Part shown: in pieces, positions 1-64,000 of the stretch
How the letters are laid out: each line of letters starts with the position of its first letter
Numbering within the stretch: position 1 is the stretch's first letter
NCBI RefSeq assembly: GCF_021556455.1
Contig: NZ_JAKGCV010000002.1
Span: 1-64,000 of the forward strand
Source: Streptomyces fuscigenes
GTDB taxonomy: Bacteria > Actinomycetota > Actinomycetes > Streptomycetales > Streptomycetaceae
Direction: 5' to 3'
DNA length: 64,000 nucleotides
The notes under the pieces: generated by a model
The model's database searches: none
Seen by the model: only the letters and a program-made list of their open reading frames with translations
Told to the model about the DNA's origin: nothing
Translations under genes and position numbers: made by a program

Positions 1-781
1 CCACCACCACCGCGACCATCGCGGGAAGCATGAACGGCGCGCGGGCGAGCGCGGCCGCCACGGCGCCGGCTCCGACGAGGAGCGCGCCCGCGGCCCCGAG
101 CCGGCGCGCGGGGCCCGCACCGTGGCGCACGGCGACCGTCCGGCGCCCTCCCTCGGCGTCCCCTGCCACGTCGCCGAGGTCCTTGACCACCGACCCGACC
201 AGGGCCATCCAGGCGCTCATCACCACCGCGAACACCAGGCCCGCGGGGCTCAGTACGCCTCCCGCGGTGGCCGCGCCGCCGGCGAAGGACGTCCATCCGA
301 GACCGAACACCACGGCGGCGCACGCGGTGGACCAGCGCTTGGCGGGAAACGGGGGCGCCGAGTAGAGCCATCCGAGCACCAGGAAGGCCGCGGTCCACAG
401 GACGAGCCCGGGCACGAAGGCCGCCAGGACGAGGGAGCCGACGGCCGCGGCGGCGGTGAGCACCGCCGCCGTCCGCTCCGGCAGCGCACCGCACGCGATG
501 GGACGCACCGATCCGTTGGCCCGGTCCTCCTTGACGTCCATCACACCGTTGAGCAGGTAGGCGGCCACCACGGCGAGCCACCACGACAGTGCCCCGGCGA
601 GAAGCCGCGCGGGGCTCGCCAGGTGGTGGGGCGAAGAGGAGGCGGCGAACCCGATCAGGTAGCGCGTGACGAACACGACCTGGACCGTGGGGCGCGCCTC
701 CACCAGGGCGAGGCGCAGGTGCCGCGGGCGGAGGCGGCCACGGGCCCCGGGGACGAAGTTGGCGTTGGCGATGTCGACCAC
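1..781 (-). CDS. UbiA-family prenyltransferase (3' end outside window)
   Basis: An open frame on the minus strand runs off the left edge, so the C-terminus is missing; about 260 residues are visible. The family comprises polytopic membrane enzymes that move a prenyl chain onto an acceptor such as a quinone precursor, porphyrin or sugar. The first metal-diphosphate motif is visible as NGVMDVKEDR, replacing the usual NDxxDxxxD form. A second Asp-rich segment, DLGDVAGDAEG, follows about 110 residues later, with hydrophobic membrane spans between them. The GTG start at 781 is chosen because an in-frame stop lies about 10 bases further upstream. It is transcribed divergently from the flavoprotein gene at 1079. 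The acceptor cannot be told from sequence. Confidence 0.8.
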   Translation of the reverse strand, partial: MVDIANANFVPGARGRLRPRHLRLALVEARPTVQVVFVTRYLIGFAASSSPHHLASPARLLAGALSWWLAVVAAYLLNGVMDVKEDRANGSVRPIACGALPERTAAVLTAAAAVGSLVLAAFVPGLVLWTAAFLVLGWLYSAPPFPAKRWSTACAAVVFGLGWTSFAGGAATAGGVLSPAGLVFAVVMSAWMALVGSVVKDLGDVAGDAEGGRRTVAVRHGAGPARRLGAAGALLVGAGAVAAALARAPFMLPAMVAVVV

Positions 782-832
782 ACCTGCACGTTACGAGCGG
801 CACGGTGTCATTTCCGGGCCGCGAAGCGCCTT

Positions 833-848
833 TGCACCCAAGGGTGCA
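833..848. promoter_or_regulatory. inverted repeat between divergent genes
   Basis: TGCACCC and GGGTGCA form perfect 7-base arms around a 2-base AA centre, in the 297-base divergent promoter region of the prenyltransferase and flavoprotein genes. This is the geometry of a dimeric regulator site. The rest of the interval shows nothing else I recognise. Confidence 0.35.
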
Positions 849-1078
849 CACGGTCGCCGCGCCCGGCGGGCTCGCCGCCACCGCGGCCCCGGACGACCGG
901 GGGCCGCCGCGGTGCTCCCGCCGCTTCTTTCACAAGTCGGCGTTGTGCCGGGCGGGACGGCCGGTGCAGGGTGCAGGCGCCCCGGGTCCGCGCCCGGGGT
1001 GCCGAGGCCTTCCGGCGCGGCGGCAGCCGTCTTCGCCCGCGTCCGATCGCGTGGCGTCCGTCCCTCACAGGAGTACCC

Positions 1079-1471
1079 GTGTCCGTCGTCCCGAGCACCC
1101 ACGTCGAGCTGCTCACCCGCCCGTTGTTCGGGCACCTCGGCACGCTGAGGGCCGACGGGGCACCGCAGGTGAACCCGGTGTGGTTCGAGTGGGACGGTGA
1201 GCGGTTGTGGTTCACGACCACCACCGACCGGTACAAGTACCGCAACATCGCCGGGGACCCGCGCGTCTCCCTGTCCGTCGACGACCCCGACCGGCCCTAC
1301 CGGTACCTCGAGGTGCGCGGCGTCGTCGACACGGTGCGCAGGGACCCCTCGGCGCTCGGCTACCTCCGGCTGGCGGCGCGCTACGGGCTGGACGTGGACC
1401 GACCGGTGGGCGGCGTCGACGCCAACCGGGTCCTGCTGGGCCTCGTACCCCGTCACGCCACCTGCCAGTGA
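1079..1471 (+). CDS. PPOX-class F420/flavin-dependent oxidoreductase
   Basis: This 130-residue protein belongs to the split-beta-barrel pyridoxamine-phosphate-oxidase-like superfamily. In actinomycetes, members of this size commonly bind F420 or FMN and reduce small organic substrates. Family-like segments are GHLGTLRADGAPQVNPVWF near the N-terminus, then LWFTTTTDRYKYRNI and the RYLEVRGVVDTV strand. The GTG start at 1079 is supported by a CAGGAG ribosome site five bases upstream. The long frame reading into it from upstream is non-coding in character. Cofactor choice and substrate are not predictable here. Confidence 0.8.
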   Translation: MSVVPSTHVELLTRPLFGHLGTLRADGAPQVNPVWFEWDGERLWFTTTTDRYKYRNIAGDPRVSLSVDDPDRPYRYLEVRGVVDTVRRDPSALGYLRLAARYGLDVDRPVGGVDANRVLLGLVPRHATCQ

Positions 1472-1553
1472 TCCCGCCCACCCCGCCGTACGCGGCCCGC
1501 GGGCATGCGCTCCCGCCCCGTGTCGGTGCGCACCGACGGCCCGGGCGCGGCGG

Positions 1554-2750
1554 TCAGGCGGCCCGGCTCGGGGACGTCCCGGCGGGCACGGCGGTGGGGT
1601 GTTCCGTTCCGGTGAGGCACGCGAAGGCGTACGCCGCGGACACGAGGGTCATGTGGTGGTGCCAGCCCGGGTAGGAGCGCCCCTCGAAGTCCAGCAGGCC
1701 GTAGCGCCCCATGTCCCGTACGGCATGCCGCGTCCGTCGCGCGGTGCCCGCGAGGCCGAGGATCTCGCCGGCCCGGTGCCGGGCGAGGTCGGTGACGAAG
1801 TAGCGCGGGCCGCCCGGTTCGCCGGTCTCCTCGGCGATCAGGACGCAGGGCCGCCGCGCGGCGGGGAGGCCGCCGTGCGTGAGGCGGACGGCGCAGGTCC
1901 GCACGCGCGAGTGTCCTGCTCCGTCCGTCCCCGGCACGACTCCCGAGCCGAAGCCCGGCACGGCGGTGGTACGGCGCACGAGCCGGCTCGCCGCGACGGG
2001 CCCGCCGGCCCCGGCCGCCGGACGCAGCGGGGTGCTGCCGGGGATCTCGGCGACGAAGCCCGTGCCGAGCGCGAGCAGACCGGGCAGGAAGGAGGCGTCG
2101 TGGGGAACCTGCGTGAGGTCGGCCACGAGCGGGACGTCCCGGCGACCGGCGCGAGCGACCTGCGCGCGTACGAGGTCCAGCGCGCAGGCTCCCTCCGTGG
2201 GGGCCGCCGGCGCGTCCGGGATGCGGGCGGCCGTGCGCCGCGTCCCGTCGTCCTGCCAGTCGCCGGGCAGTGCCAGACGCCAGTCGACGGGGACGCAGGC
2301 ACCGGCCGAGACCAGGAAGAGACCGATGCCCAACTGGCAGCTGAGCGTTCGGGCGGCGTCCGGGACGAAGCGGCGGTGCACCCCCGCCGAGGCGTTGCCC
2401 CGCTTCGGCAGCACGGCCGGTCCGAGGCTCCACGCGACAGGCGCCTGCCGCTCCTCGGCCCACTCGGCGAGCGCGTGGCGCACCGGATCCCACTCCCAGG
2501 GGCTGGCGTTGAGGAACTGCTGCAACGCCTGGGACGTGCTCGGGGATTGCGAGACGGCCGCGGCCATCCGGCGAAGTGACTTCTTGCCGGGGGTCACCAG
2601 AAGGCCCGTCATGTACTCCTTCGCGCGGGTGCGTTGGTCCGCCCGGGGCAGCTCGCCGAACAGCCGGTCGACCACCTCCGGCAGGAGTTCGTCGCCGCCC
2701 CCCGGGGCGCTCCTGTGGCGGCGGATGTCGGCGATGTCGCGCACAGCCAT
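1554..2750 (-). CDS. IS701-type transposase-derived protein, catalytic residues degenerate
   Basis: At 398 residues this is about full length for an IS701-family DDE transposase, and the family frame is clear: PKRG and VPVDWRLALP in the middle, ADLTQV around residue 211, and FEGRSYPGWHHHMTLVSAAYAF near the C-terminus. In active relatives the segment before PKRG carries an Asp-Asp pair, but here it reads WSLGPAVLPKRG, so the pair is Gly110-Pro111. The ELK-type Glu before the FEGR motif also appears to be lost, while the second Asp (211) is kept. No terminal inverted repeats were noticed. A good ribosome site (AGGGGA) precedes the ATG, and the reading frame is intact. It is divergent from a TetR gene across a palindromic operator. 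I infer a domesticated, non-transposing protein, possibly regulatory. Confidence 0.75.
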   Translation of the reverse strand: MAVRDIADIRRHRSAPGGGDELLPEVVDRLFGELPRADQRTRAKEYMTGLLVTPGKKSLRRMAAAVSQSPSTSQALQQFLNASPWEWDPVRHALAEWAEERQAPVAWSLGPAVLPKRGNASAGVHRRFVPDAARTLSCQLGIGLFLVSAGACVPVDWRLALPGDWQDDGTRRTAARIPDAPAAPTEGACALDLVRAQVARAGRRDVPLVADLTQVPHDASFLPGLLALGTGFVAEIPGSTPLRPAAGAGGPVAASRLVRRTTAVPGFGSGVVPGTDGAGHSRVRTCAVRLTHGGLPAARRPCVLIAEETGEPGGPRYFVTDLARHRAGEILGLAGTARRTRHAVRDMGRYGLLDFEGRSYPGWHHHMTLVSAAYAFACLTGTEHPTAVPAGTSPSRAA

Positions 2751-2785
2751 TCCCCTGACCCCTCTCGGTCCGATCCGTCACCACT

Positions 2786-2810
2786 AAACATAGAGAGCTC
2801 TCTCTTTTTT
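2786..2810. promoter_or_regulatory. butyrolactone-receptor-type operator (site 1)
   Basis: A perfect 12-base palindrome AGAGAGCTCTCT (2792-2803) is flanked by A/T-rich wings. It lies in the 442-base divergent region between the transposase-derived gene and the TetR gene at 3193. Read in reverse complement it aligns with the site at 5414-5440: GCTCTCTA is identical and most flanking A positions match. Sharing across the island suggests an autoregulatory element for one of the two TetR receptors. The rest of 2751-3192 shows no gene. Confidence 0.5.
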
Positions 2811-3192
2811 AGTCCAGGGGGAGACCGGACATCGCGCGACTTTGGCAAGTCCCGCACGGAGGGGCCGCCCGGCGCCACGGGCCGGCCGACCGGCACGACG
2901 GTGCGTCCGCCCGGCCCGACTCCGCTACGTCTTCGGCAGGTTGACCTGGTCCGACGACGCCGGCCCGCTGCACCATGCCCCTGACAGCGGTCCGCATCGG
3001 GCCGTCGCGGCACGGACACGGAGCTCCGATTCCCGCTCCCGGCGAGGGGAGGCGACAGGCCGGGGACGACCCCGGCCCCGCTCCCCCCACCGGACGGCGG
3101 ACGGTCGCCACCGGTCCCCGCCCCGCGCCGCCTTCACTGCCGCACCCTCCGGCGGGACGGTTCGGGTGCACAGACCAGATCGGGGAAACGCA

Positions 3193-3822
3193 ATGACGGG
3201 CCACATCGGGCAGTCTCGAGCCACGCGGACCCGCGACCGGCTCGTGGAGAGCTCGGCAGCGCAGTTCGCCCTGCGGGGCTACGACGGCACGTCGTTCGCC
3301 CGCATCTGCGAAGCGGCGGGCGTCACCATGGGCGCCCTCACCTTCCACTTCCCGAGCAAGGCCGCCCTGGCGCAGGCCGTGTGCACCACGGGGATCGAAG
3401 CGACCCGGGTCGTGGTCGACGATGCCGATCAGCGGGGCGGCACACCCCTGGAGTCCGTCGGCAACGTCACCCGGGCGGTGGCCGGCCTCCTGCGCGAACG
3501 CGGCGCCGCACAAGCCGCGGCGCGGCTCTCGCGCGAGCAGCCTCCGCTCCACATGGACTGGCGCGAAAGCTGGCTGCCGCTCGTCCGCACCCGCCTGCGT
3601 CAGGCGGCGGCCCTGAAACAACTGCACCCCACCACCCGGCCCGAATCCGCCGCGCTCCTGGTGAGCAGCCTGGTGGCCGGGGTCGAAGTGGGCCTTCTCT
3701 CGGAGCACGGAAACGCCGCCCCGCCCGCACCCGGCCCCCCGGGCCGGCTCGCCGAGTTGTGGCAGACGGCCCTGCGGGGCATCGGTGCCTGGCAGCACGA
3801 GGACCTCACCCACGCTCCCTGA
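3193..3822 (+). CDS. TetR-family regulator, gamma-butyrolactone receptor-like
   Basis: A 209-residue TetR protein. The N-terminal helix-turn-helix spans roughly residues 10-55 (RDRLVESSAAQFALRGYDG, then ICEAAGVTMGALTFHFPSK), which matches the ArpA/ScbR subgroup closely. The C-terminal ligand domain is more divergent. The ATG at 3193 follows an A-rich GGGGAAACG leader. It converges on the NAD-epimerase gene with a 17-base overlap and lies within 2.5 kb of AfsA and a second receptor. Paired receptors of this kind often include one true butyrolactone receptor and one pseudo-receptor answering antibiotics; this more divergent copy is the better pseudo-receptor candidate, which is inference. Confidence 0.82.
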   Translation: MTGHIGQSRATRTRDRLVESSAAQFALRGYDGTSFARICEAAGVTMGALTFHFPSKAALAQAVCTTGIEATRVVVDDADQRGGTPLESVGNVTRAVAGLLRERGAAQAAARLSREQPPLHMDWRESWLPLVRTRLRQAAALKQLHPTTRPESAALLVSSLVAGVEVGLLSEHGNAAPPAPGPPGRLAELWQTALRGIGAWQHEDLTHAP

Positions 3823-4777
3823 CTTCCGCCGCCGCCGCGTTCCGGTACCACGCCGCGGCCTCGTCGAGACGCGCCAGCGGACCGGGTCCCGGGTCCGTGC
3901 CCAGCACGTCCCACACACGCTCGCTCAGATAGGAGTGGTCGAGCGCGAGCAGCTCCAACTGGCGCTCGCCGTAGCGTCCTCGGGACCGCGCGAGCAGCGC
4001 ACGGCACTCCTCCCAGTCGGCGCTGCCGCGGGCCGGGGCCACCAGCCCGTGGGCGCTCAGCGCGGCCCTGAGCCGGCCGGTGGACACGGGCTCGGGGTGG
4101 GCGGCGTGGTGAAGGCCCCGTACCGGTGTCCGGGCGGTGGCCGCGGCCCCTACGAGGCGCGCCAGGTCGCCGACGTCCACGAGGGACTGCAGCCCCCGGC
4201 CGCCGAGCCACTCGGGCGGCACCCGCCGTGCCAGTTCGCCGAGCGCGGGGACGACCCAGCGGTCCCCCGCGCCGAGCACGAGGTGGGGGCGCAGCACGAG
4301 GGCGCCCGCGGCCGCGGCGGGCGCCTCCGCAGCGAGGCGGGTACGGCTGGCCGGGGAGACCGGCGCCGCCTCGACGCCGTCGACGTCGATCCCGCGGTGC
4401 GGGCCGGCACCGTAGACGGCGGCCGTCGAGACGTGCACGATCCGCGGGATGCCGGCGGCGCGGGCGGCCGCCATGACGGCGCCGGTGCCCCGCAGGTTCA
4501 CCGCGGCACACCGCTCCTCGTCGGCGCCCACGTACGAGACCGCGTGGACCAGGGCGTCCGCCCCGCGGAAGGCATCCGCCAGCGAGCCGGGTTCGGTGAT
4601 GTCCGCCCGGACGTGCTCCACCGTGCCCCCGCCCGGCGCCGCCACCACCGCGCCGCGCGACAGCGCGCGTACCCGGACCGGCCGCCCGTCGGGACCCGTC
4701 CGGCCGGCGAGCCGCCGCAGCACCGCCGAACCGATGAACCCCGTGGCCCCCGTCAGGACGACCGTCCACGCCCTCAC
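3806..4777 (-). CDS. NAD(P)-dependent epimerase/dehydratase, butyrolactone biosynthesis type
   Basis: A 323-residue extended short-chain dehydrogenase. The N-terminal Rossmann motif VVLTGATGFIGSAVLRRL is intact, followed by HVSTAAVYG in the position of the catalytic Ser region. The GTG start at 4777 overlaps the stop of the upstream receptor gene by four bases (GTGA), so the two are translationally coupled. Its position beside AfsA and ScbR-type genes matches the NAD-epimerase tailoring genes of known butyrolactone loci, where such enzymes modify or reduce an intermediate after AfsA condensation. The canonical YxxxK pair is not obvious, so activity is uncertain. Confidence 0.78.
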   Translation of the reverse strand: MRAWTVVLTGATGFIGSAVLRRLAGRTGPDGRPVRVRALSRGAVVAAPGGGTVEHVRADITEPGSLADAFRGADALVHAVSYVGADEERCAAVNLRGTGAVMAAARAAGIPRIVHVSTAAVYGAGPHRGIDVDGVEAAPVSPASRTRLAAEAPAAAAGALVLRPHLVLGAGDRWVVPALGELARRVPPEWLGGRGLQSLVDVGDLARLVGAAATARTPVRGLHHAAHPEPVSTGRLRAALSAHGLVAPARGSADWEECRALLARSRGRYGERQLELLALDHSYLSERVWDVLGTDPGPGPLARLDEAAAWYRNAAAAEVRERG

Positions 4778-5400
4778 TCGGCCGCCCCGGCCGTCGCACT
4801 GGGCAGGCCGAGATGCGCGACGACCTCGGGGGGCGCGATCGCCGGCAAGAAGTAGGACCACAACTCCGCGATGCGCTCCTGGATGTCCTTGCGCCCGGTG
4901 CTGATCTGGGACAGCAACTGCGTCCCGCTGTACGCACCCACGAGCACGCGGGCGAACCCCGCGGGGTCCACCCCCTCGGAAAGCTGCCCCAGCGCCTGCG
5001 CCGCGAGCAGCTCCTCCTTGAAGACGTTGATCCACAACTGGTAGGCGGTGTCGTCCTGTACACCGAAGGAGCCCTGCTCGATCGCCAGGCGGACACCCGC
5101 GCGGAGCAGGACGTTCCGCTGCAACTCGCGTCCCAGCGCGAACGTCAGGTCGATCAGGTGCTGGAGGCCCTCCGACCTCTCCAGGCCGGGCAGGTCCTCG
5201 GCCTGTTCGCTCATCACCGCCTTCGCCAGGTCGTCCTTCGAAGCAAAGTGAAAGTAAAGAGCTCCCATGGTCGACCCGGCCCTCTTGACGATCTTCGTCG
5301 TACTCGTGCCGGCGTATCCGTGCAGGTCAAACTCTTCGGCGGCCGCCCTGACGATGGCCGCGCGCGTCTTCGCCGCGCGCTCCTGCTGTGGTGGCGTCAT
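4774..5400 (-). CDS. gamma-butyrolactone receptor, ArpA/ScbR family TetR repressor
   Basis: A 208-residue protein with a typical ScbR N-terminus: a helix-turn-helix ending in GALYFHFASKDDLAKAVM around residues 45-62. The ligand domain ends RVLVGAYSGTQLLSQISTGR, then RIAELWSYFLPAIAPPEVV, which is strongly family-like. A Trp in YQLWINVF lies in the region where ArpA-type receptors place a ligand-pocket Trp. Receptors of this class repress until a butyrolactone binds. The operator at 5414-5440 lies just upstream of its ATG and between it and afsA, so it probably represses itself and afsA. It is coupled to the downstream epimerase gene. Confidence 0.88.
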   Translation of the reverse strand: MTPPQQERAAKTRAAIVRAAAEEFDLHGYAGTSTTKIVKRAGSTMGALYFHFASKDDLAKAVMSEQAEDLPGLERSEGLQHLIDLTFALGRELQRNVLLRAGVRLAIEQGSFGVQDDTAYQLWINVFKEELLAAQALGQLSEGVDPAGFARVLVGAYSGTQLLSQISTGRKDIQERIAELWSYFLPAIAPPEVVAHLGLPSATAGAAE

Positions 5401-5413
5401 CCGAACTCCCTCG

Positions 5414-5440
5414 ACAAAGAAACAGAGCGCTCTCTAGGTT
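5414..5440. promoter_or_regulatory. butyrolactone-receptor-type operator (site 2)
   Basis: A perfect 10-base palindrome AGAGCGCTCT (5424-5433), within a longer imperfect repeat, sits between the divergent receptor and afsA genes. It resembles the site at 2786-2810, sharing GCTCTCTA and the A-rich left wing. Position and similarity point to an autoregulatory element bound by the ScbR-type receptor. Confidence 0.55.
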
Positions 5441-5509
5441 ATGCCTTGCCCGGCTGATGACCACAGCTGGACGACGTCAGCACAAGATCCCCTGGGGAGA
5501 GGTCTTTCC

Positions 5510-6475
5510 GTGACTGTCACCATCGTTGAACCCATGCGTCCCGCATCCGCCCTCAGAGCCGACGACCGGGCGCTCCCGCCCCTGACGGCCATCCCGCGCC
5601 AACTCGTCCACAAGGACACGCAGGCCGAGGTGCTGCTGTGCGGCTGGCAGCAGGACGGGGACGACACCTTCGCGATCCCGGCGCAGTGGCCCCGGTCGCA
5701 CACCTTCTACCACCCGGCCCACGAGCTCTACGACCCGATGCTGTTCGCCGAGAGCGTCCGCCAGGCGATACCCCTGGTCAGCCACGTCGGTTACGGCGCA
5801 CCCATGGACAACCGCCAGATCTGGGACCACTTCCGCTGCACCATCTTCCCCGAGGCGCTGCACCGCGGCCCGCGGCCGGCCGACTGCGACCTGCGGCTGA
5901 CATGCACCGACGTCGTCAGACGCGCCGGCCGCCTCGGACGAACCACCATGCAGGCCACGGCTGTTCGCGGGGGACAGCGCGTGGGCATCGCGGAGACGCG
6001 GTTCAGCAACCACACACCGGCCATCTACCGGCGGCTGCGCGGGCCGCGCTGCGAGATCGCCCGGGCGACGGAGCACGCGGTCGCACTCCCGGCCCCGCTC
6101 GCGCCGGACGAGGTCGGGCGGATCAATCCGCAGGACGTCGTCCTCGCCCCCGGCGGATCGCACCGGCGCAGCCAGCTGCGCGTCGACACCACACACCCCG
6201 TGCTCTTCGACCACCCGGTCGACCACGTCCCCGGGATGATCCTGCTGGAAGCGGCCCGCCAGGCGGCCCACTCCGCACTGCGGCCCGACCCGACCGTCAT
6301 GACGGGCATCGACGCCCGTTTCACCCAGTTCGTGGAATTCGACGCCCCCTGCTGGATCGAGGCGCACCCGGCAGCCACCTCCGCCGACGGCCACCGCACG
6401 GTGCACATCACGGCCCGCCAGGGCGACGTGATCCCGTTCACGGCGACGGTCACGGCGGTGGTCGTGGCTCGCTGA
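5510..6475 (+). CDS. afsA: AfsA-family gamma-butyrolactone synthase
   Basis: A 321-residue protein with two AfsA hotdog repeats. The first includes HYPAHELYDPMLFAE-like sequence (here HTFYHPAHELYDPMLFAESV), the second HPVLFDHPVDHVPGMILLEA. AfsA condenses a beta-ketoacyl-ACP with dihydroxyacetone phosphate, the committed step to butyrolactone autoregulators. The GTG at 5510 is chosen over an upstream in-frame ATG at 5441 because GGGGAGAGG lies 8 bases before it and because both AfsA repeats lie downstream of it. It is divergent from the receptor gene with the shared operator between, the usual feedback layout. The exact acyl chain cannot be predicted. Confidence 0.92.
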   Translation: MTVTIVEPMRPASALRADDRALPPLTAIPRQLVHKDTQAEVLLCGWQQDGDDTFAIPAQWPRSHTFYHPAHELYDPMLFAESVRQAIPLVSHVGYGAPMDNRQIWDHFRCTIFPEALHRGPRPADCDLRLTCTDVVRRAGRLGRTTMQATAVRGGQRVGIAETRFSNHTPAIYRRLRGPRCEIARATEHAVALPAPLAPDEVGRINPQDVVLAPGGSHRRSQLRVDTTHPVLFDHPVDHVPGMILLEAARQAAHSALRPDPTVMTGIDARFTQFVEFDAPCWIEAHPAATSADGHRTVHITARQGDVIPFTATVTAVVVAR

Positions 6476-6971
6476 GGGGCTGCCTCGCTGCCGCAAAGGC
6501 GTACTGCGGCACTCAGCCGCCTTCGGCGTCGCATCGCGGAAACGGCGAAGAACACACCGACGGGCACGACATGTATGTGCCACCGAGTATCCCACCGCGG
6601 TGCCCGTCCGATACGGTCACGCATGCTCGGCCCCGGACACGCGTGTTCGGGGCCGAGCGACTGCCCAGACGGAAAGTTCCCCGCCCCGCTCGCCGCAGCC
6701 CCGAAGGCGGCCCACCTTCCTCGCTTCAGGCGGTCCACGCTCGCCGGAACCCAACCCGCTCCCCCGCACCGGTCAAGCCCTGACCGACAGGGACAACCTG
6801 ACCCCGCCCCACCTGTCGCACCCCGCGCAGACGCGCCCGCCTGCTCCGGCGGCGTGCACGACGCGGCAGCGGCGGCATCACCATCCGCGACCGCGTCATC
6901 GGCCACGCCCACCGCGACCACGACCTGGTCGAAAGGGGCTCAGCCCCCGTCTCCCCGCTGTGCTGGGCCCT
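6476..6971. other. gene-free interval downstream of afsA
   Basis: No convincing coding frame. The only structure seen is the long hairpin at 6625-6658; the remainder is GC-rich sequence without a ribosome site or recognisable protein similarity. Confidence 0.5.
6625..6658 (+). terminator. long near-perfect hairpin
   Basis: The arms GCTCGGCCCCG and CGGGGCCGAGC are perfectly complementary, and the intervening bases are themselves nearly self-complementary around ACACGCGTGT, giving a stem of about 17 pairs with one mismatch. There is no U-tract, as is common for Streptomyces. It is likely the afsA terminator, about 150 bases after its stop. Confidence 0.5.
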
Positions 6972-7175
6972 CTACTCGTAGCAGTTGCCGCTGCACAGCA
7001 CGGTGACCGTGCCACCGTCGCCGGCCTGTGCGCGGGGGGGGACGTGACGGGGGGCGCTCGTGGCGGTCTTGCTGGTCTCCCGGGGCATCGGGGCAGCCAT
7101 GGCCTGAGGGCCGAGAGCGGTGAGGACCGCGGCGCTGACCAACACGGCAGCCATCGCACGCTTGCACCGACGCAT
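6972..7175 (-). CDS. small secreted peptide with C-terminal Cys pair
   Basis: A 67-residue protein. It has a basic start (MRRCKR), a hydrophobic stretch from about residue 8 to 27, and a signal-peptidase-like AMA-A site, leaving a predicted mature peptide of about 39 residues ending VLCSGNCYE. The two cysteines are four apart and could form a small disulfide loop at the C-terminus. An AAGGAG ribosome site 6 bases before the ATG makes this a credible gene despite its size. I do not recognise a family. It lies between the butyrolactone island and a SRPBCC gene; no modifying enzymes are adjacent, so a ribosomally made modified peptide is only a possibility. Confidence 0.6.
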   Translation of the reverse strand: MRRCKRAMAAVLVSAAVLTALGPQAMAAPMPRETSKTATSAPRHVPPRAQAGDGGTVTVLCSGNCYE

Positions 7176-7306
7176 CCGAACTCCTTCAACGACGACAGGC
7201 CGGGCGTTCGACGGCCGACACACCCACGCACGGGCCGCCGCAGGGGCCACCACCCGCAGTCGGGCCGGCTGCGCGACCCCGCCCACACCCGCGGGAACGG
7301 GCCGGC

Positions 7307-7738
7307 TCAGTATCCCAGCGCGGCCGTCTCCGTGGCGAGTTTCTGGAACTGCCCGAGGTCGTAATTGGCCAGCGTCGCGTCGAGGTTGGTGAGCGCGCCG
7401 AGGTGCTCGACGAAGCCGTGCGGTTCGTACTCGATCTGGAGCGCGACCCGGCTCGTCGTGTCGCTGAGCCGGTGGAAGGTGACCACGCCCGCGTGGTGCA
7501 CGCCCTCCGTCGTACGCCACGCGATCCTGTCCTCGGCGACGACCTCGGTGAGCTCGGCGACGAACAGCTTGTCGGCGCCCGGCAGCGACAGCTTCCACGC
7601 GAAGTGGCGCTCGTCGATGCGGTCGACGCGCTCCACGTGGTGCAGGAAGCGCGGCCAGCGCGTCACATCGCTCCACAGGTTCCAGCACACCGCGACCGGC
7701 ACCGGCACGTCCACGGACTCCATCAGAGACGACGACAC
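7307..7738 (-). CDS. SRPBCC-family (polyketide cyclase/START-like) protein
   Basis: A 143-residue protein with the expected START-like layout: SVDVPVPVAVCWNLWSDVTRWPRFL at the N-terminus, then a string of beta strands (WKLSLPGADKLFVAELTEVV), and a C-terminal helix (FVEHLGALTNLDATLANYDLGQFQ). The fold makes a deep hydrophobic pocket for ligands such as lipids or polyketides. The GTG start near 7738 follows GGGGAGGTCACCTC, a strong ribosome site. Its substrate is unknown; it stands alone, downstream of an interval without other genes. Confidence 0.75.
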   Translation of the reverse strand: MSSSLMESVDVPVPVAVCWNLWSDVTRWPRFLHHVERVDRIDERHFAWKLSLPGADKLFVAELTEVVAEDRIAWRTTEGVHHAGVVTFHRLSDTTSRVALQIEYEPHGFVEHLGALTNLDATLANYDLGQFQKLATETAALGY

Positions 7739-8119
7739 GAGGTGACCTCCCCATCGACATCGCGCGGCCCGACGGCCCGGTCCGCGCCCCGACAACATGT
7801 AGGACCCGGCTACCCGCGGCGCCCCGCGCCACACACCCGCGCGCCGCGTTCCGGCGCGGCCGGCGCGGTGCCACGGGCTGAGGACCCGTTACACCGCTGT
7901 CCACTCCCGGCACCACGTGCGTGTTGCCGGCCGCCGCCACGTCGCCTCGCGGGTCCGCACCAGATCAGCCCGCCACGGGGGTGCCCAGGCGGCTTCGGCC
8001 GCGCTTCATCCCGGCGACTGCTGCGGTGCTGCGGCGGCATGACGACTCCCAGGGGCCGCTTCGGGCGTCCTCCGTGGTGCCGATCGGCGCGGTGCAGCCG
8101 AGGCGGGCCCCGGTGTCGA
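7739..8119. other. gene-free interval
   Basis: A 381-base stretch between the SRPBCC gene start and the end of the sirohydrochlorin chelatase gene. No coding frame, hairpin or repeat stands out. Confidence 0.4.
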
Positions 8120-8890
8120 TCACAATCCCATCGGCAGTCGCCGCCCGCGGCCGGGCCCGGTGACGGCGTCCTGGCGCGGAGTCGAGCCCGCACGGGCCTC
8201 GTCGTAGCGCAGCGCCACCAGTCGAGCCAGCGCCGCGTGGGCGCCGAGCGGCCCCGATGCTCTGCCCGCCGCCGCGGCCTCCGCCTCGCGGGCGAAGAAT
8301 CCGGGGCCGAGGAGGTATGGCGCGACCATGACGTCGTCGTGTCCCGCGGCGCGCAGCCCTGCCGCCGCCTCCGCGGGAGTGGGCCGCGCCGCGCTCAGAA
8401 ACGCGGGGACGACGGGTGCGCCGAGTCGGGAGGACAGGTGTGTCGCGATCACCCGCGTCTCCCCGTTGGCACGGGCATCGCTCGAACCGGCCGCTGCCAG
8501 CACCACAGGACCGCCCTGCCTGCCGGACTCGGTGAGGCGGTCCGCGAGGGCTGTGACGAGCAGCGGGTGCGGCCCCAGCGCACTCGCCGTCCGCACCCGC
8601 AGGTGGCGCGGCGCGTCCGCGACCGCGCGGGGGATGTCCACCCGCACGTGGTGGCCCGCGCCGAGCAGAAGCGGAACAACGACGGTGTCGCGGCCGCCCA
8701 GCCCCGCCAGGGTCTCCTGGAGGCCCGGACCTGTCAGTCCGAGGTAGCACAGCCGGACATCGAGCCCGGGCCTCAGCGCCCGCACCTGGTCCACCAGCGC
8801 CTCGGTGACGGCCACGCCCGCCGGATCGCGCGTGCCGTGCGCCACGGCGACCAGCGAGGGCCCCATGTGGCCTGAGCGTCCCGTGCTCAT
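8120..8890 (-). CDS. sirohydrochlorin chelatase, CbiX/SirB family
   Basis: A 256-residue protein with two CbiX half-repeats. The N-terminal metal-binding motif is VAVAHGTRDPAG, and AGHHVRVDIP supplies the second His cluster. The enzyme inserts Fe2+ (or Co2+) into sirohydrochlorin, here most likely making siroheme for the NirB nitrite reductase encoded a few kilobases away. Its ATG overlaps the stop of the upstream nnaR gene by four bases, so the two are coupled. A role in cobalamin synthesis is the alternative, but the nitrate context favours siroheme. Confidence 0.87.
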   Translation of the reverse strand: MSTGRSGHMGPSLVAVAHGTRDPAGVAVTEALVDQVRALRPGLDVRLCYLGLTGPGLQETLAGLGGRDTVVVPLLLGAGHHVRVDIPRAVADAPRHLRVRTASALGPHPLLVTALADRLTESGRQGGPVVLAAAGSSDARANGETRVIATHLSSRLGAPVVPAFLSAARPTPAEAAAGLRAAGHDDVMVAPYLLGPGFFAREAEAAAAGRASGPLGAHAALARLVALRYDEARAGSTPRQDAVTGPGRGRRLPMGL

Positions 8891-10032
8891 GCGACCGCCA
8901 GTCGGTAGCCGCGCTTGGGGACCGTGCGGATCAGGTCACCGTGCGGTCCGAGCACCGCCCTCAGCCGCGCGACCGCCGCCTCCACCGCGTGCTCGTCCGC
9001 ATCCGAGTCCCGCCATGCGCGCCGCAGCAGCTCCGCCCTGCTCAGTACCCAGCCGGGGTTCTCGGCCAGTGCTCTCAGCAGCGCCGCGGACTTGGGCGAG
9101 AGCTGCAGACGGTCGCCCGCCACCAGGAGCGCGTTGCCCTGGAGCACCAGCCGCCGACCCGCCACGTCCAGCTCCCTTCGCGAGCGGCTGGGAAGGGTCT
9201 CCACGAGCGTCCGCACGAGCGCGCCCAGCCTGCCACGGGCAGGCCACACCACTGGCAGCCCGAGGTCCAGCAGCGGCCGTCCGCAGATGGGCCCCACGGC
9301 CACCGGCAGTACGTCGCCGCGCATCGCGTCGACGACGGCGTCCCGCAGGCCTTCCTCATCGGCCGTGTTCAGGAAGGCGGCGATCGCCGGGGCGCTGGTG
9401 AAAGTCAGCGCGTGCACCTCCCGGCGGGCGGTCTGCTCCACGAGCCGCCGCACGGGGCCGGGGTCCTCCGGCGGCGCCCACCGGTATACGGGCACCGACA
9501 CGACTTCGGCGCCCCGCTCCCGCAGCGCGACCGCGAACGCGTCGAGTGGTACACCGTGTTCCTGCACCGCGATCCTGCGCCCCGAAAGCGGCCTGGCCAG
9601 CAGCCACGTCAGCAGTTCGTCGGTGGCTTCGGAGCCCGGTGACCAGCCCTCGCGCAGTCCGCTCGCGCGCACCGCCCCGGTCGCCTTCGGGCCACGCGTG
9701 AAGACCACCGCGTCCCGGCACGCGGCGGCAAGGGCGGGGCCCAGGCCCCAGCCCTCGGCGGCGCTCATCCAACCGCGCCAGCCGATGCCGGTCGTGGCGA
9801 CGACGTAGTCAAGGGGGGCCTCCAGACAGAGCCGGGTGGCGCGGCGCAGCGCGATGTCGTCCTCCAGCGGCAGGATGCGGAGCGCGGGTGCCTCCACCAC
9901 CTCCGCCCCGCGGCGTACGAGCAGCGCGACCAGCTCGTCGCGCCGGCGTGCGGCGGTCACCCCCACGGTGAAACCGGTGAGGGGAGCCTCGCCGAAGGCC
10001 GCGTCCGGGTCGGGCTCAGTGGCAGTTCCCAT
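8887..10032 (-). CDS. nnaR: NnaR-type nitrate assimilation regulator: HemD-like domain plus winged helix
   Basis: A 381-residue fusion. Residues of roughly 15-265 are a uroporphyrinogen-III-synthase fold (GFTVGVTAARRRDELVALL at the start, TFTSAPAIAAFL near its end). Roughly 285-381 are an OmpR-type winged helix (LSPKSAALLRALAENPGWVLSRAELLRRAW and a C-terminal RTVPKRGYRL). This is the architecture of Streptomyces NnaR, which acts with GlnR to activate nitrate and nitrite reductase genes. It is divergent from nasA across about 190 bases, consistent with control of that operon. Whether the HemD part still makes or senses tetrapyrrole is unknown. The ATG at 10032 is used; a much longer upstream reading is antisense to nasA. 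Confidence 0.88.
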   Translation of the reverse strand: MGTATEPDPDAAFGEAPLTGFTVGVTAARRRDELVALLVRRGAEVVEAPALRILPLEDDIALRRATRLCLEAPLDYVVATTGIGWRGWMSAAEGWGLGPALAAACRDAVVFTRGPKATGAVRASGLREGWSPGSEATDELLTWLLARPLSGRRIAVQEHGVPLDAFAVALRERGAEVVSVPVYRWAPPEDPGPVRRLVEQTARREVHALTFTSAPAIAAFLNTADEEGLRDAVVDAMRGDVLPVAVGPICGRPLLDLGLPVVWPARGRLGALVRTLVETLPSRSRRELDVAGRRLVLQGNALLVAGDRLQLSPKSAALLRALAENPGWVLSRAELLRRAWRDSDADEHAVEAAVARLRAVLGPHGDLIRTVPKRGYRLAVA

Positions 10033-10222
10033 GGGCGAAGGCTCGACTGCCGGCGTTTCCCCCACGTTGCTGCACGGTCTCGCAGACGTAAGCGAACCAC
10101 CCTGGTCGTCACGGCGGATGACGGCGGGCCCACACCGCCCCCACAGCCGTGTGAGGGAGGCGTACCGCTGTGGCAACACGGCGGACCCTGAGGCGTAACC
10201 CCCCTCGCCCAGTCTCGGCGCC

Positions 10223-12327
10223 ATGGACGAAACGGCCACGGACACCCACTGCCCGTACTGCTCGTTGCAGTGCGGCATGCGCCTCGACACCGCCGACGGC
10301 GGGGCGACGTGAGGGAGCGGCCCGACTTCCCCGTCAACCGGGGTGCCCTGTGCGGGAAGGGCCGGACGGCCGCGGCCGTTCTCACGTCCGCCGCACGGCT
10401 GTCCACCCCGCTCGTACGCGACAGGAGGGGCGGCGAACTGCGTCCCGCCACCTGGGACGAGGCGCTGGACCGTGCCGCCGCGGGGTTCGACGCGGCTCGC
10501 ACCGCCTACGGGCCCGATGCCGTGGGCGTGTTCGGCGGAGGCGGGCTCACCAACGAGAAGGCCTATCAGCTGGGCAAGTTCGCCCGGATCGCCCTCGGCA
10601 CGGCGAACATCGACTACAACGGCCGTTTCTGCATGGCGTCCGCGGCCAGCGCGCACCAGCTCGCGTTCGGGCTCGACCGGGGTCTGCCCTTCCCCCTGCA
10701 GGACATCCCCGGCACCGACTGCCTGGTCCTCGTCGGTGCCAACCCCGCGGAGACCATGCCGCCCGCCGTCCGCTACCTCCGCGAACTGCGCGAGCGCGGC
10801 GGCACGCTGATCGTGGTCGACCCCCGCCGTACCCGCACTGCCGAACTGGCCGACCTGCACCTCGCGAACCGGCCCGGCAGCGACCTGGCCCTCGCCCTCG
10901 GACTGCTGCACCACGTGATCGCCGACGGGTACGTCGACGACGAGTTCGTCGCTGCCCGCACCACTGGCTGGAACGGGGCACGCGCCGCCGCCATGGCGCA
11001 CTGGCCCGAGCGGGTCGAGCGGCTGACCGGCGTACCGGGCCCCCGTCTCCGCGAGGCGGCACGGCTGTTCGGCCGCGCCCGCACCGGCATGGTCCTCACC
11101 GCGCGCGGGGCGGAGCAGCACAGCAAGGGCACCGACACCGTCGGCGCATGGATCGACCTGTGCCTCGCGACGGGCAAGGCGGGCCGGCCCTACAGCGGTT
11201 ACGGCTGTCTGACGGGACAGGGAAACGGGCAGGGCGGCCGGGAGCACGGTCAGAAGGCCGACCAACTGCCCGGCTATCGTTCCCTGGAGGACCCTGCGGC
11301 CCGCGCTCACGTCGCCGGTGTCTGGGGCGTCGACCCCGACAGGCTGCCGCGCCCCGGACGTTCGGCCTACGAACTCCTGGACACGCTCGGACGCGAAGGG
11401 GGCGCCCGCGCCCTGCTGTTGATGGGCTCCAACCCCGTCGTCTCCGCGCCGCGGGCCGAGCACGTCACCGAACGGCTCCACGCCCTCGACCTGCTCGTCG
11501 TCAGCGACCTCGTGCTCTGCGAGACCGCCGCACTCGCCGACGTGGTTCTGCCGTCCGCGCAGTGGGCGGAGGAGACCGGTACCACCACCAACCTGGAGGG
11601 CAGGGTCATCCTCCGGCAGCGTGCCCTGCGGCCGCCGGAAGGTGTCCGCACCGACCTCTGGATCCTGCGCGAGCTCGCCGACCGCCTCGGCACCCACGAG
11701 GGTTTTCCCGACGACCCCGAGGAGGTCTTCGAGGAACTCCGCCGCGCCTCTGCCGGCGGACCCGCCGACTACTCGGGCATCAGCTACCGACGCATCCGGG
11801 AGACCGACGGGGTGTTCTGGCCCTGTCCCGACGACGATCACCCCGGCACGCCCCGCCTGTTCCTGGAGCGCTTCGCGACCCCGGACGGTCGCGCCCGGTT
11901 CGCGGCCGTCACGCACCGGCCCGCCGACGAGGAGCCCGACGCGGCCTTCCCGCTGTACCTGACGACGGGCCGGGTCCTCGCGCAGTACCAGAGCGGCGCG
12001 CAGACGCGCAGGGTCGCCGCGCTCAACCGGGCCGCCCCCGGGCCCTTCGTGGAACTGCACCCGCGCCTCGCCCGGGGCCTCGGCATCACCGAGGGCGACC
12101 TGCTCGCCGTCACCAGCCGCCGCGGCACGGCAGTGGCACCCGCCAGGATCACAGAAACGATCAGATACGACACGGTCTTCATGCCCTTCCACTGGCCGGG
12201 AGAGGGCCGCGCCAATACGCTCACCAACCCGGCGCTCGACCCGACTTCGAAGATGCCCGAGTTCAAGCTGTGCGCCGTACGTGTCGAACGCGCGCAGGCG
12301 CAGGGCGCTGAGAGGGCGGCGTCGTGA
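10223..12327 (+). CDS. nasA: assimilatory nitrate reductase catalytic subunit, with apparent 1-base frameshift near the start
   Basis: A molybdopterin oxidoreductase of about 700 residues that reduces nitrate to nitrite. The N-terminal cluster-binding motif HCPYCSLQCGM is encoded from the ATG at 10223, but that frame stops at 10310-10312. The body of the protein (GDVRERPDFPVNRGALCGKG onward) continues in the frame starting around 10303. One extra G in the G-run at 10301-10304 would fuse the two perfectly. As written, the three N-terminal cluster Cys are separated from the fourth (GALCGKG). The remainder is intact, with MGSNPVVSAPRAEH and the C-terminal HWPGEGRANTLTNPALDP. The stop overlaps the next gene by four bases. 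Sequencing error and a true lesion are both possible. Confidence 0.85.
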
Positions 12328-13541
12328 GACGCCCGAGGATCGCCGTCGTCGGCGCGGGCATGGCGGCCGCGCGCTTCGCGGAGAGGTACGGGGCCCTCGG
12401 CGGCACGGGAACCGTCACGCTCTACGGTGCGGAAGCCCAACGCCCCTACAACCGCGTGCTGCTCGCGGACGTGCTCACCGGCCGCCTCACGCCCGGGGAC
12501 ATCGCTCTGCCGACGGGCGCCGCACGCACCAGTACCCGCGCCGAGGTCGTCGCCGTCGCCACCGCCGCGCACACCCTGGCCCTGCGCGGCGGGGCCACCG
12601 AGGAGTGGGACGTGCTGGTCCTCGCGACCGGCGCCAACCCGGTACTCCCGCCCATCCGCGGCGTTCGGCGCGCCGACGGCACGGGACTCGCCCGCGGCGT
12701 GCACGCGCTGCGGTCCCTCGCCGACTGCGTCGCCCTTGCCGAGGACGCCGCCCGGGCACGCCGCGCCGTGGTGATCGGTGGCGGAGTGCTCGGGGTCGGC
12801 ACGTCCCGTGCGCTGGCGGTGCTCGGCTGCGAGGTCGAGATCGTCCACCAGGGGCCGCACCTGACGGAGCGCCACCTCGACGCGGACGCAGCGCACGTGC
12901 TCGGCGCCGGGCTCGCGGCGCTCGGCGTCGAGTCCTACACGATGAACCGGGCCCGCGCGGTCCATTGCGCCGCGGGAACGGGCAGGGTGAGCGCCGTCGA
13001 GCTGGCGAGCGGCTACCGGCTCGACTGCGACCTGGTCGTCCTGGCCTGCGGAGTCCGCCCTCGTACGGCTCTCGCGCACGCGGCCGGACTCGCCGTGCGC
13101 TGCGGAGTGGTCGTCGACGACACCCTCGCGACCTCCGCGCCCGACGTGTACGCGATCGGCGACTGCGCCGAGCATGCCGGAACCGTCCACGGGCTTTCCG
13201 CCCCTGCCTGGGACCAGGCCGACGCCCTCGCCGCCCGGCTCTCCGGCACCGGCCCTGACACGCGGTACACCGGATCACGCCCGCTCGCCCGGCTGACAGC
13301 CGGTCCACTCGAGTACGCCGCTTTCGGCGAGGTCGACGAGGCCGCGGACCCCGCACTCGACGTCCTGCGGCTCTCCGACGCCACGCGCGGCAGCTACAAG
13401 AAGCTCCTGCTGCGCGAGGAACGCCTCGTCGGCGCCGTCCTCGTCGGCGACGTGTCGACCGTGGACGCCTTGGCCGACGCGTACCGTCTCGGCCGACCTG
13501 TCACGGACGAGCCCCTGCACCTGCTTGTAGCGGGCGGGTGA
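12324..13541 (+). CDS. FAD/NAD(P)-dependent reductase of nitrate assimilation
   Basis: A 405-residue pyridine-nucleotide disulfide-oxidoreductase-like flavoprotein. The FAD motif IAVVGAGMAAARFAERY is at the N-terminus, the NAD(P) motif RAVVIGGGVLGVGTSRAL lies around residue 150, and the second FAD motif DVYAIGDCAEH is near 275. Its start GTG overlaps the nasA stop (GTGA). Related proteins in this position supply electrons to NasA, or replace the reductase half of NirB. I infer a NasB-like electron donor for nitrate reductase. It lacks iron-sulfur or siroheme domains. Confidence 0.85.
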   Translation: MRRPRIAVVGAGMAAARFAERYGALGGTGTVTLYGAEAQRPYNRVLLADVLTGRLTPGDIALPTGAARTSTRAEVVAVATAAHTLALRGGATEEWDVLVLATGANPVLPPIRGVRRADGTGLARGVHALRSLADCVALAEDAARARRAVVIGGGVLGVGTSRALAVLGCEVEIVHQGPHLTERHLDADAAHVLGAGLAALGVESYTMNRARAVHCAAGTGRVSAVELASGYRLDCDLVVLACGVRPRTALAHAAGLAVRCGVVVDDTLATSAPDVYAIGDCAEHAGTVHGLSAPAWDQADALAARLSGTGPDTRYTGSRPLARLTAGPLEYAAFGEVDEAADPALDVLRLSDATRGSYKKLLLREERLVGAVLVGDVSTVDALADAYRLGRPVTDEPLHLLVAGG

Positions 13542-13621
13542 CCCGCACCGCCCGCGCGCCGGCCGCGCCGCCGCACGAGCCCCGGCCGCAGACCACCGAC
13601 CGCGACACCAAGGAGCCCACG

Positions 13622-16228
13622 ATGACCCCGCACCCGGCCTCCCCGGCATCCCCTCCCGACGACCGGCGGCACGTCGTCCTCGTCGGCCACGGAATGGTCG
13701 GCCAGCGCTTCCTCGAAGCCCTGGTCGGCCTGCCGGACGCGGGTGGCCTGCGCATCACCGTACTCGCCGAGGAACCCAGGCCCGCCTACGACCGGGTTCA
13801 CCTGACCAGCTGGTTCTCCGGCACCAGCGCTGACGAACTGTCGCTGTGCCCGCCGGGGTTCGCCGAGGAGCACGACATCACGCTCCACCTCGGCGACCCG
13901 GTGGCTGCCCTCGACCGCGCGGCGCGCACGGTCACCACCGAGCGCGGCCGCACCCTCCCCTACGACACGCTCGTTCTCGCCACCGGCTCCTTCCCGTTCG
14001 TCCCGCCCGTGCCCGGCAAGGACGCGGCGGGCTGCCACGTCTACCGCACCATCGAGGACTTGGAAGCCATCCTTTCCGACACGGCGCACGCCTCCGTGGG
14101 AGCGGTCGTCGGCGGCGGCCTGCTCGGCCTCGAAGCAGCCGGCGCGCTGCGGGCCTTGGGCCTTGAGACCCATGTCGTCGAGTTCGCGCCCCGCCTGATG
14201 GCGATCCAGGTGGACGACGGAGGCGGGGCGCTGCTGCGCCGCAAGATCGAGGACCTCGGGGTCCGGGTCCACACCGGCTCGGGCACCCGGGCCGTCGAGA
14301 CGCGCGAGGACGGACGGGTCCGTGCCATGACCCTCTCCGACGGCAGCGAACTCGCCGTCGACCTCGTGATCTTCTCCGCCGGAGTGCGCCCCCGCGACCA
14401 GCTCGCCCGGGAGTGCGGCCTGCCCGTGGGAGAGCGCGGCGGCATCGTCGTCGACGAGCTCTGCCGCACCGGGGACCCCCGGGTCTTCGCCATCGGGGAG
14501 TGCGCCCTGGCCCCCGACTGCCGGGTGTACGGGCTCGTCGCCCCCGGCTACGCGATGGCCGAGACCGCCGCCCGCGCGATCGCCGGCGGAGACCCCACGG
14601 CCTTCACCGGCGCCGACACGTCCACCAAGCTCAAACTGTTCGGCGTCGACGTCGCCAGCTTCGGCGACGCGCACGGCACCACCGAGGGTGCCCTCGACGT
14701 CCTCTACAGCGACAGCCGCGCCGGCGTATACCGCAAGCTCGTCATCGGACGCGACGGCCGGCTGCTCGGGGGCGTCCTCGTCGGCGACACCGAGTCCTAC
14801 GGGCTTCTGCGCCCCCTCGCCCAGGCGGGCGAGCCCCTCAGGACCGCCCCCGAGAAGCTCGTGCTGCCCGCGGGACTCGGCGCTCCGACCGGGCCGGTGG
14901 AGCTGCCCGACGACGCGGTCGTCTGCTCCTGCCACAACGTCACCAAGGGACGGATCAGGGCCGCGGTCACCGAGGACGGGTGCGGCAGCGTCGCCGAGGT
15001 CAAGAAGTGCTCCCGGGCCGGCACCGGTTGCGGCTCCTGCGTGAAGACGCTCGGCACCATCGTGAACGACGAACTGGCCGCGAGCGGCGTCGCCGTCGCC
15101 CCCGGCCTGTGCGAGCACTTCACCCATACGCGAGCCGAGCTCTACGACATCGTCCGTGTCAAGGGAATCGCGACCTTCTCCCGGCTCATCGAGGAGCACG
15201 GCACCGGCGAGGGCTGCGACCTCTGCAAGCCCACCGTGGCCTCGATCCTCGCGCAGCTCGGTGGCGGCCACATCCTCGACGGTGAACAAGCCGCGCTCCA
15301 GGACACCAACGACCATTTCCTCGCCAACCTCCAACGCAACGGTTCCTACTCGGTCGTGCCCCGCGTGCCCGGCGGCGAGATCACCCCGGAGGGACTGATC
15401 GTCATCGGCGAGATCGCCCGCGACCACGGCCTTTACACGAAGATCACCGGTGGGCAGCGCATCGACATGTTCGGGGCGAGCGTCGATCAGCTGCCCGCCA
15501 TCTGGGCCCGCCTCGTCGAGGCGGGCTTCGAGTCGGGACATGCGTACGGCAAGTCGCTGCGCACCGTGAAGTCGTGTGTGGGCGAGGCCTGGTGCCGGTA
15601 CGGCGTGCAGGACTCCGTCGGCCTCGCCGTCGAACTGGAGCTGCGCTACCGGGGTCTGCGCTCTCCCCACAAGCTCAAGTCGGCCGTCTCCGGCTGCGCA
15701 CGGGAGTGCGCAGAGGCCCAGGGCAAGGACTTCGGCGTCATCGCCACCTCCTCCGGGTGGAACCTGTACATCGGCGGCAACGGCGGCATGACACCCCGGC
15801 ACGCAGACCTGCTGGCGCAGGACCTGGACCGGGACGCGCTGATCAGGACCATCGACCGGTTCCTCATGTACTACATCCGCACCGCCGACCGGCTGGAACG
15901 CACCGCGAGCTGGCTGGAGCGCATCGAAGGCGGCCTGGACCACGTGCGCGCAGTCGTCATGGACGACTCGCTGGGCATCTGCGCCGACCTCGACCGGATG
16001 ATGGCCCGGCACGTCGAGGGGTACGAGGACGAATGGGCCGCCACCCTCGCCGACCCCGACCGGGTCCGCAGGTTCACCTCGTTCGTCAACGCGCCCGGGA
16101 CGCCCGATCCGGCCGTCACCTTCGTCCCCGAGCGAGGCCAGATCCGGCCTGCACGCGAGGACGAACCGGACCGGTCGCCCGGCCCTGTACTCGTCGGCCG
16201 CGCGCGACTGGAGGTTCGCACCGCATGA
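13622..16228 (+). CDS. nirB: assimilatory nitrite reductase [NAD(P)H], large subunit
   Basis: An 868-residue protein reducing nitrite to ammonium with six electrons. In order it has an FAD/NAD domain (VVLVGHGMVGQRFLEAL, then GAVVGGGLLGLEAAGAL), a BFD-like [2Fe-2S] region (VCSCHNVTKGRIRAAV, then KKCSRAGTGCGSC), a sulfite-reductase-like ferredoxin half-domain, and the siroheme/[4Fe-4S] pocket (CVGEAWC and GCAREC, both Cys pairs present). AAGGAG lies 7 bases before the ATG. Its stop overlaps nirD by four bases. Siroheme would come from the chelatase at 8120-8890. Length and domains are those of a complete enzyme. Confidence 0.95.
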   Translation: MTPHPASPASPPDDRRHVVLVGHGMVGQRFLEALVGLPDAGGLRITVLAEEPRPAYDRVHLTSWFSGTSADELSLCPPGFAEEHDITLHLGDPVAALDRAARTVTTERGRTLPYDTLVLATGSFPFVPPVPGKDAAGCHVYRTIEDLEAILSDTAHASVGAVVGGGLLGLEAAGALRALGLETHVVEFAPRLMAIQVDDGGGALLRRKIEDLGVRVHTGSGTRAVETREDGRVRAMTLSDGSELAVDLVIFSAGVRPRDQLARECGLPVGERGGIVVDELCRTGDPRVFAIGECALAPDCRVYGLVAPGYAMAETAARAIAGGDPTAFTGADTSTKLKLFGVDVASFGDAHGTTEGALDVLYSDSRAGVYRKLVIGRDGRLLGGVLVGDTESYGLLRPLAQAGEPLRTAPEKLVLPAGLGAPTGPVELPDDAVVCSCHNVTKGRIRAAVTEDGCGSVAEVKKCSRAGTGCGSCVKTLGTIVNDELAASGVAVAPGLCEHFTHTRAELYDIVRVKGIATFSRLIEEHGTGEGCDLCKPTVASILAQLGGGHILDGEQAALQDTNDHFLANLQRNGSYSVVPRVPGGEITPEGLIVIGEIARDHGLYTKITGGQRIDMFGASVDQLPAIWARLVEAGFESGHAYGKSLRTVKSCVGEAWCRYGVQDSVGLAVELELRYRGLRSPHKLKSAVSGCARECAEAQGKDFGVIATSSGWNLYIGGNGGMTPRHADLLAQDLDRDALIRTIDRFLMYYIRTADRLERTASWLERIEGGLDHVRAVVMDDSLGICADLDRMMARHVEGYEDEWAATLADPDRVRRFTSFVNAPGTPDPAVTFVPERGQIRPAREDEPDRSPGPVLVGRARLEVRTA

Positions 16229-16656
16229 ATCAGACGTCCACGGCCCCGGCGACGGCCGCCGACCTCGTTGAGATCCACGACGGTGCGCGATGGCACGGCG
16301 TCTGCGCCTACGACGACCTCGTCGCAGGGCGCGGCGTCGCCGTCCTGCTCGGTACCGAGCAGATCGCCCTGTTCAAGGACCGCGGCGGCGCTCTGTGGGC
16401 GGTCGGCAACAAGGACCCGTTCAGCGGTGCCCACGTGCTCTCGCGTGGACTCATCGGCAGCCGCGACGGCGCCCCCACTCTCATCTCACCCATGTACAAG
16501 CAGGTCTTCGACCTCCGCGACGGCCGGTGTGTCGACGAGGACACCGCCCCCGACGGGTCGCCCGCCGCGCTGCGGGTGTGGCCGACACGCCGGGCGCCCC
16601 AGGCCGGGCGAGCTACTGACGCTCCGTTCGAGGACACGACAGGGGACACACCGTGA
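16225..16656 (+). CDS. nirD: nitrite reductase small subunit
   Basis: A 143-residue Rieske-fold protein that partners NirB. The fold is visible in VAVLLGTEQIALFKDRGGALWAVGNKDPFSGAHVLSRG. As usual for NirD, the Cys/His pairs that would bind a Rieske cluster are absent, so it is structural or electron-channelling rather than a cluster protein. The ATG overlaps the nirB stop, and the stop overlaps the transporter start, so the three genes are tightly coupled. Confidence 0.92.
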   Translation: MNQTSTAPATAADLVEIHDGARWHGVCAYDDLVAGRGVAVLLGTEQIALFKDRGGALWAVGNKDPFSGAHVLSRGLIGSRDGAPTLISPMYKQVFDLRDGRCVDEDTAPDGSPAALRVWPTRRAPQAGRATDAPFEDTTGDTP

Positions 16657-18023
16657 CCACGCTCACACCACCGCGAGGACCGGTCGAGGAGCGGGCGGTA
16701 CGCACACGCACCCTCACCGACTGGCGCCCTGAGGACGAGAAGTTCTGGCGGCGGACGGGTGCGAAGACCGCCCAGCGCAACCTGGTCCACTCCGTACTCA
16801 CCGAGCACATCGGGTTCTCCGTGTGGAGCCTGTGGTCGGTGCTGGTCCTCTTCCTGGGGCCCGAGTACCACATCGACCCCGCACAGAAGTTCACCCTGAC
16901 GGCCCTGCCGACCGCCCTCGGCGGTGCACTGCGCCTGCCCTACACCTTCGCCGTGGCACGCTTCGGCGGCCGCAACTGGACAGTGTTCAGCGCCCTGCTG
17001 CTGCTCGTGCCGACGGGGCTCGCCGGCCTGCTGCTCGCGCCTGGCGTGTCGTACGGGGCCCTTCTCGCGCTCGCCTGCGTATCGGGCGTTGGCGGCGGCA
17101 ACTTCGGTTCGTCCATGGCCAACATCAACGCCTTCTACCCCCAGCGGCTCAAGGGCTGGGCCCTCGGCATCAACGCCGGAGGAGGCAACCTCGGTGTGCC
17201 CGTCGTCCAGTTGGTGGGGCTGCTGGTGCTGGCGACGGCCGGCGCGGCTCACCCCCGGGTGCTCGTCCTGGTCTACATTCCGCTGATCGTGCTCGGCGCA
17301 CTGGCGGCCGCGCTCCGGATGGACAACCTGCGGATCGACGGCGCCGCGACGGGCCGCGACGGGTGGCGCGCGCTGGGCGAGGTCGCGCGGCGGCGGCACA
17401 GCTGGGTGCTCGCGGCCCTGTACACCGGCACGTTCGGCTCGTTCATCGGTTTCGGCTTCGCATTCGGGCAGGTGCTCCAGGTGCAGTTCGCCGGGCAGTT
17501 CGACACACCGGTGAAGGCCGCGTACCTGACGTTCCTCGGACCACTGCTCGGCTCGCTGACCCGACCGGTCCGCGGCAGGATGGCAGACCGCTGGGGCGGT
17601 GCCCGGGTGACGCTCGGGACGTTCCTCGCGATGGCGGTGGGGGCCGTGCTGGTCCTGGTCGCCTCGGGGACGGGCTCGCTGCCGCTGTTCGTGGCGGGCT
17701 TCGTCTCGCTGTTCCTGCTGAGCGGGGTGGGCAACGGCTCCACTTACAAGATGATCCCGGCCGTATGCCTGGCCGAAGCCGGTGCCGAGGCGGCAGGCCG
17801 CCGACTTCCGCCCGACGCCGTGGAGCGCACCGCCCACAGGCGGGCCACCGCGCTCATCGGGCTGGCGGGGGCCGTCGGTGCGTTCGGCGGGGTCTTCGTC
17901 AACTTCGCCTTCCGCGAGGCGTTCCTGACCAGCCGCAGCGGCGACACGGCCTACCTCTCCTTCCTCGCCGCGTACGCCGTGTGCGCCGTGCTGATATGGG
18001 CGGTGTACATACGCCGCCGCTGA
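16653..18023 (+). CDS. narK: NarK-type nitrate/nitrite transporter (MFS)
   Basis: A 456-residue major-facilitator protein with about 12 hydrophobic segments. The nitrate-signature-like glycine-rich segment VGGGNFGSSMANINAFYP is present, and a second, KGWALGINAGGGNLGVPVVQL, follows. The substrate Arg of the family is probably in ALRLPYTFAVARFGGRNW. It is the last gene of the nasA-nirB-nirD-narK operon and couples to nirD by a GTGA overlap. It probably imports nitrate and may export nitrite. Both substrate and direction rest on family knowledge. Confidence 0.92.
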   Translation: MTTLTPPRGPVEERAVRTRTLTDWRPEDEKFWRRTGAKTAQRNLVHSVLTEHIGFSVWSLWSVLVLFLGPEYHIDPAQKFTLTALPTALGGALRLPYTFAVARFGGRNWTVFSALLLLVPTGLAGLLLAPGVSYGALLALACVSGVGGGNFGSSMANINAFYPQRLKGWALGINAGGGNLGVPVVQLVGLLVLATAGAAHPRVLVLVYIPLIVLGALAAALRMDNLRIDGAATGRDGWRALGEVARRRHSWVLAALYTGTFGSFIGFGFAFGQVLQVQFAGQFDTPVKAAYLTFLGPLLGSLTRPVRGRMADRWGGARVTLGTFLAMAVGAVLVLVASGTGSLPLFVAGFVSLFLLSGVGNGSTYKMIPAVCLAEAGAEAAGRRLPPDAVERTAHRRATALIGLAGAVGAFGGVFVNFAFREAFLTSRSGDTAYLSFLAAYAVCAVLIWAVYIRRR

Positions 18024-18157
18024 CCGGGCGCATCCTCCGCCACCGTGTCCACTGCTCGACGACCTGCGCTACGGCGACTGCCTGACCACGCCGGCACCGC
18101 GAGAACGGCTGGTGACCCGACGCTCTCCACGTCTCCGGCCCTCTGCGGCCAGGGCTT

Positions 18158-19471
18158 TCAGGGGCGCTCGGGTGCGGACTGGTACACGTCGGGGATCCCG
18201 TCGTGGTCGGCGTCGGCCTCCTCCTCCGCGCACAGGCGCCGGTAGAGGCGGTTGCGCCAGCGCAGGACGATCGCGGCCAGCACGGCAGAGGTGAGCGAGC
18301 CGAGCAGAATCGCGGTCTTGAGGTGGTTCTCGCGGGGTGTACCGGAGGTGAAGGCCAGTTCGCCGATCAGCAGGGAGACGGTGAAGCCGACCCCGGCCAG
18401 CAGGGAGACGCCCAGGACGTCCCACCAGGACAGGTCGCTGTCCAAGGTGGCGCGTGTGAAGCGGGCCAGCAGATACGTCGACCCGAACACGCCGACGAGC
18501 TTGCCCACGACCAGGCCCAGACCCACACCGAGTCCGACGGGGTCGGCCACCGTGGGCCCCAATCCGCCGGAGAGGGACACGCCTGCCGACACCAGGGCGA
18601 ACAGCGGCACCGCGAGGCCTGCGGAGACCGGTCGCCAGCGGTGCTCGAACCGCTCCGAGAGGCTTGCCTCCTCACGCTCTCCGGCGACCGCCGGCACGGC
18701 GAAGCCGAGGAGCACACCGGCGATCGTGGCATGGACCCCCGAGGCGTGCATCAGCGCCCAGGCCACCACGCCCAGCGGACCCAGCAGCCACCAGTGCGTG
18801 ATCCTGCGGCGGGCCAGGGCCGCGAAGAGCGCGATGACGGCGACGGAGCCGACCAGTGGCCAGACGCTGATGCGGCCGGCGAAGAACACGGCGATCACCA
18901 CCACCGACAACAGGTCGTCCACCACCGCCAACGTCAGCAGGAACGAGCGGAGCCCGGCCGGCAGATGGGTGTTGATGATCGCGAGGACGGCCACCGCGAA
19001 GGCGATGTCGGTCGCCATCGGCACGGCCCAGCCCCGCAGGCTCCCGCCGGCGATCGTGGTGTTGACGAGGGTGTAGACGAGGATCGGGCCGATCATCCCG
19101 CCGACCGCCGCGATGATCGGCAAGGCTGCCCGGCTCGGGGAACGCAGGTCCCCCACGACGAACTCCCGCTTGAGCTCCAGCCCGACGACGAAGAAGAACA
19201 CGGCCAGCAGACCGTCCGAGGCCCACTCGCCCACGCTCAGGTGCAGGTGCAGTCCCTCCGGCCCGAAGGTCGCGCCGACGAAGCGGGCGTATGCGGCTTT
19301 CCAAGGGGTGTTCGCCCACACCAGCGCGGCCACCGCTCCGGCGAGCAGCAGCAGTCCGCCGACCGTCTCGCTGCGCAGGACGCCGGCGACCGCCTGCGCC
19401 TGTGCCCAGCCGGGCCGGAGGAACAGGCGGGTGGAACGGCGGCTGGACGGGGGCGGTGGAGCGTCGGACAC
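18158..19471 (-). CDS. nhaA: Na+/H+ antiporter NhaA
   Basis: A 437-residue polytopic antiporter. The transport core is visible: the AVVDDLLSVVVIAVFF Asp-Asp pair (equivalent to the essential pair of E. coli NhaA) and PMATDIAFAVAVLAIIN before it. FFFVVGLELKREFVVGDL near residue 90 is also diagnostic. After the last membrane segment there is an unusual acidic tail with DADHDGIPD, resembling a thrombospondin type 3 calcium loop. It stands alone, convergent with narK across about 130 bases with no clear terminator. Confidence 0.93.
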   Translation of the reverse strand: MSDAPPPPSSRRSTRLFLRPGWAQAQAVAGVLRSETVGGLLLLAGAVAALVWANTPWKAAYARFVGATFGPEGLHLHLSVGEWASDGLLAVFFFVVGLELKREFVVGDLRSPSRAALPIIAAVGGMIGPILVYTLVNTTIAGGSLRGWAVPMATDIAFAVAVLAIINTHLPAGLRSFLLTLAVVDDLLSVVVIAVFFAGRISVWPLVGSVAVIALFAALARRRITHWWLLGPLGVVAWALMHASGVHATIAGVLLGFAVPAVAGEREEASLSERFEHRWRPVSAGLAVPLFALVSAGVSLSGGLGPTVADPVGLGVGLGLVVGKLVGVFGSTYLLARFTRATLDSDLSWWDVLGVSLLAGVGFTVSLLIGELAFTSGTPRENHLKTAILLGSLTSAVLAAIVLRWRNRLYRRLCAEEEADADHDGIPDVYQSAPERP

Positions 19472-19579
19472 GAGGTCTCCCGGTGAGAGGACAGACGGAA
19501 CATCTCGCCGACCAGACTTCCCGGCACACCAAGGTGACCTTATCGCTTCCTCGACGGACCGCGGCGCCGCGCCACCCGG

Positions 19580-20110
19580 TCACATGGCTTCCTTGATTCC
19601 CCGACGGATCAGCCATGCGTTGACCGGCCAAGCGGTGAAAGAGGCCCGCCGCCCTCCCGATCTGCGTCAAGAACCAGTAGGCGGCCGCATCGGGATGCAG
19701 ATGATCGGGGGCGGAAAGAACACGAAGAACATCAACGCCATCCAGCCGAACAGTCCGACCTCGAAGGCACTCAGCGACAGCACGTCGGCCTTGAGCGCCT
19801 CCACCAGGCCGCGTCGCAATCCCAGTCCCCGCATCGGGGCGATCGCGAGATACTGGAAGACGACCCCCAGCAGCAAGGCGAGGACGTGGTCGCCGATGCA
19901 CTCCGCCGTCAACGCCACCCCCGCGACCGTCGCCCCCAGCCCGAAAGACCACGAACTCCGCCACGATGTCTCCCAGCGTGCAACCGGCCCCGCAGTGCGA
20001 CACCCCCACCGCGGTCACGGCGCAGCCCGGCTTGGTCGGAGCGTCGCCGTGCTCCTGCCGCCGGCGATCGGAGACGGGACCGCCCCACGCACCACACCAC
20101 CGGCCTCACG
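19580..20110 (-). pseudogene. DUF4396-type membrane protein, multiple frameshifts
   Basis: Family-like segments occur in order but in three or more different frames on the minus strand. They are SHCGAGCTLGDIVAEFVVF (about 19955-20010), then VVFQYLAIAPMRGLGL and AFEVGLFGWMALMFFVF (about 19710-19870), then DHLHPDAAAYWFLTQIG (about 19660-19710), and finally FTAWPVNAWLIRRGIKEAM with a TGA at 19580-19582. No single frame covers the gene, so it is decayed. The upstream limit is approximate. It is followed by two further gene relics, marking a degraded stretch. Confidence 0.75.
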
Positions 20111-20167
20111 GCGAGTCGTTCAGGTGACGAATGACTGCGGCAGAGAGGGCCGTCCTGGATCGACCGA

Positions 20168-20350
20168 TCAGCGGGCCGCCCGGTCTTCCCGCGTCACCGC
20201 GTGGCAGGCACGGAGGGCGTTGTGTACAGACTGGTGGGTGATCCATCCGGTGATGCGGCCGCGGGTGGGGTCGAGGACGGGCAGGCCCGCGCCCTCGGCG
20301 GTGACGAGCGCTTCGAGGGCGTCGGGCCGCTCGGTGAACGCCCGGCAGAG
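20168..20350 (-). pseudogene. CBS-domain fragment, chloride-channel type
   Basis: The final 60 residues of a frame read [17 protein letters not shown], then [18 protein letters not shown], which is the second half of a CBS domain as found at the C-terminus of actinobacterial ClC-like channels. Nothing upstream continues the domain, and the preceding residues are not family-like. I read it as the surviving tail of a deleted gene. Confidence 0.5.
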
Positions 20351-20423
20351 CCCAGTGGCCCTCGTAGAGGTCCAAGCAGAACGCGGCCGGTGGCCACACT
20401 CACGATGTCGCCGGTGCAGGGCT

Positions 20424-20540
20424 GTGGCCGCGTCCCTCGGGGTGGGCATCGTGGCCGGTGCGACGGTCGCGCAAGGCACCTGTACGGGCGCAGGGTGGCC
20501 ACGATGGGTAAGGACCACAGGGAGACAGGCAAGCCGTCCC
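20424..20540 (+). pseudogene. relic of an OBAP/DUF1264 gene N-terminus
   Basis: About 39 bases from 20424 match the start of the intact OBAP gene at 41771-42559 with about three differences, encoding [14 protein letters not shown] against [14 protein letters not shown]. After a frame change, [11 protein letters not shown] resembles GRKAVTMSKVGKGH of the intact gene. No further homology follows. This is the only sign of a gene in the 20351-20770 interval. Confidence 0.55.
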
Positions 20541-20770
20541 GGCACGCCGACGCGACAGTGTGGCCGAGCATCACTATATGGGGACGGCAGTGCGAAGCAC
20601 ACGCAGGTGGATGGCGGACCTGGCACATCGGGCGCTCTATCCCAAAGCTACCCAGGGCGGGGCGGCGCGTGTCTCACATCAGTCCTGAGAAACCCGGGGA
20701 GTCCAGGGCAACTGCCAAGGAACATATAGTCGTTGCCTGGACCATGGAAAAGCAGGAAGGCGGAAACACC

Positions 20771-21007
20771 ATGACCAACCCGTTCGAGGACCCGGAGGGA
20801 CGCTTCCTCGTGCTGGTCAACGACGAGGGCCAGTATTCGCTTTGGCCTGTCTTCGCCGACGTGCCCGAAGGCTGGACCGTCGCCCACGACGAGGACACCC
20901 GGGCCGCCTGCCTGGAGTGGATCGAACGCACCTGGACCGACATGCGGCCCCTGAGCCTGATCGCCGCCATGGACGCCGTGCCGGACTCGGATTCCCGGGC
21001 CGAATGA
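20771..21007 (+). CDS. mbtH: MbtH-like NRPS partner protein
   Basis: A 78-residue protein. The family signature is complete: [24 protein letters not shown], then VPEGW and W-containing [12 protein letters not shown]. MbtH-like proteins bind adenylation domains and are often needed for their folding and activity. The ATG at 20771 is chosen because MTNPFEDP is the normal family start; an ATG nine codons earlier would add a non-conserved extension. Its stop overlaps the DpgC-like gene by four bases. The partner is presumably one or more of the four adenylation domains encoded at 22.4-34.8 kb. Confidence 0.93.
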
Positions 21008-22353
21008 GCGGGATCACCGTGGCACACCCGCCAGGCGCCGCCGGTTCCGCCCTGGAGCAGGAAGCCCACGACCTCAGGGCGCAGGTCGAGGGGTTGCGCG
21101 CGCATCTTGACCGGCTGCCCCCGCGCCCGGAACGCACAGCTGCCCAGCGCGGCAGCGCACGCCGACTTCTGTCCCAAGCACGAGTCAGCCGCGAGGAGTT
21201 CCTCCGCCGGCACGTCCGCGAGGTCTACGCCGTCCTCACCGAGGACCTCAGCCGCACGATGCGGGTGGCGGACCTGATCGCGGCGGCCGGCAGGCGCTAC
21301 CCGGGCCTCGTTCCCACCGAAGCCGACATGGAAGCCGACCGGCAGCGGGAACGGCGAGGCAAGGAGGGGTGGGAGATCGATCAGGGCATCTTCGTGGCCC
21401 ATGTCCTCGACGACCGCACCAGTGGACGCCACCTGCTGCACTCCATGACCCGGCCGCGCCAGCGGGCCGTGGAGATCCTCGACGAATTCCGCCGACGCGA
21501 CACGGTGGACCTCGGCCCGATCGCCGTCCACCACGAGAAGGGCATCGGTCACGTCACATTTCAGAACCACCGCTACCTCAACGCCGAGGACAACGCCTCC
21601 AATCAGGCCCTGGAGACGGCCGTCGACCTGGTGCTGCTCGATGACCGCATCGACATCGGCCTCCTGCGGGGCGGAGTCGCCACCCACCGCAAGTGGGCGG
21701 GCCGGCGGGTCTTCGGCACGGGTATCAACCTGACGCACTTCCGGCAGGGGCGCATTTCGTTGGTCGAGTTCTTCCTCGACCGGGAACTCGGCGCGATCAA
21801 CAAAATGTACCGAGGCCACTCCGGGTCCTTCACCGGCGAGGCCGAACCGCGAAGCGTCCGGGAGAAGCCTTGGATCGCGGCCGTCGACGCTTTCGCGATC
21901 GGCGGGGGCTGCCAGTTCCTGCTCGTCATGGACCATGTCGTGGCCCAGCGGGACGCTTACGTGAACCTGCCCGCTGGGCGTGAAGGCATCATCCCGGGTT
22001 GCGGTGTGCTCCGCCTGCCTCGTTTCATCGGCGAGCAACCCGCCCGGCGGACCGTCCAGTTCAACCTGGACATCCCGGTGGACAGCCCAGAGGGGCGTCT
22101 GATCGTGTCCGAGGCGGTGCCCGCGGCTGAGATCGACAGCGCGGTGGGCCGGGCAGTGAAGGGGCTGCGCGCCACGGGGATCGGCAGCATCCTGGCCAAC
22201 CGACGGGCTCTGCGGATATCCGTCGAACCGCAGGACACGTTCCGCAGTTACATGGCCAACTACGCTCGCGAGCAGAGCTATTGCGCCCACGGTCAGGCCT
22301 TCGGTGACGATCTGGAGGCGTCCGGGCACGCCGACGTTCTGATTCCCGGCTGA
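21004..22353 (+). CDS. dpgC: DpgC-like cofactor-independent dioxygenase (crotonase fold)
   Basis: A 449-residue protein resembling DpgC, which oxidatively cleaves 3,5-dihydroxyphenylacetyl-CoA to the keto acid precursor of dihydroxyphenylglycine without metal or cofactor. The N-terminal helical part (about 1-150) is followed by a crotonase domain. Visible there are [17 protein letters not shown] (about 221-237), the oxyanion-type AFAIGGGCQ (297-304) and [12 protein letters not shown] (321-332). DpgA, DpgB and DpgD are absent from the window, so the substrate may come from elsewhere or differ. It is coupled to mbtH and converges on the NRPS genes across a strong hairpin. Confidence 0.82.
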
Positions 22354-22370
22354 CTTCGGGCGACGACCGA

Positions 22371-22397
22371 AGCCCGGTGCCACGACGGCACCGGGCT
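22371..22397. terminator. bidirectional terminator hairpin
   Basis: AGCCCGGTGCC and GGCACCGGGCT form a perfect 11-base stem with a 5-base loop. It sits in the 63-base gap between the convergent DpgC-like and NRPS genes and can serve both. A smaller 6-base stem (CTTCGG/CCGAAG) lies just before it. Confidence 0.8.
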
Positions 22398-22416
22398 CAC
22401 AGCGCGGAAGTGTGTC

Positions 22417-25400
22417 TCACGCGGGGTGGCCGCCGCCAGGGGGTCCCAGCGCCGCCGCGAGCGACTGCGCGATGCCGGCGACGTGCGGGGGAAGCAGCAT
22501 GTCCTCGTGCCGGCACGCGATGCTGTCCTCCGTGATCGTCCCCTTCACATGGGGTGACCAGGCACCGGCGGCCGTAAGCGCCGGCGGCCTGCTCAGCAGC
22601 GCGGTGAACGCGAGAACGTCTCCCTCGAAGACCCCGGGAACGTGTGTGTGGCGCGCTCTGCGCGCGATCCTGTAGTCGCGGTGCATGGCGCGCAGGGACC
22701 GCTCGGTGATGTCCGCCAGAGGGTGGTCGCCTGCCCGCAGCCGGTCCCTGAGCCACCGGGGTGACAGGGCGTCGGTCTCCTCCGGCAGGACCGGCACCCC
22801 GAGGGAGCCGGCGAGATCCACGAGGAGGGCGGTGTCGTCCGCCTCGCCTTCGCCGTCGGCCTGTGCACCGGGGTAAGCGTCCAGCAAGCCGAGCAGACTG
22901 ACTCGCTCACCCTGCTGCTGGAGCTGGACAGCCATGGCGTGGGCGTTGACCCCGCCGAAGGACCAGCCGAGCAGCCGGTAGGGGCCGTGCGGCTGGATCC
23001 CGCGTATCTGGCGTATGTAGTCCGCGGCGATCTGCTCGACAGTCTCCGGCACCGGTTCGTCTTGGGCTATCCCTCGGGCCTGGAGGCCGTACACACGCTG
23101 TTCGGCCGGGAGATACGGCAGGAGACGTGCGTACGCCCAGCTCAGTCCGCCGGCCGGTGGGACGCAGAACAGCGGGTCTCCCACTCCCCTGTCCCTGATC
23201 GGCATCGGTGTGACGAGAGTGGACGCACTGGGTGCGGCGCCCATGCGGGTGGTGAGCTGGGCGACGGTGGGTGCTTCGAAGAGGGTGCGGACCTCGATGC
23301 CGGCGCCGAGGGTGCTCCGGATGCGACTGACCAGGCGGGTGGCGAGCAGCGAGTGGCCGCCCAGTTCGAAGAAGTGGTCGTCGATACCCACCCCATCCAT
23401 CCCGAGGACGTCGGCGAACAAGGCGCACAGGGCCTGCTCCGTCGTCGTACGGGGTGCCCGCGAGGTGGCGGCCGCCCTCACCTCCGGAACCGGCAGAGCC
23501 CGCCGGTCCAGCTTGCCGCTCGGCGTCGACGGAAACGCCTCCAGCACCACAAACGCGGAAGGAACCATGTAGTCGGGCAGAGTCCGCGCGACGAATCCCC
23601 GCAGGTCCGCGGGGTCGAGGACCGTTCCGGGCACGGGGCGGACATAGGCGGTCAGACGTCTGTCGCCGGGCCTGTCCTCGCGGACGACGACGGCGGCCTG
23701 GGCGACACCGTCGTGCCGGTCGAGGGTCGACTCCACCTCGCCCAACTCGATGCGGAAGCCCCGGACCTTGACCTGGTCGTCGGCGCGTCCGACGAACTCC
23801 AGCTCTCCTTCCCGGTTCCATCGCACGAGGTCTCCCGTGCGATACATCCGCTCGCCCGGCGCGTCGAAGGGGCAGGCGACGAATCGCTCGGCGGTTACCC
23901 GCGGGCGGTTCAGGTACCCGCGTGCGAGAGCTCTGCCTCCGAGGTACAGCTCGCCTGTCACCCCGGCGGGTACGAGGCGCAGTCCCGGGTCGAGCACGTA
24001 GGCCCGGGTGTTGGCAAGTGGCGTGCCGATCGGGAGGGCAGAGGACGGGTGAGCCGCGTCCTCGGAACGGATCCGGTGGCGGGTGGCGAGGACGGTGGCC
24101 TCGGTGGGTCCGTAGAACACCAGCATGCGGCGGCCGGCGGCCCACGGCCCGACGAGGGAGGGCGGGCACGCCTCGCCGCCGACGGTCAGAGTTCGGACGC
24201 CGTCGAGGGACAGGTCGGGGGCGGCGGCGAGGACGCTGGGCTGCAGGAAGGCGTGGGTGACCCGTTCCTCGGTGACCGTCTCGGCCAGCCCGTTCGGCCC
24301 GGACACGGTGCGCAGGCTCACGACCAGTGTCGCGCCGGACAGCAGGGCCCGGCAGATCTCCGCCGTCGACGCGTCGAAGCTGAGCGAGGCGAAGTGCAGG
24401 ACGCGGCTGCGCGGTCCGATGTCCAGTAGTTCCCGCTGCGTTGTCGCGAAGCCGGAGATGCCGCGGTGGGTGACCTGGACGCCTTTGGGGCAGCCGGTGG
24501 ATCCGGAGGTGTAGATGACGTACGCGGGGTGCGCGGGCAGGAGCGGAGCGAGGCGTTCGGCGTCCGTGATCTCGGCCGGTGAGGCACGGTCCAGGGCCTC
24601 CTGGATGGCGGGGTCGTCGAGCAGGATGTGCGGGAACTCGGCGATGCGGGGCAGCCCGCCGGCGACTTCGCCGGTGGTGACCGCGAACAGTGGCCTCGCG
24701 TCGTGCAGCATGAACGCGAGGCGCTCGGCGGGGTAGTCGATGTCCAGGGGCAGGTAGGCGGCTCCGGCCTTGCTGATGGCCAGCAGCGCCACGATCGCGT
24801 CGACGGACCGGGGCAGCGCCAGGGCGACGATCCGCTCGGGTCCCGCGCCGCGGGCCATGAGCAGTCGGGCGAGCCGGTTGGCCCGGGCGTCGAGCTGACC
24901 GTAGGTGAGCCGGGTGCCCGCGAAGACGACCGCGGTGGCGTGCGGATCCCTCAGGACCTGTGCCGTGAACAGGTCCGGAAGGGCTCGCACGGGGACGTCG
25001 TCACGCGTTTCGTTCCAGCTCGTCAGAAGAGTGCCGCGTTCCTCGTCGGACAGGATCTCGATGGATCCGATGCGGACGTCGGGGTCGTCCGCCACCGCCT
25101 CCAGTACGCGCAGCAGCCGTGTCGTCATCGCCTCCGCGGTGCGCCGGTCGAACAGCTCGGTGGCGTACTGGAGGACTCCGTCGACGCCGTCGGGGCGACC
25201 GTCGGGGGTGTGGTGCTCGACGAGACTGAGCGACAGGTCGAACCGGGCCGCCGTGCGGGGGCCCGGCAGTTCTTCGACCACCGCCCCGGGCAGGCTCAGC
25301 CCGGATCGGGTGGTGTTGTCCAGGGAGCACATCACCTGGAAGAGCGGGTGCCGGGAGACCGAGCGCTCGGGGTTCAGGATCTCCACCAGCCGCTCGAACG

Positions 25401-28400
25401 GCAGGTCCTGGTGGTCGTAGGCCGCCAGATCCGTCCGCCGGACCCGGGTGAGGAGCTCCGCGAAGCCGGGGTCCGAGGACAGGTCGGTGCGCAGCACCAG
25501 CATGTTGACGAACATCCCGACGATGTCGTCGAGGGAGTCGTCCCGGCGTCCGGCCACGGGTGTGCCGATCGGGATGTCGGTGCCCGCGCCCAGCCGGGAG
25601 AGCAGTACGGCGAACGCCGCCTGCATGATCATGAACAGGCTCACCTGGCGGGAGCGGGCGAGCTGGACCAGCCGGGCGTGCAGGGCCGCCCCGATCGCCA
25701 CCTGGGCGCTCGCACCCGCAGAGGACGGGACCGGGGGCCGCGGCCGGTCCGTGGGGAGGTGCAGGCCGTCGGGAAGTCCTGCCAGATGCTCGCGCCAGTA
25801 GGCGACTTGGCTGCCGACCGGGCTTCCCAAGTCGTGCTGTGAGGCGAGGCATTCCTGCTGCCACAGAGCGTAGTCGGCGTACTGGAGCGGCAGTTCGTCC
25901 CAGCCGGGCTGCCTGCCGTCAGTGCGGGCCAGGTAGGCATCCCCCAGGTCGCGCAGGAGGGGCAGCATGGACCAGCCGTCGCCGGCGATGTGGTGCAGCA
26001 CCAGGACCAGCACGTGATCCGTGGGCGAGAGCGCCAGCAACACGCAGCGCAGAGGGGGTTCGGCGGTGAGGTCGAAGCTGTGGGCGAAGGACCGCGCGAT
26101 CGCGGCGTCCACCGTGTCCGCCGTCACGGCACGTTCCGGCAGGTCGGGGCGGGCCTGTTCGGGGGGCAGTATGTGCTGGTGCGGCCCGTCGGCGGTGTCG
26201 GGGAAGACCGTGCGCAGACTCTCGTGCCGGCGGACCACGTCGGCCAGCGCGTCCCGCAGGGCCGTGGTGTCCAGGTCTCCTCTGATCCGGTACGCGGAGG
26301 GCATGTTGTAGGTGGGGCTGGGCCCCTCCATCCGGTCCATGAACCAGAGGCGCCGCTGCGCGGAGGACAGCGGCAGGAGCCGCGGCCTCGGCCTGCGGAC
26401 CGGGCGCGGCAGAGCGCGGCCGCCCGCCGTGTCGATGCGGGTGGTGAGCTGGGCGACGGTGGGTGCTTCGAAGAGGGTGCGGACCTCGATGCCGGCGCCG
26501 AGGGTGCTCCGGATGCGACTGACCAGGCGGGTGGCGAGCAGCGAGTGGCCGCCCAGTTCGAAGAAGTGGTCGTCGATACCCACCCCGTCCATGCCCAGGA
26601 CGTCGGCGAACAGGGCGCACAAGGCCTGCTCCGTCGTCGTACGGGGTGCCCGCGAGGTGGCGGCCGCCCTCACCTCCGGAACCGGCAGAGCCCGCCGGTC
26701 CAGCTTGCCGCTCGGCGTCGACGGAAACGCCTCCAGCACCACGAACACGGAAGGAACCATGTAGTCGGGCAGCAGCGCTGCGCTGTGGGCCCGCACATCG
26801 GATGTCAGCTGATCTCCGTCGGAGCCCTGCGCTTCGCCCGCGACGGTGAGATAAGCGACCAGGCGCTTGTCGCCGGGCCGGTCCTCGCGGACCACGACCG
26901 CGCTCGCGGACACCGCCGGATGCCCGGTGAGCGCGGCCTCGACCTCACCCGGCTCGATCCGGAAGCCGCGGATCTTGACCTGGTCGTCGACGCGTCCCAG
27001 GTACTCCAGTGTCCCGTCGGCGCTCCACCGTGCCAGGTCGCCGCTCCGGTACATCCGCCGCCCCGGCGGCCCGTAGGGATCGGCCACGAACCGGCCCGCG
27101 GTGAGCCCGGGACGTCCCAGATATCCGCGGGCAAGGCCGGCTCCCGCCACGTAGATCTCTCCCGGCACTCCGGGGGGACAGGGCTGGAGGCTCTCGTCGA
27201 GCACGTACACCGTGAGGTCCCGGATGCTCTGCCCGATCGCGCCGACTGCCGCCGCCCCGCCGGTGCGGCCCCGCAGCTCCTGGTAACTGACATGCACCGT
27301 CGTCTCGGTGATGCCGTACATGTTCACCAGGAGCGGCTTCCGGTCGCCGTGCCGCTCCTGCCAGTCGGCAAGCCGTTGGACGTCGAGGGCCTCACCGCCG
27401 AACACTGCGACGCGCAGCACCAGTTGGGCGCTCAGCTCCGGATCCTGCGCGTCGGCCCGGGCCAGCTGGTAGAACGCCGAGGGCGTCTGGTTCAGCACCG
27501 TCACCTGCTCACGTGCCAGCAGCGCGAGGAAACCGGCCGGCGAGCGGGCGACGTCGACGGGCACCACCACCAACCGTCCGCCGTGGAGCAGGGCGCCCCA
27601 CATCTCCCACACGGAGAAGTCGAACGCGAAGGAGTGGAACCACGCCCACACGTCGGACGCGTCGAACCTGAACCAGTGGCTCGTGGCGCCGAACAACCGG
27701 AGCACACCGGTGTGCGGCACCAGGACGCCCTTCGGGCGGCCGGTCGATCCGGAGGTGTAGATCACGTAGGCCGGGTGCGACGGCAGCAGGGCGGCGGTAC
27801 GCTCCTGGTCGCTCACGTCGGCGCCCGGGAGCGCGGCCAGGCGCGCCACGGTCTCCGCCGCGTCCAGGACCACGGCCGGCAGCCCACGGCCGGGCGCGAC
27901 CGTGCCGCCCGATGTCACCACCATCGCGGGGTCCGCGTCCCGCAGCATGTGGACTACCCGGCCGGCCGGGTAGTCGGGATCCAGCGGCACGTACGCCGCG
28001 CCGCTCTTGAGCACGGCCAGCAGCGCCACCGCCAGCTCCGCGGAGCGGCGCAGCGACACGGCGACCCGGGTCTCGGGGCCGGCGCCACGCTCCACGAGCA
28101 GGCGCGCGAGGCGGTTGGCGCGGGCGTTCAGCTCGCCGTAGGTGATCCGCGTGCCGTCCGCGTCCACCACCGCCGGCGCGTGCGGGCTCGCGGCGGCCCG
28201 GTCCTCGAACCGCCGGGGAAGTGTCCCTGCCCGCGCGATCCCTGCAGGGACCTCCTCGTGCGGCTTGCGGACTCTCCGCCACTCGTCCCCGGACAGCAGG
28301 TCGATGGAGACGACCGGCACCTGGGGGTCGGCCGCAACTGCCTCCAGCAGCCGTACGAGCCGGGTCAGCATCGCTTGCGCCGTACCCGGGTCGAACAGGT

Positions 28401-29619
28401 CGGTGGCGTAGGTGAGGACGGCGTGGATCCCGGCCGGGCGTCCTTCGATGTCCGGGCGCTCGTCGAACTCGAAGTTGAGGTCCGTGTTGGCGACCGGCTG
28501 TTCGATGAGACAGTGCCGTGCATCCACTCCGGGAAGGTCCAGGCCCGTCACGTCGTTGTTCTGCAGCACCACCATCACCTGCGTCAGCGGATGGCGGGCC
28601 ATCGAGCGGGCCGGGGCCAGCTCCTCGACCAGTCGCTGGAACGGCACGTCCTGATGTCCGAGGGCGCCCAGGCTGCGCTCCCGCACGCGTGCGAGGAGCT
28701 CGGCGAAGGAGGGCCGGCCGGACAGGTCGGTCCGGATGACCAGTGTGTTGACGAAGAAACCGACGAGGTCGTCGAGCGCCTCGTCGGTGCGTCCGGCCAC
28801 CGGCGTGCCGATCGGTATGTCGGTACCCGCGCCCAACCGGGACAACAGGCCGGCCACCGACGCCTGGAGCAGCATGAACAGAGTGACCCCGTGCTCGCGC
28901 GCCACCCGTGCCAGCCGGTCGTGCAGCACCGGGGAGACCGTCAGTGCCGCCCGGCCTCCCCCATGACTGGGCACCGCGGGGCGCGGACGGTCCGCCGGAA
29001 GCGTCAGTTCTTGCGGCGCGCCGTCCAGGGCGCCGCGCCAGTAGGCGAGTTGCCTGCTGTGGAGGCTGCCGGGATCGTCGGGCGAGCCGAGGAGTTCTCG
29101 CTGCCAGAGGGTGTAGTCGGTGTACTGCACGGGCAGCGGTTCCCATCGAGGCTCCCGGCCCTCGCTGCGCGCGGTGTAGGCGAGGGACAGGTCGCGCCAC
29201 AAGGGCTTCAGCGACCAGCCGTCGCAGGCGATGTGGTGGATCACCAGGACCAGCACATGCTCCAGCGGGGTGATCTCCAGCAGCAGGGCGCGCAGCGGCA
29301 GGCCGGTCGCCAGATCGAATCCGGCGTGGGCGAACTCGGCCTGCGCCGAGGCCACTCCCTCCTCGGTGGTGCGGTCCCTGCGCAGTACGGGGCGGCCCTG
29401 CGGGCCCGGGACGATCTCCTGCACCGGCCCGCCGTCCCGTTCCGGGAACCGGGTGCGCAGGCTCTCGTGCCGGTCGGTCACGTCACCGAGGGCGGCTTCC
29501 AGCACGTCCGCTCTCAGCGGGCCCGCCAGCCGCACCGCCACCGGCAGGTTGTACGTCGCCGTGTCCTGGGTCCTGTCGACGAACCAGAGGCCGCTCTGTG
29601 CGGATGATGCCGGGATCAC
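22417..29619 (-). CDS. non-ribosomal peptide synthetase, C-A-T-C-A-T-TE
   Basis: A 2400-residue synthetase completing the peptide. Approximate domains are C 1-440 (HHIACDGWS), A 460-960, T 1000-1065 (GGHSLLA), C 1085-1520 (HHIAGDGWS), A 1545-2040, T 2060-2125 and thioesterase 2140-2390 (GWSFGG). All active-site motifs look intact. Reading the specificity pocket by eye gives D-F-W-N-V-G-M-V-H-K for the first A domain, which is the classical threonine code. The second gives D-A-A-F-T-G-F-V-L-K, which I cannot assign. The GTG start overlaps the upstream synthetase stop by four bases. The two A-T boundaries share a nearly identical 338-base sequence, suggesting recombination between modules. Confidence 0.93.
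23243..23580 (-). repeat. 338-base intragenic repeat, copy 1
   Basis: The end of the second adenylation domain and its carrier domain are nearly identical to 26435-26772, with about seven differences by eye over 338 bases, far more alike than the rest of the two modules. Confidence 0.85.
26435..26772 (-). repeat. 338-base intragenic repeat, copy 2
   Basis: Partner of 23243-23580 in the same gene, covering the end of the first adenylation domain and its carrier domain. The two lie in direct orientation 3.19 kb apart, exactly one module. Confidence 0.85.
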
Positions 29620-32600
29620 GACGGTTCCTTCGGGTGGGCCATGCGGCGGAGTGCGGGGCGGGGGGTGGAAGCGGGCGCGGCGGCCAGCCGGGCCGCCACC
29701 CCCGTGACGGTCGGTTCCTCGAACAGTGCCTCGATCATCAGCTCCGCGTGGAGTGCCGAACGGATCCGGTTGACGAGCCGGGCGGCCAGCAGCGAGTCGC
29801 CGCCCATGTCGAAGAAGTTGTCGTCGACTCCCACGGAGGGCACCCCGAGGACGTCGGCGAACATCTCGCACAGGAGCCGTTCCTGATGGTTGACGGGCTC
29901 CTTGCGCCTGGTGCCGGGCGCGGCACCGTACACCGGGGCAGGCAGCGCCTTCCGGTCCAGTTTGCCGTTCGGGGTCAAGGGGAAGCCCGCCACGGTCACG
30001 ACGGTGGCGGGCACCATGTAGTCGGGGAGGACCTCCGCCACCCGCTCACGCAGTTCCGCCGTGCGCACCTGCGCTTCCGCGGCCGGCACCACGTAGGCGA
30101 CAAGCCGTTTGTCCCCGGGCCGGTCCTCGCGTACGACGACGACGGCACGGCCCACCTCGGGCTGTCGCACGAGAACGGCCTCGATCTCGGCCGGCTCGAT
30201 CCTGAAGCCGCGCACCTTGACCTGATCGTCCGCGCGCCCTGCGAAGATCAGCTGCCCGTCCGCACGCCACCGGACGAGGTCGCCCGTCCGGTACATCCGT
30301 TCCCCGGGCGGGCCGAAGGGACAGGCCGTGAACCGTTCGGCGGTCAGCGCCGGGCGCCCCAGGTAGCCCCGGGCCAGGCCCGCCCCCGCGAGGTAGAGCT
30401 CTCCCGTCGTGCCGGGCGGCACGGGCCGCACGGCGTCATCGAGGACGTACGCCCGCATGTTGTCCATCGGCCGGCCGATGGGGACACCCTCGTCGAGGCG
30501 CGTGCCGGACCCGATCCGGCCGCAGGTGGCGAACAGGGTGGTCTCGGTCGGACCGTACACGTCGAAGAGCACCGTACGGGGGTACTCCTCGCGCACGCGG
30601 CGCACGGCGGCGGCGGACACCACGTCGCCGCCCGTCCAGACCTCTCGCACCAGCCCGAAGAGGTCGTTTCCCTCCTCCGCGAGGCGGTTGAACAGACCAG
30701 CGGTCAGCAGGATCGCCGTCACGGCGCCGTCCACGACCGCGCTGCGCAGGGCCGCGGGGTCGAAGTCCCCGGGCGGCAGGACGACGACGGTGCCGCCGTT
30801 CAGAAGCGGCTGCCAGATCTCGTAGGTCGAGGAGTCGAAGGCGTGCGGGGCGTGCATGAGAACCCGTTGGTGATTGCCGCCCTCCCAGCGCCGGTCGGTG
30901 GCGAGTGCGACCACGTCCCGCTGGGTGATCGCGACGCCCTTCGGCACTCCGGTCGATCCCGAGGTGTACATGATGTAGGCGAGTTCGTCGGGGTGCACCC
31001 GCGGCCGCGGGGGGTGTACCGCGGATCCGTGGCCGCTCGCCCCGTCCAGCACCAGGACGTGCGCCCGATGCTCGAACTCCCGCCGCGCCATGGCGCGGTC
31101 CGTCACGAGGATCCGCGCCCCGCAGTCGGCCATCACCCGGGCGAGGCGGTCCGCGGGATGTCCCGCGTGCAGGGGGACATAGGCGCCGCCCGCCTTGACC
31201 ACGGCCAGGGTGGCCACGACGAGTTCCGGGGAACGTTCGAGGAAGAGCGCGACGGGGGAACCGGGTCCGACGCCCAGCTCGGCGAGCCGGCAGGCCAGCT
31301 CGTCGGCCCGGCTGTCGAGTTCCGCGTAGGACAGCGGGCGGTCCCGGAAGACGACCGCCGGTGCCTGAGGTGCCGCGAGGACCTGCGCGGCGAATATCTC
31401 GGCGACCGTCCCCGGGCGCGGCGGCACCGCGGTGTCGTTCCACTCCTCCAAGACCCGCTGCTCCTCCGGGTCCCGCCGCCGGCCCTCTTCGGACGGCACG
31501 CCGGGGTCCCCGCTCCTGCCACCGGGGCCGTGGTGAGCCGCACTCCCCGGCCGCTGCGCCGGCAGGCGGGAGGAGTCCGCGTCCAGTGCGGCCACCACGT
31601 CCTCGGTGGTCGCCCGCAGGCGGTGTGCGAGGGCTTCGAGGTCGATCGCACCGGTCGCCTGGAGGACGAACACGAAGCCGGTCCCGGTGTCGTCCACGGA
31701 CACGGTGAGGGGGTAGTTCGTCCGCTCGCTCTCCAGCAGGCGTTCGAACTCGGGGCGTGAGGTGTCGGGTGCCCGGGTCTCGTGACGGTAGTTGAACAGT
31801 GCCGTGAACAGCGGCGCCGGCGGCCGGACTCCGGCCGCGCGCTGGACCGCGGCCAGTGACGCGTGCTCGTGCACCAGGAGTTCGGCGAGCTGGGCCTGCA
31901 TGGCGCGCAGGGCGTCCCGGATGCCCACGCCCCGCGTCCGGGCGCGTACCGGCAGGGTGTTGATGAACGGGCCGGGGACCCGGTCGGCACCCGCGCCCCC
32001 CTGCATACGGCCGAGCAGTACCGTGCCGAACACCACGTCGTCGCGACCACAGATGTCCGCCAGCACCCGTGACCACACCACATGGAAGAGCGCCGCCGGA
32101 CTCGTTCCCGACTGCTTCGCGCGGACACGGACCTGTTCGGCGAGGCCCTGGTCCACGGCCTGCCTTAACTCGACGATGTCCTGGCCGTCGCCGCGGACGC
32201 CGAGCGCGCCGAACGGCACGGTCGGCTCGGTGACGTCGCCGAGGAGTTTCACGAAGTAGGTGTGGTGTTCCTCGGCCGGCATCGCGAGAAGTGCCTGTGC
32301 CACGTAAGTGCGGTAGGGCAGCGGCGCCGGCAGTGTCGCCGTCTCCCCCCGGATGATCGCCACCACCTCGTCCAGGACGACCTCCAGGGTGGTGTGGTCC
32401 TGGGTGATGTGGTGCAGCCGCAGCGCCAGGATCCAGTTGTCTCCCTCCGGCGTGACGAAGGCGTCCGCCAGCGGCGCCCTGCCGAGATCCATCGGCCCGT
32501 CGCTGACGGCCAGCAGCCGCCGCACGGCATCGGAGCCGTCCTGGGGCACCTCGACGACAGGCAGGGTCGCGTGCCGGTGGACCACCTGCACCGGGTGCGG

Positions 32601-34763
32601 CAGTCCCTTCCACGCCACGGATGTGCGCAGGATCTCGTGTCGGTCGATGACCAGCTGCCACGCCGTGAGGAAGGCGTCGAGGGCGGCGCGGGAAGCGAAG
32701 CGGAACACCTCCCGGACGACATAGGTGTCCCTGCCCCGGGCCGTACCGAGCTGATGGTGGTAGAGCAGGCCTTCCTGCAGCGGGGCCAGCGGATAGACGT
32801 CGGCGACGTTGGCGGCACCCCCGCCGATCCCCGCGAGCACCGAGTCGAGCTCCTCGGTGGACAGTCCGGAGAACGGGACCATTCCGGAGGTGACGCGCCG
32901 GGCGGACGGCGGGACGAGGCACGGCGGTACCTCGATCTCGGGCGGGGCTGCCGCTGCCGCCAGCCGCGCCACGCTCGGTTCCGCGAAGAGCGTCCGGACG
33001 TCGACCGGAGCACCTTGGGCCCGCAGCCGCTCCAGCAGGGCCACCGCCGACAGGGAGTCTCCGCCCAGGTCGAAGAAGCTCTCGTCGACGCCGACGTCGG
33101 GTATCCCGAGCACGTCGGCGAAAGCCCTGCACAGGATCTCCTCCCGTACGGTCCGGGGGCCGCCGCCGGCCGACGTGGCGTAGCGCGGCACCGGGAGTGC
33201 CCGGCGGTCGAGCTTTCCGTTGGCGGTGAGCGGCAGGGCGTCGAGAGCCACCGCGACCGCCGGCACCATGGAGGCGGGCAGCCGCTCGCGCAGGTGGGCG
33301 CGCAGAGCCGTGACGTCCGCGCTCGCGGGCACCACGTAGGCGACCAGGTGCTGCCGGCCCGGGAAGTCCTCCCGTACGACGACCGCTGCCTGGGTCACTC
33401 CTTCGTGGGCGAGCACGGCGGCTTCGACCTCGCCGGGCTCGATCCTGAAGCCGCGGAGTTTCACCTGCTCGTCCGCTCGTCCGACGAACTCGAGGGCGCC
33501 GTTCGCGGCCCACCGGACCAGGTCGCCGGTCCGGTACATCCTCTCGCGGGGATCGAAAGGACTGGCGACGAAGCGCTCGCTCGTCTGCCCGGGCCGGCCC
33601 AGATAGCCGCGGGCCAGGCCCGCCCCGGACGTGTAGAGCTCACCCGTGACCCCGACGGGCACCGGCCGCAGCCTGGAATCCAGCACATGGACGCGGGTGC
33701 CGGCGATCGGCCGGCCTATGGGGACGGTCCTCCCGGCTTCGGTCACCGTGTGGGTGGTGGTGAAGGTCGTGTTCTCGGTCGGGCCGTAGCCGTTGATCAG
33801 CCGGGTGGCGGGCAGCCGGTCCAGCACGGTCCTGCAGCGTGCGGGCGAGAGCACGTCACCGCCCGCGAGGAGGCACCGCACCCCGGAGAGCACCTCGACA
33901 TCGGCGTCGACGACCTGATGGAACAGTCCGGCCGTCAGCCACAGCACGCTGACCCGGTGCCGCCGCAGGAAGTCGCCCAGCACGGGAAGGGAGACCGGCC
34001 CCGTGGGAGGGATCGCCAGGGTGGCGCCGTTGAGCAGAGCACCCCAGATCTCGAAGGTGGCCGCGTCGAACGAGACGGATGCCAGCAGGGCCACGACATC
34101 GTCGTTCCCGACGAGTCCGTACGAGACCTCACGCGCCAGCCGGGCCACCGCCCCGTGCGTCACGACCACCCCCTTCGGAGCCCCCGTCGATCCCGACGTG
34201 TGGATGACGCAGACCGGATGGTCCGCAAGGACGGCCGCCTCGTGAACGGGGGTGGCGTCGGTGTCCGTGATCAGGGCGTCGTCGACGACCAGCCGGCCGG
34301 GAAGCGCCGCGCTGGGCCCGCACAGCACCAGCACCGGATCGCTGTCGGCGAGTACGGCCGCGATCCGCCCTGCGGGATATCCGGCGTCGACCGGTACGTA
34401 CGCGCCGCCCGCCTTCACGATCCCGAGGAGGGCGACAATCAGCTCGACCGACCGGTCCATGACCACGGCAACCAAGGATTCCGGTCCCACCCCCCGGCCG
34501 GCCAGCACCCCCGCCAGCCGGCTCGACCGCGCGTCGAGCTCCTCGTACGTCAGGACCGTGTCCCCGCCCACTACAGCGACCGCATGAGGTGTGTCTGCCA
34601 CAGCCCGCGCGAAGATCTCCGGCACGGTCGCCGGAACGACATTCCGGGAAGTTTGGCTCCGTTCACCCGGGGCCGCAGGCCCGCCCGGCCGCGGATCCGG
34701 AGGCCGGGGCCTCGCAAGTGACCCCGGCGACGGCAACGCGGCAGGATGGGACGGGTCACTCAC
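29616..34763 (-). CDS. non-ribosomal peptide synthetase, A-T-C-A-T initiating enzyme
   Basis: A 1715-residue synthetase starting with an adenylation domain, hence the likely loading protein. Approximate domains are A 45-515, T 535-600 (GGDSLSA), C 640-1070, A 1110-1590 and T 1620-1690 (GGDSLLA). The first pocket reads D-A-F-W-L-G-G-T-F-K, a classical valine code. The second reads D-S-Y-L-W-G-V-L-F-K and is unassigned. The condensation domain begins [15 protein letters not shown] and carries an extra N-terminal [11 protein letters not shown], close to the motif of dual epimerization/condensation domains, with HHITQDHTT as its active site; residue 1 may therefore be epimerised. The GTG at 34763 is preceded by GAGGAGG. 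It is coupled to the downstream synthetase. Confidence 0.92.
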
Positions 34764-35039
34764 GTGGCGCCTCCTCGGAGCATCTCCTCGGCCTGTGAAC
34801 ACATGAACCGGACGACTGGCGGAATTCGTCGCGACCCGATGTGCCCTCTGCGGGTCCGGCTTCCGGTGCAGTGAAGTGCTGACCGCGCTGATCACCACTA
34901 CGGAAGACCGTGCCTGCCGCATCATCATTGCCCACCCCTGCCGGACTGAATACCTCATGGGCCGAGGTCCGGCCCGCTCTCGCGGACTGCCTGACGTGGT
35001 GGCCCGGGGATCTTGTCCGAGCGGACCACGCCGCTTCAG

Positions 35040-35485
35040 GGGATGTCGGCACCCGGCGCCGTATGTCCGCGCGATCCTGGCGGGAGCGAGATCCCTCACC
35101 GCGATCGCCGAGCGGGCCGCTGACGCCCTCGCTCCCTGCTGCTCCACCGTGGAGCCGGCCGCGCGACCGGACCGGCCCCGCCAAGCGCGAAGTTGGGCGA
35201 CCACGGGCCAGGTCTTGCAGCGAATCGACGGCGACGCGGTGGACGCGGCCATGAGCGGCTGGCTCGCCGGCCACGCGACGGCCGGTCCCGCTGCCGGGAA
35301 GGAACTGCCTTCCCGCCCGGTGCGAGCAATGCGCGCGGAGGACTGCCATCCTTGCGCGGTGCTCCGCACGTCGACGGCTGCTGCGTCCACCCGATCCCGG
35401 CCCTGCGCAACGGCGGCATTGTGCCGGCCCAGCGTGAGGTCGACGCCGAGTACAACGAAATCACCGCGTTCCAGAGCCTCAGTTG
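35040..35485 (+). pseudogene. ISAs1-family transposase remnant
   Basis: Two frames carry family-like pieces in order. [21 protein letters not shown] and [20 protein letters not shown] lie at about 35074-35287; [21 protein letters not shown] lies at about 35412-35481 in another frame. The first is the N-terminal region and the second the strand before the catalytic core. Frameshifts and missing ends show it is dead. It lies upstream of the NRPS operon; the interval 34764-35811 shows no intact gene. Confidence 0.65.
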
Positions 35486-35811
35486 CGGCCCGCGACAGCA
35501 ACCCCCACCGACGTTGAGGATCGCGCCTGTGACTCCCGTCCATCCGCAGGGGCAACGAGGCCGCCGCCCACAGAATGTCCAAGACAAGGCCCTGTCCACG
35601 CCGCCCCCGCACCCGCCGGGCGGCTTCCCTCGGATCGCGGCACCGCCGGTCAGCCAGTGGTCCGGCAGACTCCACCGGGGACGGCGTCGCGGCGCACCTT
35701 CAGTTGCTCTCCGGCTCGTTCATCCTCCGGGAGGAGGCCACAGGCGCTGAGAGCAAGACGCCTCCGGTCCTCAACGGCTGCTGGAATCACGCCGTGCGGT
35801 GCGCCAGCCAG

Positions 35812-36699
35812 TCATTCAGCGTTCATCACAGCGGGAACGTTGACCTGGAGGTGGATGAACTCATACATGCTGTAGTCGCTGTAATCGGTCATCGCGAGTT
35901 CCTCGCCGACCCGATCGGCGGGCACCCCCCTGTCGCGGGCGCTCCGGGCGAGGGCGACCAGCTTCTCGATGTAGGCGATCGAGTGCAGGATGTCGGCACG
36001 GTGCATGGTGCGGCCATGGCCCGGCACGACAACGGTGTCGTCGTCCAGAGTTTCGTAGAGGCGCCGGTAGGTGGCCAGCGACTCACCCGCTCGTCCCTCC
36101 AGCAACCACGGGATGGCCGGGGGCGGCGCCTGAAGCATGTTCCCCACGAAGGCGATGTTGTCCTCACGCGCACGGATGACCAGGTCGCCGTCGGTCTGGC
36201 AGTAGCCGATGTGCTCGATGTCGACATGCTTTCCTCCCAGGTCGAGGGAGCACGACCGGGAGATCGTCAGGTCCGCCGAGCGGGCCACCACCTCCTCGAT
36301 GCCGACGTTCGCGCCGAGCAGGTCGATCATGAACCGACGGTCTTCCTCGAACCGGTCGTCGATCACCCGCTTGGTCGCCTCATGCTGGATGATCACCGTT
36401 TGCCCGGGGAAGGTGAAGTTTCCGAAACAGTGATCGCCATGGAAGCTGGTGTTGACCAGGAACCGGATGGGCGACGACGTCACCTTGCACACCTCGCCGA
36501 TGACCTGGGAGGCCAACCGGCCGTTGCTCAGCGATTCGACGACCAGCACACCCGAATCGCCGACAACGAAGCCGGCGTTGGTCGCGGTGTGGTCGGTCTC
36601 GTCGACGTCGGCCGCCATGACCGCGTACACGCCGCCGGCCAGCTCGCGGGCGCGCATGCGGACATCGGGGAGTTCGAAGGGCTTGCTCTTCTGTTGCAT
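35812..36699 (-). CDS. metallo-beta-lactamase-fold protein with altered metal ligands
   Basis: A 295-residue protein with the MBL fold: FVVGDSGVLVVES, the central NTSFHGDHCFGN, and a late VVPGHGR. The usual HxHxDH motif is S85-F-H87-G-D89-H90, so its first His is Ser. The position of the next ligand His reads YCQTDGD (Gln168), and the bridging Asp of the FAGD motif is Asn188. His228 of PGHG remains. One metal site therefore appears lost while D89, H90 and H228 could still hold a second. Family members are hydrolases, dioxygenases or nucleic-acid enzymes; activity here is uncertain. The ATG follows AAAGGATC. It stands alone on this strand next to an esterase gene. Confidence 0.8.
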   Translation of the reverse strand: MQQKSKPFELPDVRMRARELAGGVYAVMAADVDETDHTATNAGFVVGDSGVLVVESLSNGRLASQVIGEVCKVTSSPIRFLVNTSFHGDHCFGNFTFPGQTVIIQHEATKRVIDDRFEEDRRFMIDLLGANVGIEEVVARSADLTISRSCSLDLGGKHVDIEHIGYCQTDGDLVIRAREDNIAFVGNMLQAPPPAIPWLLEGRAGESLATYRRLYETLDDDTVVVPGHGRTMHRADILHSIAYIEKLVALARSARDRGVPADRVGEELAMTDYSDYSMYEFIHLQVNVPAVMNAE

Positions 36700-36905
36700 G
36701 ATCCTTTTCCCCTCTGGAAGCCACGCCGTCCGATCGGCATCAGAGCTGCCGGCTCCGTACCGGCCCCGTCCCCTCTCACCCTCACACGGTCCCGTCGCAT
36801 CAGCGAGGCGGCATGGGGCCCTGCCGCGGCCGGGCCCCTTCGCAGCCCCCTTCCCGACCGAGCGCGTGTCGGCGCGCGGTGCGCGCAGCGTCCGATCGCT
36901 GGTCA

Positions 36906-37880
36906 TCAGGACGTGGCGAAGCCCCTGCGCAGGACCGTGACGGCGAGGGTGAGCGCGGCCCGTGCGGCGTGGGTCTCGCTGAGGGCGTCGAGCATGGCGA
37001 AGTCGTGGACGGCGCCCTGACAGCGCACCGCCGTCACCGGGACGCCCGCCGCGCGCAGCTTGTTCGCGTACGCCTCGCCCTCGTCGCGCACCACGTCGGC
37101 CTCACCGGTGACGACGAGGGCTTCGGGCAGGCCCCTCACCTGCTCCGTCGTGGCGCGCAGCGGGGACGCGGTGATCTCGGCGCGCCGCGCGGGGTCGGGC
37201 GCGTACTGGTCCCAGGCCCACTGCATACCCTCCCGACTGACGTAGTAGCCCTCGGCGAACTGCCGGTACGAGGCCGTGTCGAAGGCCGCGTCGGTCACCG
37301 GGTAGAACAGCACCTGCCGTACGAGGGGTACGTCCCCTCGCTCCTTGGCCATCAGCGTCAACGCGATGGCCATGTTCCCGCCGACCGAGTCGCCCGCGAC
37401 GGCGATGCGCGCGGGATCGAGCCGCTGCTGCCCTCCGTGCCGGACGATCCACCGCGCCACCGTGTAGTTCTGCTCGATCGCGACCGGGTAACGAGCCTCC
37501 GGGGCCAGGCTGTACTCCGGGAAGACGACGGCTGCGCCGGACCCGACGGCAAGCTCGCGCACCAGCCGGTCGTACGTGCGGGCGTTGCCGAAGGCCCAGG
37601 CCGATCCGTGGATGTAGAGGAGGACGGGGAGCACGCCGGTTGCCCCTTTCGGGCGGACGATCCGCACGGGAACGCTGCCGGCGGCGCCCTCGACGGCGAT
37701 CCACTCCTCGTCGACGTCGGGCTTGGCCGCATCGGTCGTCTGCACCTCCTCCACCACGCGGCGACCCTCGGCAAGGGGCAGCTCGAACAGGAAGGGCGGA
37801 TGGGAGGTGGCTTCGGCGAAGGCCGCCGCGGCGGGTTCCAGGACGGGGACCTCGGGGCCTGCGGCGGCACTCTCGGCCAT
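36906..37880 (-). CDS. alpha/beta hydrolase, HSL/acetyl-esterase family
   Basis: A 324-residue esterase. The oxyanion loop is YIHGSAWAFG (HGGG-type, varied), the nucleophile elbow is VAGDSVGGNMA with the catalytic Ser, and the C-terminal acid and base appear as GEADVVRDEGE and VHDFAML. The family hydrolyses short acyl esters. The start at MAESAAAG follows AAGGAGATACGTC, a clear ribosome site; an upstream GC-rich extension is not family-like. It is 206 bases upstream of the MBL gene on the same strand, and co-transcription is possible. Confidence 0.85.
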   Translation of the reverse strand: MAESAAAGPEVPVLEPAAAAFAEATSHPPFLFELPLAEGRRVVEEVQTTDAAKPDVDEEWIAVEGAAGSVPVRIVRPKGATGVLPVLLYIHGSAWAFGNARTYDRLVRELAVGSGAAVVFPEYSLAPEARYPVAIEQNYTVARWIVRHGGQQRLDPARIAVAGDSVGGNMAIALTLMAKERGDVPLVRQVLFYPVTDAAFDTASYRQFAEGYYVSREGMQWAWDQYAPDPARRAEITASPLRATTEQVRGLPEALVVTGEADVVRDEGEAYANKLRAAGVPVTAVRCQGAVHDFAMLDALSETHAARAALTLAVTVLRRGFATS

Positions 37881-38338
37881 GACGTATCTCCTTCGACGTT
37901 GGCGCGGTCTCCCTGCCGACGCAGCGAAACCTGGCACGTTTCATTGGTTGCGAGTCAAGGGGGCGTGGTTCGTGCTCCGTGAGCACGAAAGTGTTCCAAG
38001 CAGGTGGGCAACGCTCTCGATTTGGGTCGTGGCACCCTGACACTGATGCCGCGGTGGCGGCGGATCTCATCCGCTGAAGCCGGCGCTGGCGACGAACACA
38101 CCGCGAAGCCTCGCCCGTGCCGATGCGGGCGCGGTCGTGGTTCGCCGTGGGCGTGGACGAGGGGGTTCCGTCGCGACCGGGCCCGCCCTGTGCATGCCCT
38201 TGGGGGGAACGCCCGGGTTCGCAGCCGCGGCGCGGCCGAACCGCCGATGCCGTGCGGCGTCCCCCGCGCTGATGCTGCTCGTCCGTGCCCTCTCAAGGGC
38301 GGAGGGGCCGGTCCGTCTTCGCTGTACGCCGAAGAGGC
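37881..38338. other. gene-free interval
   Basis: No frame with a ribosome site and protein-like composition is seen. It contains the promoter side of the esterase gene and the downstream region of the CGNR gene. Confidence 0.4.
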
Positions 38339-38944
38339 TCATGCGTCCGTGGTGCCGGAGCGGGTGCGCTGGTAGTGGCGCGCGGCCCGGGCCCGGTTCC
38401 CGCAGAGGTTCGCCGTGCACCACATGCGCCGCTTCGTCTCGGCCAGGAACAGCATGGAGCATTCGGGGTTGGCGCAGCGCCGCAGGCGGCCCATGCGTTC
38501 GGGGTCGGTGATCAGGGACACGGCTTCGCGGGCGACCGCGGCCATGGGGGCGTTGCCGCCCGCCTCGACATGCCAACGGGTCTCGGCCCGCGGTGCCGCG
38601 GCATCGGTCGCGATGCGGACGCTGGTGGGCACCGTCGCCGCGATGGCGTTGACATCCTCCACCGACGTCGCGTGGGCGGCCCGGCCCTCCAGGTGAGAGT
38701 CGAGGAGGTCCCGAACGGCGTTCCGCAGCCGTCGGGCGGTCAGGGGGTCCGGCGGCGGGCCGGCGGGCAGGCGGGCGGCCTGCGTCTGCCACCAGCGTGT
38801 CGCGGCGGCGGGGTCTGCCAGCAGATCCGTCCACGGCTCGGTGGTGGTCACGAGCGTGTCGGCGAAGTCCACGGCAATGGAGGGCTCGCCGCCCATGGGA
38901 AACCCCGCCCGCTGCATGTCGTCAAGTGAAGGACTAACGGTCAC
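38339..38944 (-). CDS. CGNR zinc-finger transcription regulator (ABATE domain)
   Basis: A 201-residue protein. The N-terminal ABATE-like domain is followed by a C-terminal CGNR zinc finger, LRRCANPECSMLFLAETKRR, then WCTANLCGNRARAARHYQR, with the four metal-binding Cys in place. Such proteins are presumed DNA-binding regulators. It is divergent from the alpha/beta hydrolase at 39130, and CTAACG half-sites occur both at its own start and in the shared promoter, making self-regulation and control of the hydrolase plausible. The GTG start at 38944 is the longest; a start at an internal ATG is possible. Confidence 0.85.
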   Translation of the reverse strand: MTVSPSLDDMQRAGFPMGGEPSIAVDFADTLVTTTEPWTDLLADPAAATRWWQTQAARLPAGPPPDPLTARRLRNAVRDLLDSHLEGRAAHATSVEDVNAIAATVPTSVRIATDAAAPRAETRWHVEAGGNAPMAAVAREAVSLITDPERMGRLRRCANPECSMLFLAETKRRMWCTANLCGNRARAARHYQRTRSGTTDA

Positions 38945-39043
38945 TGCGTGAGTGTACCCATAGATTCACATCCGGCGGCAAGTCATCAAACCCCCTCGAT
39001 CAAAGGACGAAGTCACCCCAAGACGCCCGGCTTGCGCCGCGTA

Positions 39044-39076
39044 TCTAACGCCTATAGCGTCTAGTTATCCGTTAGA
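39044..39076. promoter_or_regulatory. inverted-repeat operator upstream of hydrolase
   Basis: TCTAACG (39044-39050) and CGTTAGA (39070-39076) are perfect 7-base inverted arms 19 bases apart. A third half-site CTAACG occurs at 38934-38939, near the start of the divergent CGNR gene. The low-GC character is unusual for this window. I infer a binding site for the CGNR regulator. Confidence 0.45.
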
Positions 39077-39129
39077 ACATGGATGGCGAAGCCAGCGGGC
39101 CCGCCGTCCCCTCAGCGAAGGGTGAAGTC

Positions 39130-39981
39130 ATGCCTGCCATGCGCCACCGCCTTGTGGCCGTCGACGGCCTGAACGTGTTCGTGCGAGAGGCCGGAGACCC
39201 GGGCAAACCCACATTGGTGCTGCTGCCGGGATATCCCTCCAGCACCGCGGCCTACGTGCGTCTGATGGATCGCCTGGCCGACGACTGGCACGTCGTCGCC
39301 ATCGACTACCCCGGCTTCGGGCCGTCGGACCCGCTGCCCGCCGACCCCACCTTCGACAAGCTCGCGGAAGTCACGGGCAAGGCGATCGACGCACTGGGCA
39401 TCGGCGACTACGCCCTCTACATGTTCGACTTCGGCGCCCCGGTCGGATTCCGCATCGCCCTCGAACACGACCGGCGGGTCAAGGGGATCGTCTCGCAGAA
39501 CGGCAACGCCTACGCCGAGGGCTTGGGACCCGCTGCCGCGGCGCTGACGGACTGGTGGCAGAACAAGGAGGCCGGTCAGGCCGCGATCGACGGTTTCGTC
39601 ACCCTCGCCGGCACCCGCCTGCAGTGGGGTGCCGGCGTCCGCGACGCGGAACACGTCGACCCCGACCGGGCCGTGGCCGACCAGGCGGTCATCGACCTGC
39701 CCGGTCGAGCCGAGTACATGAAGTCCCTCCTGTGGGACTACCGCAACAACCCGCCGCTGTACCCGTCCTGGCAGGCCTGGCTGCGCGAGCGCCGGCCGGC
39801 GCTGCTCGCCATCTGGGGCAAGAACGACCCCTTCTTCATCCCGGCCGGCGCCGAGGCCTATGCCCGCGACGTTCCGGACGCGGAGGTGATCCTGGTGGAC
39901 ACCGGCCACTTCGCCCTGGAAGAAGAGGTCGACGAGATCGCGGCCCGCACCGGCGACCTCCTGCGCAAGGCCTTCGCCTGA
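39130..39981 (+). CDS. alpha/beta hydrolase, haloalkane dehalogenase/epoxide hydrolase-like
   Basis: A 283-residue hydrolase. The nucleophile elbow is YMFDFGAPVGF, with Asp where esterases have Ser, which is the pattern of haloalkane dehalogenases and epoxide hydrolases. The oxyanion region is LLPGYPSS, the acid lies in WGKNDPFF and the base in DTGHFALEE. The ATG at 39130 has AAGGGTGA upstream, favouring it over an in-frame ATG at 39079. It is divergent from the CGNR regulator and followed by an NmrA-type gene on the same strand. The natural substrate is unknown. Confidence 0.83.
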   Translation: MPAMRHRLVAVDGLNVFVREAGDPGKPTLVLLPGYPSSTAAYVRLMDRLADDWHVVAIDYPGFGPSDPLPADPTFDKLAEVTGKAIDALGIGDYALYMFDFGAPVGFRIALEHDRRVKGIVSQNGNAYAEGLGPAAAALTDWWQNKEAGQAAIDGFVTLAGTRLQWGAGVRDAEHVDPDRAVADQAVIDLPGRAEYMKSLLWDYRNNPPLYPSWQAWLRERRPALLAIWGKNDPFFIPAGAEAYARDVPDAEVILVDTGHFALEEEVDEIAARTGDLLRKAFA

Positions 39982-40178
39982 CCACCGCATGTCACCACAC
40001 CGGTCGGCATCGCGGACGTGGCGGGCCGGCCGGCCGGAAGCCGATTTGACGTTCTCCGCGCTCTCCCCACTCTCCGTGGGCGATCGCCCTCCTTTTCACC
40101 GACCGCCCGGGCCATTGATCTCGGCCCGGGCGAGCCACCTCACCCAGTGTTGCGTTCCATCACTCCAAGGAGCACCCG

Positions 40179-41048
40179 ATGACCTCGAATTCCGCACACC
40201 CGACCTACGTGGTCCATGGCGCGACCGGCGCCCAGGGCGCTCCGGTCGCCGCAGCTCTCGCCGCAGCCGGCAGGTCCGTGACCGCTCTGACCCGCGACCC
40301 CGAGGCCGTCGTGAACGGAGCGCAGCGCGTCGTGGCGGCCGACTACTCCTCCGCCGCCGACCTGACCGACACCTATCGAGGTGCCGAGGGGGTCTTCGTC
40401 CACCTGCCGGCGATGGCCGCGAAGGATGACCGAGAAAAGTTCGCCCACAACATCCTCGCCGCTGTCGATGAGGCCCGTCCGGAGCGCGTCGTGTTCTCCA
40501 CCAGCGGCTTCCCCATCGATCCGGCCCGCGGCGGCGCATTCGCCACGCTCGCCGCCGGCCTGGCCGACAGCGGCGTGTCCTACGCGATCCTCGTCCCCGA
40601 GCTCTACCTCGAGAACCTCCTCATGCCGTTCATCATCGGCTCCGCCCGCGAACGCGGCGTCCTGCCCTACCCGATCAGGGCGGACTTCCCTGTGTCGTGG
40701 ACCTCCCATCTGGACATCGCGGACACCGCTGTCGCGCTGTTCGACCGCACGGACGTGACCGGCGTCGTCTCCGTCGGCCAGTACCCGGCGATCACGGGCC
40801 CTGATCTGGCCGAGGCGTTCGCGTCACGGCTCGGCCGCGACGTGGTCTTCGACGAGATCAGCCCGGAGGAGTTCCGCACGTCGCTCGCCCCCCTGCTCGG
40901 GGAGCGCTCTGCTGCTGACATCGCTCGCAACTACCAGGCGATGAGCACGCTGTCCGGCCGCCCGATCGCGCCGGAGACCTCCGCCCAGAAGCTCTTGGGC
41001 GTCACCCCCCGCACCACAAGCCGATGGCTGGCCGACATCGGCATCTGA
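40179..41048 (+). CDS. NmrA-like NAD(P)-binding protein
   Basis: A 289-residue atypical short-chain dehydrogenase. The N-terminal motif is YVVHGATGAQGAPVAAAL, the usual glycine-rich loop of the NmrA/HSCARG group, and LVPELYLENLLMPFI in the centre is also typical. Members sense NADP(H) redox state or reduce quinones. The canonical YxxxK is not evident. AAGGAGCACCCG precedes the ATG. It lies 197 bases after the hydrolase and may share its transcript. Confidence 0.83.
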   Translation: MTSNSAHPTYVVHGATGAQGAPVAAALAAAGRSVTALTRDPEAVVNGAQRVVAADYSSAADLTDTYRGAEGVFVHLPAMAAKDDREKFAHNILAAVDEARPERVVFSTSGFPIDPARGGAFATLAAGLADSGVSYAILVPELYLENLLMPFIIGSARERGVLPYPIRADFPVSWTSHLDIADTAVALFDRTDVTGVVSVGQYPAITGPDLAEAFASRLGRDVVFDEISPEEFRTSLAPLLGERSAADIARNYQAMSTLSGRPIAPETSAQKLLGVTPRTTSRWLADIGI

Positions 41049-41061
41049 GTACTTCCCTGCA

Positions 41062-41440
41062 GTGAGCTGCCTTCTCCCACGCATGGCCGGTCCGGGTCGG
41101 CAGCACACCGGCGGTCACCACCGTGCCGGTCGGGTTCAACCGGTCCAGCAGGGGGGAGCAGAGGTGTCTCCCCGCTCTTTGCTCCGACCTCGCACCGGGC
41201 CGGCACGGTGGACTCCAGGGAGATGGGAGGCAGCAGTACGATCCGCGAGCCGACCGGCGGCCGTACCGGGCCTCGTCGAGAGCAGCCGGGCCCGGGCCGG
41301 AGCTGACGACCGTGAGCGGCCTTGCCGTCAGCGGATGGCGACGTCGCAGACGCGGCGCCGAGCGCCTGCCGCAGCGCCCGGTCGGCGAGGGTCCGCAAGA
41401 AGTCGTGGACCGACTTGGTCTCCATCGGGAGCCACGACAT
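41062..41440 (-). pseudogene. degenerate ISAs1-like transposase fragment
   Basis: Minus-strand frames hold family-like pieces. SADGKAAHG at about 41310-41340 is where the family has VDGKTLRG; VGAKSGETPLLP and LLDRLNPTGTVVTAGVLPT follow at about 41080-41190. The catalytic-type TAD Asp reads TAG. Frame changes and substitutions show a relic. 41441-41770 shows no recognisable feature. Confidence 0.5.
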
Positions 41441-41770
41441 CGCCCGTGGAGGAGCGCAGGTGCGTCACTCGTGACCGTTGCCGCTCCTGGCAGCGGCTCG
41501 TGGGCGTGCCGCATCCATCGAAGTCGCCGGGGACACACGCGATCGCAGTTCGGAGTGAACGTCTCCAGCCTCGTCCGGCCAGCTCCCGGCAGCGCGGCGC
41601 ACACTGCCGGCCGGATACCTCCACTGTGGCACGCCCCGCCCGCCGCCGATCCGACCGCAGCGAGCACATGGAACACGCGGCGGACCCGTCGGCGCCCCGA
41701 CGGCGCACCGCGCGCCGCCCGACGCACCCGGCCCTACCGGATCGAGCACAACAGACCGGGCCGCAGCGGT

Positions 41771-42559
41771 TCAGCGCTTGAACTCCCGCTCCTCGATGCG
41801 GGTCTGGATGGTGCGGCCGCTCTCCCACGCGTTGGCGCCCGGCGCCACCTCGGGCGTGGCGATGTCGGAGCGGTTCTCGCGCTTGTGGGATGTCGAGATG
41901 CCGAGCCTGTCGTCCCGGGCCTGGATCATCTCCTGCGCGGCCTGCCCGTGCTCGGTGAAGCCCATCATCAGTTGCGGTATGCCGTAGGGGAAGTCGTCCC
42001 GGTCGTACTGCCAGGTGTGGAACGTCTTCCCGTACGTGGTCACGAGGTCCTCGAAGTAGGCGTGCTCGGCCAGGTCGGGGATGCCGGGGGCGGTGAGGCT
42101 GCCGGACTTCACCTCGTAGTGATGGCTGTGCCACAGCCGCTTCTCGTCAGCAGGCAGAGCGCGGAAGCGTTCCTCACTGATGATGTACTCGATGCCGATC
42201 AGCCGCGCGTCGGGCGCGTTGCGGTCGAAGATCACGCACTGGTGCAGGTCGTGCTGGAGATGGATGCAGAAATGGGTGGCCTCCACCTGCCGGCCCATGT
42301 CGTCGGCGTACATGTGGAAGCCGTTGAGGTACGTGCTCATCGCATCGAGGGGATATTTCGTCTGCATGGCGCCCGCCGCCATGTCGAGCGCCCGATGCTT
42401 GAGGGGATGCCCCTTGCCCACCTTGCTCATCGTGACCGCCTTGCGCCCCAGCAGGAGCCCGGCCGCGGCTGTCGCTCCGGCCGCGATGCCGACCCCGAGG
42501 GACGCGGCCGGTCCCCGGCCGGCCCCGCGCGGGCGGCGCGCGTTCTGTGTGAATGCCAT
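41771..42559 (-). CDS. OBAP/DUF1264 family protein
   Basis: A 262-residue protein of the oil-body-associated protein family, found in plants, fungi and bacteria with no settled bacterial role. The core is visible as HMYADDMGRQVEATHFCIHL, then CVIFDRNAPDARLIGIEYIIS, KRLWHSHHYEVKSG and FHTWQYDRDDFPYGIPQLMM. The N-terminus has an Arg-rich start and a hydrophobic Ala/Gly-rich stretch (LGVGIAAGATAAAGLLLG), suggesting export or membrane anchoring. The ATG at 42559 is chosen from this leader. A relic of a second copy's N-terminus lies at 20424-20540. Confidence 0.85.
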   Translation of the reverse strand: MAFTQNARRPRGAGRGPAASLGVGIAAGATAAAGLLLGRKAVTMSKVGKGHPLKHRALDMAAGAMQTKYPLDAMSTYLNGFHMYADDMGRQVEATHFCIHLQHDLHQCVIFDRNAPDARLIGIEYIISEERFRALPADEKRLWHSHHYEVKSGSLTAPGIPDLAEHAYFEDLVTTYGKTFHTWQYDRDDFPYGIPQLMMGFTEHGQAAQEMIQARDDRLGISTSHKRENRSDIATPEVAPGANAWESGRTIQTRIEEREFKR

Positions 42560-43057
42560 GAGCGGCGGGTGCCCAGGGCCACGAGCCCGTAACGAGCCCA
42601 CGCGGCCCACCCGCGCACCCAGGGCAAGCCCGCACGGACTCCCAGTGGACCAGGACGCGATCCCGGAGGCGGTGCGGCGCGTGCTGAGAGGGAGATCGCG
42701 CGGCCTCCGGGATCACGGTGGAAGGCGGCGGCGCGGGCCGCACGCCGACCGCGTCACCGCCGCCCGAGCTCCGCGCGCACTGCGCGCCCGAGTTGTGCCC
42801 GCAGGAACCGGACTGGTACCGGGCCACCCGGTCCGCGCGTCAGCTCCCACTGCTCGCGGTCCCGCTTCGTGAAGCCGTCGGGCGTGATGTCGTGCTGCCC
42901 TGGCGCCTTCAGTTCCAGGGAACGGTGATGCGTCGATGCGTCCCGATGTCCGAGAGTCAAGAATTTTGGATTGCGCATCGCCACGTCACCGCGACAGTCG
43001 ACGCATTCCGCGAGCGAAGAGGGGCCGAGCTGACCACCTGAAAGGCAAAACAGCAGA
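42560..43057. other. gene-free interval
   Basis: GC-rich sequence with only shadow-like frames. No ribosome site joined to a recognisable protein was seen. Confidence 0.4.
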
Positions 43058-43147
43058 TCAGCGACCCTTGGCAACCGGCTCCAGAATGCACACGCACTCC
43101 ATGTGGTGCGTCATCGGAAAGATGTGGCAGGTAGCAATAGTCTCCAT
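43058..43147 (-). pseudogene. C-terminal fragment of a TrmA/RumA-like RNA methyltransferase
   Basis: A short minus-strand frame reads HIFPMTHHMECVCILEP before a stop at 43058-43060. The FPMTHHxE segment is the conserved end of 5-methyluridine RNA methyltransferases. Nothing upstream continues the protein, so this is an isolated tail left by a deletion or rearrangement. Confidence 0.5.
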
Positions 43148-44363
43148 AACTGCAGGTCAATGGCCATGCGCGACCGCTCCGGACCGATGCTTCGGCAGCC
43201 TGGAGCGTCAAACGAGCGTCACGGAGCAGAGGGTCGTCGGTCGTCCCGTCCGAACCAGATGCGCCCACAACGCCTCGACCTTCATCAGGAGAGCCAACGA
43301 CACTGGCTAGTGAACCAAGTCACAGACGCCACTTGGGCGAGAGTCGTACTGGGCCGAAAGTTCCGCTGCCCTCGGGCCGACACCTAGCGGGAGGCGGCCG
43401 CCGGTGCGCCTGCCCCGGGCGCAGGCGCCCGCAGACGCAGCCGGACTCAGAGCGGTTGCGGTGCCGTGCTCTCGCCGATGTCCCGACCGAGACGTATGTC
43501 TCTGGGGACCTCGCGTCTCGGTCTTCCCCGTATCGGAGGGGGCCGAGGTAATCCCGTCCGGGCGCTCGGAACCATCACCGGACGGGCCCCGGCGGGTCTG
43601 GCCCCTCAGCGCGAGCCGGGCGTCGCGTACCAGCTGCCGCCGAGGAAGAGGCTCGCGGCGGCGGCCGCTGCATGCCCGTCGTACGCGCATGGTGGGGCAG
43701 TCGGGGGTACTGGCGGAGCGGCGCGGCCGGATCTGTCGTCCTTCTCGCGTGCGTTCACCGCGAGGGGCCGTCAAAGCACGACGGCCCGCCGGGCAGAATT
43801 CGTCCGCCTCGCGGCACCCCTTCCCCTCGACGGCCCGCCCGCCCAGTGAGCGGCACCGGCTCCAATACCCGAAGCCCGTCACGGCCACCCTGGCTCGCGC
43901 CGCCAACCCAGGGATCGGCGCTCGCAGGCGCACGCTGGAGGTATGGCATACGAGCAATCGCCGCACGGGTCGCGGCTCGCCGACGAGACACGGATGCACC
44001 GTCCGGCGAGAAAGCCCCCTCGGCGGCATCTACGAGTGCACCTCGGGCCAATCCGACCGGTACACGAGTACGGAAGTGGCCGGGAGGACGTTCCCGCCGC
44101 CGCCGGAGAGCTGCTCTGGAGTCGGCTGGAACCTGAAGGAGGCCACCCATCCTCCAGCGACGCGTGCCCTGCGACTCCGGCGCCCCTTCCACGCGTTCCC
44201 GAGCTGCGAGGGGCACGAGACATGCGCGCGGCCTGGGCGGCGGTGATCCGGCCGTCGAAGCAGTCCGTGCGGGCCTCCTCGTTCAGTACGCCCTGACCCT
44301 GGCCCTGGGCATCTCGGTCAGGTGGCTGATGAACCGATCGGCGGCGTGTATAGGCTCTGCGCT
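43148..44363. other. long interval without recognisable genes
   Basis: About 1.2 kb in which several overlapping frames are open on both strands, but none has a good start, a ribosome site or family-like sequence. It is probably decayed DNA. The end of it contains the promoter of the STAS gene (TATAGG about 16 bases before the GTG). Confidence 0.4.
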
Positions 44364-44723
44364 GTGTCAACCACGCCAGAGCCACACCACAACGGCCCCC
44401 CGTCCGAGCCCTCGATAGCCCGCCAGTACGCCCGAGCCGAGACCTGGGTGATCGAGGTGCGCGGTGACCTGGACCTCGACACGCTCCCCCCGCTGCGCAA
44501 AGCCCTTCAGGCCGCGGCCGCCACCCACCCCGTGAGCGTGCTCGACCTGGCCGGCGTGACCTTCGCCGACTCCAGTGCACTGAACCTGTTGCTGCTCTCC
44601 TCCCAGGCAACCGACCTGCGCCTCGCAGCCCCCGCTCAAGCCCTGTCGCGGCTGTTCCGTATCACCGGAGCCGATCAGGTCCTGCACATTTATCCCAGCG
44701 TCGAAGACGCCACCAGCAGCTGA
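44364..44723 (+). CDS. STAS-domain anti-sigma factor antagonist
   Basis: A 119-residue protein. The STAS core is clear: TWVIEVRGDLDLDTLPPLRKAL, then VLDLAGVTFADSSALNLLLL with the phosphorylatable-type Ser in DSS. Antagonists of this class bind RsbW-like kinases and free sigma factors when unphosphorylated. A GTG start at 44364 is proposed; it is close to a TATAGG element, so the transcript may be leaderless. An RsbW-like ATPase gene follows 144 bases later, a likely partner. Confidence 0.82.
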   Translation: MSTTPEPHHNGPPSEPSIARQYARAETWVIEVRGDLDLDTLPPLRKALQAAAATHPVSVLDLAGVTFADSSALNLLLLSSQATDLRLAAPAQALSRLFRITGADQVLHIYPSVEDATSS

Positions 44724-44867
44724 ACTTCGGGGCGCCGCGGTCGCCGGCAGCCCGGGGCCCTACCCTCGGTAGGTGTATGCGCCTGCAACCGGGACAGTCG
44801 AGGCGCGAAGGACGACAGACGGGTGCGCCCGGAGGCCGGGGACAGGGTGGGATCGATGGAGGCCGGT

Positions 44868-45293
44868 ATGCGGGAGAGTGCGGACGCCTGCGAACCCCAT
44901 CCACGCGCCGGGGGCATCTTCGACGGCCAGAGCGGCACCATCGCAGCAGCCCGTGGCATCGTCACGGCCTTCCTCACCACCCTCAGCACCCACCACGGCC
45001 TGACCATCGCCACCGACATCCCCGACATCGCGCGACTGGTCGTCAGCGAACTGGTCACCAACGCCTGCAAATACGCGCCCGGCCCCTGCACCGTCGATGT
45101 CGAAACCGACGGCGTGTGGCTGCAGCTCTCCGTCTGGGACAGCGCCCCGACCATGCCGCACGCCGCGAAACCCGAGCCCGGCCGCATTGGGCAACACGGC
45201 CTGGAAGTCGTCCTCGCCCTCACCGACAGCCTCGACATCCACCCCCAGGCCATCGGCAAACGCGTCACCGCCCGCCTCCCCCTCAACCACTGA
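44868..45293 (+). CDS. RsbW-like ATP-binding anti-sigma kinase
   Basis: A 141-residue GHKL ATPase. The N box is SELVTNACKYAPGP; the G1/G2 region is less canonical, with VWDSAP and GQHGLEVVLAL. Members phosphorylate STAS antagonists and sequester sigma factors, though many Streptomyces copies have other or unknown targets. GGAGG five bases before the ATG at 44868 fixes the start. The STAS gene just upstream is the obvious candidate partner. Confidence 0.8.
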   Translation: MRESADACEPHPRAGGIFDGQSGTIAAARGIVTAFLTTLSTHHGLTIATDIPDIARLVVSELVTNACKYAPGPCTVDVETDGVWLQLSVWDSAPTMPHAAKPEPGRIGQHGLEVVLALTDSLDIHPQAIGKRVTARLPLNH

Positions 45294-45517
45294 CCCGGCC
45301 CGCGCCGACAGCACACGACACGGCCACCCCCGCCGCCGGCCACCGCGTTCGTCCACCGGGCATAGGCGCCGGCGTCGGGCGGGATCGGGGGCTCCCTTCG
45401 CCCCGCCCGACGACCGCCCTGCCCCCCATATCGCCTCACTCTGTCCCTCGCTGACGACACCGGTGAGCCGCTGGGTGCGGCCAGTGCGTGCGGCCGGGTC
45501 GGACTACGGTGAGCGCC

Positions 45518-46195
45518 ATGGCGAAAGAGACCGATCGTGCCGCCTTGGCCGCCGCGGTGTGCATCGCGCTGACGAACAGTTCTCCGGGCTCACATGCCAG
45601 GCTGGTCGGATCGCTGGCATCGGGCACAGCGGACTTCTTCAGCGACATCGATATCGCGTGGGTCGTGCCGGACGCACAGTTCACCGACTGTCTGACCCGC
45701 GTGATGCACACGCTGGGAGAGGTCCGGCCGGTCGCCGGTCTGCGCAGCGACCCGGATTTCCACCACTCCGACCGCCGCCGTCTGTTGTTCGTCCGCTTCG
45801 CGGGAGTCCCTCTGTTCTGGCGACTTGATCTGGATGTCCGCACCGCATCGATAACCGATCACCGCCACTACGACGCCGAGAACCCGGCGGCGCGCGCCCG
45901 CGAGGACGAGTGGTCACGCCCGGCCAGCGCTCTGGCCAACGCCATCGGCGCCGTCAAAGCACTGAACCGGAAGAAGGACGACGAAGCCCGCGGCCTGCTG
46001 AACCGAGGATTCGCACGGATCCACGCGGACGACCGGGCCACCGGCGACTGGACCAACGACGTGACCCGTCTCGTACACGCCGCCGTGCTGCGCGACTCCT
46101 CCCTGACAGACCTCGCCACACAGGTCACCGCACTCACCTTCCAGTACGTGGGCTACGAGAGCACACGGACAGGACCACGTCGACCCGAGCGATGA
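45518..46195 (+). CDS. nucleotidyltransferase-domain protein
   Basis: A 225-residue protein with a polymerase-beta-type nucleotidyltransferase motif, LVGSLASGTADFFSDIDIAWVV (GSxxxG with the metal-binding DxD), and LFWRLDLDV as the likely third carboxylate. The C-terminal half is helical and unassigned. Such proteins include aminoglycoside nucleotidyltransferases and toxin-type MNT proteins. No HEPN partner gene is adjacent, so I do not assign a toxin-antitoxin role. Confidence 0.72.
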   Translation: MAKETDRAALAAAVCIALTNSSPGSHARLVGSLASGTADFFSDIDIAWVVPDAQFTDCLTRVMHTLGEVRPVAGLRSDPDFHHSDRRRLLFVRFAGVPLFWRLDLDVRTASITDHRHYDAENPAARAREDEWSRPASALANAIGAVKALNRKKDDEARGLLNRGFARIHADDRATGDWTNDVTRLVHAAVLRDSSLTDLATQVTALTFQYVGYESTRTGPRRPER

Positions 46196-46332
46196 GCTGT
46201 CAACAGCGTGAACGCTTTCCCACGGGAGGGTCAATCACCTAACTGCTGCCAATCTGCTCGATCACCAGCCCCGAATGGTCATCACCAGCGCCCGCGACGG
46301 AGTGGGCGCGCGGAGAGCGGAGATGGGGCGTG

Positions 46333-47121
46333 ATGGACGTAGATCGCATCGACACCCGGCTGCTGGAAGAGCTGACGGAGCAGTCTCAGGACCTGAACAG
46401 TGATGCGGTGAGGATCACGAACGAGGCGTTGGGCGAGTTCACCGAGGTGGCGGATGCGCAGCGGCAGCGTTGGTGGCGGCGCAGCGGCGCTGTCGCGGGT
46501 GTTGCAGGGGCTGCGGCGCTGTGGTCCTCGGCCCGGGCGGCCGCCTCGACGTCGAATGACGACGTCATGGCCCTGCAGACGGCTGCGTCGATCGAGAATC
46601 TCGCGATCAGCGTGTATCAGACCGCCGCGGGCTTGCCGTTCATCAAGAGCGGCAACAAGACGGTCATTGCCTTCATTGCCAAGACGACCACCCAGCACCA
46701 GGCGCATGCAAAGGCGTTCAACGCCGCGGCGACGCAGGCCGGCGGCCAGGCCCAGAGCGGGCCCGACCCGAAGTACGCCGCTGTCGTCAAAAAGGCGTTG
46801 CCGACCATCAAGTCGCCGGCGGACGTCGTCAAGCTCGCCATCACGCTCGAGGATGTCGCCGCTCAGACGTATGTCAAGAACGTCGGCCAGGTCAGCAGCG
46901 CGGAACTGCGCAAGCTCTTCGCCTCCGTGGCGCCGGTCGAGGCCCAGCATCGTGCGACGCTCCTCGCCGTCCAGGCGCTGCTTGCCGGGAACATGGCCAA
47001 CCTCGTGGCGATCCCCACCGACGTCGCGAAGCTGCCGGCGGCCGCGGGCAGCGTCGGCTTCCCTGACTCCTTCTACCCGACCAAGAGCGCGTCGCCGATC
47101 TCCGAGGGAGCCGTGAAGTGA
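46333..47121 (+). CDS. exported ferritin-like domain protein
   Basis: A 262-residue protein. After a cytoplasmic head of about 45 residues there is RWWRRSGAVAGVAGAAALW, a twin-arginine-like hydrophobic segment, then a ferritin-like four-helix domain (ASIENLAISVYQTAAG, AKTTTQHQAHAKAFN, LEDVAAQTYVKNV, VAPVEAQHRATLLAVQAL). The Glu and His residues are positioned as in di-iron ferritin-like proteins of the DUF4439 type. It is coupled to a second copy by a GTGA overlap, and a cupredoxin follows, suggesting envelope redox or metal handling. Confidence 0.75.
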   Translation: MDVDRIDTRLLEELTEQSQDLNSDAVRITNEALGEFTEVADAQRQRWWRRSGAVAGVAGAAALWSSARAAASTSNDDVMALQTAASIENLAISVYQTAAGLPFIKSGNKTVIAFIAKTTTQHQAHAKAFNAAATQAGGQAQSGPDPKYAAVVKKALPTIKSPADVVKLAITLEDVAAQTYVKNVGQVSSAELRKLFASVAPVEAQHRATLLAVQALLAGNMANLVAIPTDVAKLPAAAGSVGFPDSFYPTKSASPISEGAVK

Positions 47122-47945
47122 CCACCGCCGACGACGACTGGGAACTCCAGATCAGCGAGGAACAGCTCGCCCGGATGACCCGTGACATGGAAACAGCCCA
47201 CCGCGAGACCCTGCCCGCCATGCGGGAGGGGGCTGTGGATCTCGCCGAGGAGATCCGCACCGGGGCGGCGGAGAAGGGCCAACCGCGCAGCAACGGTCGC
47301 CGTAGCTTCCTGCTCGGAGCAGGCGGAGCCGCCGCTGCCCTCGCCCTCGCGGCCTGCTCCTCCTCCAACGGCACAGTCAGCGCCTCCACTTCCTCCTCCG
47401 CCGGGGCAGGCAGCACGCCTTCGTCCAGCGCTGCCGGTACCTACACCGGAGACCTGAAAGTCGTCGCACTCGCGGTTGCGCTCGAAAACCAGGCCGTGGG
47501 TGCCTACAAGGCGGCACTCGCCGCAGCCAAGGCAGGAAAGCTCGGCACAGTGCCTCCGGCCGTCGCGACCTTCGTGACGACCGCGATGGCCCAGCACGCC
47601 GACCATGCCAAAGCTTGGAACGCGGTCCTCACCGGGGCCGGCAAGCCCGCCATCACCAACGTGCCGCTCTCGAACCAGCCCGCCACCCTGCAAGCCCTGG
47701 GCAAGGCCACCAGTGTCGGCGCAGTTGCCAAACTCGCATTGACACTGGAGGACCAGGCCGCGCAGACCTATCTCTTCGCGACGTTCAACGTGAAGAGCGC
47801 AGTCGGCATCCAGACAGCGGCGACCATCGCCCCGGTCGAGGCCATGCACGCGGCGATCCTCAACTACGTCCTGGGCCAATACCCCGTGCCCGACGACTTC
47901 CTTCCGACCGACAAGGCCGCCAGCCCGGCCCTGCTGACCGTCTGA
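47118..47945 (+). CDS. Tat-type lipoprotein with ferritin-like domain
   Basis: A 275-residue protein. SNGRRSFLLGAGGAAAALAL followed by a lipobox Cys (AAC) indicates Tat export and lipid anchoring. A Ser-rich linker leads to the ferritin-like domain (VALAVALENQAVGAYKAAL, TTAMAQHADHAKAWN, LALTLEDQAAQTYLF, IAPVEAMHAAILNYVLG). It resembles the preceding gene and probably arose by duplication, differing in the leader. The role is unknown; partnership with the cupredoxin downstream is inferred. Confidence 0.82.
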   Translation: MTTADDDWELQISEEQLARMTRDMETAHRETLPAMREGAVDLAEEIRTGAAEKGQPRSNGRRSFLLGAGGAAAALALAACSSSNGTVSASTSSSAGAGSTPSSSAAGTYTGDLKVVALAVALENQAVGAYKAALAAAKAGKLGTVPPAVATFVTTAMAQHADHAKAWNAVLTGAGKPAITNVPLSNQPATLQALGKATSVGAVAKLALTLEDQAAQTYLFATFNVKSAVGIQTAATIAPVEAMHAAILNYVLGQYPVPDDFLPTDKAASPALLTV

Positions 47946-48045
47946 ACTCCGACCGCGCGGTGGCCCGCCGACCACTCCCCCGCCGCGAGCGGCAGGCCAC
48001 CGCGCGGCCCCGCAAGGTACCACCAACGGCCCCACCAGGGAGACG

Positions 48046-48450
48046 ATGGACATGCCCACACTCATGCGTCCGCCACGTTGGGCAACTCTTGCGCTCGCCG
48101 CCTCGCTCCTCATCCTGGCAGGCTGCTCCGACGGCGGTGACACGGCAACCAGATCTCCCGCGACGCCGGCCACCGCGGCGCATGGCTCCGGCGGGGCCTC
48201 CTCGCACATCGCCATCAAGGACTTCATGTTCAGTCCTGTGTCCCTGACCGTGCGGCCGGGTGCCCGTGTGACGGTCGCCAATCAGGATCAGACACCCCAC
48301 ACCGTGACCTTCACCGATAGGGGCACATCGGATACCGGACGTATCTCCGGGGGCAAATCCGCTGGCTTCACTGCCCCAAAGAAGAGAGGTAGTTACTCCT
48401 ACATCTGCGATATTCACCAGTACATGAAGGGAACCCTCGTGGTCCGCTGA
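48046..48450 (+). CDS. cupredoxin lipoprotein (plastocyanin/azurin-like)
   Basis: A 134-residue protein. The N-terminal leader ends LASLLILAGC-like (here ASLLILAGC), giving a lipid-anchored protein. The copper fold shows FMFSPVSLTVRPGARVTVAN, TPHTVTF with the first His, and SYICDIHQYMKGTLVV with the Cys, His and Met ligands. It probably carries electrons or copper outside the membrane. AGGGAGACG precedes the ATG. It follows the ferritin-like genes on the same strand. Confidence 0.85.
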   Translation: MDMPTLMRPPRWATLALAASLLILAGCSDGGDTATRSPATPATAAHGSGGASSHIAIKDFMFSPVSLTVRPGARVTVANQDQTPHTVTFTDRGTSDTGRISGGKSAGFTAPKKRGSYSYICDIHQYMKGTLVVR

Positions 48451-48797
48451 GCACGAAGGTCCCCAACTCCGCCGACGACGAGACCTGGAAACAAGGCAGG
48501 ACCATGCCCCGAACGGAGACGGCAGAGCACCCTTGTACCGGCCCCGAGATTCTGCGTTCTCATCGGCATCGATCCCACCAGCACCCGGCTGCGACGGTGA
48601 GGGAGCCACCCCACGCCGTCGTCGCCCCTGATGGCCAAGTCGTCGGATCAGTACAGGATCGAGAGCAGAGGAGACCGGCGGCCGTCCGAAACGGCAAAGC
48701 GCCGAGGGCGGCCTACACCCTGCGATCGCGACAGAGCTGCCTTCGACGGCCCAGGTCATGGCCCGGTCGCGTTGCTGCTGGGACGGAGCTTTGGACG
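48451..48797. other. convergent intergenic region
   Basis: Lies between the ends of the cupredoxin and anti-sigma genes. No coding frame or strong hairpin recognised. Confidence 0.4.
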
Positions 48798-49565
48798 TCA
48801 GGCGGGGACCTTGAGAATACTGAGGGGATCGCTGGTGGGTTGGGGCGAGCCGCCGGTCGGCTCGACGGTGATGCCGACGGCCGTGGCACCTTTGAGCTGA
48901 CCTTGCAAAACCTGCGCCTGGTGACCGGCTCCGGGCAGCAGTCCGGCGGGGCGAAATTGTCCCGCTTTGGAGTACCAGAGTTCGTAGACCTGGTGGCCGG
49001 TCAACTGGGGAAGGTTCGAGGCAATGAACGCGGCCTGACCGTGGGTGCGGGAGGCGACGACGCTCGCGTGCGCCCCGTCTGCGAGTTTTGCCGTGCTGAT
49101 CGTCGCATCCGGGGCCGCCAGGACACCGGTGAGGGCGTCGGTCTTCGCATGTGCCTCGGCGACCTGGCCCTGCGCGTCCTCAGCGAGTGTGTGCTGCCAA
49201 CTCGCGACGCCGCCCAGAGCAACCGCTGCGGCCACAGACGGCGCCAGAGCGAGCTTGAACACCCGTTGGCGGAAGCGATGACGGCGCATCACAGAGGCGG
49301 CCGATCGATCCCGTCGTTCCTCGGACACCACGTGATCCTGACGTACCTCGGTAATCTGCTGAAGTACTCGGCTGCGCAGCTCCGGGGGCGGGGTCTGTGA
49401 TTCGACAGCTGTACCGAGCTGTACGGCTCTCCCGGTAAGGTCCTCGACCTCACGACGGCACTGCGGACAGCTCGCCAGGTGGTTTTCGAAAGCGGCTTCT
49501 TCCTCGGGCGGCAGAGCATGCAGCACGTAGGCACCGACGTCGAGGTGAGGGTCGACTTCGTTCAT
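48798..49565 (-). CDS. RskA-type anti-sigma factor
   Basis: A 255-residue membrane protein. The N-terminal zinc-binding anti-sigma domain is HLDVGAYVLHALPPEEEAAF, followed by NHLASCPQCRREV with the HxxxCxxC metal site. A single membrane span lies at about residues 110-130, and the C-terminal extracytoplasmic RskA domain includes HQVYELWYSKAGQFRPAG. Such proteins hold a SigK-type sigma factor at the membrane until proteolysis. Its ATG overlaps the sigma gene stop (ATGA). The convergent ferritin-like and cupredoxin genes are possible members of the regulon. Confidence 0.9.
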   Translation of the reverse strand: MNEVDPHLDVGAYVLHALPPEEEAAFENHLASCPQCRREVEDLTGRAVQLGTAVESQTPPPELRSRVLQQITEVRQDHVVSEERRDRSAASVMRRHRFRQRVFKLALAPSVAAAVALGGVASWQHTLAEDAQGQVAEAHAKTDALTGVLAAPDATISTAKLADGAHASVVASRTHGQAAFIASNLPQLTGHQVYELWYSKAGQFRPAGLLPGAGHQAQVLQGQLKGATAVGITVEPTGGSPQPTSDPLSILKVPA

Positions 49566-50170
49566 GTCCGGGCCTCCAGACAATCACGCAGATGGCGCAG
49601 TCCTTGCCGCAATCGCGATTTGATCGTGCCCGTAGGCGCTGCCAGGGAATGAGCGACCTCGGCATAGGTCAGGCCCTCGTAGTAGGCCAGCATCAGTGGC
49701 ACGCGCAGCTGCTCTGTCAGCTCGGCCACACAACGAAAGACCAGACGGTGCTCCTCTCGCACCTCCACCTCTTCGCCGACGGTGTCGAAAGGCCGCTCCT
49801 GCTCGCAGGCCACACTGCGCAGCTCCCGGGCCCTTGCCGCGACGGCGGTGCGTACGCGGTCCACGGCGCGGCGATGCGCCAGGGTGAGCACCAGGCTTCG
49901 CGCTGCACCCCTCTCCGGATCAAATCTGTCCGCGGTACGCCAGACCTCCACCATCACTTCCTGGGTCACCTCCTCCGCTTGAGCCCGGTCCCGCAGCACC
50001 CGGAAAACCAAGCTCATCACCGGACCGGCGAAAGCGTCGTAAACACCCGCGAATGCCTCTGCGTCCCCGTTACCCACCCGGGTGAGCAGTGCGTTAACCC
50101 GGGCATCTTCTGGATCCCGTCGGCATGCATACGAGTCGCGGCCCGACTCCGCGTCGCTTCCACGATCCAT
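49562..50170 (-). CDS. ECF sigma factor, SigK-like
   Basis: A 202-residue sigma-70 family protein. Region 2 is FAGVYDAFAGPVMSLVFRVL, then AEEVTQEVMVEVWRTADRF; region 4 is LTEQLRVPLMLAYYEGLTYAEVA, then GTIKSRLRQGLRHLRDCL. The ATG at 50170 has GAGGAG five bases upstream and is preferred to a GTG two codons earlier. It is followed by its anti-sigma gene. The promoter region contains a perfect palindrome at 50294-50309. Confidence 0.9.
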   Translation of the reverse strand: MDRGSDAESGRDSYACRRDPEDARVNALLTRVGNGDAEAFAGVYDAFAGPVMSLVFRVLRDRAQAEEVTQEVMVEVWRTADRFDPERGAARSLVLTLAHRRAVDRVRTAVAARARELRSVACEQERPFDTVGEEVEVREEHRLVFRCVAELTEQLRVPLMLAYYEGLTYAEVAHSLAAPTGTIKSRLRQGLRHLRDCLEART

Positions 50171-50920
50171 CGCCACTCCTCAGTGCTCTGTTCGAGACTG
50201 GTGCCTCTCGGGGAGCAGCGCACGTGCTCAAGAGCCGTCTGCCTGACAAAATCACCTTTCTGGGGTTTCCGCAGATCAGGAGGAGTCGGAACGGGTTAAA
50301 TCTTTAACCTGTTGTTCGTAGCTGGAGTCCCTGAAGATGAAGATCGTCCCGGCTGCAGTACCTGTCCGCTCCTGGCCTGTGCTGGAGCGGCTCTCTTTCG
50401 GTCCAGCACGGCAGGCACCTGCCATGGCGCCGGCACGGTGCAGAACAACCACCAGTTCCTTGGAGAATTGCACACAGCGCCTGGGCGCGGTCAGGACGCC
50501 GATCGATCACTGACCACGCACAGTCACGCACAGTGCTGACCGAACCGTCGTCGAGAACGAAACATCCCCTCCCGGTAAGGCTATGAGCTGGCACATGCTC
50601 GTAGCGGGCCAGAACGCCGGGCCTGCTGCACGGAAACCTCGGTAGCTTGCGCGGACGACGACGGCCGCTGGAACCGGTTTCGCTGAGAGTTCGCGCACAC
50701 GGCATCCGTCCTCCTCGTGGCTCCGAACCATCTGTAGAGGCGGCCGCCGAACGGTCGCCGCACTCCGACGTGTATGAGGGGGATCCTCATGAACCCATGG
50801 CCGTTCCGCGCTACGTACTACTCGGCTTCGTCGTGATGCCGAGAAATACGGCCGTCGGAACTTGGATCAACCAACGTCACCGACATGCGTCCCCTCGGAA
50901 TTCATAGTGAAGAGCAGCCG
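50171..50920. other. divergent intergenic region, sigma factor to PPTase
   Basis: About 750 bases without a convincing gene. The only clear structure is the palindrome at 50294-50309; several frames are open but lack ribosome sites and family similarity. Confidence 0.4.
50294..50309. promoter_or_regulatory. palindrome upstream of sigma factor gene
   Basis: GGTTAAATCTTTAACC has perfect 7-base arms around a 2-base centre, about 125 bases upstream of the sigma gene and unusually AT-rich for this genome. It may be an operator or overlap a promoter. Confidence 0.4.
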
Positions 50921-51649
50921 ATGATGATGGAGCAGATCACCCCGCCCCAAGCCTCCGTGTCCGAAGCGTTCGGCGATCCGGCCGACGTGGGTCTCTTCGC
51001 GGAGGAAGAGGCAGTCGTTCGTGGTGCCGTGGATGCCAGGAGGCGGGAGTTCGCCACCGTTCGGTGGTGTGCTCGCAGAGCCCTCGCTGACCTTGGTGAG
51101 GATGCTGTCCCCGTGCTGCCGTGTGCGGATGGTGCGCCCGAGTGGCCGGGAACGCTCCTCGGCAGCCTTACGCACTGCAGCGGCTACCGAGCCGCGGTAG
51201 TGGGAAGGGCCACGGATTTCCTCATGCTCGGCATCGACGCGGAACCACATGCCCCGCTGCCAGAGGACACTCTCCCCCTCATCGCGCGGCCTGCTGAGCG
51301 CCGCCGTCTGCGTGCCCTTGCGGCAGTGGACTCTGCGGTCCATTGGGACCGTCTGCTGTTCTGCATGAAGGAGGCCGTCTTCAAGGCGTGGTGCCCGTTC
51401 AGCGGCCAGGAGCTCGACTTCGGCGACGCCGATTTCACGATCGACTCTCAGACTGGAACTTTCGCGGCCCGGGTCCTCTCCCCGCCCTACCTTACCGAGG
51501 GCCCCCGACGTGACAGCCTTTGCGGCCGATGGATGGTTTGTGACGGCTTGGCGCTTACTCTGATCGCCGTACCGGTCACCCAAGAGGCGGAACAGAAGGG
51601 GCGGATCAGCGCCGCACGGGAGCCGCACATTGCAAGAGGCGCAGCGTGA
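50921..51649 (+). CDS. 4'-phosphopantetheinyl transferase, Sfp/EntD type
   Basis: A 242-residue enzyme that moves phosphopantetheine from CoA to carrier-domain serines. The metal-binding and catalytic motifs are LGIDAEPH and FCMKEAVFKAW, with LTHCSGYRAAVV as the third family segment. It precedes the diaminopropionate-type synthetase operon by about 1.2 kb and presumably activates its two carrier domains and those of the 22-35 kb NRPS. The start at 50921 is the first of three successive ATGs; a start at 50885 is possible. Confidence 0.9.
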   Translation: MMMEQITPPQASVSEAFGDPADVGLFAEEEAVVRGAVDARRREFATVRWCARRALADLGEDAVPVLPCADGAPEWPGTLLGSLTHCSGYRAAVVGRATDFLMLGIDAEPHAPLPEDTLPLIARPAERRRLRALAAVDSAVHWDRLLFCMKEAVFKAWCPFSGQELDFGDADFTIDSQTGTFAARVLSPPYLTEGPRRDSLCGRWMVCDGLALTLIAVPVTQEAEQKGRISAAREPHIARGAA

Positions 51650-51884
51650 TCATCCATCTGGCGACCGACGACGTCGGCCGGCTGACGAGGACCAACAGCT
51701 ACGTCAGGGCACACGACCGATGACGCCGGATGACACCCGAGGACTGACCAGTCTCCGCATCACGAAATCGCCGGTGGCCCTCGAGCATCGGCTTCCGCCG
51801 CGCTGGATGACCGCACGGATGACCGGTTCTTTCCCGGTTCGCATGTGCAGCCATGAACGCTGAGCCAACCGCTTTCCCATCGGC

Positions 51885-52289
51885 TCAGCCGAGCGCGGTC
51901 GCGTCAAAGGCGACGTGGACGGTCTTGCCACCGATGGCAGGAACCACAGTCAGGTTTCCGCCGAGTTTCGCGATCAGGATCATGCCGTAACCGCCCCATT
52001 CCCCTGGATGGCTGCTCGGCTCGGGAAGGCTCTCGCTCTGGTCTTTCACCGCGATGTCAAGGCGTCCGCACCGGTCGATAAGGGTCAGGACGCAGGGGCC
52101 ACGGCTATGCCGCACCGCATTGGTCACCAGTTCCGAGACGATCATTTCCGCGTCAGCGATCCGAGCGGAATCTGTTTCGCGGGCAACCAGCCACCGACTC
52201 ACGATGTGCCGGGCGACGGCCGGACTGTGCAAGCCGTACGGCAGGGCGACATGGCGGTCGCAAGTGGATTCGGTCGAGGTGGTCGGCAT
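51885..52289 (-). CDS. RsbW-like ATP-binding regulatory protein
   Basis: A 134-residue GHKL ATPase. The N box is SELVTNAVRHSRGP and the G2-like segment is WGGYGMILIAKLGG, with AVKDQSESLP as the G1 position. It is a single-domain anti-sigma-type kinase of the class abundant in Streptomyces. No STAS gene is adjacent. It is convergent with the PPTase across about 235 bases. Confidence 0.78.
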   Translation of the reverse strand: MPTTSTESTCDRHVALPYGLHSPAVARHIVSRWLVARETDSARIADAEMIVSELVTNAVRHSRGPCVLTLIDRCGRLDIAVKDQSESLPEPSSHPGEWGGYGMILIAKLGGNLTVVPAIGGKTVHVAFDATALG

Positions 52290-52895
52290 GACGACCTCCT
52301 GAGGAGATGGTACGTACGCGCTGTCTGTGAGGGATTCGTTGCCGAGATGACGGTGGATGAAGAGCCGTCACCACCGACCGGGCCTCTGGACGCAGGCGAG
52401 TCAGCGCTATCGCAAGGCAGATGAGGCCGGCGCAGAGGCGTGTGAAGCTACTGGCCGGAGGAACTCGCCACTACTCGCCGGACAGGGCGGCATACCAGCC
52501 GACTCTGCATCCTCTGTTCCGTGTTCGCTACCACAGACGGTGTGTGGATGAAATCTGCGCCAGCACTTCTTGCAGGGTCAGCTCGCGAAAGCCTCGTCCG
52601 CCCATGACGCCGAAACCACGGTGCTGGCACGTAGCTCGGGTTGCGAAGCTGGGGAAGATCGATCGTCGACACCAGGCGCGGGCTCGCTCTCCGAATACGC
52701 TGCAACGCTGGCATCTCGCCTTACCGACTGGCATCCACACCGTGATCACCGCGCTGCGGAACTCGCACATCGACGTCCCCCGGTGAAACACAGGCATGAT
52801 CAAATAAATCTGGAATTCATCTCATACCGCGCCCGCCTGGCGACGAATACCTGGCAAGAGAGCAGGACATCGGCGAGAGTGCAGGGAGAGTCCTC
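52290..52895. other. promoter region of the diaminopropionate-type operon
   Basis: About 600 bases between divergent genes without a recognisable protein. The last 110 bases are relatively AT-rich (ATCAAATAAATCTGGAATTC around 52799) and probably hold the operon promoter. Confidence 0.4.
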
Positions 52896-55433
52896 ATGAC
52901 GGCGCAGCGGTTCGAGACCGGCCCGCCGGCCATCACTCGGCAGACGCCACGCGCGGATCCCAGCGGTGCCGGTACGGACGACAGGCTCGCCCGGCTGCTC
53001 GCAGACGTGGCCCACCTGGATCAGGTGCCTCTCGACAGTCACTTCTTCAACGACCTGGGGGCCGATTCCCTGGTCATGGCACACTTCTGCGCCCGGGTGA
53101 GGAAGCGCCCGGATCTGCCGTCCATTTCCATGCGCGACATATACCGCCATCCGACCATCAACGGTCTGACAGAGGCACTCACGCCTCCAGCGCCGGCAGT
53201 CTCCGCTCAGGAGGATCGAGCCGCGACTCCCGTCGAGGACGATCACCGCGAGGATCACCGGCACGCTCCGACAGGACGGCCGCACTACATCCTCTGCGCC
53301 GTGCTGCAGCTGCTGAGTTTCCTCGGCTACGCATCCTTCCTCGCCTTCGTGACCACACGGGGCTACGACTGGGTCTCCGCGGGTACGGGACTCTTCGACC
53401 CCTACGTACGGTCCGTCGAGTTCGGTGCGTCGCTGCTCCTTGTTCTGTGTGCTCTGCCCGTGATCGCCAAGTGGTTGTTGGTCGGCAAATGGAAAACACA
53501 GCGTTTTCGCGTCTGGAGCCTCGCCTACGTCCGTTTCTGGCTCGTCAAAACACTCATCCGGTCCAGCCCGATGGTCCTGTTCGCCGGATCACCCCTCTAC
53601 CCGCTCTATCTCAGGGCGTTGGGTGCACGCATCGGGCGGGGCGTGACTCTCCTGTCTCGCAGCGTGCCTGTGTGCACGGACCTGCTGACGATCGGCGACA
53701 AGAGTATCGTCCGCAAGGACTCGCTGGTCAGCTGTTACCGTGCCCGTGACGGTGCCATCGAGACGGGCCCGGTCACCCTGGGCTCGAACGCGGTCGTCAG
53801 CGAAGCGACCGTGCTGGACATCGGGTCGTCCCTGGGCGACGACTCCCAGCTCGGTCACGCCTCCTCCCTCCACACCGGCCAGAGGGTCCCGGACGGCGAG
53901 CACTGGCACGGTTCTCCCGCCCAACCCGCGGATGCCGACTTCCAGAACGTGGAACCCGCCCGGTGCGGCACCGGACGGCGCGCGGTCAACGGCGTTGTCC
54001 TGCTGCTCATGTCGGTGCTCGTGTACGTGCCGCTGGCCGTCGGCTTTCTGGACGCCGTGCTTTCCCGGGTCCTGGAGGGCTCCGCACTGCTGCAGCAGGC
54101 ACAGGCCGCCCTCACCGGATGGATGCCTTACGTCGACGCACTGGTGATCACGGCCGTGACCTTCTCCGGTGCCGTACTCGCCGGCCTGGCAGCCGTGGCC
54201 ACCGTCCCACGACTGCTCAGCAAGTTCCTCACCCCGGGCCGCACGTATCCGCTCTTCGGATTCCACCACGGTCTCCACCGGGCCATCGTCCTGCTCGGCA
54301 ACCGAATCTCCCTCACCCGCCTGTTCGGCGACAGCTCCGGCATCGTGCACTACCTGCGCTGGCTCGGTTACGACCTCTCCCGAGTGGAGCAGACGGGTTC
54401 GAACTTCGGAACCCGGGTCAAGCAGGAGAGCCCCTTCGTGAGCGCGGTCGGTACCGGCACCATGGTGGCCGACGGCCTGTCCCTCCTCAACGCCGACTAC
54501 TCCAGCACTTCCTTCCGCCTGTCGCGGACATCGATCGGGGCGCACAACTTCCTCGGCAACCGAATTGCCTACCCTTCGCGAGGCAGGACCGGCGACAACT
54601 GCCTCCTGGCGACCAAGGTGATGGTCCCCGTCGACGGGCCGCTCCGCCAGGACGTGGGCCTGCTCGGGTCGCCGAGCTTCGAGATCCCGCGGACAGTACT
54701 GCGGGACAGCACTTTCGACGAGCTCAAAGAAGGGGAGAACCTGCGAGTTCGTCTCGGAGCGAAGAACCGTCACAACGTGCTTACCATGTTGTGGTATCTG
54801 TTCACGGGATGGCTGTTCTTCTTCTGCGTCACCGTCCTCTTCGGCTTTGCGGCGAGCCTGTACCCGCAGTGGGGAACTGGCGCCATCATCGCGGCGAACG
54901 TCGTCGTCCTGCCGTTCACACTCCTCTACTTCGTCCTGGTCGAGCGGGTCGTGACGATGCTGCATCCTCTGCGGCCTCTGTTCTGCTCGATCTACGACCG
55001 CCGATTCTGGCGCCGTGAGCGGTACTGGAAAGTCCCGTCCGAGACCTATCTGCAGGCGCTCAACGGCACACCGTTCAAGAACGTCGTGTTGCGGCTGCTC
55101 GGTTCTCGCATCGGTGCACGCGTCTTCGACGACGGCTGCAGCTTCACCGAACGCCCGATGGTTACCGTCGGGGACGACTGCACACTCAACGCGGGAAGTA
55201 TCGTGCAGTGCCACTCCCAGGAGGACGGCACGTTCAAGTCGGACCGCAGCGCGATCGGCTCCGACTGCACCCTCGGCGTGGGCGCACTCGTCCACTACGG
55301 CGTGACGATCGGTGACGGAGCAGCACTGGCGGCGGACTCCTTCCTGATGAAGGGCGAAACCGTCCCCGAGCACGCCCGCTGGACAGGCAATCCCGCACAC
55401 CCCGAACTCGACTGCACGGGAGGCGACCTGTGA
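52896..55433 (+). CDS. Pls-like membrane synthetase: carrier domain, six membrane spans, three LbH-type domains, no adenylation domain
   Basis: An 845-residue protein. Residues of about 20-95 are a carrier domain with the phosphopantetheine site LGADSLVMAHF. Then pairs of membrane segments (about 130-200, 365-455 and 630-700) alternate with three soluble domains rich in left-handed beta-helix hexapeptides (for example GPVTLGSNAVVSEATVLDIG and TVGDDCTLNAGSIVQ). This is the C-terminal plan of epsilon-poly-L-lysine synthetase Pls, whose tandem domains condense monomers at the membrane. Pls carries its own adenylation domain at the front; here that part is missing and an adenylation protein is encoded next. 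The ATG follows GGGAGAG. First gene of a five-gene operon. Confidence 0.87.
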   Translation: MTAQRFETGPPAITRQTPRADPSGAGTDDRLARLLADVAHLDQVPLDSHFFNDLGADSLVMAHFCARVRKRPDLPSISMRDIYRHPTINGLTEALTPPAPAVSAQEDRAATPVEDDHREDHRHAPTGRPHYILCAVLQLLSFLGYASFLAFVTTRGYDWVSAGTGLFDPYVRSVEFGASLLLVLCALPVIAKWLLVGKWKTQRFRVWSLAYVRFWLVKTLIRSSPMVLFAGSPLYPLYLRALGARIGRGVTLLSRSVPVCTDLLTIGDKSIVRKDSLVSCYRARDGAIETGPVTLGSNAVVSEATVLDIGSSLGDDSQLGHASSLHTGQRVPDGEHWHGSPAQPADADFQNVEPARCGTGRRAVNGVVLLLMSVLVYVPLAVGFLDAVLSRVLEGSALLQQAQAALTGWMPYVDALVITAVTFSGAVLAGLAAVATVPRLLSKFLTPGRTYPLFGFHHGLHRAIVLLGNRISLTRLFGDSSGIVHYLRWLGYDLSRVEQTGSNFGTRVKQESPFVSAVGTGTMVADGLSLLNADYSSTSFRLSRTSIGAHNFLGNRIAYPSRGRTGDNCLLATKVMVPVDGPLRQDVGLLGSPSFEIPRTVLRDSTFDELKEGENLRVRLGAKNRHNVLTMLWYLFTGWLFFFCVTVLFGFAASLYPQWGTGAIIAANVVVLPFTLLYFVLVERVVTMLHPLRPLFCSIYDRRFWRRERYWKVPSETYLQALNGTPFKNVVLRLLGSRIGARVFDDGCSFTERPMVTVGDDCTLNAGSIVQCHSQEDGTFKSDRSAIGSDCTLGVGALVHYGVTIGDGAALAADSFLMKGETVPEHARWTGNPAHPELDCTGGDL

Positions 55434-58258
55434 TGGCGCCCATCGCAAGCAGCGGACACAGCCCAGGACAAAGCGCCTCGTCCCATGACGGCTTCACTGC
55501 CGTACCGCGATGGTGCCATTCCCCCGTGCGCGGCACAGCGGAGCACATCATCTCCCTCCCCGACGGTGTCACCGCGGCCCTGCGCCGACGGGCCGGTGAA
55601 CTCGGCGTACCACTCACGGCCGTCTTCCTGGCCGCGCACGTGAAGGTGCTGGCCCTGCTCTCCGGAGATCCCCTCGTCCGCAGCGGAATCATGCCTCCGG
55701 GCCGCGACGGAACACTGTCCTTGGAGCTCACGGTCCATCCCGGAACCTGGCATGAACTGGTACTGGCCGTGCAGCAGGCCGGGCTGACCGCCCTACCTAC
55801 CTACGCCCCATCCGGCTCCACCCCCGACGTGGTGTTCGACGCATCCGGGCGCGAACCCGACCTCCCCGCCGAGGACTCCGTTCTCAGGATCTCGGCAGAA
55901 GGTCAAGACGGACGTTACGTCCTGCGGTTGCGTTACCGGACCGACGCACTGGACGCGGATTGCGCCGCCCGGATCGGCGGCTACCACCTCACGGCACTCG
56001 AACAGATTGCCTTCGCCGTGGACACTCCGCATGATCAGAGCACCTTGCTGTCCCCTGAGGAACTCCACTTCCAGCTCCACAAGCTCGCCGGACCGGACCG
56101 TGCGCTGCCGGACTCTCGCTTCCACGAACTCTTCGAAGAGCAAGCCCGCCGGCACCCGGACGCGATCGCCATCGTGTATGGAGGCCGGTCGTGGACGTAC
56201 CAGGACCTCGACCGACGAGCCAACCGGCTCGCACATGCCCTGCTCGACGAGGGCCTGTGTCCCGAGGATGCCGTCGCCGTGGTGACCGAGCGGGACCTGA
56301 GCTGGACAGCCGCCGTCCTCGCCGTACTCAAGGCAGGCGGCGCCTACCTGCCCATCGACCCCCAGTGCCCGCCCGAACGCCTGGCCACCATGCTCACCCG
56401 CGCCGGCTGTGCGCACGTCCTCACCGAGCCGCAATCCTCGACGAACCTGAAGGGGGCTCTTGCGGCTCTCCCCCGTGTCCGGCAGCTGCTCGTGCCGGAC
56501 CTCACCGAGCACCCCGGCAACGACACATCACCCAGCATCGAGACCCGAGCCGGCCAACTCGCCTACGTCTTCTTCACGTCCGGATCCACCGGCGAGCCCA
56601 AGGGCGCCATGTGTGAGCACGCGGGCCTGCTGAACCACCTCTTCGCGAAGATCGACGATCTGGGCATCGACGCGTACTCGGTCGTGGCGCAGACCGCGTC
56701 GCAGTGCTTCGACATCTCACTGTGGCAACTGCTCGCCCCGCTGATGACCGGCGGACGGACTGTGCTCGTCGAGCAGGAGGCGGTCCTCGATGCGGACCGG
56801 TTCCTGGACACGATCGTCGAGGGCCGCGTCACCGTCCTCCAGGTCGTGCCCTCGTACCTCGACGTCATCCTGACCACCCTCGAACACAGCTTTCGCGCCC
56901 TGCCCGACCTGCTGTGCGTCTCGGTCACCGGCGAGGCACTCAGGAACGAACTCGTGCAGCGCTGGTTCACGACCGGGCCCGGTATCCGCCTCGTCAACGC
57001 CTACGGACTGACGGAGACATCGGACGACACCAACCACGAGGTGATGGACCATCCGCCCCGCAGCGGCCGAGTCCCACTCGGTCGTCCCGTGAACAACGTC
57101 AGCGTCTACGTAGTCGATGATCACCTCGTGCCGGTCCCGCTCGGTGCCCCCGGCGCCCTCGTCTTCTCCGGGATCTGCGTCGGCCGCGGATATGTCAACG
57201 ACACCGAACGTACCCGACTCGCCTACCGGCCAGATCCCTACCGTCCGGAACAACGCCTCTTCCTCAGCGGTGACTTCGGGCGGTGGCTCCCCGACGGAAA
57301 GCTGGAATTTCTCGGCCGCCGGGACACACAGGTGAAAATACGCGGGTTCCGCGTCGAGATCGGCGAAATCGAGAACACGTTGCTGCGGGTCCCAGACGTC
57401 CGCGACGGCGCCGTCGTGGTGAACGGACCGGAGAGCCGCCGCCGGCTGACCGCATTCTGCACGAGCGGGAGCACGCTCACCGACAAGCACCTGCGCCGCC
57501 GACTCGGAGACCTGCTGCCCGCCTACATGATCCCGTCGACCTTCCACCAGTTGCACACCCTGCCGCTGACCTCCAACGGCAAGACCGACAGGAGCGCTCT
57601 GGCCACGCTCGCCGACAAACTGAGCACGGCCGACGACGCGCCCACGCACCACCGGACACCGACAGAGCATCGGCTCGCGGCAGCTTGGGCATCCGTACTC
57701 GACACGGCACCCGAGGAGATCGGCCCCGGCGACAACTTCTTCGACCTGGGGGGCACTTCTCTGTCGGCCGTGCGACTGGCCGTCCTTCTGGACAGGGCGA
57801 TCTGCCTCCGCGACCTGGCCGGCCATCCGACGCTGGCCGGCCTGGCCCGGTTGATGGACACCCGCACCGGCACAGCATCCGACGTCCTGCGGCCTCTGCT
57901 CGTCCCGAACGGACCTACGCAGGCAGCCGTGATCTGCTTCAACGACACCGACGGGACCCAGACAGATTTCCGGCCCCTGGCCGAAGCCCTGCGACGCTGC
58001 CGCAGCCGAAACGCCGACAAGGTGTCCGTACACGTCGCCCGGCAACCGGACGCCGCGCGCGTCGCCAGGGAGATCGCCCGGATCCACGCACCCTGGATTC
58101 TTCTCTGGGGCTACGGCTCCGGCAAGGGAACCGCCGAGGAGACGGCAACCGCCATGCAACAACAACAGACATACCCCAGCAGCTCACTCCTGTTCGCACA
58201 CTCTTGCGAAGAGGCCGCCGAGACCGCACTCCGCGCAGTCACCCCACCGGCTGAATGA
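55430..58258 (+). CDS. NRPS-like protein: partial C, A, T, degenerate TE-like tail
   Basis: A 942-residue protein. Residues of about 30-190 resemble only the C-terminal lobe of a condensation domain, with no HHxxxDG. The adenylation domain (about 200-720, YVFFTSGSTGEPKG) and carrier domain (about 740-800, FFDLGGTSLS) are complete. The tail, 825-942, begins like a thioesterase (AAVICFNDTDGTQTDFRPLAEAL), but the nucleophile elbow reads WGYGSGKG, so catalysis is doubtful. My reading of the pocket is D-I-W-Q-S-T-A-D-D-K; the acidic pair could hold a second amino group, fitting diaminopropionate. It overlaps the previous gene by four bases and probably charges its carrier domain or its own. Confidence 0.85.
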   Translation: MMAPIASSGHSPGQSASSHDGFTAVPRWCHSPVRGTAEHIISLPDGVTAALRRRAGELGVPLTAVFLAAHVKVLALLSGDPLVRSGIMPPGRDGTLSLELTVHPGTWHELVLAVQQAGLTALPTYAPSGSTPDVVFDASGREPDLPAEDSVLRISAEGQDGRYVLRLRYRTDALDADCAARIGGYHLTALEQIAFAVDTPHDQSTLLSPEELHFQLHKLAGPDRALPDSRFHELFEEQARRHPDAIAIVYGGRSWTYQDLDRRANRLAHALLDEGLCPEDAVAVVTERDLSWTAAVLAVLKAGGAYLPIDPQCPPERLATMLTRAGCAHVLTEPQSSTNLKGALAALPRVRQLLVPDLTEHPGNDTSPSIETRAGQLAYVFFTSGSTGEPKGAMCEHAGLLNHLFAKIDDLGIDAYSVVAQTASQCFDISLWQLLAPLMTGGRTVLVEQEAVLDADRFLDTIVEGRVTVLQVVPSYLDVILTTLEHSFRALPDLLCVSVTGEALRNELVQRWFTTGPGIRLVNAYGLTETSDDTNHEVMDHPPRSGRVPLGRPVNNVSVYVVDDHLVPVPLGAPGALVFSGICVGRGYVNDTERTRLAYRPDPYRPEQRLFLSGDFGRWLPDGKLEFLGRRDTQVKIRGFRVEIGEIENTLLRVPDVRDGAVVVNGPESRRRLTAFCTSGSTLTDKHLRRRLGDLLPAYMIPSTFHQLHTLPLTSNGKTDRSALATLADKLSTADDAPTHHRTPTEHRLAAAWASVLDTAPEEIGPGDNFFDLGGTSLSAVRLAVLLDRAICLRDLAGHPTLAGLARLMDTRTGTASDVLRPLLVPNGPTQAAVICFNDTDGTQTDFRPLAEALRRCRSRNADKVSVHVARQPDAARVAREIARIHAPWILLWGYGSGKGTAEETATAMQQQQTYPSSSLLFAHSCEEAAETALRAVTPPAE

Positions 58259-58298
58259 AGAAGCCCAACCCGAACAACCGCATCTCGAGGAGAGCGCC

Positions 58299-59351
58299 AT
58301 GCTGTCCCAACTGTTCCGCAAGCACACCGATCCCCCTACAGCACCACCTGCAGCCGAAGCGCCCGCCGTCTCGGCCGTCGCCCCCCGCCCTTCCGACGAA
58401 CTTCCGGTCATGGAGGCATCCGAGAGCGCCGACCCGGCAGCCTGGACGGGAGAGCGGGGCGAGACGCTGCACGACCTCGTCACCGCCCACGGCGCGGTCA
58501 GGATCCACGGCCTCGGCCTGCACAACGTCACCGACGTCCAAGCGGTCCTCCATCGGCTGACGGACCACCCCGTAACCGAACGAGAGGCATTCGCCGCCCG
58601 CGACCGCTACATGCAAGGCGTCTACTCCTCCTCGGCCTGGCCCGCCAACCAACCGATGTGCATGCACCATGAGCTGAGCTACACCACGCAGTGCCCGAGC
58701 CTGCTGCTCTTCGCCTGCCTCAGCCCGCCCACCGTCGGCGGCGCCACCGCCACTGCCGACGCGACCGCCGTGCTACGAGCACTGCCCACCGACCTTGTCG
58801 ACCGCTTCCAGCAGGAAGGATGGCTGCTCACCCGCACCTACAACAACGAGATCGGCGCCACGCTGAGCGATTCGTTCGGCACCGACGACCACGACGCCGT
58901 CGAGGCGTACTGCCGCGCCAACGCCGTCGACTGGTCCTGGCAACCAGACGGGTCACTGCGCACCCGGCAGCACCGGAGTGCCGTGGTGCGCCACCCGGTC
59001 TCCGGCCGGCCCTGCTGGTTCAACCAGATCGCGTTCCTCAACGAGTGGACCATGGCCCCGGACGTCCGGGAGTTCCTGGTCGAGGAGTACGGTCCCGACG
59101 ACCTCCCCTTCAACACCCGCTACGGCAACGGCGATCCCGTGCCGCCGGACGTCGTCGAACAGATCAACAACACTTACCGGGAGCACACCGTAAGCGCACC
59201 CTGGCAGGCCGGGGACCTGATGATCGTAGACAACATCCGCACCGCACACAGCCGGGAGGCGTACGAGGGACCCCGCAACGTCGTGGTCGCCATGGCGGAC
59301 GCCGTGCTTCCCGACCGCCTCGCGCCGCCGATCAGGAGGGCAGCCGCATGA
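58299..59351 (+). CDS. Fe(II)/2-oxoglutarate dioxygenase, SyrP/TauD-type
   Basis: A 350-residue oxygenase. The iron-binding HxE is MCMHHELSYT, the distal His and the 2-oxoglutarate Arg are in TAHSREAYEGPRNVVVAMAD. The central FNQIAFLNEW and FACLSPPTVGGATATAD are typical of SyrP-like beta-hydroxylases found in peptide clusters, some of which act on carrier-bound residues. It probably hydroxylates diaminopropionate, free or carrier-bound. A Pro/Ala-rich N-terminal 40 residues is not conserved. GAGGAGAGCGCC precedes the ATG. It couples to sbnB by a four-base overlap. Confidence 0.87.
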   Translation: MLSQLFRKHTDPPTAPPAAEAPAVSAVAPRPSDELPVMEASESADPAAWTGERGETLHDLVTAHGAVRIHGLGLHNVTDVQAVLHRLTDHPVTEREAFAARDRYMQGVYSSSAWPANQPMCMHHELSYTTQCPSLLLFACLSPPTVGGATATADATAVLRALPTDLVDRFQQEGWLLTRTYNNEIGATLSDSFGTDDHDAVEAYCRANAVDWSWQPDGSLRTRQHRSAVVRHPVSGRPCWFNQIAFLNEWTMAPDVREFLVEEYGPDDLPFNTRYGNGDPVPPDVVEQINNTYREHTVSAPWQAGDLMIVDNIRTAHSREAYEGPRNVVVAMADAVLPDRLAPPIRRAAA

Positions 59352-60421
59352 CCACCGCACGTACCGACGCGGGGGCAGGCATGGACACTCAGCTCGTGCC
59401 GTCCTTCGCCGTCATCCCGGGACACCAGGTCAAGGAAGTCCTGGACGGCCGTGAGAAGTCCGTGGTGGACGTGGTCGAGGAGACATACAGCAGGCATGCG
59501 GCCGGCCGCTCCGTCAACCCGCCGTCTACCTTCCTGCGGTTCCCCGACCGGGCGACGTCACGGATCATCGCGCTCCCCGCCTCGCTCGGCGCGCACGGCG
59601 ACGAGAGCGGAGTGGACGGCCTCAAGTGGATCTCCAGCTTTCCGAGCAACGTGACTTCGGGCATCCCGAGGGCATCCGCCGTGCTCATCCTCAACGACCA
59701 GGCCACCGGCTACCCCTTCGCGTGCATGGAGAGTTCGATCATCAGCGCCGTAAGGACAGCCGCATCGGCCGCCGCGGCCGCCGACCGGCTCACCCGGAGC
59801 CGAACGCGGCCCGCACGGCTCGGATTCGTCGGCGCCGGACTGATCGCCCGCTACATCCACACCTACCTGGAGGGCACCGGCTGGTCCTTCGACAGCATCG
59901 GCGTGCACGACGTGTCCGCCGACAGCGCCGCCGGCTTCCGCACCTATCTGGAGCAGGCCGGGGACGTCGGACGCGTCACCGTGCACCGAACTGCCGAAGA
60001 CCTGATCCGCGGCAGCGACCTGATCGTCTTCGCCACCGTCGCAGATCGGCCCCACATCAGCGACACGTCGTGGTTCCGGCACAACCCTGTCGTCCTGCAT
60101 GTGTCACTCCGCGATCTCGCCCCGGAAGTGCTGCTCGCCTCCACCAACATCGTCGACGACGTCGAGCACTGCCTCAGGGCCTCCACCTCACCCCACCTCA
60201 CCGAGAGCCTGACCGGCAACCGCGACTTCCTCCTCGGCACCCTCGACGACGTGACAGCCGGCCGGGTGACAGTGCCCCCCGACCGGCCCGCGGTGTTCTC
60301 ACCGTTCGGACTGGGCGTCCTGGACCTCGCCGTCGGCAAATACGTCTACGACGAGGTGTCCCGCTCCGGTGAGCTCCGCACCATCGACAACTTCTTCCAC
60401 GAACTGCGCCGCTACGGTTGA
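59348..60421 (+). CDS. sbnB: 2,3-diaminopropionate biosynthesis dehydrogenase SbnB
   Basis: A 357-residue ornithine-cyclodeaminase/mu-crystallin family protein. The NAD motif is LGFVGAGLIARYIHTYL, with GLKWISSFPSNVTSGIPRASAV and HVSLRDLAPEVLL as other family segments. SbnB oxidises the N-(1-amino-1-carboxyethyl-2)-glutamate intermediate to release L-2,3-diaminopropionate and 2-oxoglutarate. Pairing with an SbnA homologue in the next gene makes this specific call stronger than a generic cyclodeaminase. The ATG overlaps the oxygenase stop. Confidence 0.92.
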   Translation: MTTARTDAGAGMDTQLVPSFAVIPGHQVKEVLDGREKSVVDVVEETYSRHAAGRSVNPPSTFLRFPDRATSRIIALPASLGAHGDESGVDGLKWISSFPSNVTSGIPRASAVLILNDQATGYPFACMESSIISAVRTAASAAAAADRLTRSRTRPARLGFVGAGLIARYIHTYLEGTGWSFDSIGVHDVSADSAAGFRTYLEQAGDVGRVTVHRTAEDLIRGSDLIVFATVADRPHISDTSWFRHNPVVLHVSLRDLAPEVLLASTNIVDDVEHCLRASTSPHLTESLTGNRDFLLGTLDDVTAGRVTVPPDRPAVFSPFGLGVLDLAVGKYVYDEVSRSGELRTIDNFFHELRRYG

Positions 60422-60464
60422 GGGCTGCGACCCTCCCCCACCCCGGCGAGGTCAGGAGACTCCC

Positions 60465-61439
60465 GTGCCAGTCATCACCACCCCTCAGTCCTTCAACGAG
60501 GAGGACCTGTACGTCGACCTCGCACCGATGTCGGGCCACCGGCTCCTCCTGAAATGCGAGGGCTTCAACTTCGCCGGCTCGATCAAGCTCAAAGCCGCGA
60601 CCGAGATGGTCGAGTCGGCCGAACGGACCGGGACCCTGACACCGGACTCCATCCTTGTGGAATCCTCCTCGGGCAACCTCGGTGTGGCCCTGAGCATGAT
60701 CGCCGCAAGCAAGGGCTACCGCTTCGTCTGCGTGACGGACTCCCGCTGCAACCTGGCCACCCGTCTGATGATGGAGGCTCTGGGCAGCGAGGTCCACGTC
60801 ATCTCCGACCACCGCGATGCCAGCAGCCCGCTGGCCGCACGACTGGAGTACGTGCGCCGTCTGAGCGCAAGGAATGATCGCTACGTGTGGCTCAGCCAGT
60901 ACACCAACGCCGACAACTGGAAGGCACACTACCGACGAACGGCGCCCGCGATTGCCCGCGCCTTCCCGCGGCTCGACGTCCTCTTCGTCGGCGCGGGCAC
61001 CACAGGTACACTCATGGGCTGCGCCCGATGGTTCCGGGACTGGCACCGGCCGGTACGCATCGTCGCGGTGGACAGTATCGGCTCGGCAATCTTCGGCGAC
61101 CCACCGGGGCGCAGAATGATCCCCGGTCTGGGCATGAGCATGCGGCCCCCGCTGCTCGACGACGCCTACGTGGACGAGGTGGTGCGTGTCCACGAGATCG
61201 ACACCATCCGCATGTGCCACGAGCTTGCCAAGTGCGGGTTCCTGTTCGGCGGCTCCACCGGGACCGTGGTCAGCGGCGCCGTCGACTGGCTCGGCCAGCA
61301 CACCACACAAGACCTCACCACGGTAGCCATCGCCCCAGACCTCGGCGAGCGCTATCTCGACACGATCTATCACAACAACTGGGTGGAGGACATCTACGGT
61401 GACAGCGCGCTCGTTTCGCAACCGCACATCGGGAATTGA
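60465..61439 (+). CDS. sbnA: 2,3-diaminopropionate biosynthesis enzyme SbnA
   Basis: A 324-residue PLP enzyme of the cysteine-synthase fold. The Schiff-base Lys is in FNFAGSIKLKAA, the substrate loop is VESSSGNLGVALS, and the phosphate-binding loop is FVGAGTTGTLMG. SbnA joins O-phosphoserine with glutamate to form the SbnB substrate. The GTG at 60465 has AGGAG about 7 bases upstream. It is the last gene of the operon. Confidence 0.92.
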   Translation: MPVITTPQSFNEEDLYVDLAPMSGHRLLLKCEGFNFAGSIKLKAATEMVESAERTGTLTPDSILVESSSGNLGVALSMIAASKGYRFVCVTDSRCNLATRLMMEALGSEVHVISDHRDASSPLAARLEYVRRLSARNDRYVWLSQYTNADNWKAHYRRTAPAIARAFPRLDVLFVGAGTTGTLMGCARWFRDWHRPVRIVAVDSIGSAIFGDPPGRRMIPGLGMSMRPPLLDDAYVDEVVRVHEIDTIRMCHELAKCGFLFGGSTGTVVSGAVDWLGQHTTQDLTTVAIAPDLGERYLDTIYHNNWVEDIYGDSALVSQPHIGN

Positions 61440-61774
61440 ACGCCACCGAATGGCCGGTCAATCAGCGGAGTCCGCCGCACAGTCCAGCATGTCGGGATCT
61501 CCTTGACGCGCCCTTATTTGCCAGCCCGCGTTCGGGGGCACCGGCCCGCTGAACGCGCCCCCCCTGCTGGCTGCCGCAGCCGGTGCGCACCCGCAGGAAG
61601 CGAACCAGGTGACGGTGGCACCCGGTCCACCACCCCGCCCCGCGTCGACAGCGCTGCCGTGGGGAACTCGACGGCGAGCAGGGGCTACACGGCACGAACT
61701 CCAGGGGCTGGTGGGACCCCCACGCATGCCCGCCGTCTGACCGGAGTGAAGTAGTCCTCCTGGTGACCTCTCGG
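61440..61774. other. gene-free interval after sbnA
   Basis: No family-like frame. It ends in the strong hairpin at 61775-61804. Confidence 0.4.
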
Positions 61775-61804
61775 GCGGGGGCGCCACACCTGTGGCGCCC
61801 CCGC
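61775..61804. terminator. strong terminator hairpin
   Basis: GCGGGGGCGCCACA and TGTGGCGCCCCCGC form a perfect 14-base stem with only two bases between. It lies between the sbnA end and the end of the convergent membrane-protein gene and can stop both transcripts. Confidence 0.8.
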
Positions 61805-61882
61805 CTCCGGGCACTGCGCGCGCTCCGTACGCGTTGGGACATGCATGTGCCTGCGGCACAGGGCAGCTCGGAGTGCAGCACC

Positions 61883-62521
61883 TCAGGCAGGTCCGCTGCC
61901 CCGCGAGGGCGGGCCCGGGGAGGGCGCCCGGTCCGGAGGTGGGGGCGGGCTGGGGAGGAGCAGTGCCAGGGAATCCGCGATGTCCGGCGTGAGCGGTCCG
62001 GCAGGCTCCAGTCCGAACTGGCGTGTGAGGTCCCCGATGTGCAAGCGGGTGGCGGCCTCCAGCAGCAGGGCATACGAGTCGGTGGCAGCGCGCATGCGCG
62101 TGCGGCCCGCGGCAGCCACCGCAACCGCGACAAGTACCGCAGGCCACCACCACACGGCCGGCACGAGATAGAGCAGGGCCCACGCGCTCAGCGTGCTGGC
62201 CCGGGTGAGGGCCTCGCGGCTGCTGGTGATCTCGGTACGGCTCTGCTCGGGGAGTGTCAGCCACAGGTAGGGCCAGACCGCGGCCAGGTCGATATGGAGG
62301 TCACGCTCGGCGCGCGCTGAGACGGCGTGAACACGGTCACCGCACCAGGTGGGCCGCGCGGGCTTTTCCGTGGCGATCCGGGCCATCCGCTGCCGGGCGG
62401 CATACCGGGGTTCGGGATCCGCCCGGCGCCCGCGGGCACGCAGCAGGGCCGCCTGCTCCCGGTGGGCCTGGTAGGCGAGGGCGGCGGCTTCCCATACAGC
62501 ACCGCGGGATGCCGCCCACAC
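61883..62521 (-). pseudogene. membrane protein gene truncated at its 5' end
   Basis: The readable part encodes a charged N-terminal segment (AYQAHREQAALLRARGRR), then two hydrophobic stretches around LSAWALLYLVPAVWWWPAVLVAVAVAAAG, and a C-terminal soluble tail. I do not recognise a named family. Upstream of about 62505 the sequence becomes the tail of a transposase on the opposite strand, so the original start is lost; the GTG at 62521 lies within the transposase remnant. It may still be translated, but the protein is probably shortened. Confidence 0.5.
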
Positions 62522-62795
62522 CCAGCTCCGCCTCGCCCGGCCCCTCGCCGAGGACTTCCGTCGCCCGTCGGAACGACCTGTAGAACCCCGCCGCCTCACC
62601 CCCGCGCGAGTGCGGCGGGGGTTTCGCAACGTCCGCGCGATCACCATCCACCCCGCGGCCGCGCCAAAACCGTCCCGACCAGGTCCCGGACGGCCTCCCG
62701 GCTCGAAAAACAAGCAACGGGCCAGACGCCACAACGTTGGCAAGACCGTCAAACGCGCCGAATCGATCAAGGAACACCAAGCCCAGCGAGGTTAA
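62512..62795 (+). pseudogene. C-terminal remnant of a transposase
   Basis: A continuous frame reads AAHTQLRLARPLAEDFRR, then RVRRGFRNVRAITIHPAA and GRPPGSKNKQRARRHNVGKT before a TAA at 62793-62795. This is the C-terminal end of a DDE transposase group common in Streptomyces that finishes in a GRPPGSKN-type basic tail. The catalytic domain is missing. Its left boundary coincides with the truncated membrane-protein gene. Confidence 0.65.
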
Positions 62796-63288
62796 ACGCC
62801 AGGCTTAGTCGAGATCACCGGTGATCGCCGGCACCGGGCCGGTGACCGCCTCGCGGGAGGTGACCGTCATGAAAGACATCGTCACGTTTCACTCCTAGGT
62901 GGCGATCCGGACAGCGCAACGGCCCCGGTGGGTCCACCACGAGGACGGGCGGCCCATTCGGCTGCACATGGCCGACTCCTTCGTCATCTCCCGGCACGAC
63001 GACAGCCACGCCTGCAAGCGCGTCGTGACCCCGACTCGGAGCAGGTGCAGGACGCCGACGGCGTCCTCGAACGGAGCACCCACCAGCACCCCACGATCCA
63101 GGTGAGGCCCTGGTCGGAGATGAGCGGTGAATCCAGGTCCCGGCCCGTCGCGTGGACGAAGACGGCGGCGGCGCGTTCGTTGAGACTGGCCCAGTCCGGA
63201 TCGAACGCTCGGCCACGTCGAGTGCCGCCGACGGCTGCCTCACCAGCGTCTCGCTGATCTACGGCGCGGGGACTACGAGGAGGCCACG
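62796..63288. other. interval without recognisable genes
   Basis: Several frames are open but none is family-like or has a good start. Probably decayed sequence next to the transposase relic. Confidence 0.4.
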
Positions 63289-63447
63289 TGCTGATCCTGT
63301 CCGGCAACCACCGCACCGCCGCGGCGGTCGAAGTGGGCCTGCCCGAGATCGACTGCATGCTCATCGACGACCCGCAGCAGATCGAGACGACGCTGTCCGG
63401 GGTGAAGAGCGAGGCCGAGGCTTTCCATGATCCCGCGCACAGATGAC
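63289..63447 (+). pseudogene. ParB-like nuclease-domain fragment
   Basis: A short frame beginning around GTG 63289 encodes LILSGNHRTAAAVEVGLPEI, then DCMLIDDPQQIE, resembling the core of ParB/sulfiredoxin-like domains where SGNHR carries the nucleotide-binding residues. GAGGAGG lies just upstream. The N-terminal part of the domain is absent, so I read it as a remnant of a mobile-element or plasmid-type gene. Confidence 0.35.
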
Positions 63448-63660
63448 GACGATGTCGACCGCGCGCCGGCACCGATGGATACGAAAATGTCAGAATCAGC
63501 ACGCGGGGTCGGGCGCGCTGATTGGATGCTGCATTGCAAGAGTGCGGTGAGGGACGGGACTTGTGGATCCTCGCTCACCACTGATCACGAAGCGGGACGA
63601 CCGCAAAGGATCTTGTTCAGCATTGCTCGCCAGGTAGGACCAGAGGAGGAAATCCGCTTC

Positions 63661-64000
63661 ATGAAGACCCTGGGTAGATCAATCGCTCTCATTGCTGTGG
63701 CTTCGGCAGCAACTGCCGGAGCTCTTGTGTCACCTGCCAGCGCGGCACCTCGGTCGGCTCCGTCAGCCCACCCAGCCGTTTCGGCGGCGGCACCGCTCGC
63801 CCCCTACAACGGCGCCTGCGGCGCCGGATACGCCTCGATCGACCATCTGGACCTCAAATGGCTCGGCACCACGTGGCTGACCTTCAACAGCTCCACCGGC
63901 AAGAACTGTGTCGTCACCGTTCGTGCCGAACCAGGCATCAAGATCTACATGGGGGCCGCCGTACAGCTGGCCGGCAACTCCGCCTCCACCTCGGCCGACT
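63661..64000 (+). CDS. SapA-like secreted protein (3' end outside window)
   Basis: The first 113 residues are visible. A signal peptide (MKTLGRSIALIAVASAATAG ending SPASAA) is followed by APYNGACGAGYASIDHLDLK, then TWLTFNSSTGKNCVVTVRAEPG, which matches the pattern of the Streptomyces spore-associated protein A family. The conserved Cys residues suggest a disulfide. AGGAGGAAATCCGCTTC precedes the ATG. It is transcribed toward the right edge and cut there. Confidence 0.8.
   Translation, partial: MKTLGRSIALIAVASAATAGALVSPASAAPRSAPSAHPAVSAAAPLAPYNGACGAGYASIDHLDLKWLGTTWLTFNSSTGKNCVVTVRAEPGIKIYMGAAVQLAGNSASTSAD

Follow-up and report, generated by a model that had tools for sequence, protein, structure and literature searches.

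A probable split, trans-loaded polylysine-synthetase-type system encoded with diaminopropionate genes in Streptomyces

What supplies the monomer to a membrane synthetase of the Pls/PosA type that carries no adenylation (A) domain of its own? The question is raised by a five-gene operon, all on the plus strand, in the window, by which we mean the whole 64,000-nucleotide stretch of Streptomyces fuscigenes DNA that was analysed (NZ_JAKGCV010000002.1, positions 1 to 64,000). The operon occupies 52896–61439 in the order A-less Pls, a second protein termed P2, TauD-type oxygenase, SbnB and SbnA (Table 1), and gene ends overlap at 55430–55433 (genes 1 and 2) and 59348–59351 (genes 3 and 4). An earlier note had proposed an operon here, comprising 2,3-diaminopropionate (Dap) genes, an oxygenase, a separate A–T protein and a Pls-like membrane protein with a carrier (T) domain and no A domain, with two carrier domains in all. 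Reading of the window confirmed the genes, and domain searches recovered each part: SbnA and SbnB both score above curated cut-offs, gene 3 is TauD (PF02668), gene 2 has AMP-binding, AMP-binding_C and PP-binding matches, and the two carriers lie one on gene 1 and the other on gene 2. Promoter and terminator scans gave nothing above shuffled sequences.

Table 1. Features of the operon and its upstream neighbours, with positions in the window.
Feature	Position	Strand	Evidence
Gene 1, A-less Pls/PosA-type membrane synthetase, 845 aa	52896..55433	+	TIGR02353
Gene 1 T domain, aa 29-95, serine S58	52980..53180	+	PF00550, 5.8e-10
LbH domain C1, about aa 203-350	53502..53945	+	Model
LbH-like domain C2, about aa 450-598	54243..54689	+	Model strand pattern; aligned with C1 and C3
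LbH domain C3, about aa 695-836	54978..55403	+	Model; invariant H773, S774, E776, D777
Gene 2, P2: half-condensation, A, T, degenerate TE	55430..58258	+	PF00501 (275.9 bits), PF13193, PF00550
P2 A domain, pocket DIWQSTADD	56132..57583	+	Sequence and domain search
P2 T domain (GGTSL)	57671..57853	+	PF00550, 8.7e-12
Gene 3, TauD-type Fe(II)/2-oxoglutarate oxygenase, 350 aa	58299..59351	+	PF02668, 140.5 bits, 1.2e-40
Gene 4, SbnB, 2,3-diaminopropionate biosynthesis	59348..60421	+	TIGR03944, 399.6 bits (cut-off 326.9)
Gene 5, SbnA, 2,3-diaminopropionate biosynthesis	60369..61439	+	TIGR03945, 364.7 bits (cut-off 349.95)
Sfp-type phosphopantetheinyl transferase, upstream of operon	50885..51649	+	PF17837, PF01648
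Sigma factor, upstream	49562..50176	-	Sigma70 r2/r4; homologue in 15/80 loci
RskA-type anti-sigma factor	48798..49583	-	PF10099, zf-HC2; homologue in 15/80 loci

Over residues 134–834, gene 1 matches the 'Pls/PosA family' model TIGR02353 at 706.7 bits (cut-off 423.1). The earlier note had said that its reading would fall if the membrane protein fitted a non-Pls family better; TIGR02353 is far ahead, and with the other families listed at 40 bits or below we discarded the readings of gene 1 as a transporter and as a simple acyltransferase. The T domain, the only PP-binding match in gene 1, sits directly before the TIGR02353 part, and its serine is kept in 47 of 47 aligned relatives. AMP-binding matches are absent from gene 1, as are a PF00668 match that would indicate a normal condensation domain and any match to a profile built from 14 in-chain A regions (some of them two-carrier sequences, from L059, L068 and L076, so that the last part of the profile matches carrier domains). 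Upstream of gene 1, the window's open frames of at least 90 aa contain no A-domain remnant. The predicted structure (pLDDT 83.4) contains three beta-rich domains. Six hydrophobic segments (Kyte–Doolittle) lie at the same places as helices of the model, in which helix pairs 128–196, 359–442 and 614–689 flank the three tandem beta domains. The tandem LbH domains proposed earlier are borne out by the first and third of these, which match LbH acetyltransferases: C1 aligns with maltose transacetylase 2ic7 (Z 14.2 over model residues 194–351) and C3 with Escherichia coli maltose acetyltransferase 1ocx (Z 13.9 over model residues 688–839), C2 having no match row of its own. The four C3 residues given in Table 1 are conserved in 47 of 47 relatives.

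P2 is the candidate loader. A GTG start gives a protein of 942 aa, with an alternative ATG at 55433. It also carries the C-lobe of a condensation domain, below the curated cut-off and clear only in homologues; partial PF00668 (condensation) and PF00975 (TE) matches occur in these. The T serine is kept in 65 of 67 P2 proteins. The nine-residue pocket was read without its tenth position (Lys), and the NGKTDR motif is present; a search for the pocket code in the open-licence literature returned nothing relevant. Among the 67 P2 tails, 23 have an intact GxSxG and 41 are short, with no room for a TE; one (L006) lacks the motif and two could not be judged. The TE tail of the window's own P2 has no serine. 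A role for the TE as a general carrier-to-carrier transfer enzyme was rejected on these counts.

The remaining genes point to Dap and its oxidation. Gene 4 is the one SbnB match above cut-off in this draft genome, and the true start of SbnA, which is uncertain, probably lies inside its frame. The oxygenase has the metal motifs HHELSY and AHSREAY, of the HxE/D...H type, both of which occur in 62 of the 67 oxygenases of the related loci. Beta-hydroxylation of a free Dap unit would give an unstable hemiaminal, a point against the split-machine reading that makes its oxygenase step less certain. Of the upstream genes, the phosphopantetheinyl transferase plausibly activates both T domains; BLAST found no relatives of it at the 80 related loci, and another, ACPS-type gene family (one representative scanned) is near the operon in 6 of the 80. 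The sigma factor is a probable regulator.

We compared cluster layout, as the earlier note had suggested for Streptomyces, and found the machine conserved as a unit. A genome scan yielded 80 loci from 117 relatives: the complete set with an A-less Pls is present in 55, and in 7 more the set is complete with an A-like region inside the Pls frame. Some genes are missing from this tally owing to contig ends (for example, L023, L024 and L084); at L037 the P2 start is cut by a contig end, and L055 lies on a contig of 3.7 kb. SbnA and SbnB occur together in 63 of the 67 loci that have P2. Pls sites number at least 131, in at least 107 of 295 Streptomyces genomes; these are lower bounds, as the scans scored about three and about two candidates per genome. 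The 80-locus and 295-genome sets overlap (L038 and L136, both contigs of 33,378; L020 and G254:C4, both of 645,759), and their counts are therefore not independent.

P2 lies within 6 kb of 112 of the 131 Pls sites and of none of the five whose frame measures 1388–1412 aa. The one of these five that was read (L102) has an intact A domain with AMP-binding_C, and no P2, TauD or Sbn match was found there in 18 kb. Against a split machine, P2 is missing from the 6 kb around 14 of the 126 sites that lack such a frame. Ten of these 14 were read: five have neither an A gene nor any other operon gene in the stretch, one has SbnA and SbnB only, three have a stand-alone A domain and in one P2 is cut at a contig end. 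A second trans-A arrangement, an A-less Pls with TauD and a stand-alone A domain, occurs in three genomes. P2 and TauD share a frame at L116, L119 and L127, and in one genome (L144) Pls, P2 and TauD form a single frame of 2,327 codons, T–Pls–A–T–TauD. The earlier proposal of a split Pls-type machine with a trans-acting A–T protein and an oxygenase is thus supported, its parts being found once in a single open frame.

The fate of the in-chain A domain bears directly on this proposal. Seven P2 loci retain an in-chain A region (L052, L059, L068, L076, L078, L079 and L080), which is either broken or missing its P-loop motif, hinge motif and C-terminal subdomain. At L052 it is broken over two frames; the other six lack AMP-binding_C and have degraded A3 and A8 motifs, both of which are retained in the A-containing relatives L048, L061 (first Pls), L102, L114 and L115. 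The in-chain A regions beside P2 therefore look dead, as judged from their sequences. We rejected the idea that some loci have two functional A domains (L059, L068 and L076 give no AMP-binding_C match in Pfam, and their A3 and A8 are degraded), and with it two-unit copolymers, which lose their basis. This rejection makes a split machine slightly more likely. Two loci count against it (L113 and L132), in which the in-chain A is degraded and yet no P2 occurs in the fetched stretch. The apparent direction of A-domain loss rests more on the degraded in-chain A regions than on the Pls tree, which was rooted on epsilon-polylysine-like rows (L105–L108) and in which 47 of 85 inner branches carry a star.

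Known systems resemble the operon in part. The Dap polymer synthetase PDAPs of Streptomyces albulus PD-1, in the available part of PMC4668381, has, like gene 1, a C-terminal region of Pls type in which three soluble domains follow in tandem between membrane helices, and takes Dap from a cysteine-synthase/ornithine-cyclodeaminase pair; unlike here, its A domain belongs to the synthetase chain itself, its Dap genes lie elsewhere, and that part of the source reports no oxygenase or second NRPS. Epsilon-polylysine Pls and delta-poly-L-ornithine PosA share the TIGR02353 part and the T domain with gene 1, but are described in the accessible sections of PMC10522769 as A–T–Pls in one chain with an Asp1/Glu3 pocket, the Glu at position 3 being called conserved in polymer synthetases. 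In the operon a separate protein bears the A domain, whose pocket lacks this pair pattern, with no Glu at position 3. In-chain A domains of Pls proteins have another pocket code than P2, which is of a different A-domain lineage. The missing Glu, the different lineage and the occurrence of the P2 cassette without Pls count against a split machine.

Loading in trans has precedents. In capreomycin biosynthesis, CmnA-A1 loads L-Dap (mass +86 Da) in trans on the A-less CmnI (PMC12400406, excerpted text), whose N-terminal T domain is fed by a separate A domain, as predicted here for gene 1 and P2; the CmnI T domain is joined to a normal condensation domain, whereas gene 1 has the Pls membrane region instead. 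Streptothricin ORF19, a stand-alone trans A domain, likewise extends an isopeptide chain on the carrier of another protein, although in the portion of PMC9606270 available it is described as the mediator of chain growth and Pls is not mentioned. A Dap polymer from a Streptomyces is cited in PMC9606270 and PMC10522769, with no gene given in the passages available; a link to this operon is speculation.

We consider it reasonably probable that the operon encodes a split, trans-loaded machine of the polylysine-synthetase type, in which P2 took the place of an A domain that the Pls chain has lost and supplies the A-less Pls. SbnA and SbnB, as assigned by curated families, would make L-Dap; the P2 A domain would activate it and load the T domain of P2, of gene 1 or of both; TauD may oxidise the carrier-bound unit, as its metal motifs and the shared P2–TauD frames suggest; and the membrane-embedded LbH domains would transfer the unit from the Pls T domain to the growing chain. 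Judged by the family to which its catalytic part belongs, Pls would yield an isopeptide-linked oligomer or polymer of Dap or oxidised Dap. We infer Dap as the P2 substrate, the oxygenase modification and the polymer product. The sigma/anti-sigma pair may control the operon.

In an unlikely alternative, P2 and TauD make a single oxidised Dap cap, as they may also do in Pls-free clusters, and Pls adds one or a few free Dap units to it, giving a short peptide and no polymer. The P2–TauD–SbnB–SbnA cassette does occur without Pls, P2–TauD with the same pocket residues lies beside other NRPS genes in several such loci, and P2 keeps its own T domain though gene 1 has one. The Pls-free cassettes, together with the different pocket and the coexistence of P2 with in-chain A remnants, also indicate that P2 is not simply a cut-off Pls A domain. 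Against the cap, P2 holds the only intact A domain of the operon even where an in-chain remnant survives, so that it must feed Pls or Pls would have no donor, and the loss of the two-A loci makes the cap less likely.

We regard as distinctly unlikely that P2 activates 2,4-diaminobutyrate (Dab), 2,3-diaminobutyrate or serine, with beta-hydroxylation by TauD and Dap as acceptor or co-monomer. Five of the nine pocket positions (D1, W3, Q4, D8 and D9) agree with DVWQMIGDDK, which the available part of PMC12283262 places among Dab-activating domains and lists as recognising a beta-OH modification, and P2 relatives at L130 and L133 have kinase, PLP-enzyme and lyase genes in place of sbnAB. The operon, however, has no ectB-type gene, and the near-constant company of P2 with SbnA and SbnB also counts against this reading.

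In the dapdiamide pathway (DdaC/DdaD), sbnA, sbnB, an A–T protein and TauD occur together as in this operon, and the oxygenase acts on a carrier-bound Dap derivative (PMC12451424, in part); unlike the operon, the dapdiamide locus has acyl-Dap ligase genes and no Pls in the stretch. Pantoea vagans pPag2 has sbnA, sbnB, TauD and A–T genes side by side (41%, 43%, 32% and 29% identity, respectively, to the window proteins), and the last value gives no support to P2 as a DdaD orthologue. That P2 tethers an N-acylated Dap whose acyl group TauD oxidises, Pls only transferring or exporting it, is very improbable despite the pPag2 gene set, as a scan of 25 frames from 44322 to 63999, on both sides of the operon and within it, found none that is DdaF- or DdaG-like and the DdaD pocket reads differently (in an alignment with a gap).

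Beyond the split machine itself, we tentatively suggest, as a possibility somewhat short of probable, that the membrane region of Pls acts as a polymer synthase in its own right, with an exchangeable loader (an in-chain A domain, the P2 A–T protein with TauD, or a stand-alone A domain with TauD), and that the in-chain A domain decayed where a trans loader took over. If this is true, about a third of the sampled Streptomyces species would produce oxygenase-modified polymers of vicinal diamino acids, a class not yet described.

In the open-licence literature searched, which is weak evidence of absence, we found no description of a split Pls with Dap genes and no product assigned to this operon. 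Natural diamino-acid homopolymers are few in the literature surveyed, and little is known of how enzymes of the Pls type load and extend them. With a natural split version, loading, tailoring and polymerisation could be assayed on separate proteins, and the loader swaps suggest a route to feeding other monomers. The gene set is common in soil bacteria and points to a family of short polymers of amino acids that has yet to be described.

The operon lies in a 6.37-Mb draft genome and encodes an 845-amino-acid Pls/PosA-type membrane synthetase (gene 1), P2 (gene 2, 942 amino acids), a TauD-type oxygenase (gene 3), and SbnB and SbnA (genes 4 and 5; both above curated cut-offs). Gene 1, whose nearest named relatives are from Streptomyces, has one carrier (T) domain followed by a region that matches TIGR02353 (‘Pls/PosA family’) at 706.7 bits, against a cut-off of 423.1; a domain search of it found no AMP-binding domain. 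TIGR02353 and SbnB each have a single match above cut-off in the draft genome. By domain search, P2 contains AMP-binding, AMP-binding_C and PP-binding domains. Its N terminus corresponds to the C-lobe of a condensation (C) domain, so the N-lobe is missing (the homologues at loci L031 and L042 match PF00668 positions about 190–343 with scores under the curated cut-off), and its C terminus is a degenerate thioesterase, which is an optional part.

Features of the window and of the fused frame at locus L144
Feature	Position	Strand	Remark
Two large overlapping NRPS frames (2,484 and 2,019 amino acids)	22417-35675	minus	
Two adjoining ferritin-like (PF13668) genes	46330-47945	plus	
PPTase	50885-51649		
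Protein with histidine-kinase-like ATPase domain	51885-52289	minus	between PPTase and gene 1
Five-gene operon	52896-61439	plus	gene ends overlapping or close
L144 fused frame	3858-10838 of reverse complement; G144:C1 about 26214-32981	minus	open frame

A model of gene 1 built from 47 sequences (mean pLDDT 83.4, pTM 0.84) begins with the T domain, followed by pairs of long helices (128–196, 359–442 and 614–689) between three beta-rich domains; all six hydrophobic segments of gene 1 coincide with these helices. The same layout is reported for Pls and PDAPs in the available text of PMC4668381. Domains 1 (194–351) and 3 (688–839) match left-handed beta-helix maltose/galactoside acetyltransferases in VIA-align (best ten rows: Z 13.7–14.2, r.m.s.d. 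3.0–3.6 Å, 141–149 residues). In domain 3, residues H773, S774, E776 and D777 are identical in 47/47 sequences and align close to histidines of the acetyltransferases in the PDB, and different residues occupy these positions in domains 1 and 2; we infer that H773 may have a catalytic role.

The system that the earlier note read as a split Pls-like machine for Dap (2,3-diaminopropionate) is real and conserved. Scanning a contig collection (genome_contigs), we kept 80 of 117 relatives, and 55 of these loci have, at set thresholds, an adenylation (A) domain-less Pls together with P2, TauD, SbnB and SbnA. The remaining loci comprise seven with the full set whose Pls frame contains an A-like region, seven with Pls alone, three with an A-containing Pls and none of the other genes (near a contig end in two, L037 and L055) and eight with partial sets, some truncated by contig ends. 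Hosts include Streptomyces, Amycolatopsis, Kutzneria, Actinomadura, Pseudonocardia, Actinomycetospora and two Acidobacteria MAGs. Upstream sigma and anti-sigma gene homologues each occur at 15/80 loci (47–70% and 36–65% identity, respectively). The window's NRPS frames have two A domains each, with a thioesterase at the end of the first.

Among 295 Streptomyces genomes, the window's own included, gene 1 occurs in at least 107, in at least 131 places (E ≤ 1e-150), with P2 (E ≤ 1e-170) no more than 6 kb away in at least 112 of these 131. Pls frames of 1,388–1,412 amino acids occur in five places, P2 being nearby in none; in the one read (L102), the A domain is intact, and P2, TauD, SbnA and SbnB had no match in the surrounding 18 kb. 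Fourteen other Pls places have no P2 within 6 kb. Ten were read: three (L134–L136) have a stand-alone A protein, L138 has SbnA and SbnB only, P2 is truncated at a contig end in L142, and no other operon genes were seen in the stretches read of L137, L139–L141 and L143. No nearby A partner is obvious for the orphan A-less Pls genes.

The nine P2 pocket residues, DIWQSTADD, are identical in the window and 59 loci, and another eight P2 proteins have one or two substitutions; a tenth residue (Lys) was assumed, and the pocket was not covered by two short P2 rows. The same nine residues are found in 12 of 13 loci read that have P2 and TauD without Pls. Ten of these 13 encode P2, TauD, SbnB and SbnA, and in L122, L126 and L127 P2 and TauD are accompanied only by a distantly related SbnA-like enzyme (about 29%). 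Among the neighbours of such Pls-less cassettes (L116–L128) are NRPS genes, as well as a tryptophan halogenase at L121 and a phosphoglycerate dehydrogenase at L125, and 30 of 142 P2 places in the 295 genomes lack Pls within 6 kb. At L130 and L133, P2 relatives adjoin kinase, PLP-enzyme and lyase genes, which we take to be a possible 2,3-diaminobutyrate route. In-chain A remnants at L059, L068 and L076 still carry the pocket DFECLCVV[TS]; Phe at position 2 is, in the available text of PMC10522769, a mark of poly-Dap/poly-Dab synthetases. Of the nine P2 pocket residues, five match those of DVWQMIGDDK, which the accessible part of PMC12283262 places among Dab-activating domains and says recognizes a beta-hydroxy modification. 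Taken together, these observations suggest that P2 may activate a vicinal diamino acid, Dap in the window operon.

In syringomycin biosynthesis, SyrB1, SyrB2 and SyrC feed an A-less module of SyrE by a similar logic. Capreomycin offers a precedent for trans loading: in the available text of PMC12400406, CmnA-A1 puts L-Dap on A-less CmnI in trans (+86 Da). For dapdiamide, PMC12451424 describes DdaD as tethering an N-acyl Dap that DdaC then epoxidizes; the matching Pantoea vagans locus has consecutive sbnA, sbnB, TauD and A-T genes, whose products are 41%, 43%, 32% and 29% identical, respectively, to their window counterparts. A second trans-A version, in three Streptomyces genomes (L134, L135 and L136), combines A-less Pls and TauD with a stand-alone A protein of 531–585 amino acids; Pfam found no carrier domain in the two of three scanned. 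Beta-hydroxylation of a Dap unit whose beta-amine had not yet been acylated would yield a hemiaminal; the oxygenase may therefore work on a unit within the chain, introduce a double bond or have another target.

In the single-contig 8.6-Mb genome of L144, T, Pls region, half-C, A, T and TauD follow in operon order within a single 2,327-codon open frame (identity 57% for the Pls region, 62% for the A domain and 53% for the TauD domain). L116, L119 and L127, in whose stretches Pls was not found, likewise have P2 and TauD in one frame. A shared frame agrees with parts acting together, without proving one protein.

The in-chain A regions of the seven loci that also carry P2 (L052, L059, L068, L076, L078, L079 and L080) look dead. 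That of L052 is split across two frames; the other six match AMP-binding and not AMP-binding_C (Pfam), have P-loop motifs such as SS-ASGRPEG, versus SGSTGRPKG in intact relatives, and have lost the A8 hinge. Both motif and hinge are retained in the A-containing L048, L061 (first Pls), L102, L114 and L115, with AMP-binding_C present in L048, L061 and L102; no P2 was found in the stretches of L048 and L102. The in-chain A of L037 is degraded as well, with the start of P2 at the contig end. At plasmid loci L113 and L132, A regions are degraded and P2 is absent from the fetched stretch, which counts against a strict rule. L061 has two different Pls genes: a full-length one whose A domain looks intact, and a second that lacks A and has two carriers. 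Across 98 Pls-relative frames, some with tandem carriers, 78 have one carrier, 13 two (L055, L112, L052, L059, L061, L065, L068, L076, L078–L080, L083 and L113), two three (L103 and L132) and five none, the last including cut or broken genes. At plasmid loci L111, L114 and L115, Pls lies near metal/redox genes (cation diffusion facilitators, CopC, DUF305 and multicopper oxidase), and ectB adjoins the full-length Pls of L115.

The catalytic part of the system is Pls-like and its Pls frame lacks an in-chain A domain, so we file it as an A-less, trans-loaded Pls variant, apart from the standard Pls and PDAP synthetases. A Pls tree rooted on epsilon-PL-like rows, with L059, L068, L076 and L037 labelled A-bearing, has at least four changes of A state and places A-containing enzymes basally, with weak backbone support. 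The simplest reading of these sequences is that P2 took over, after which the in-chain A domain would have decayed and been lost.
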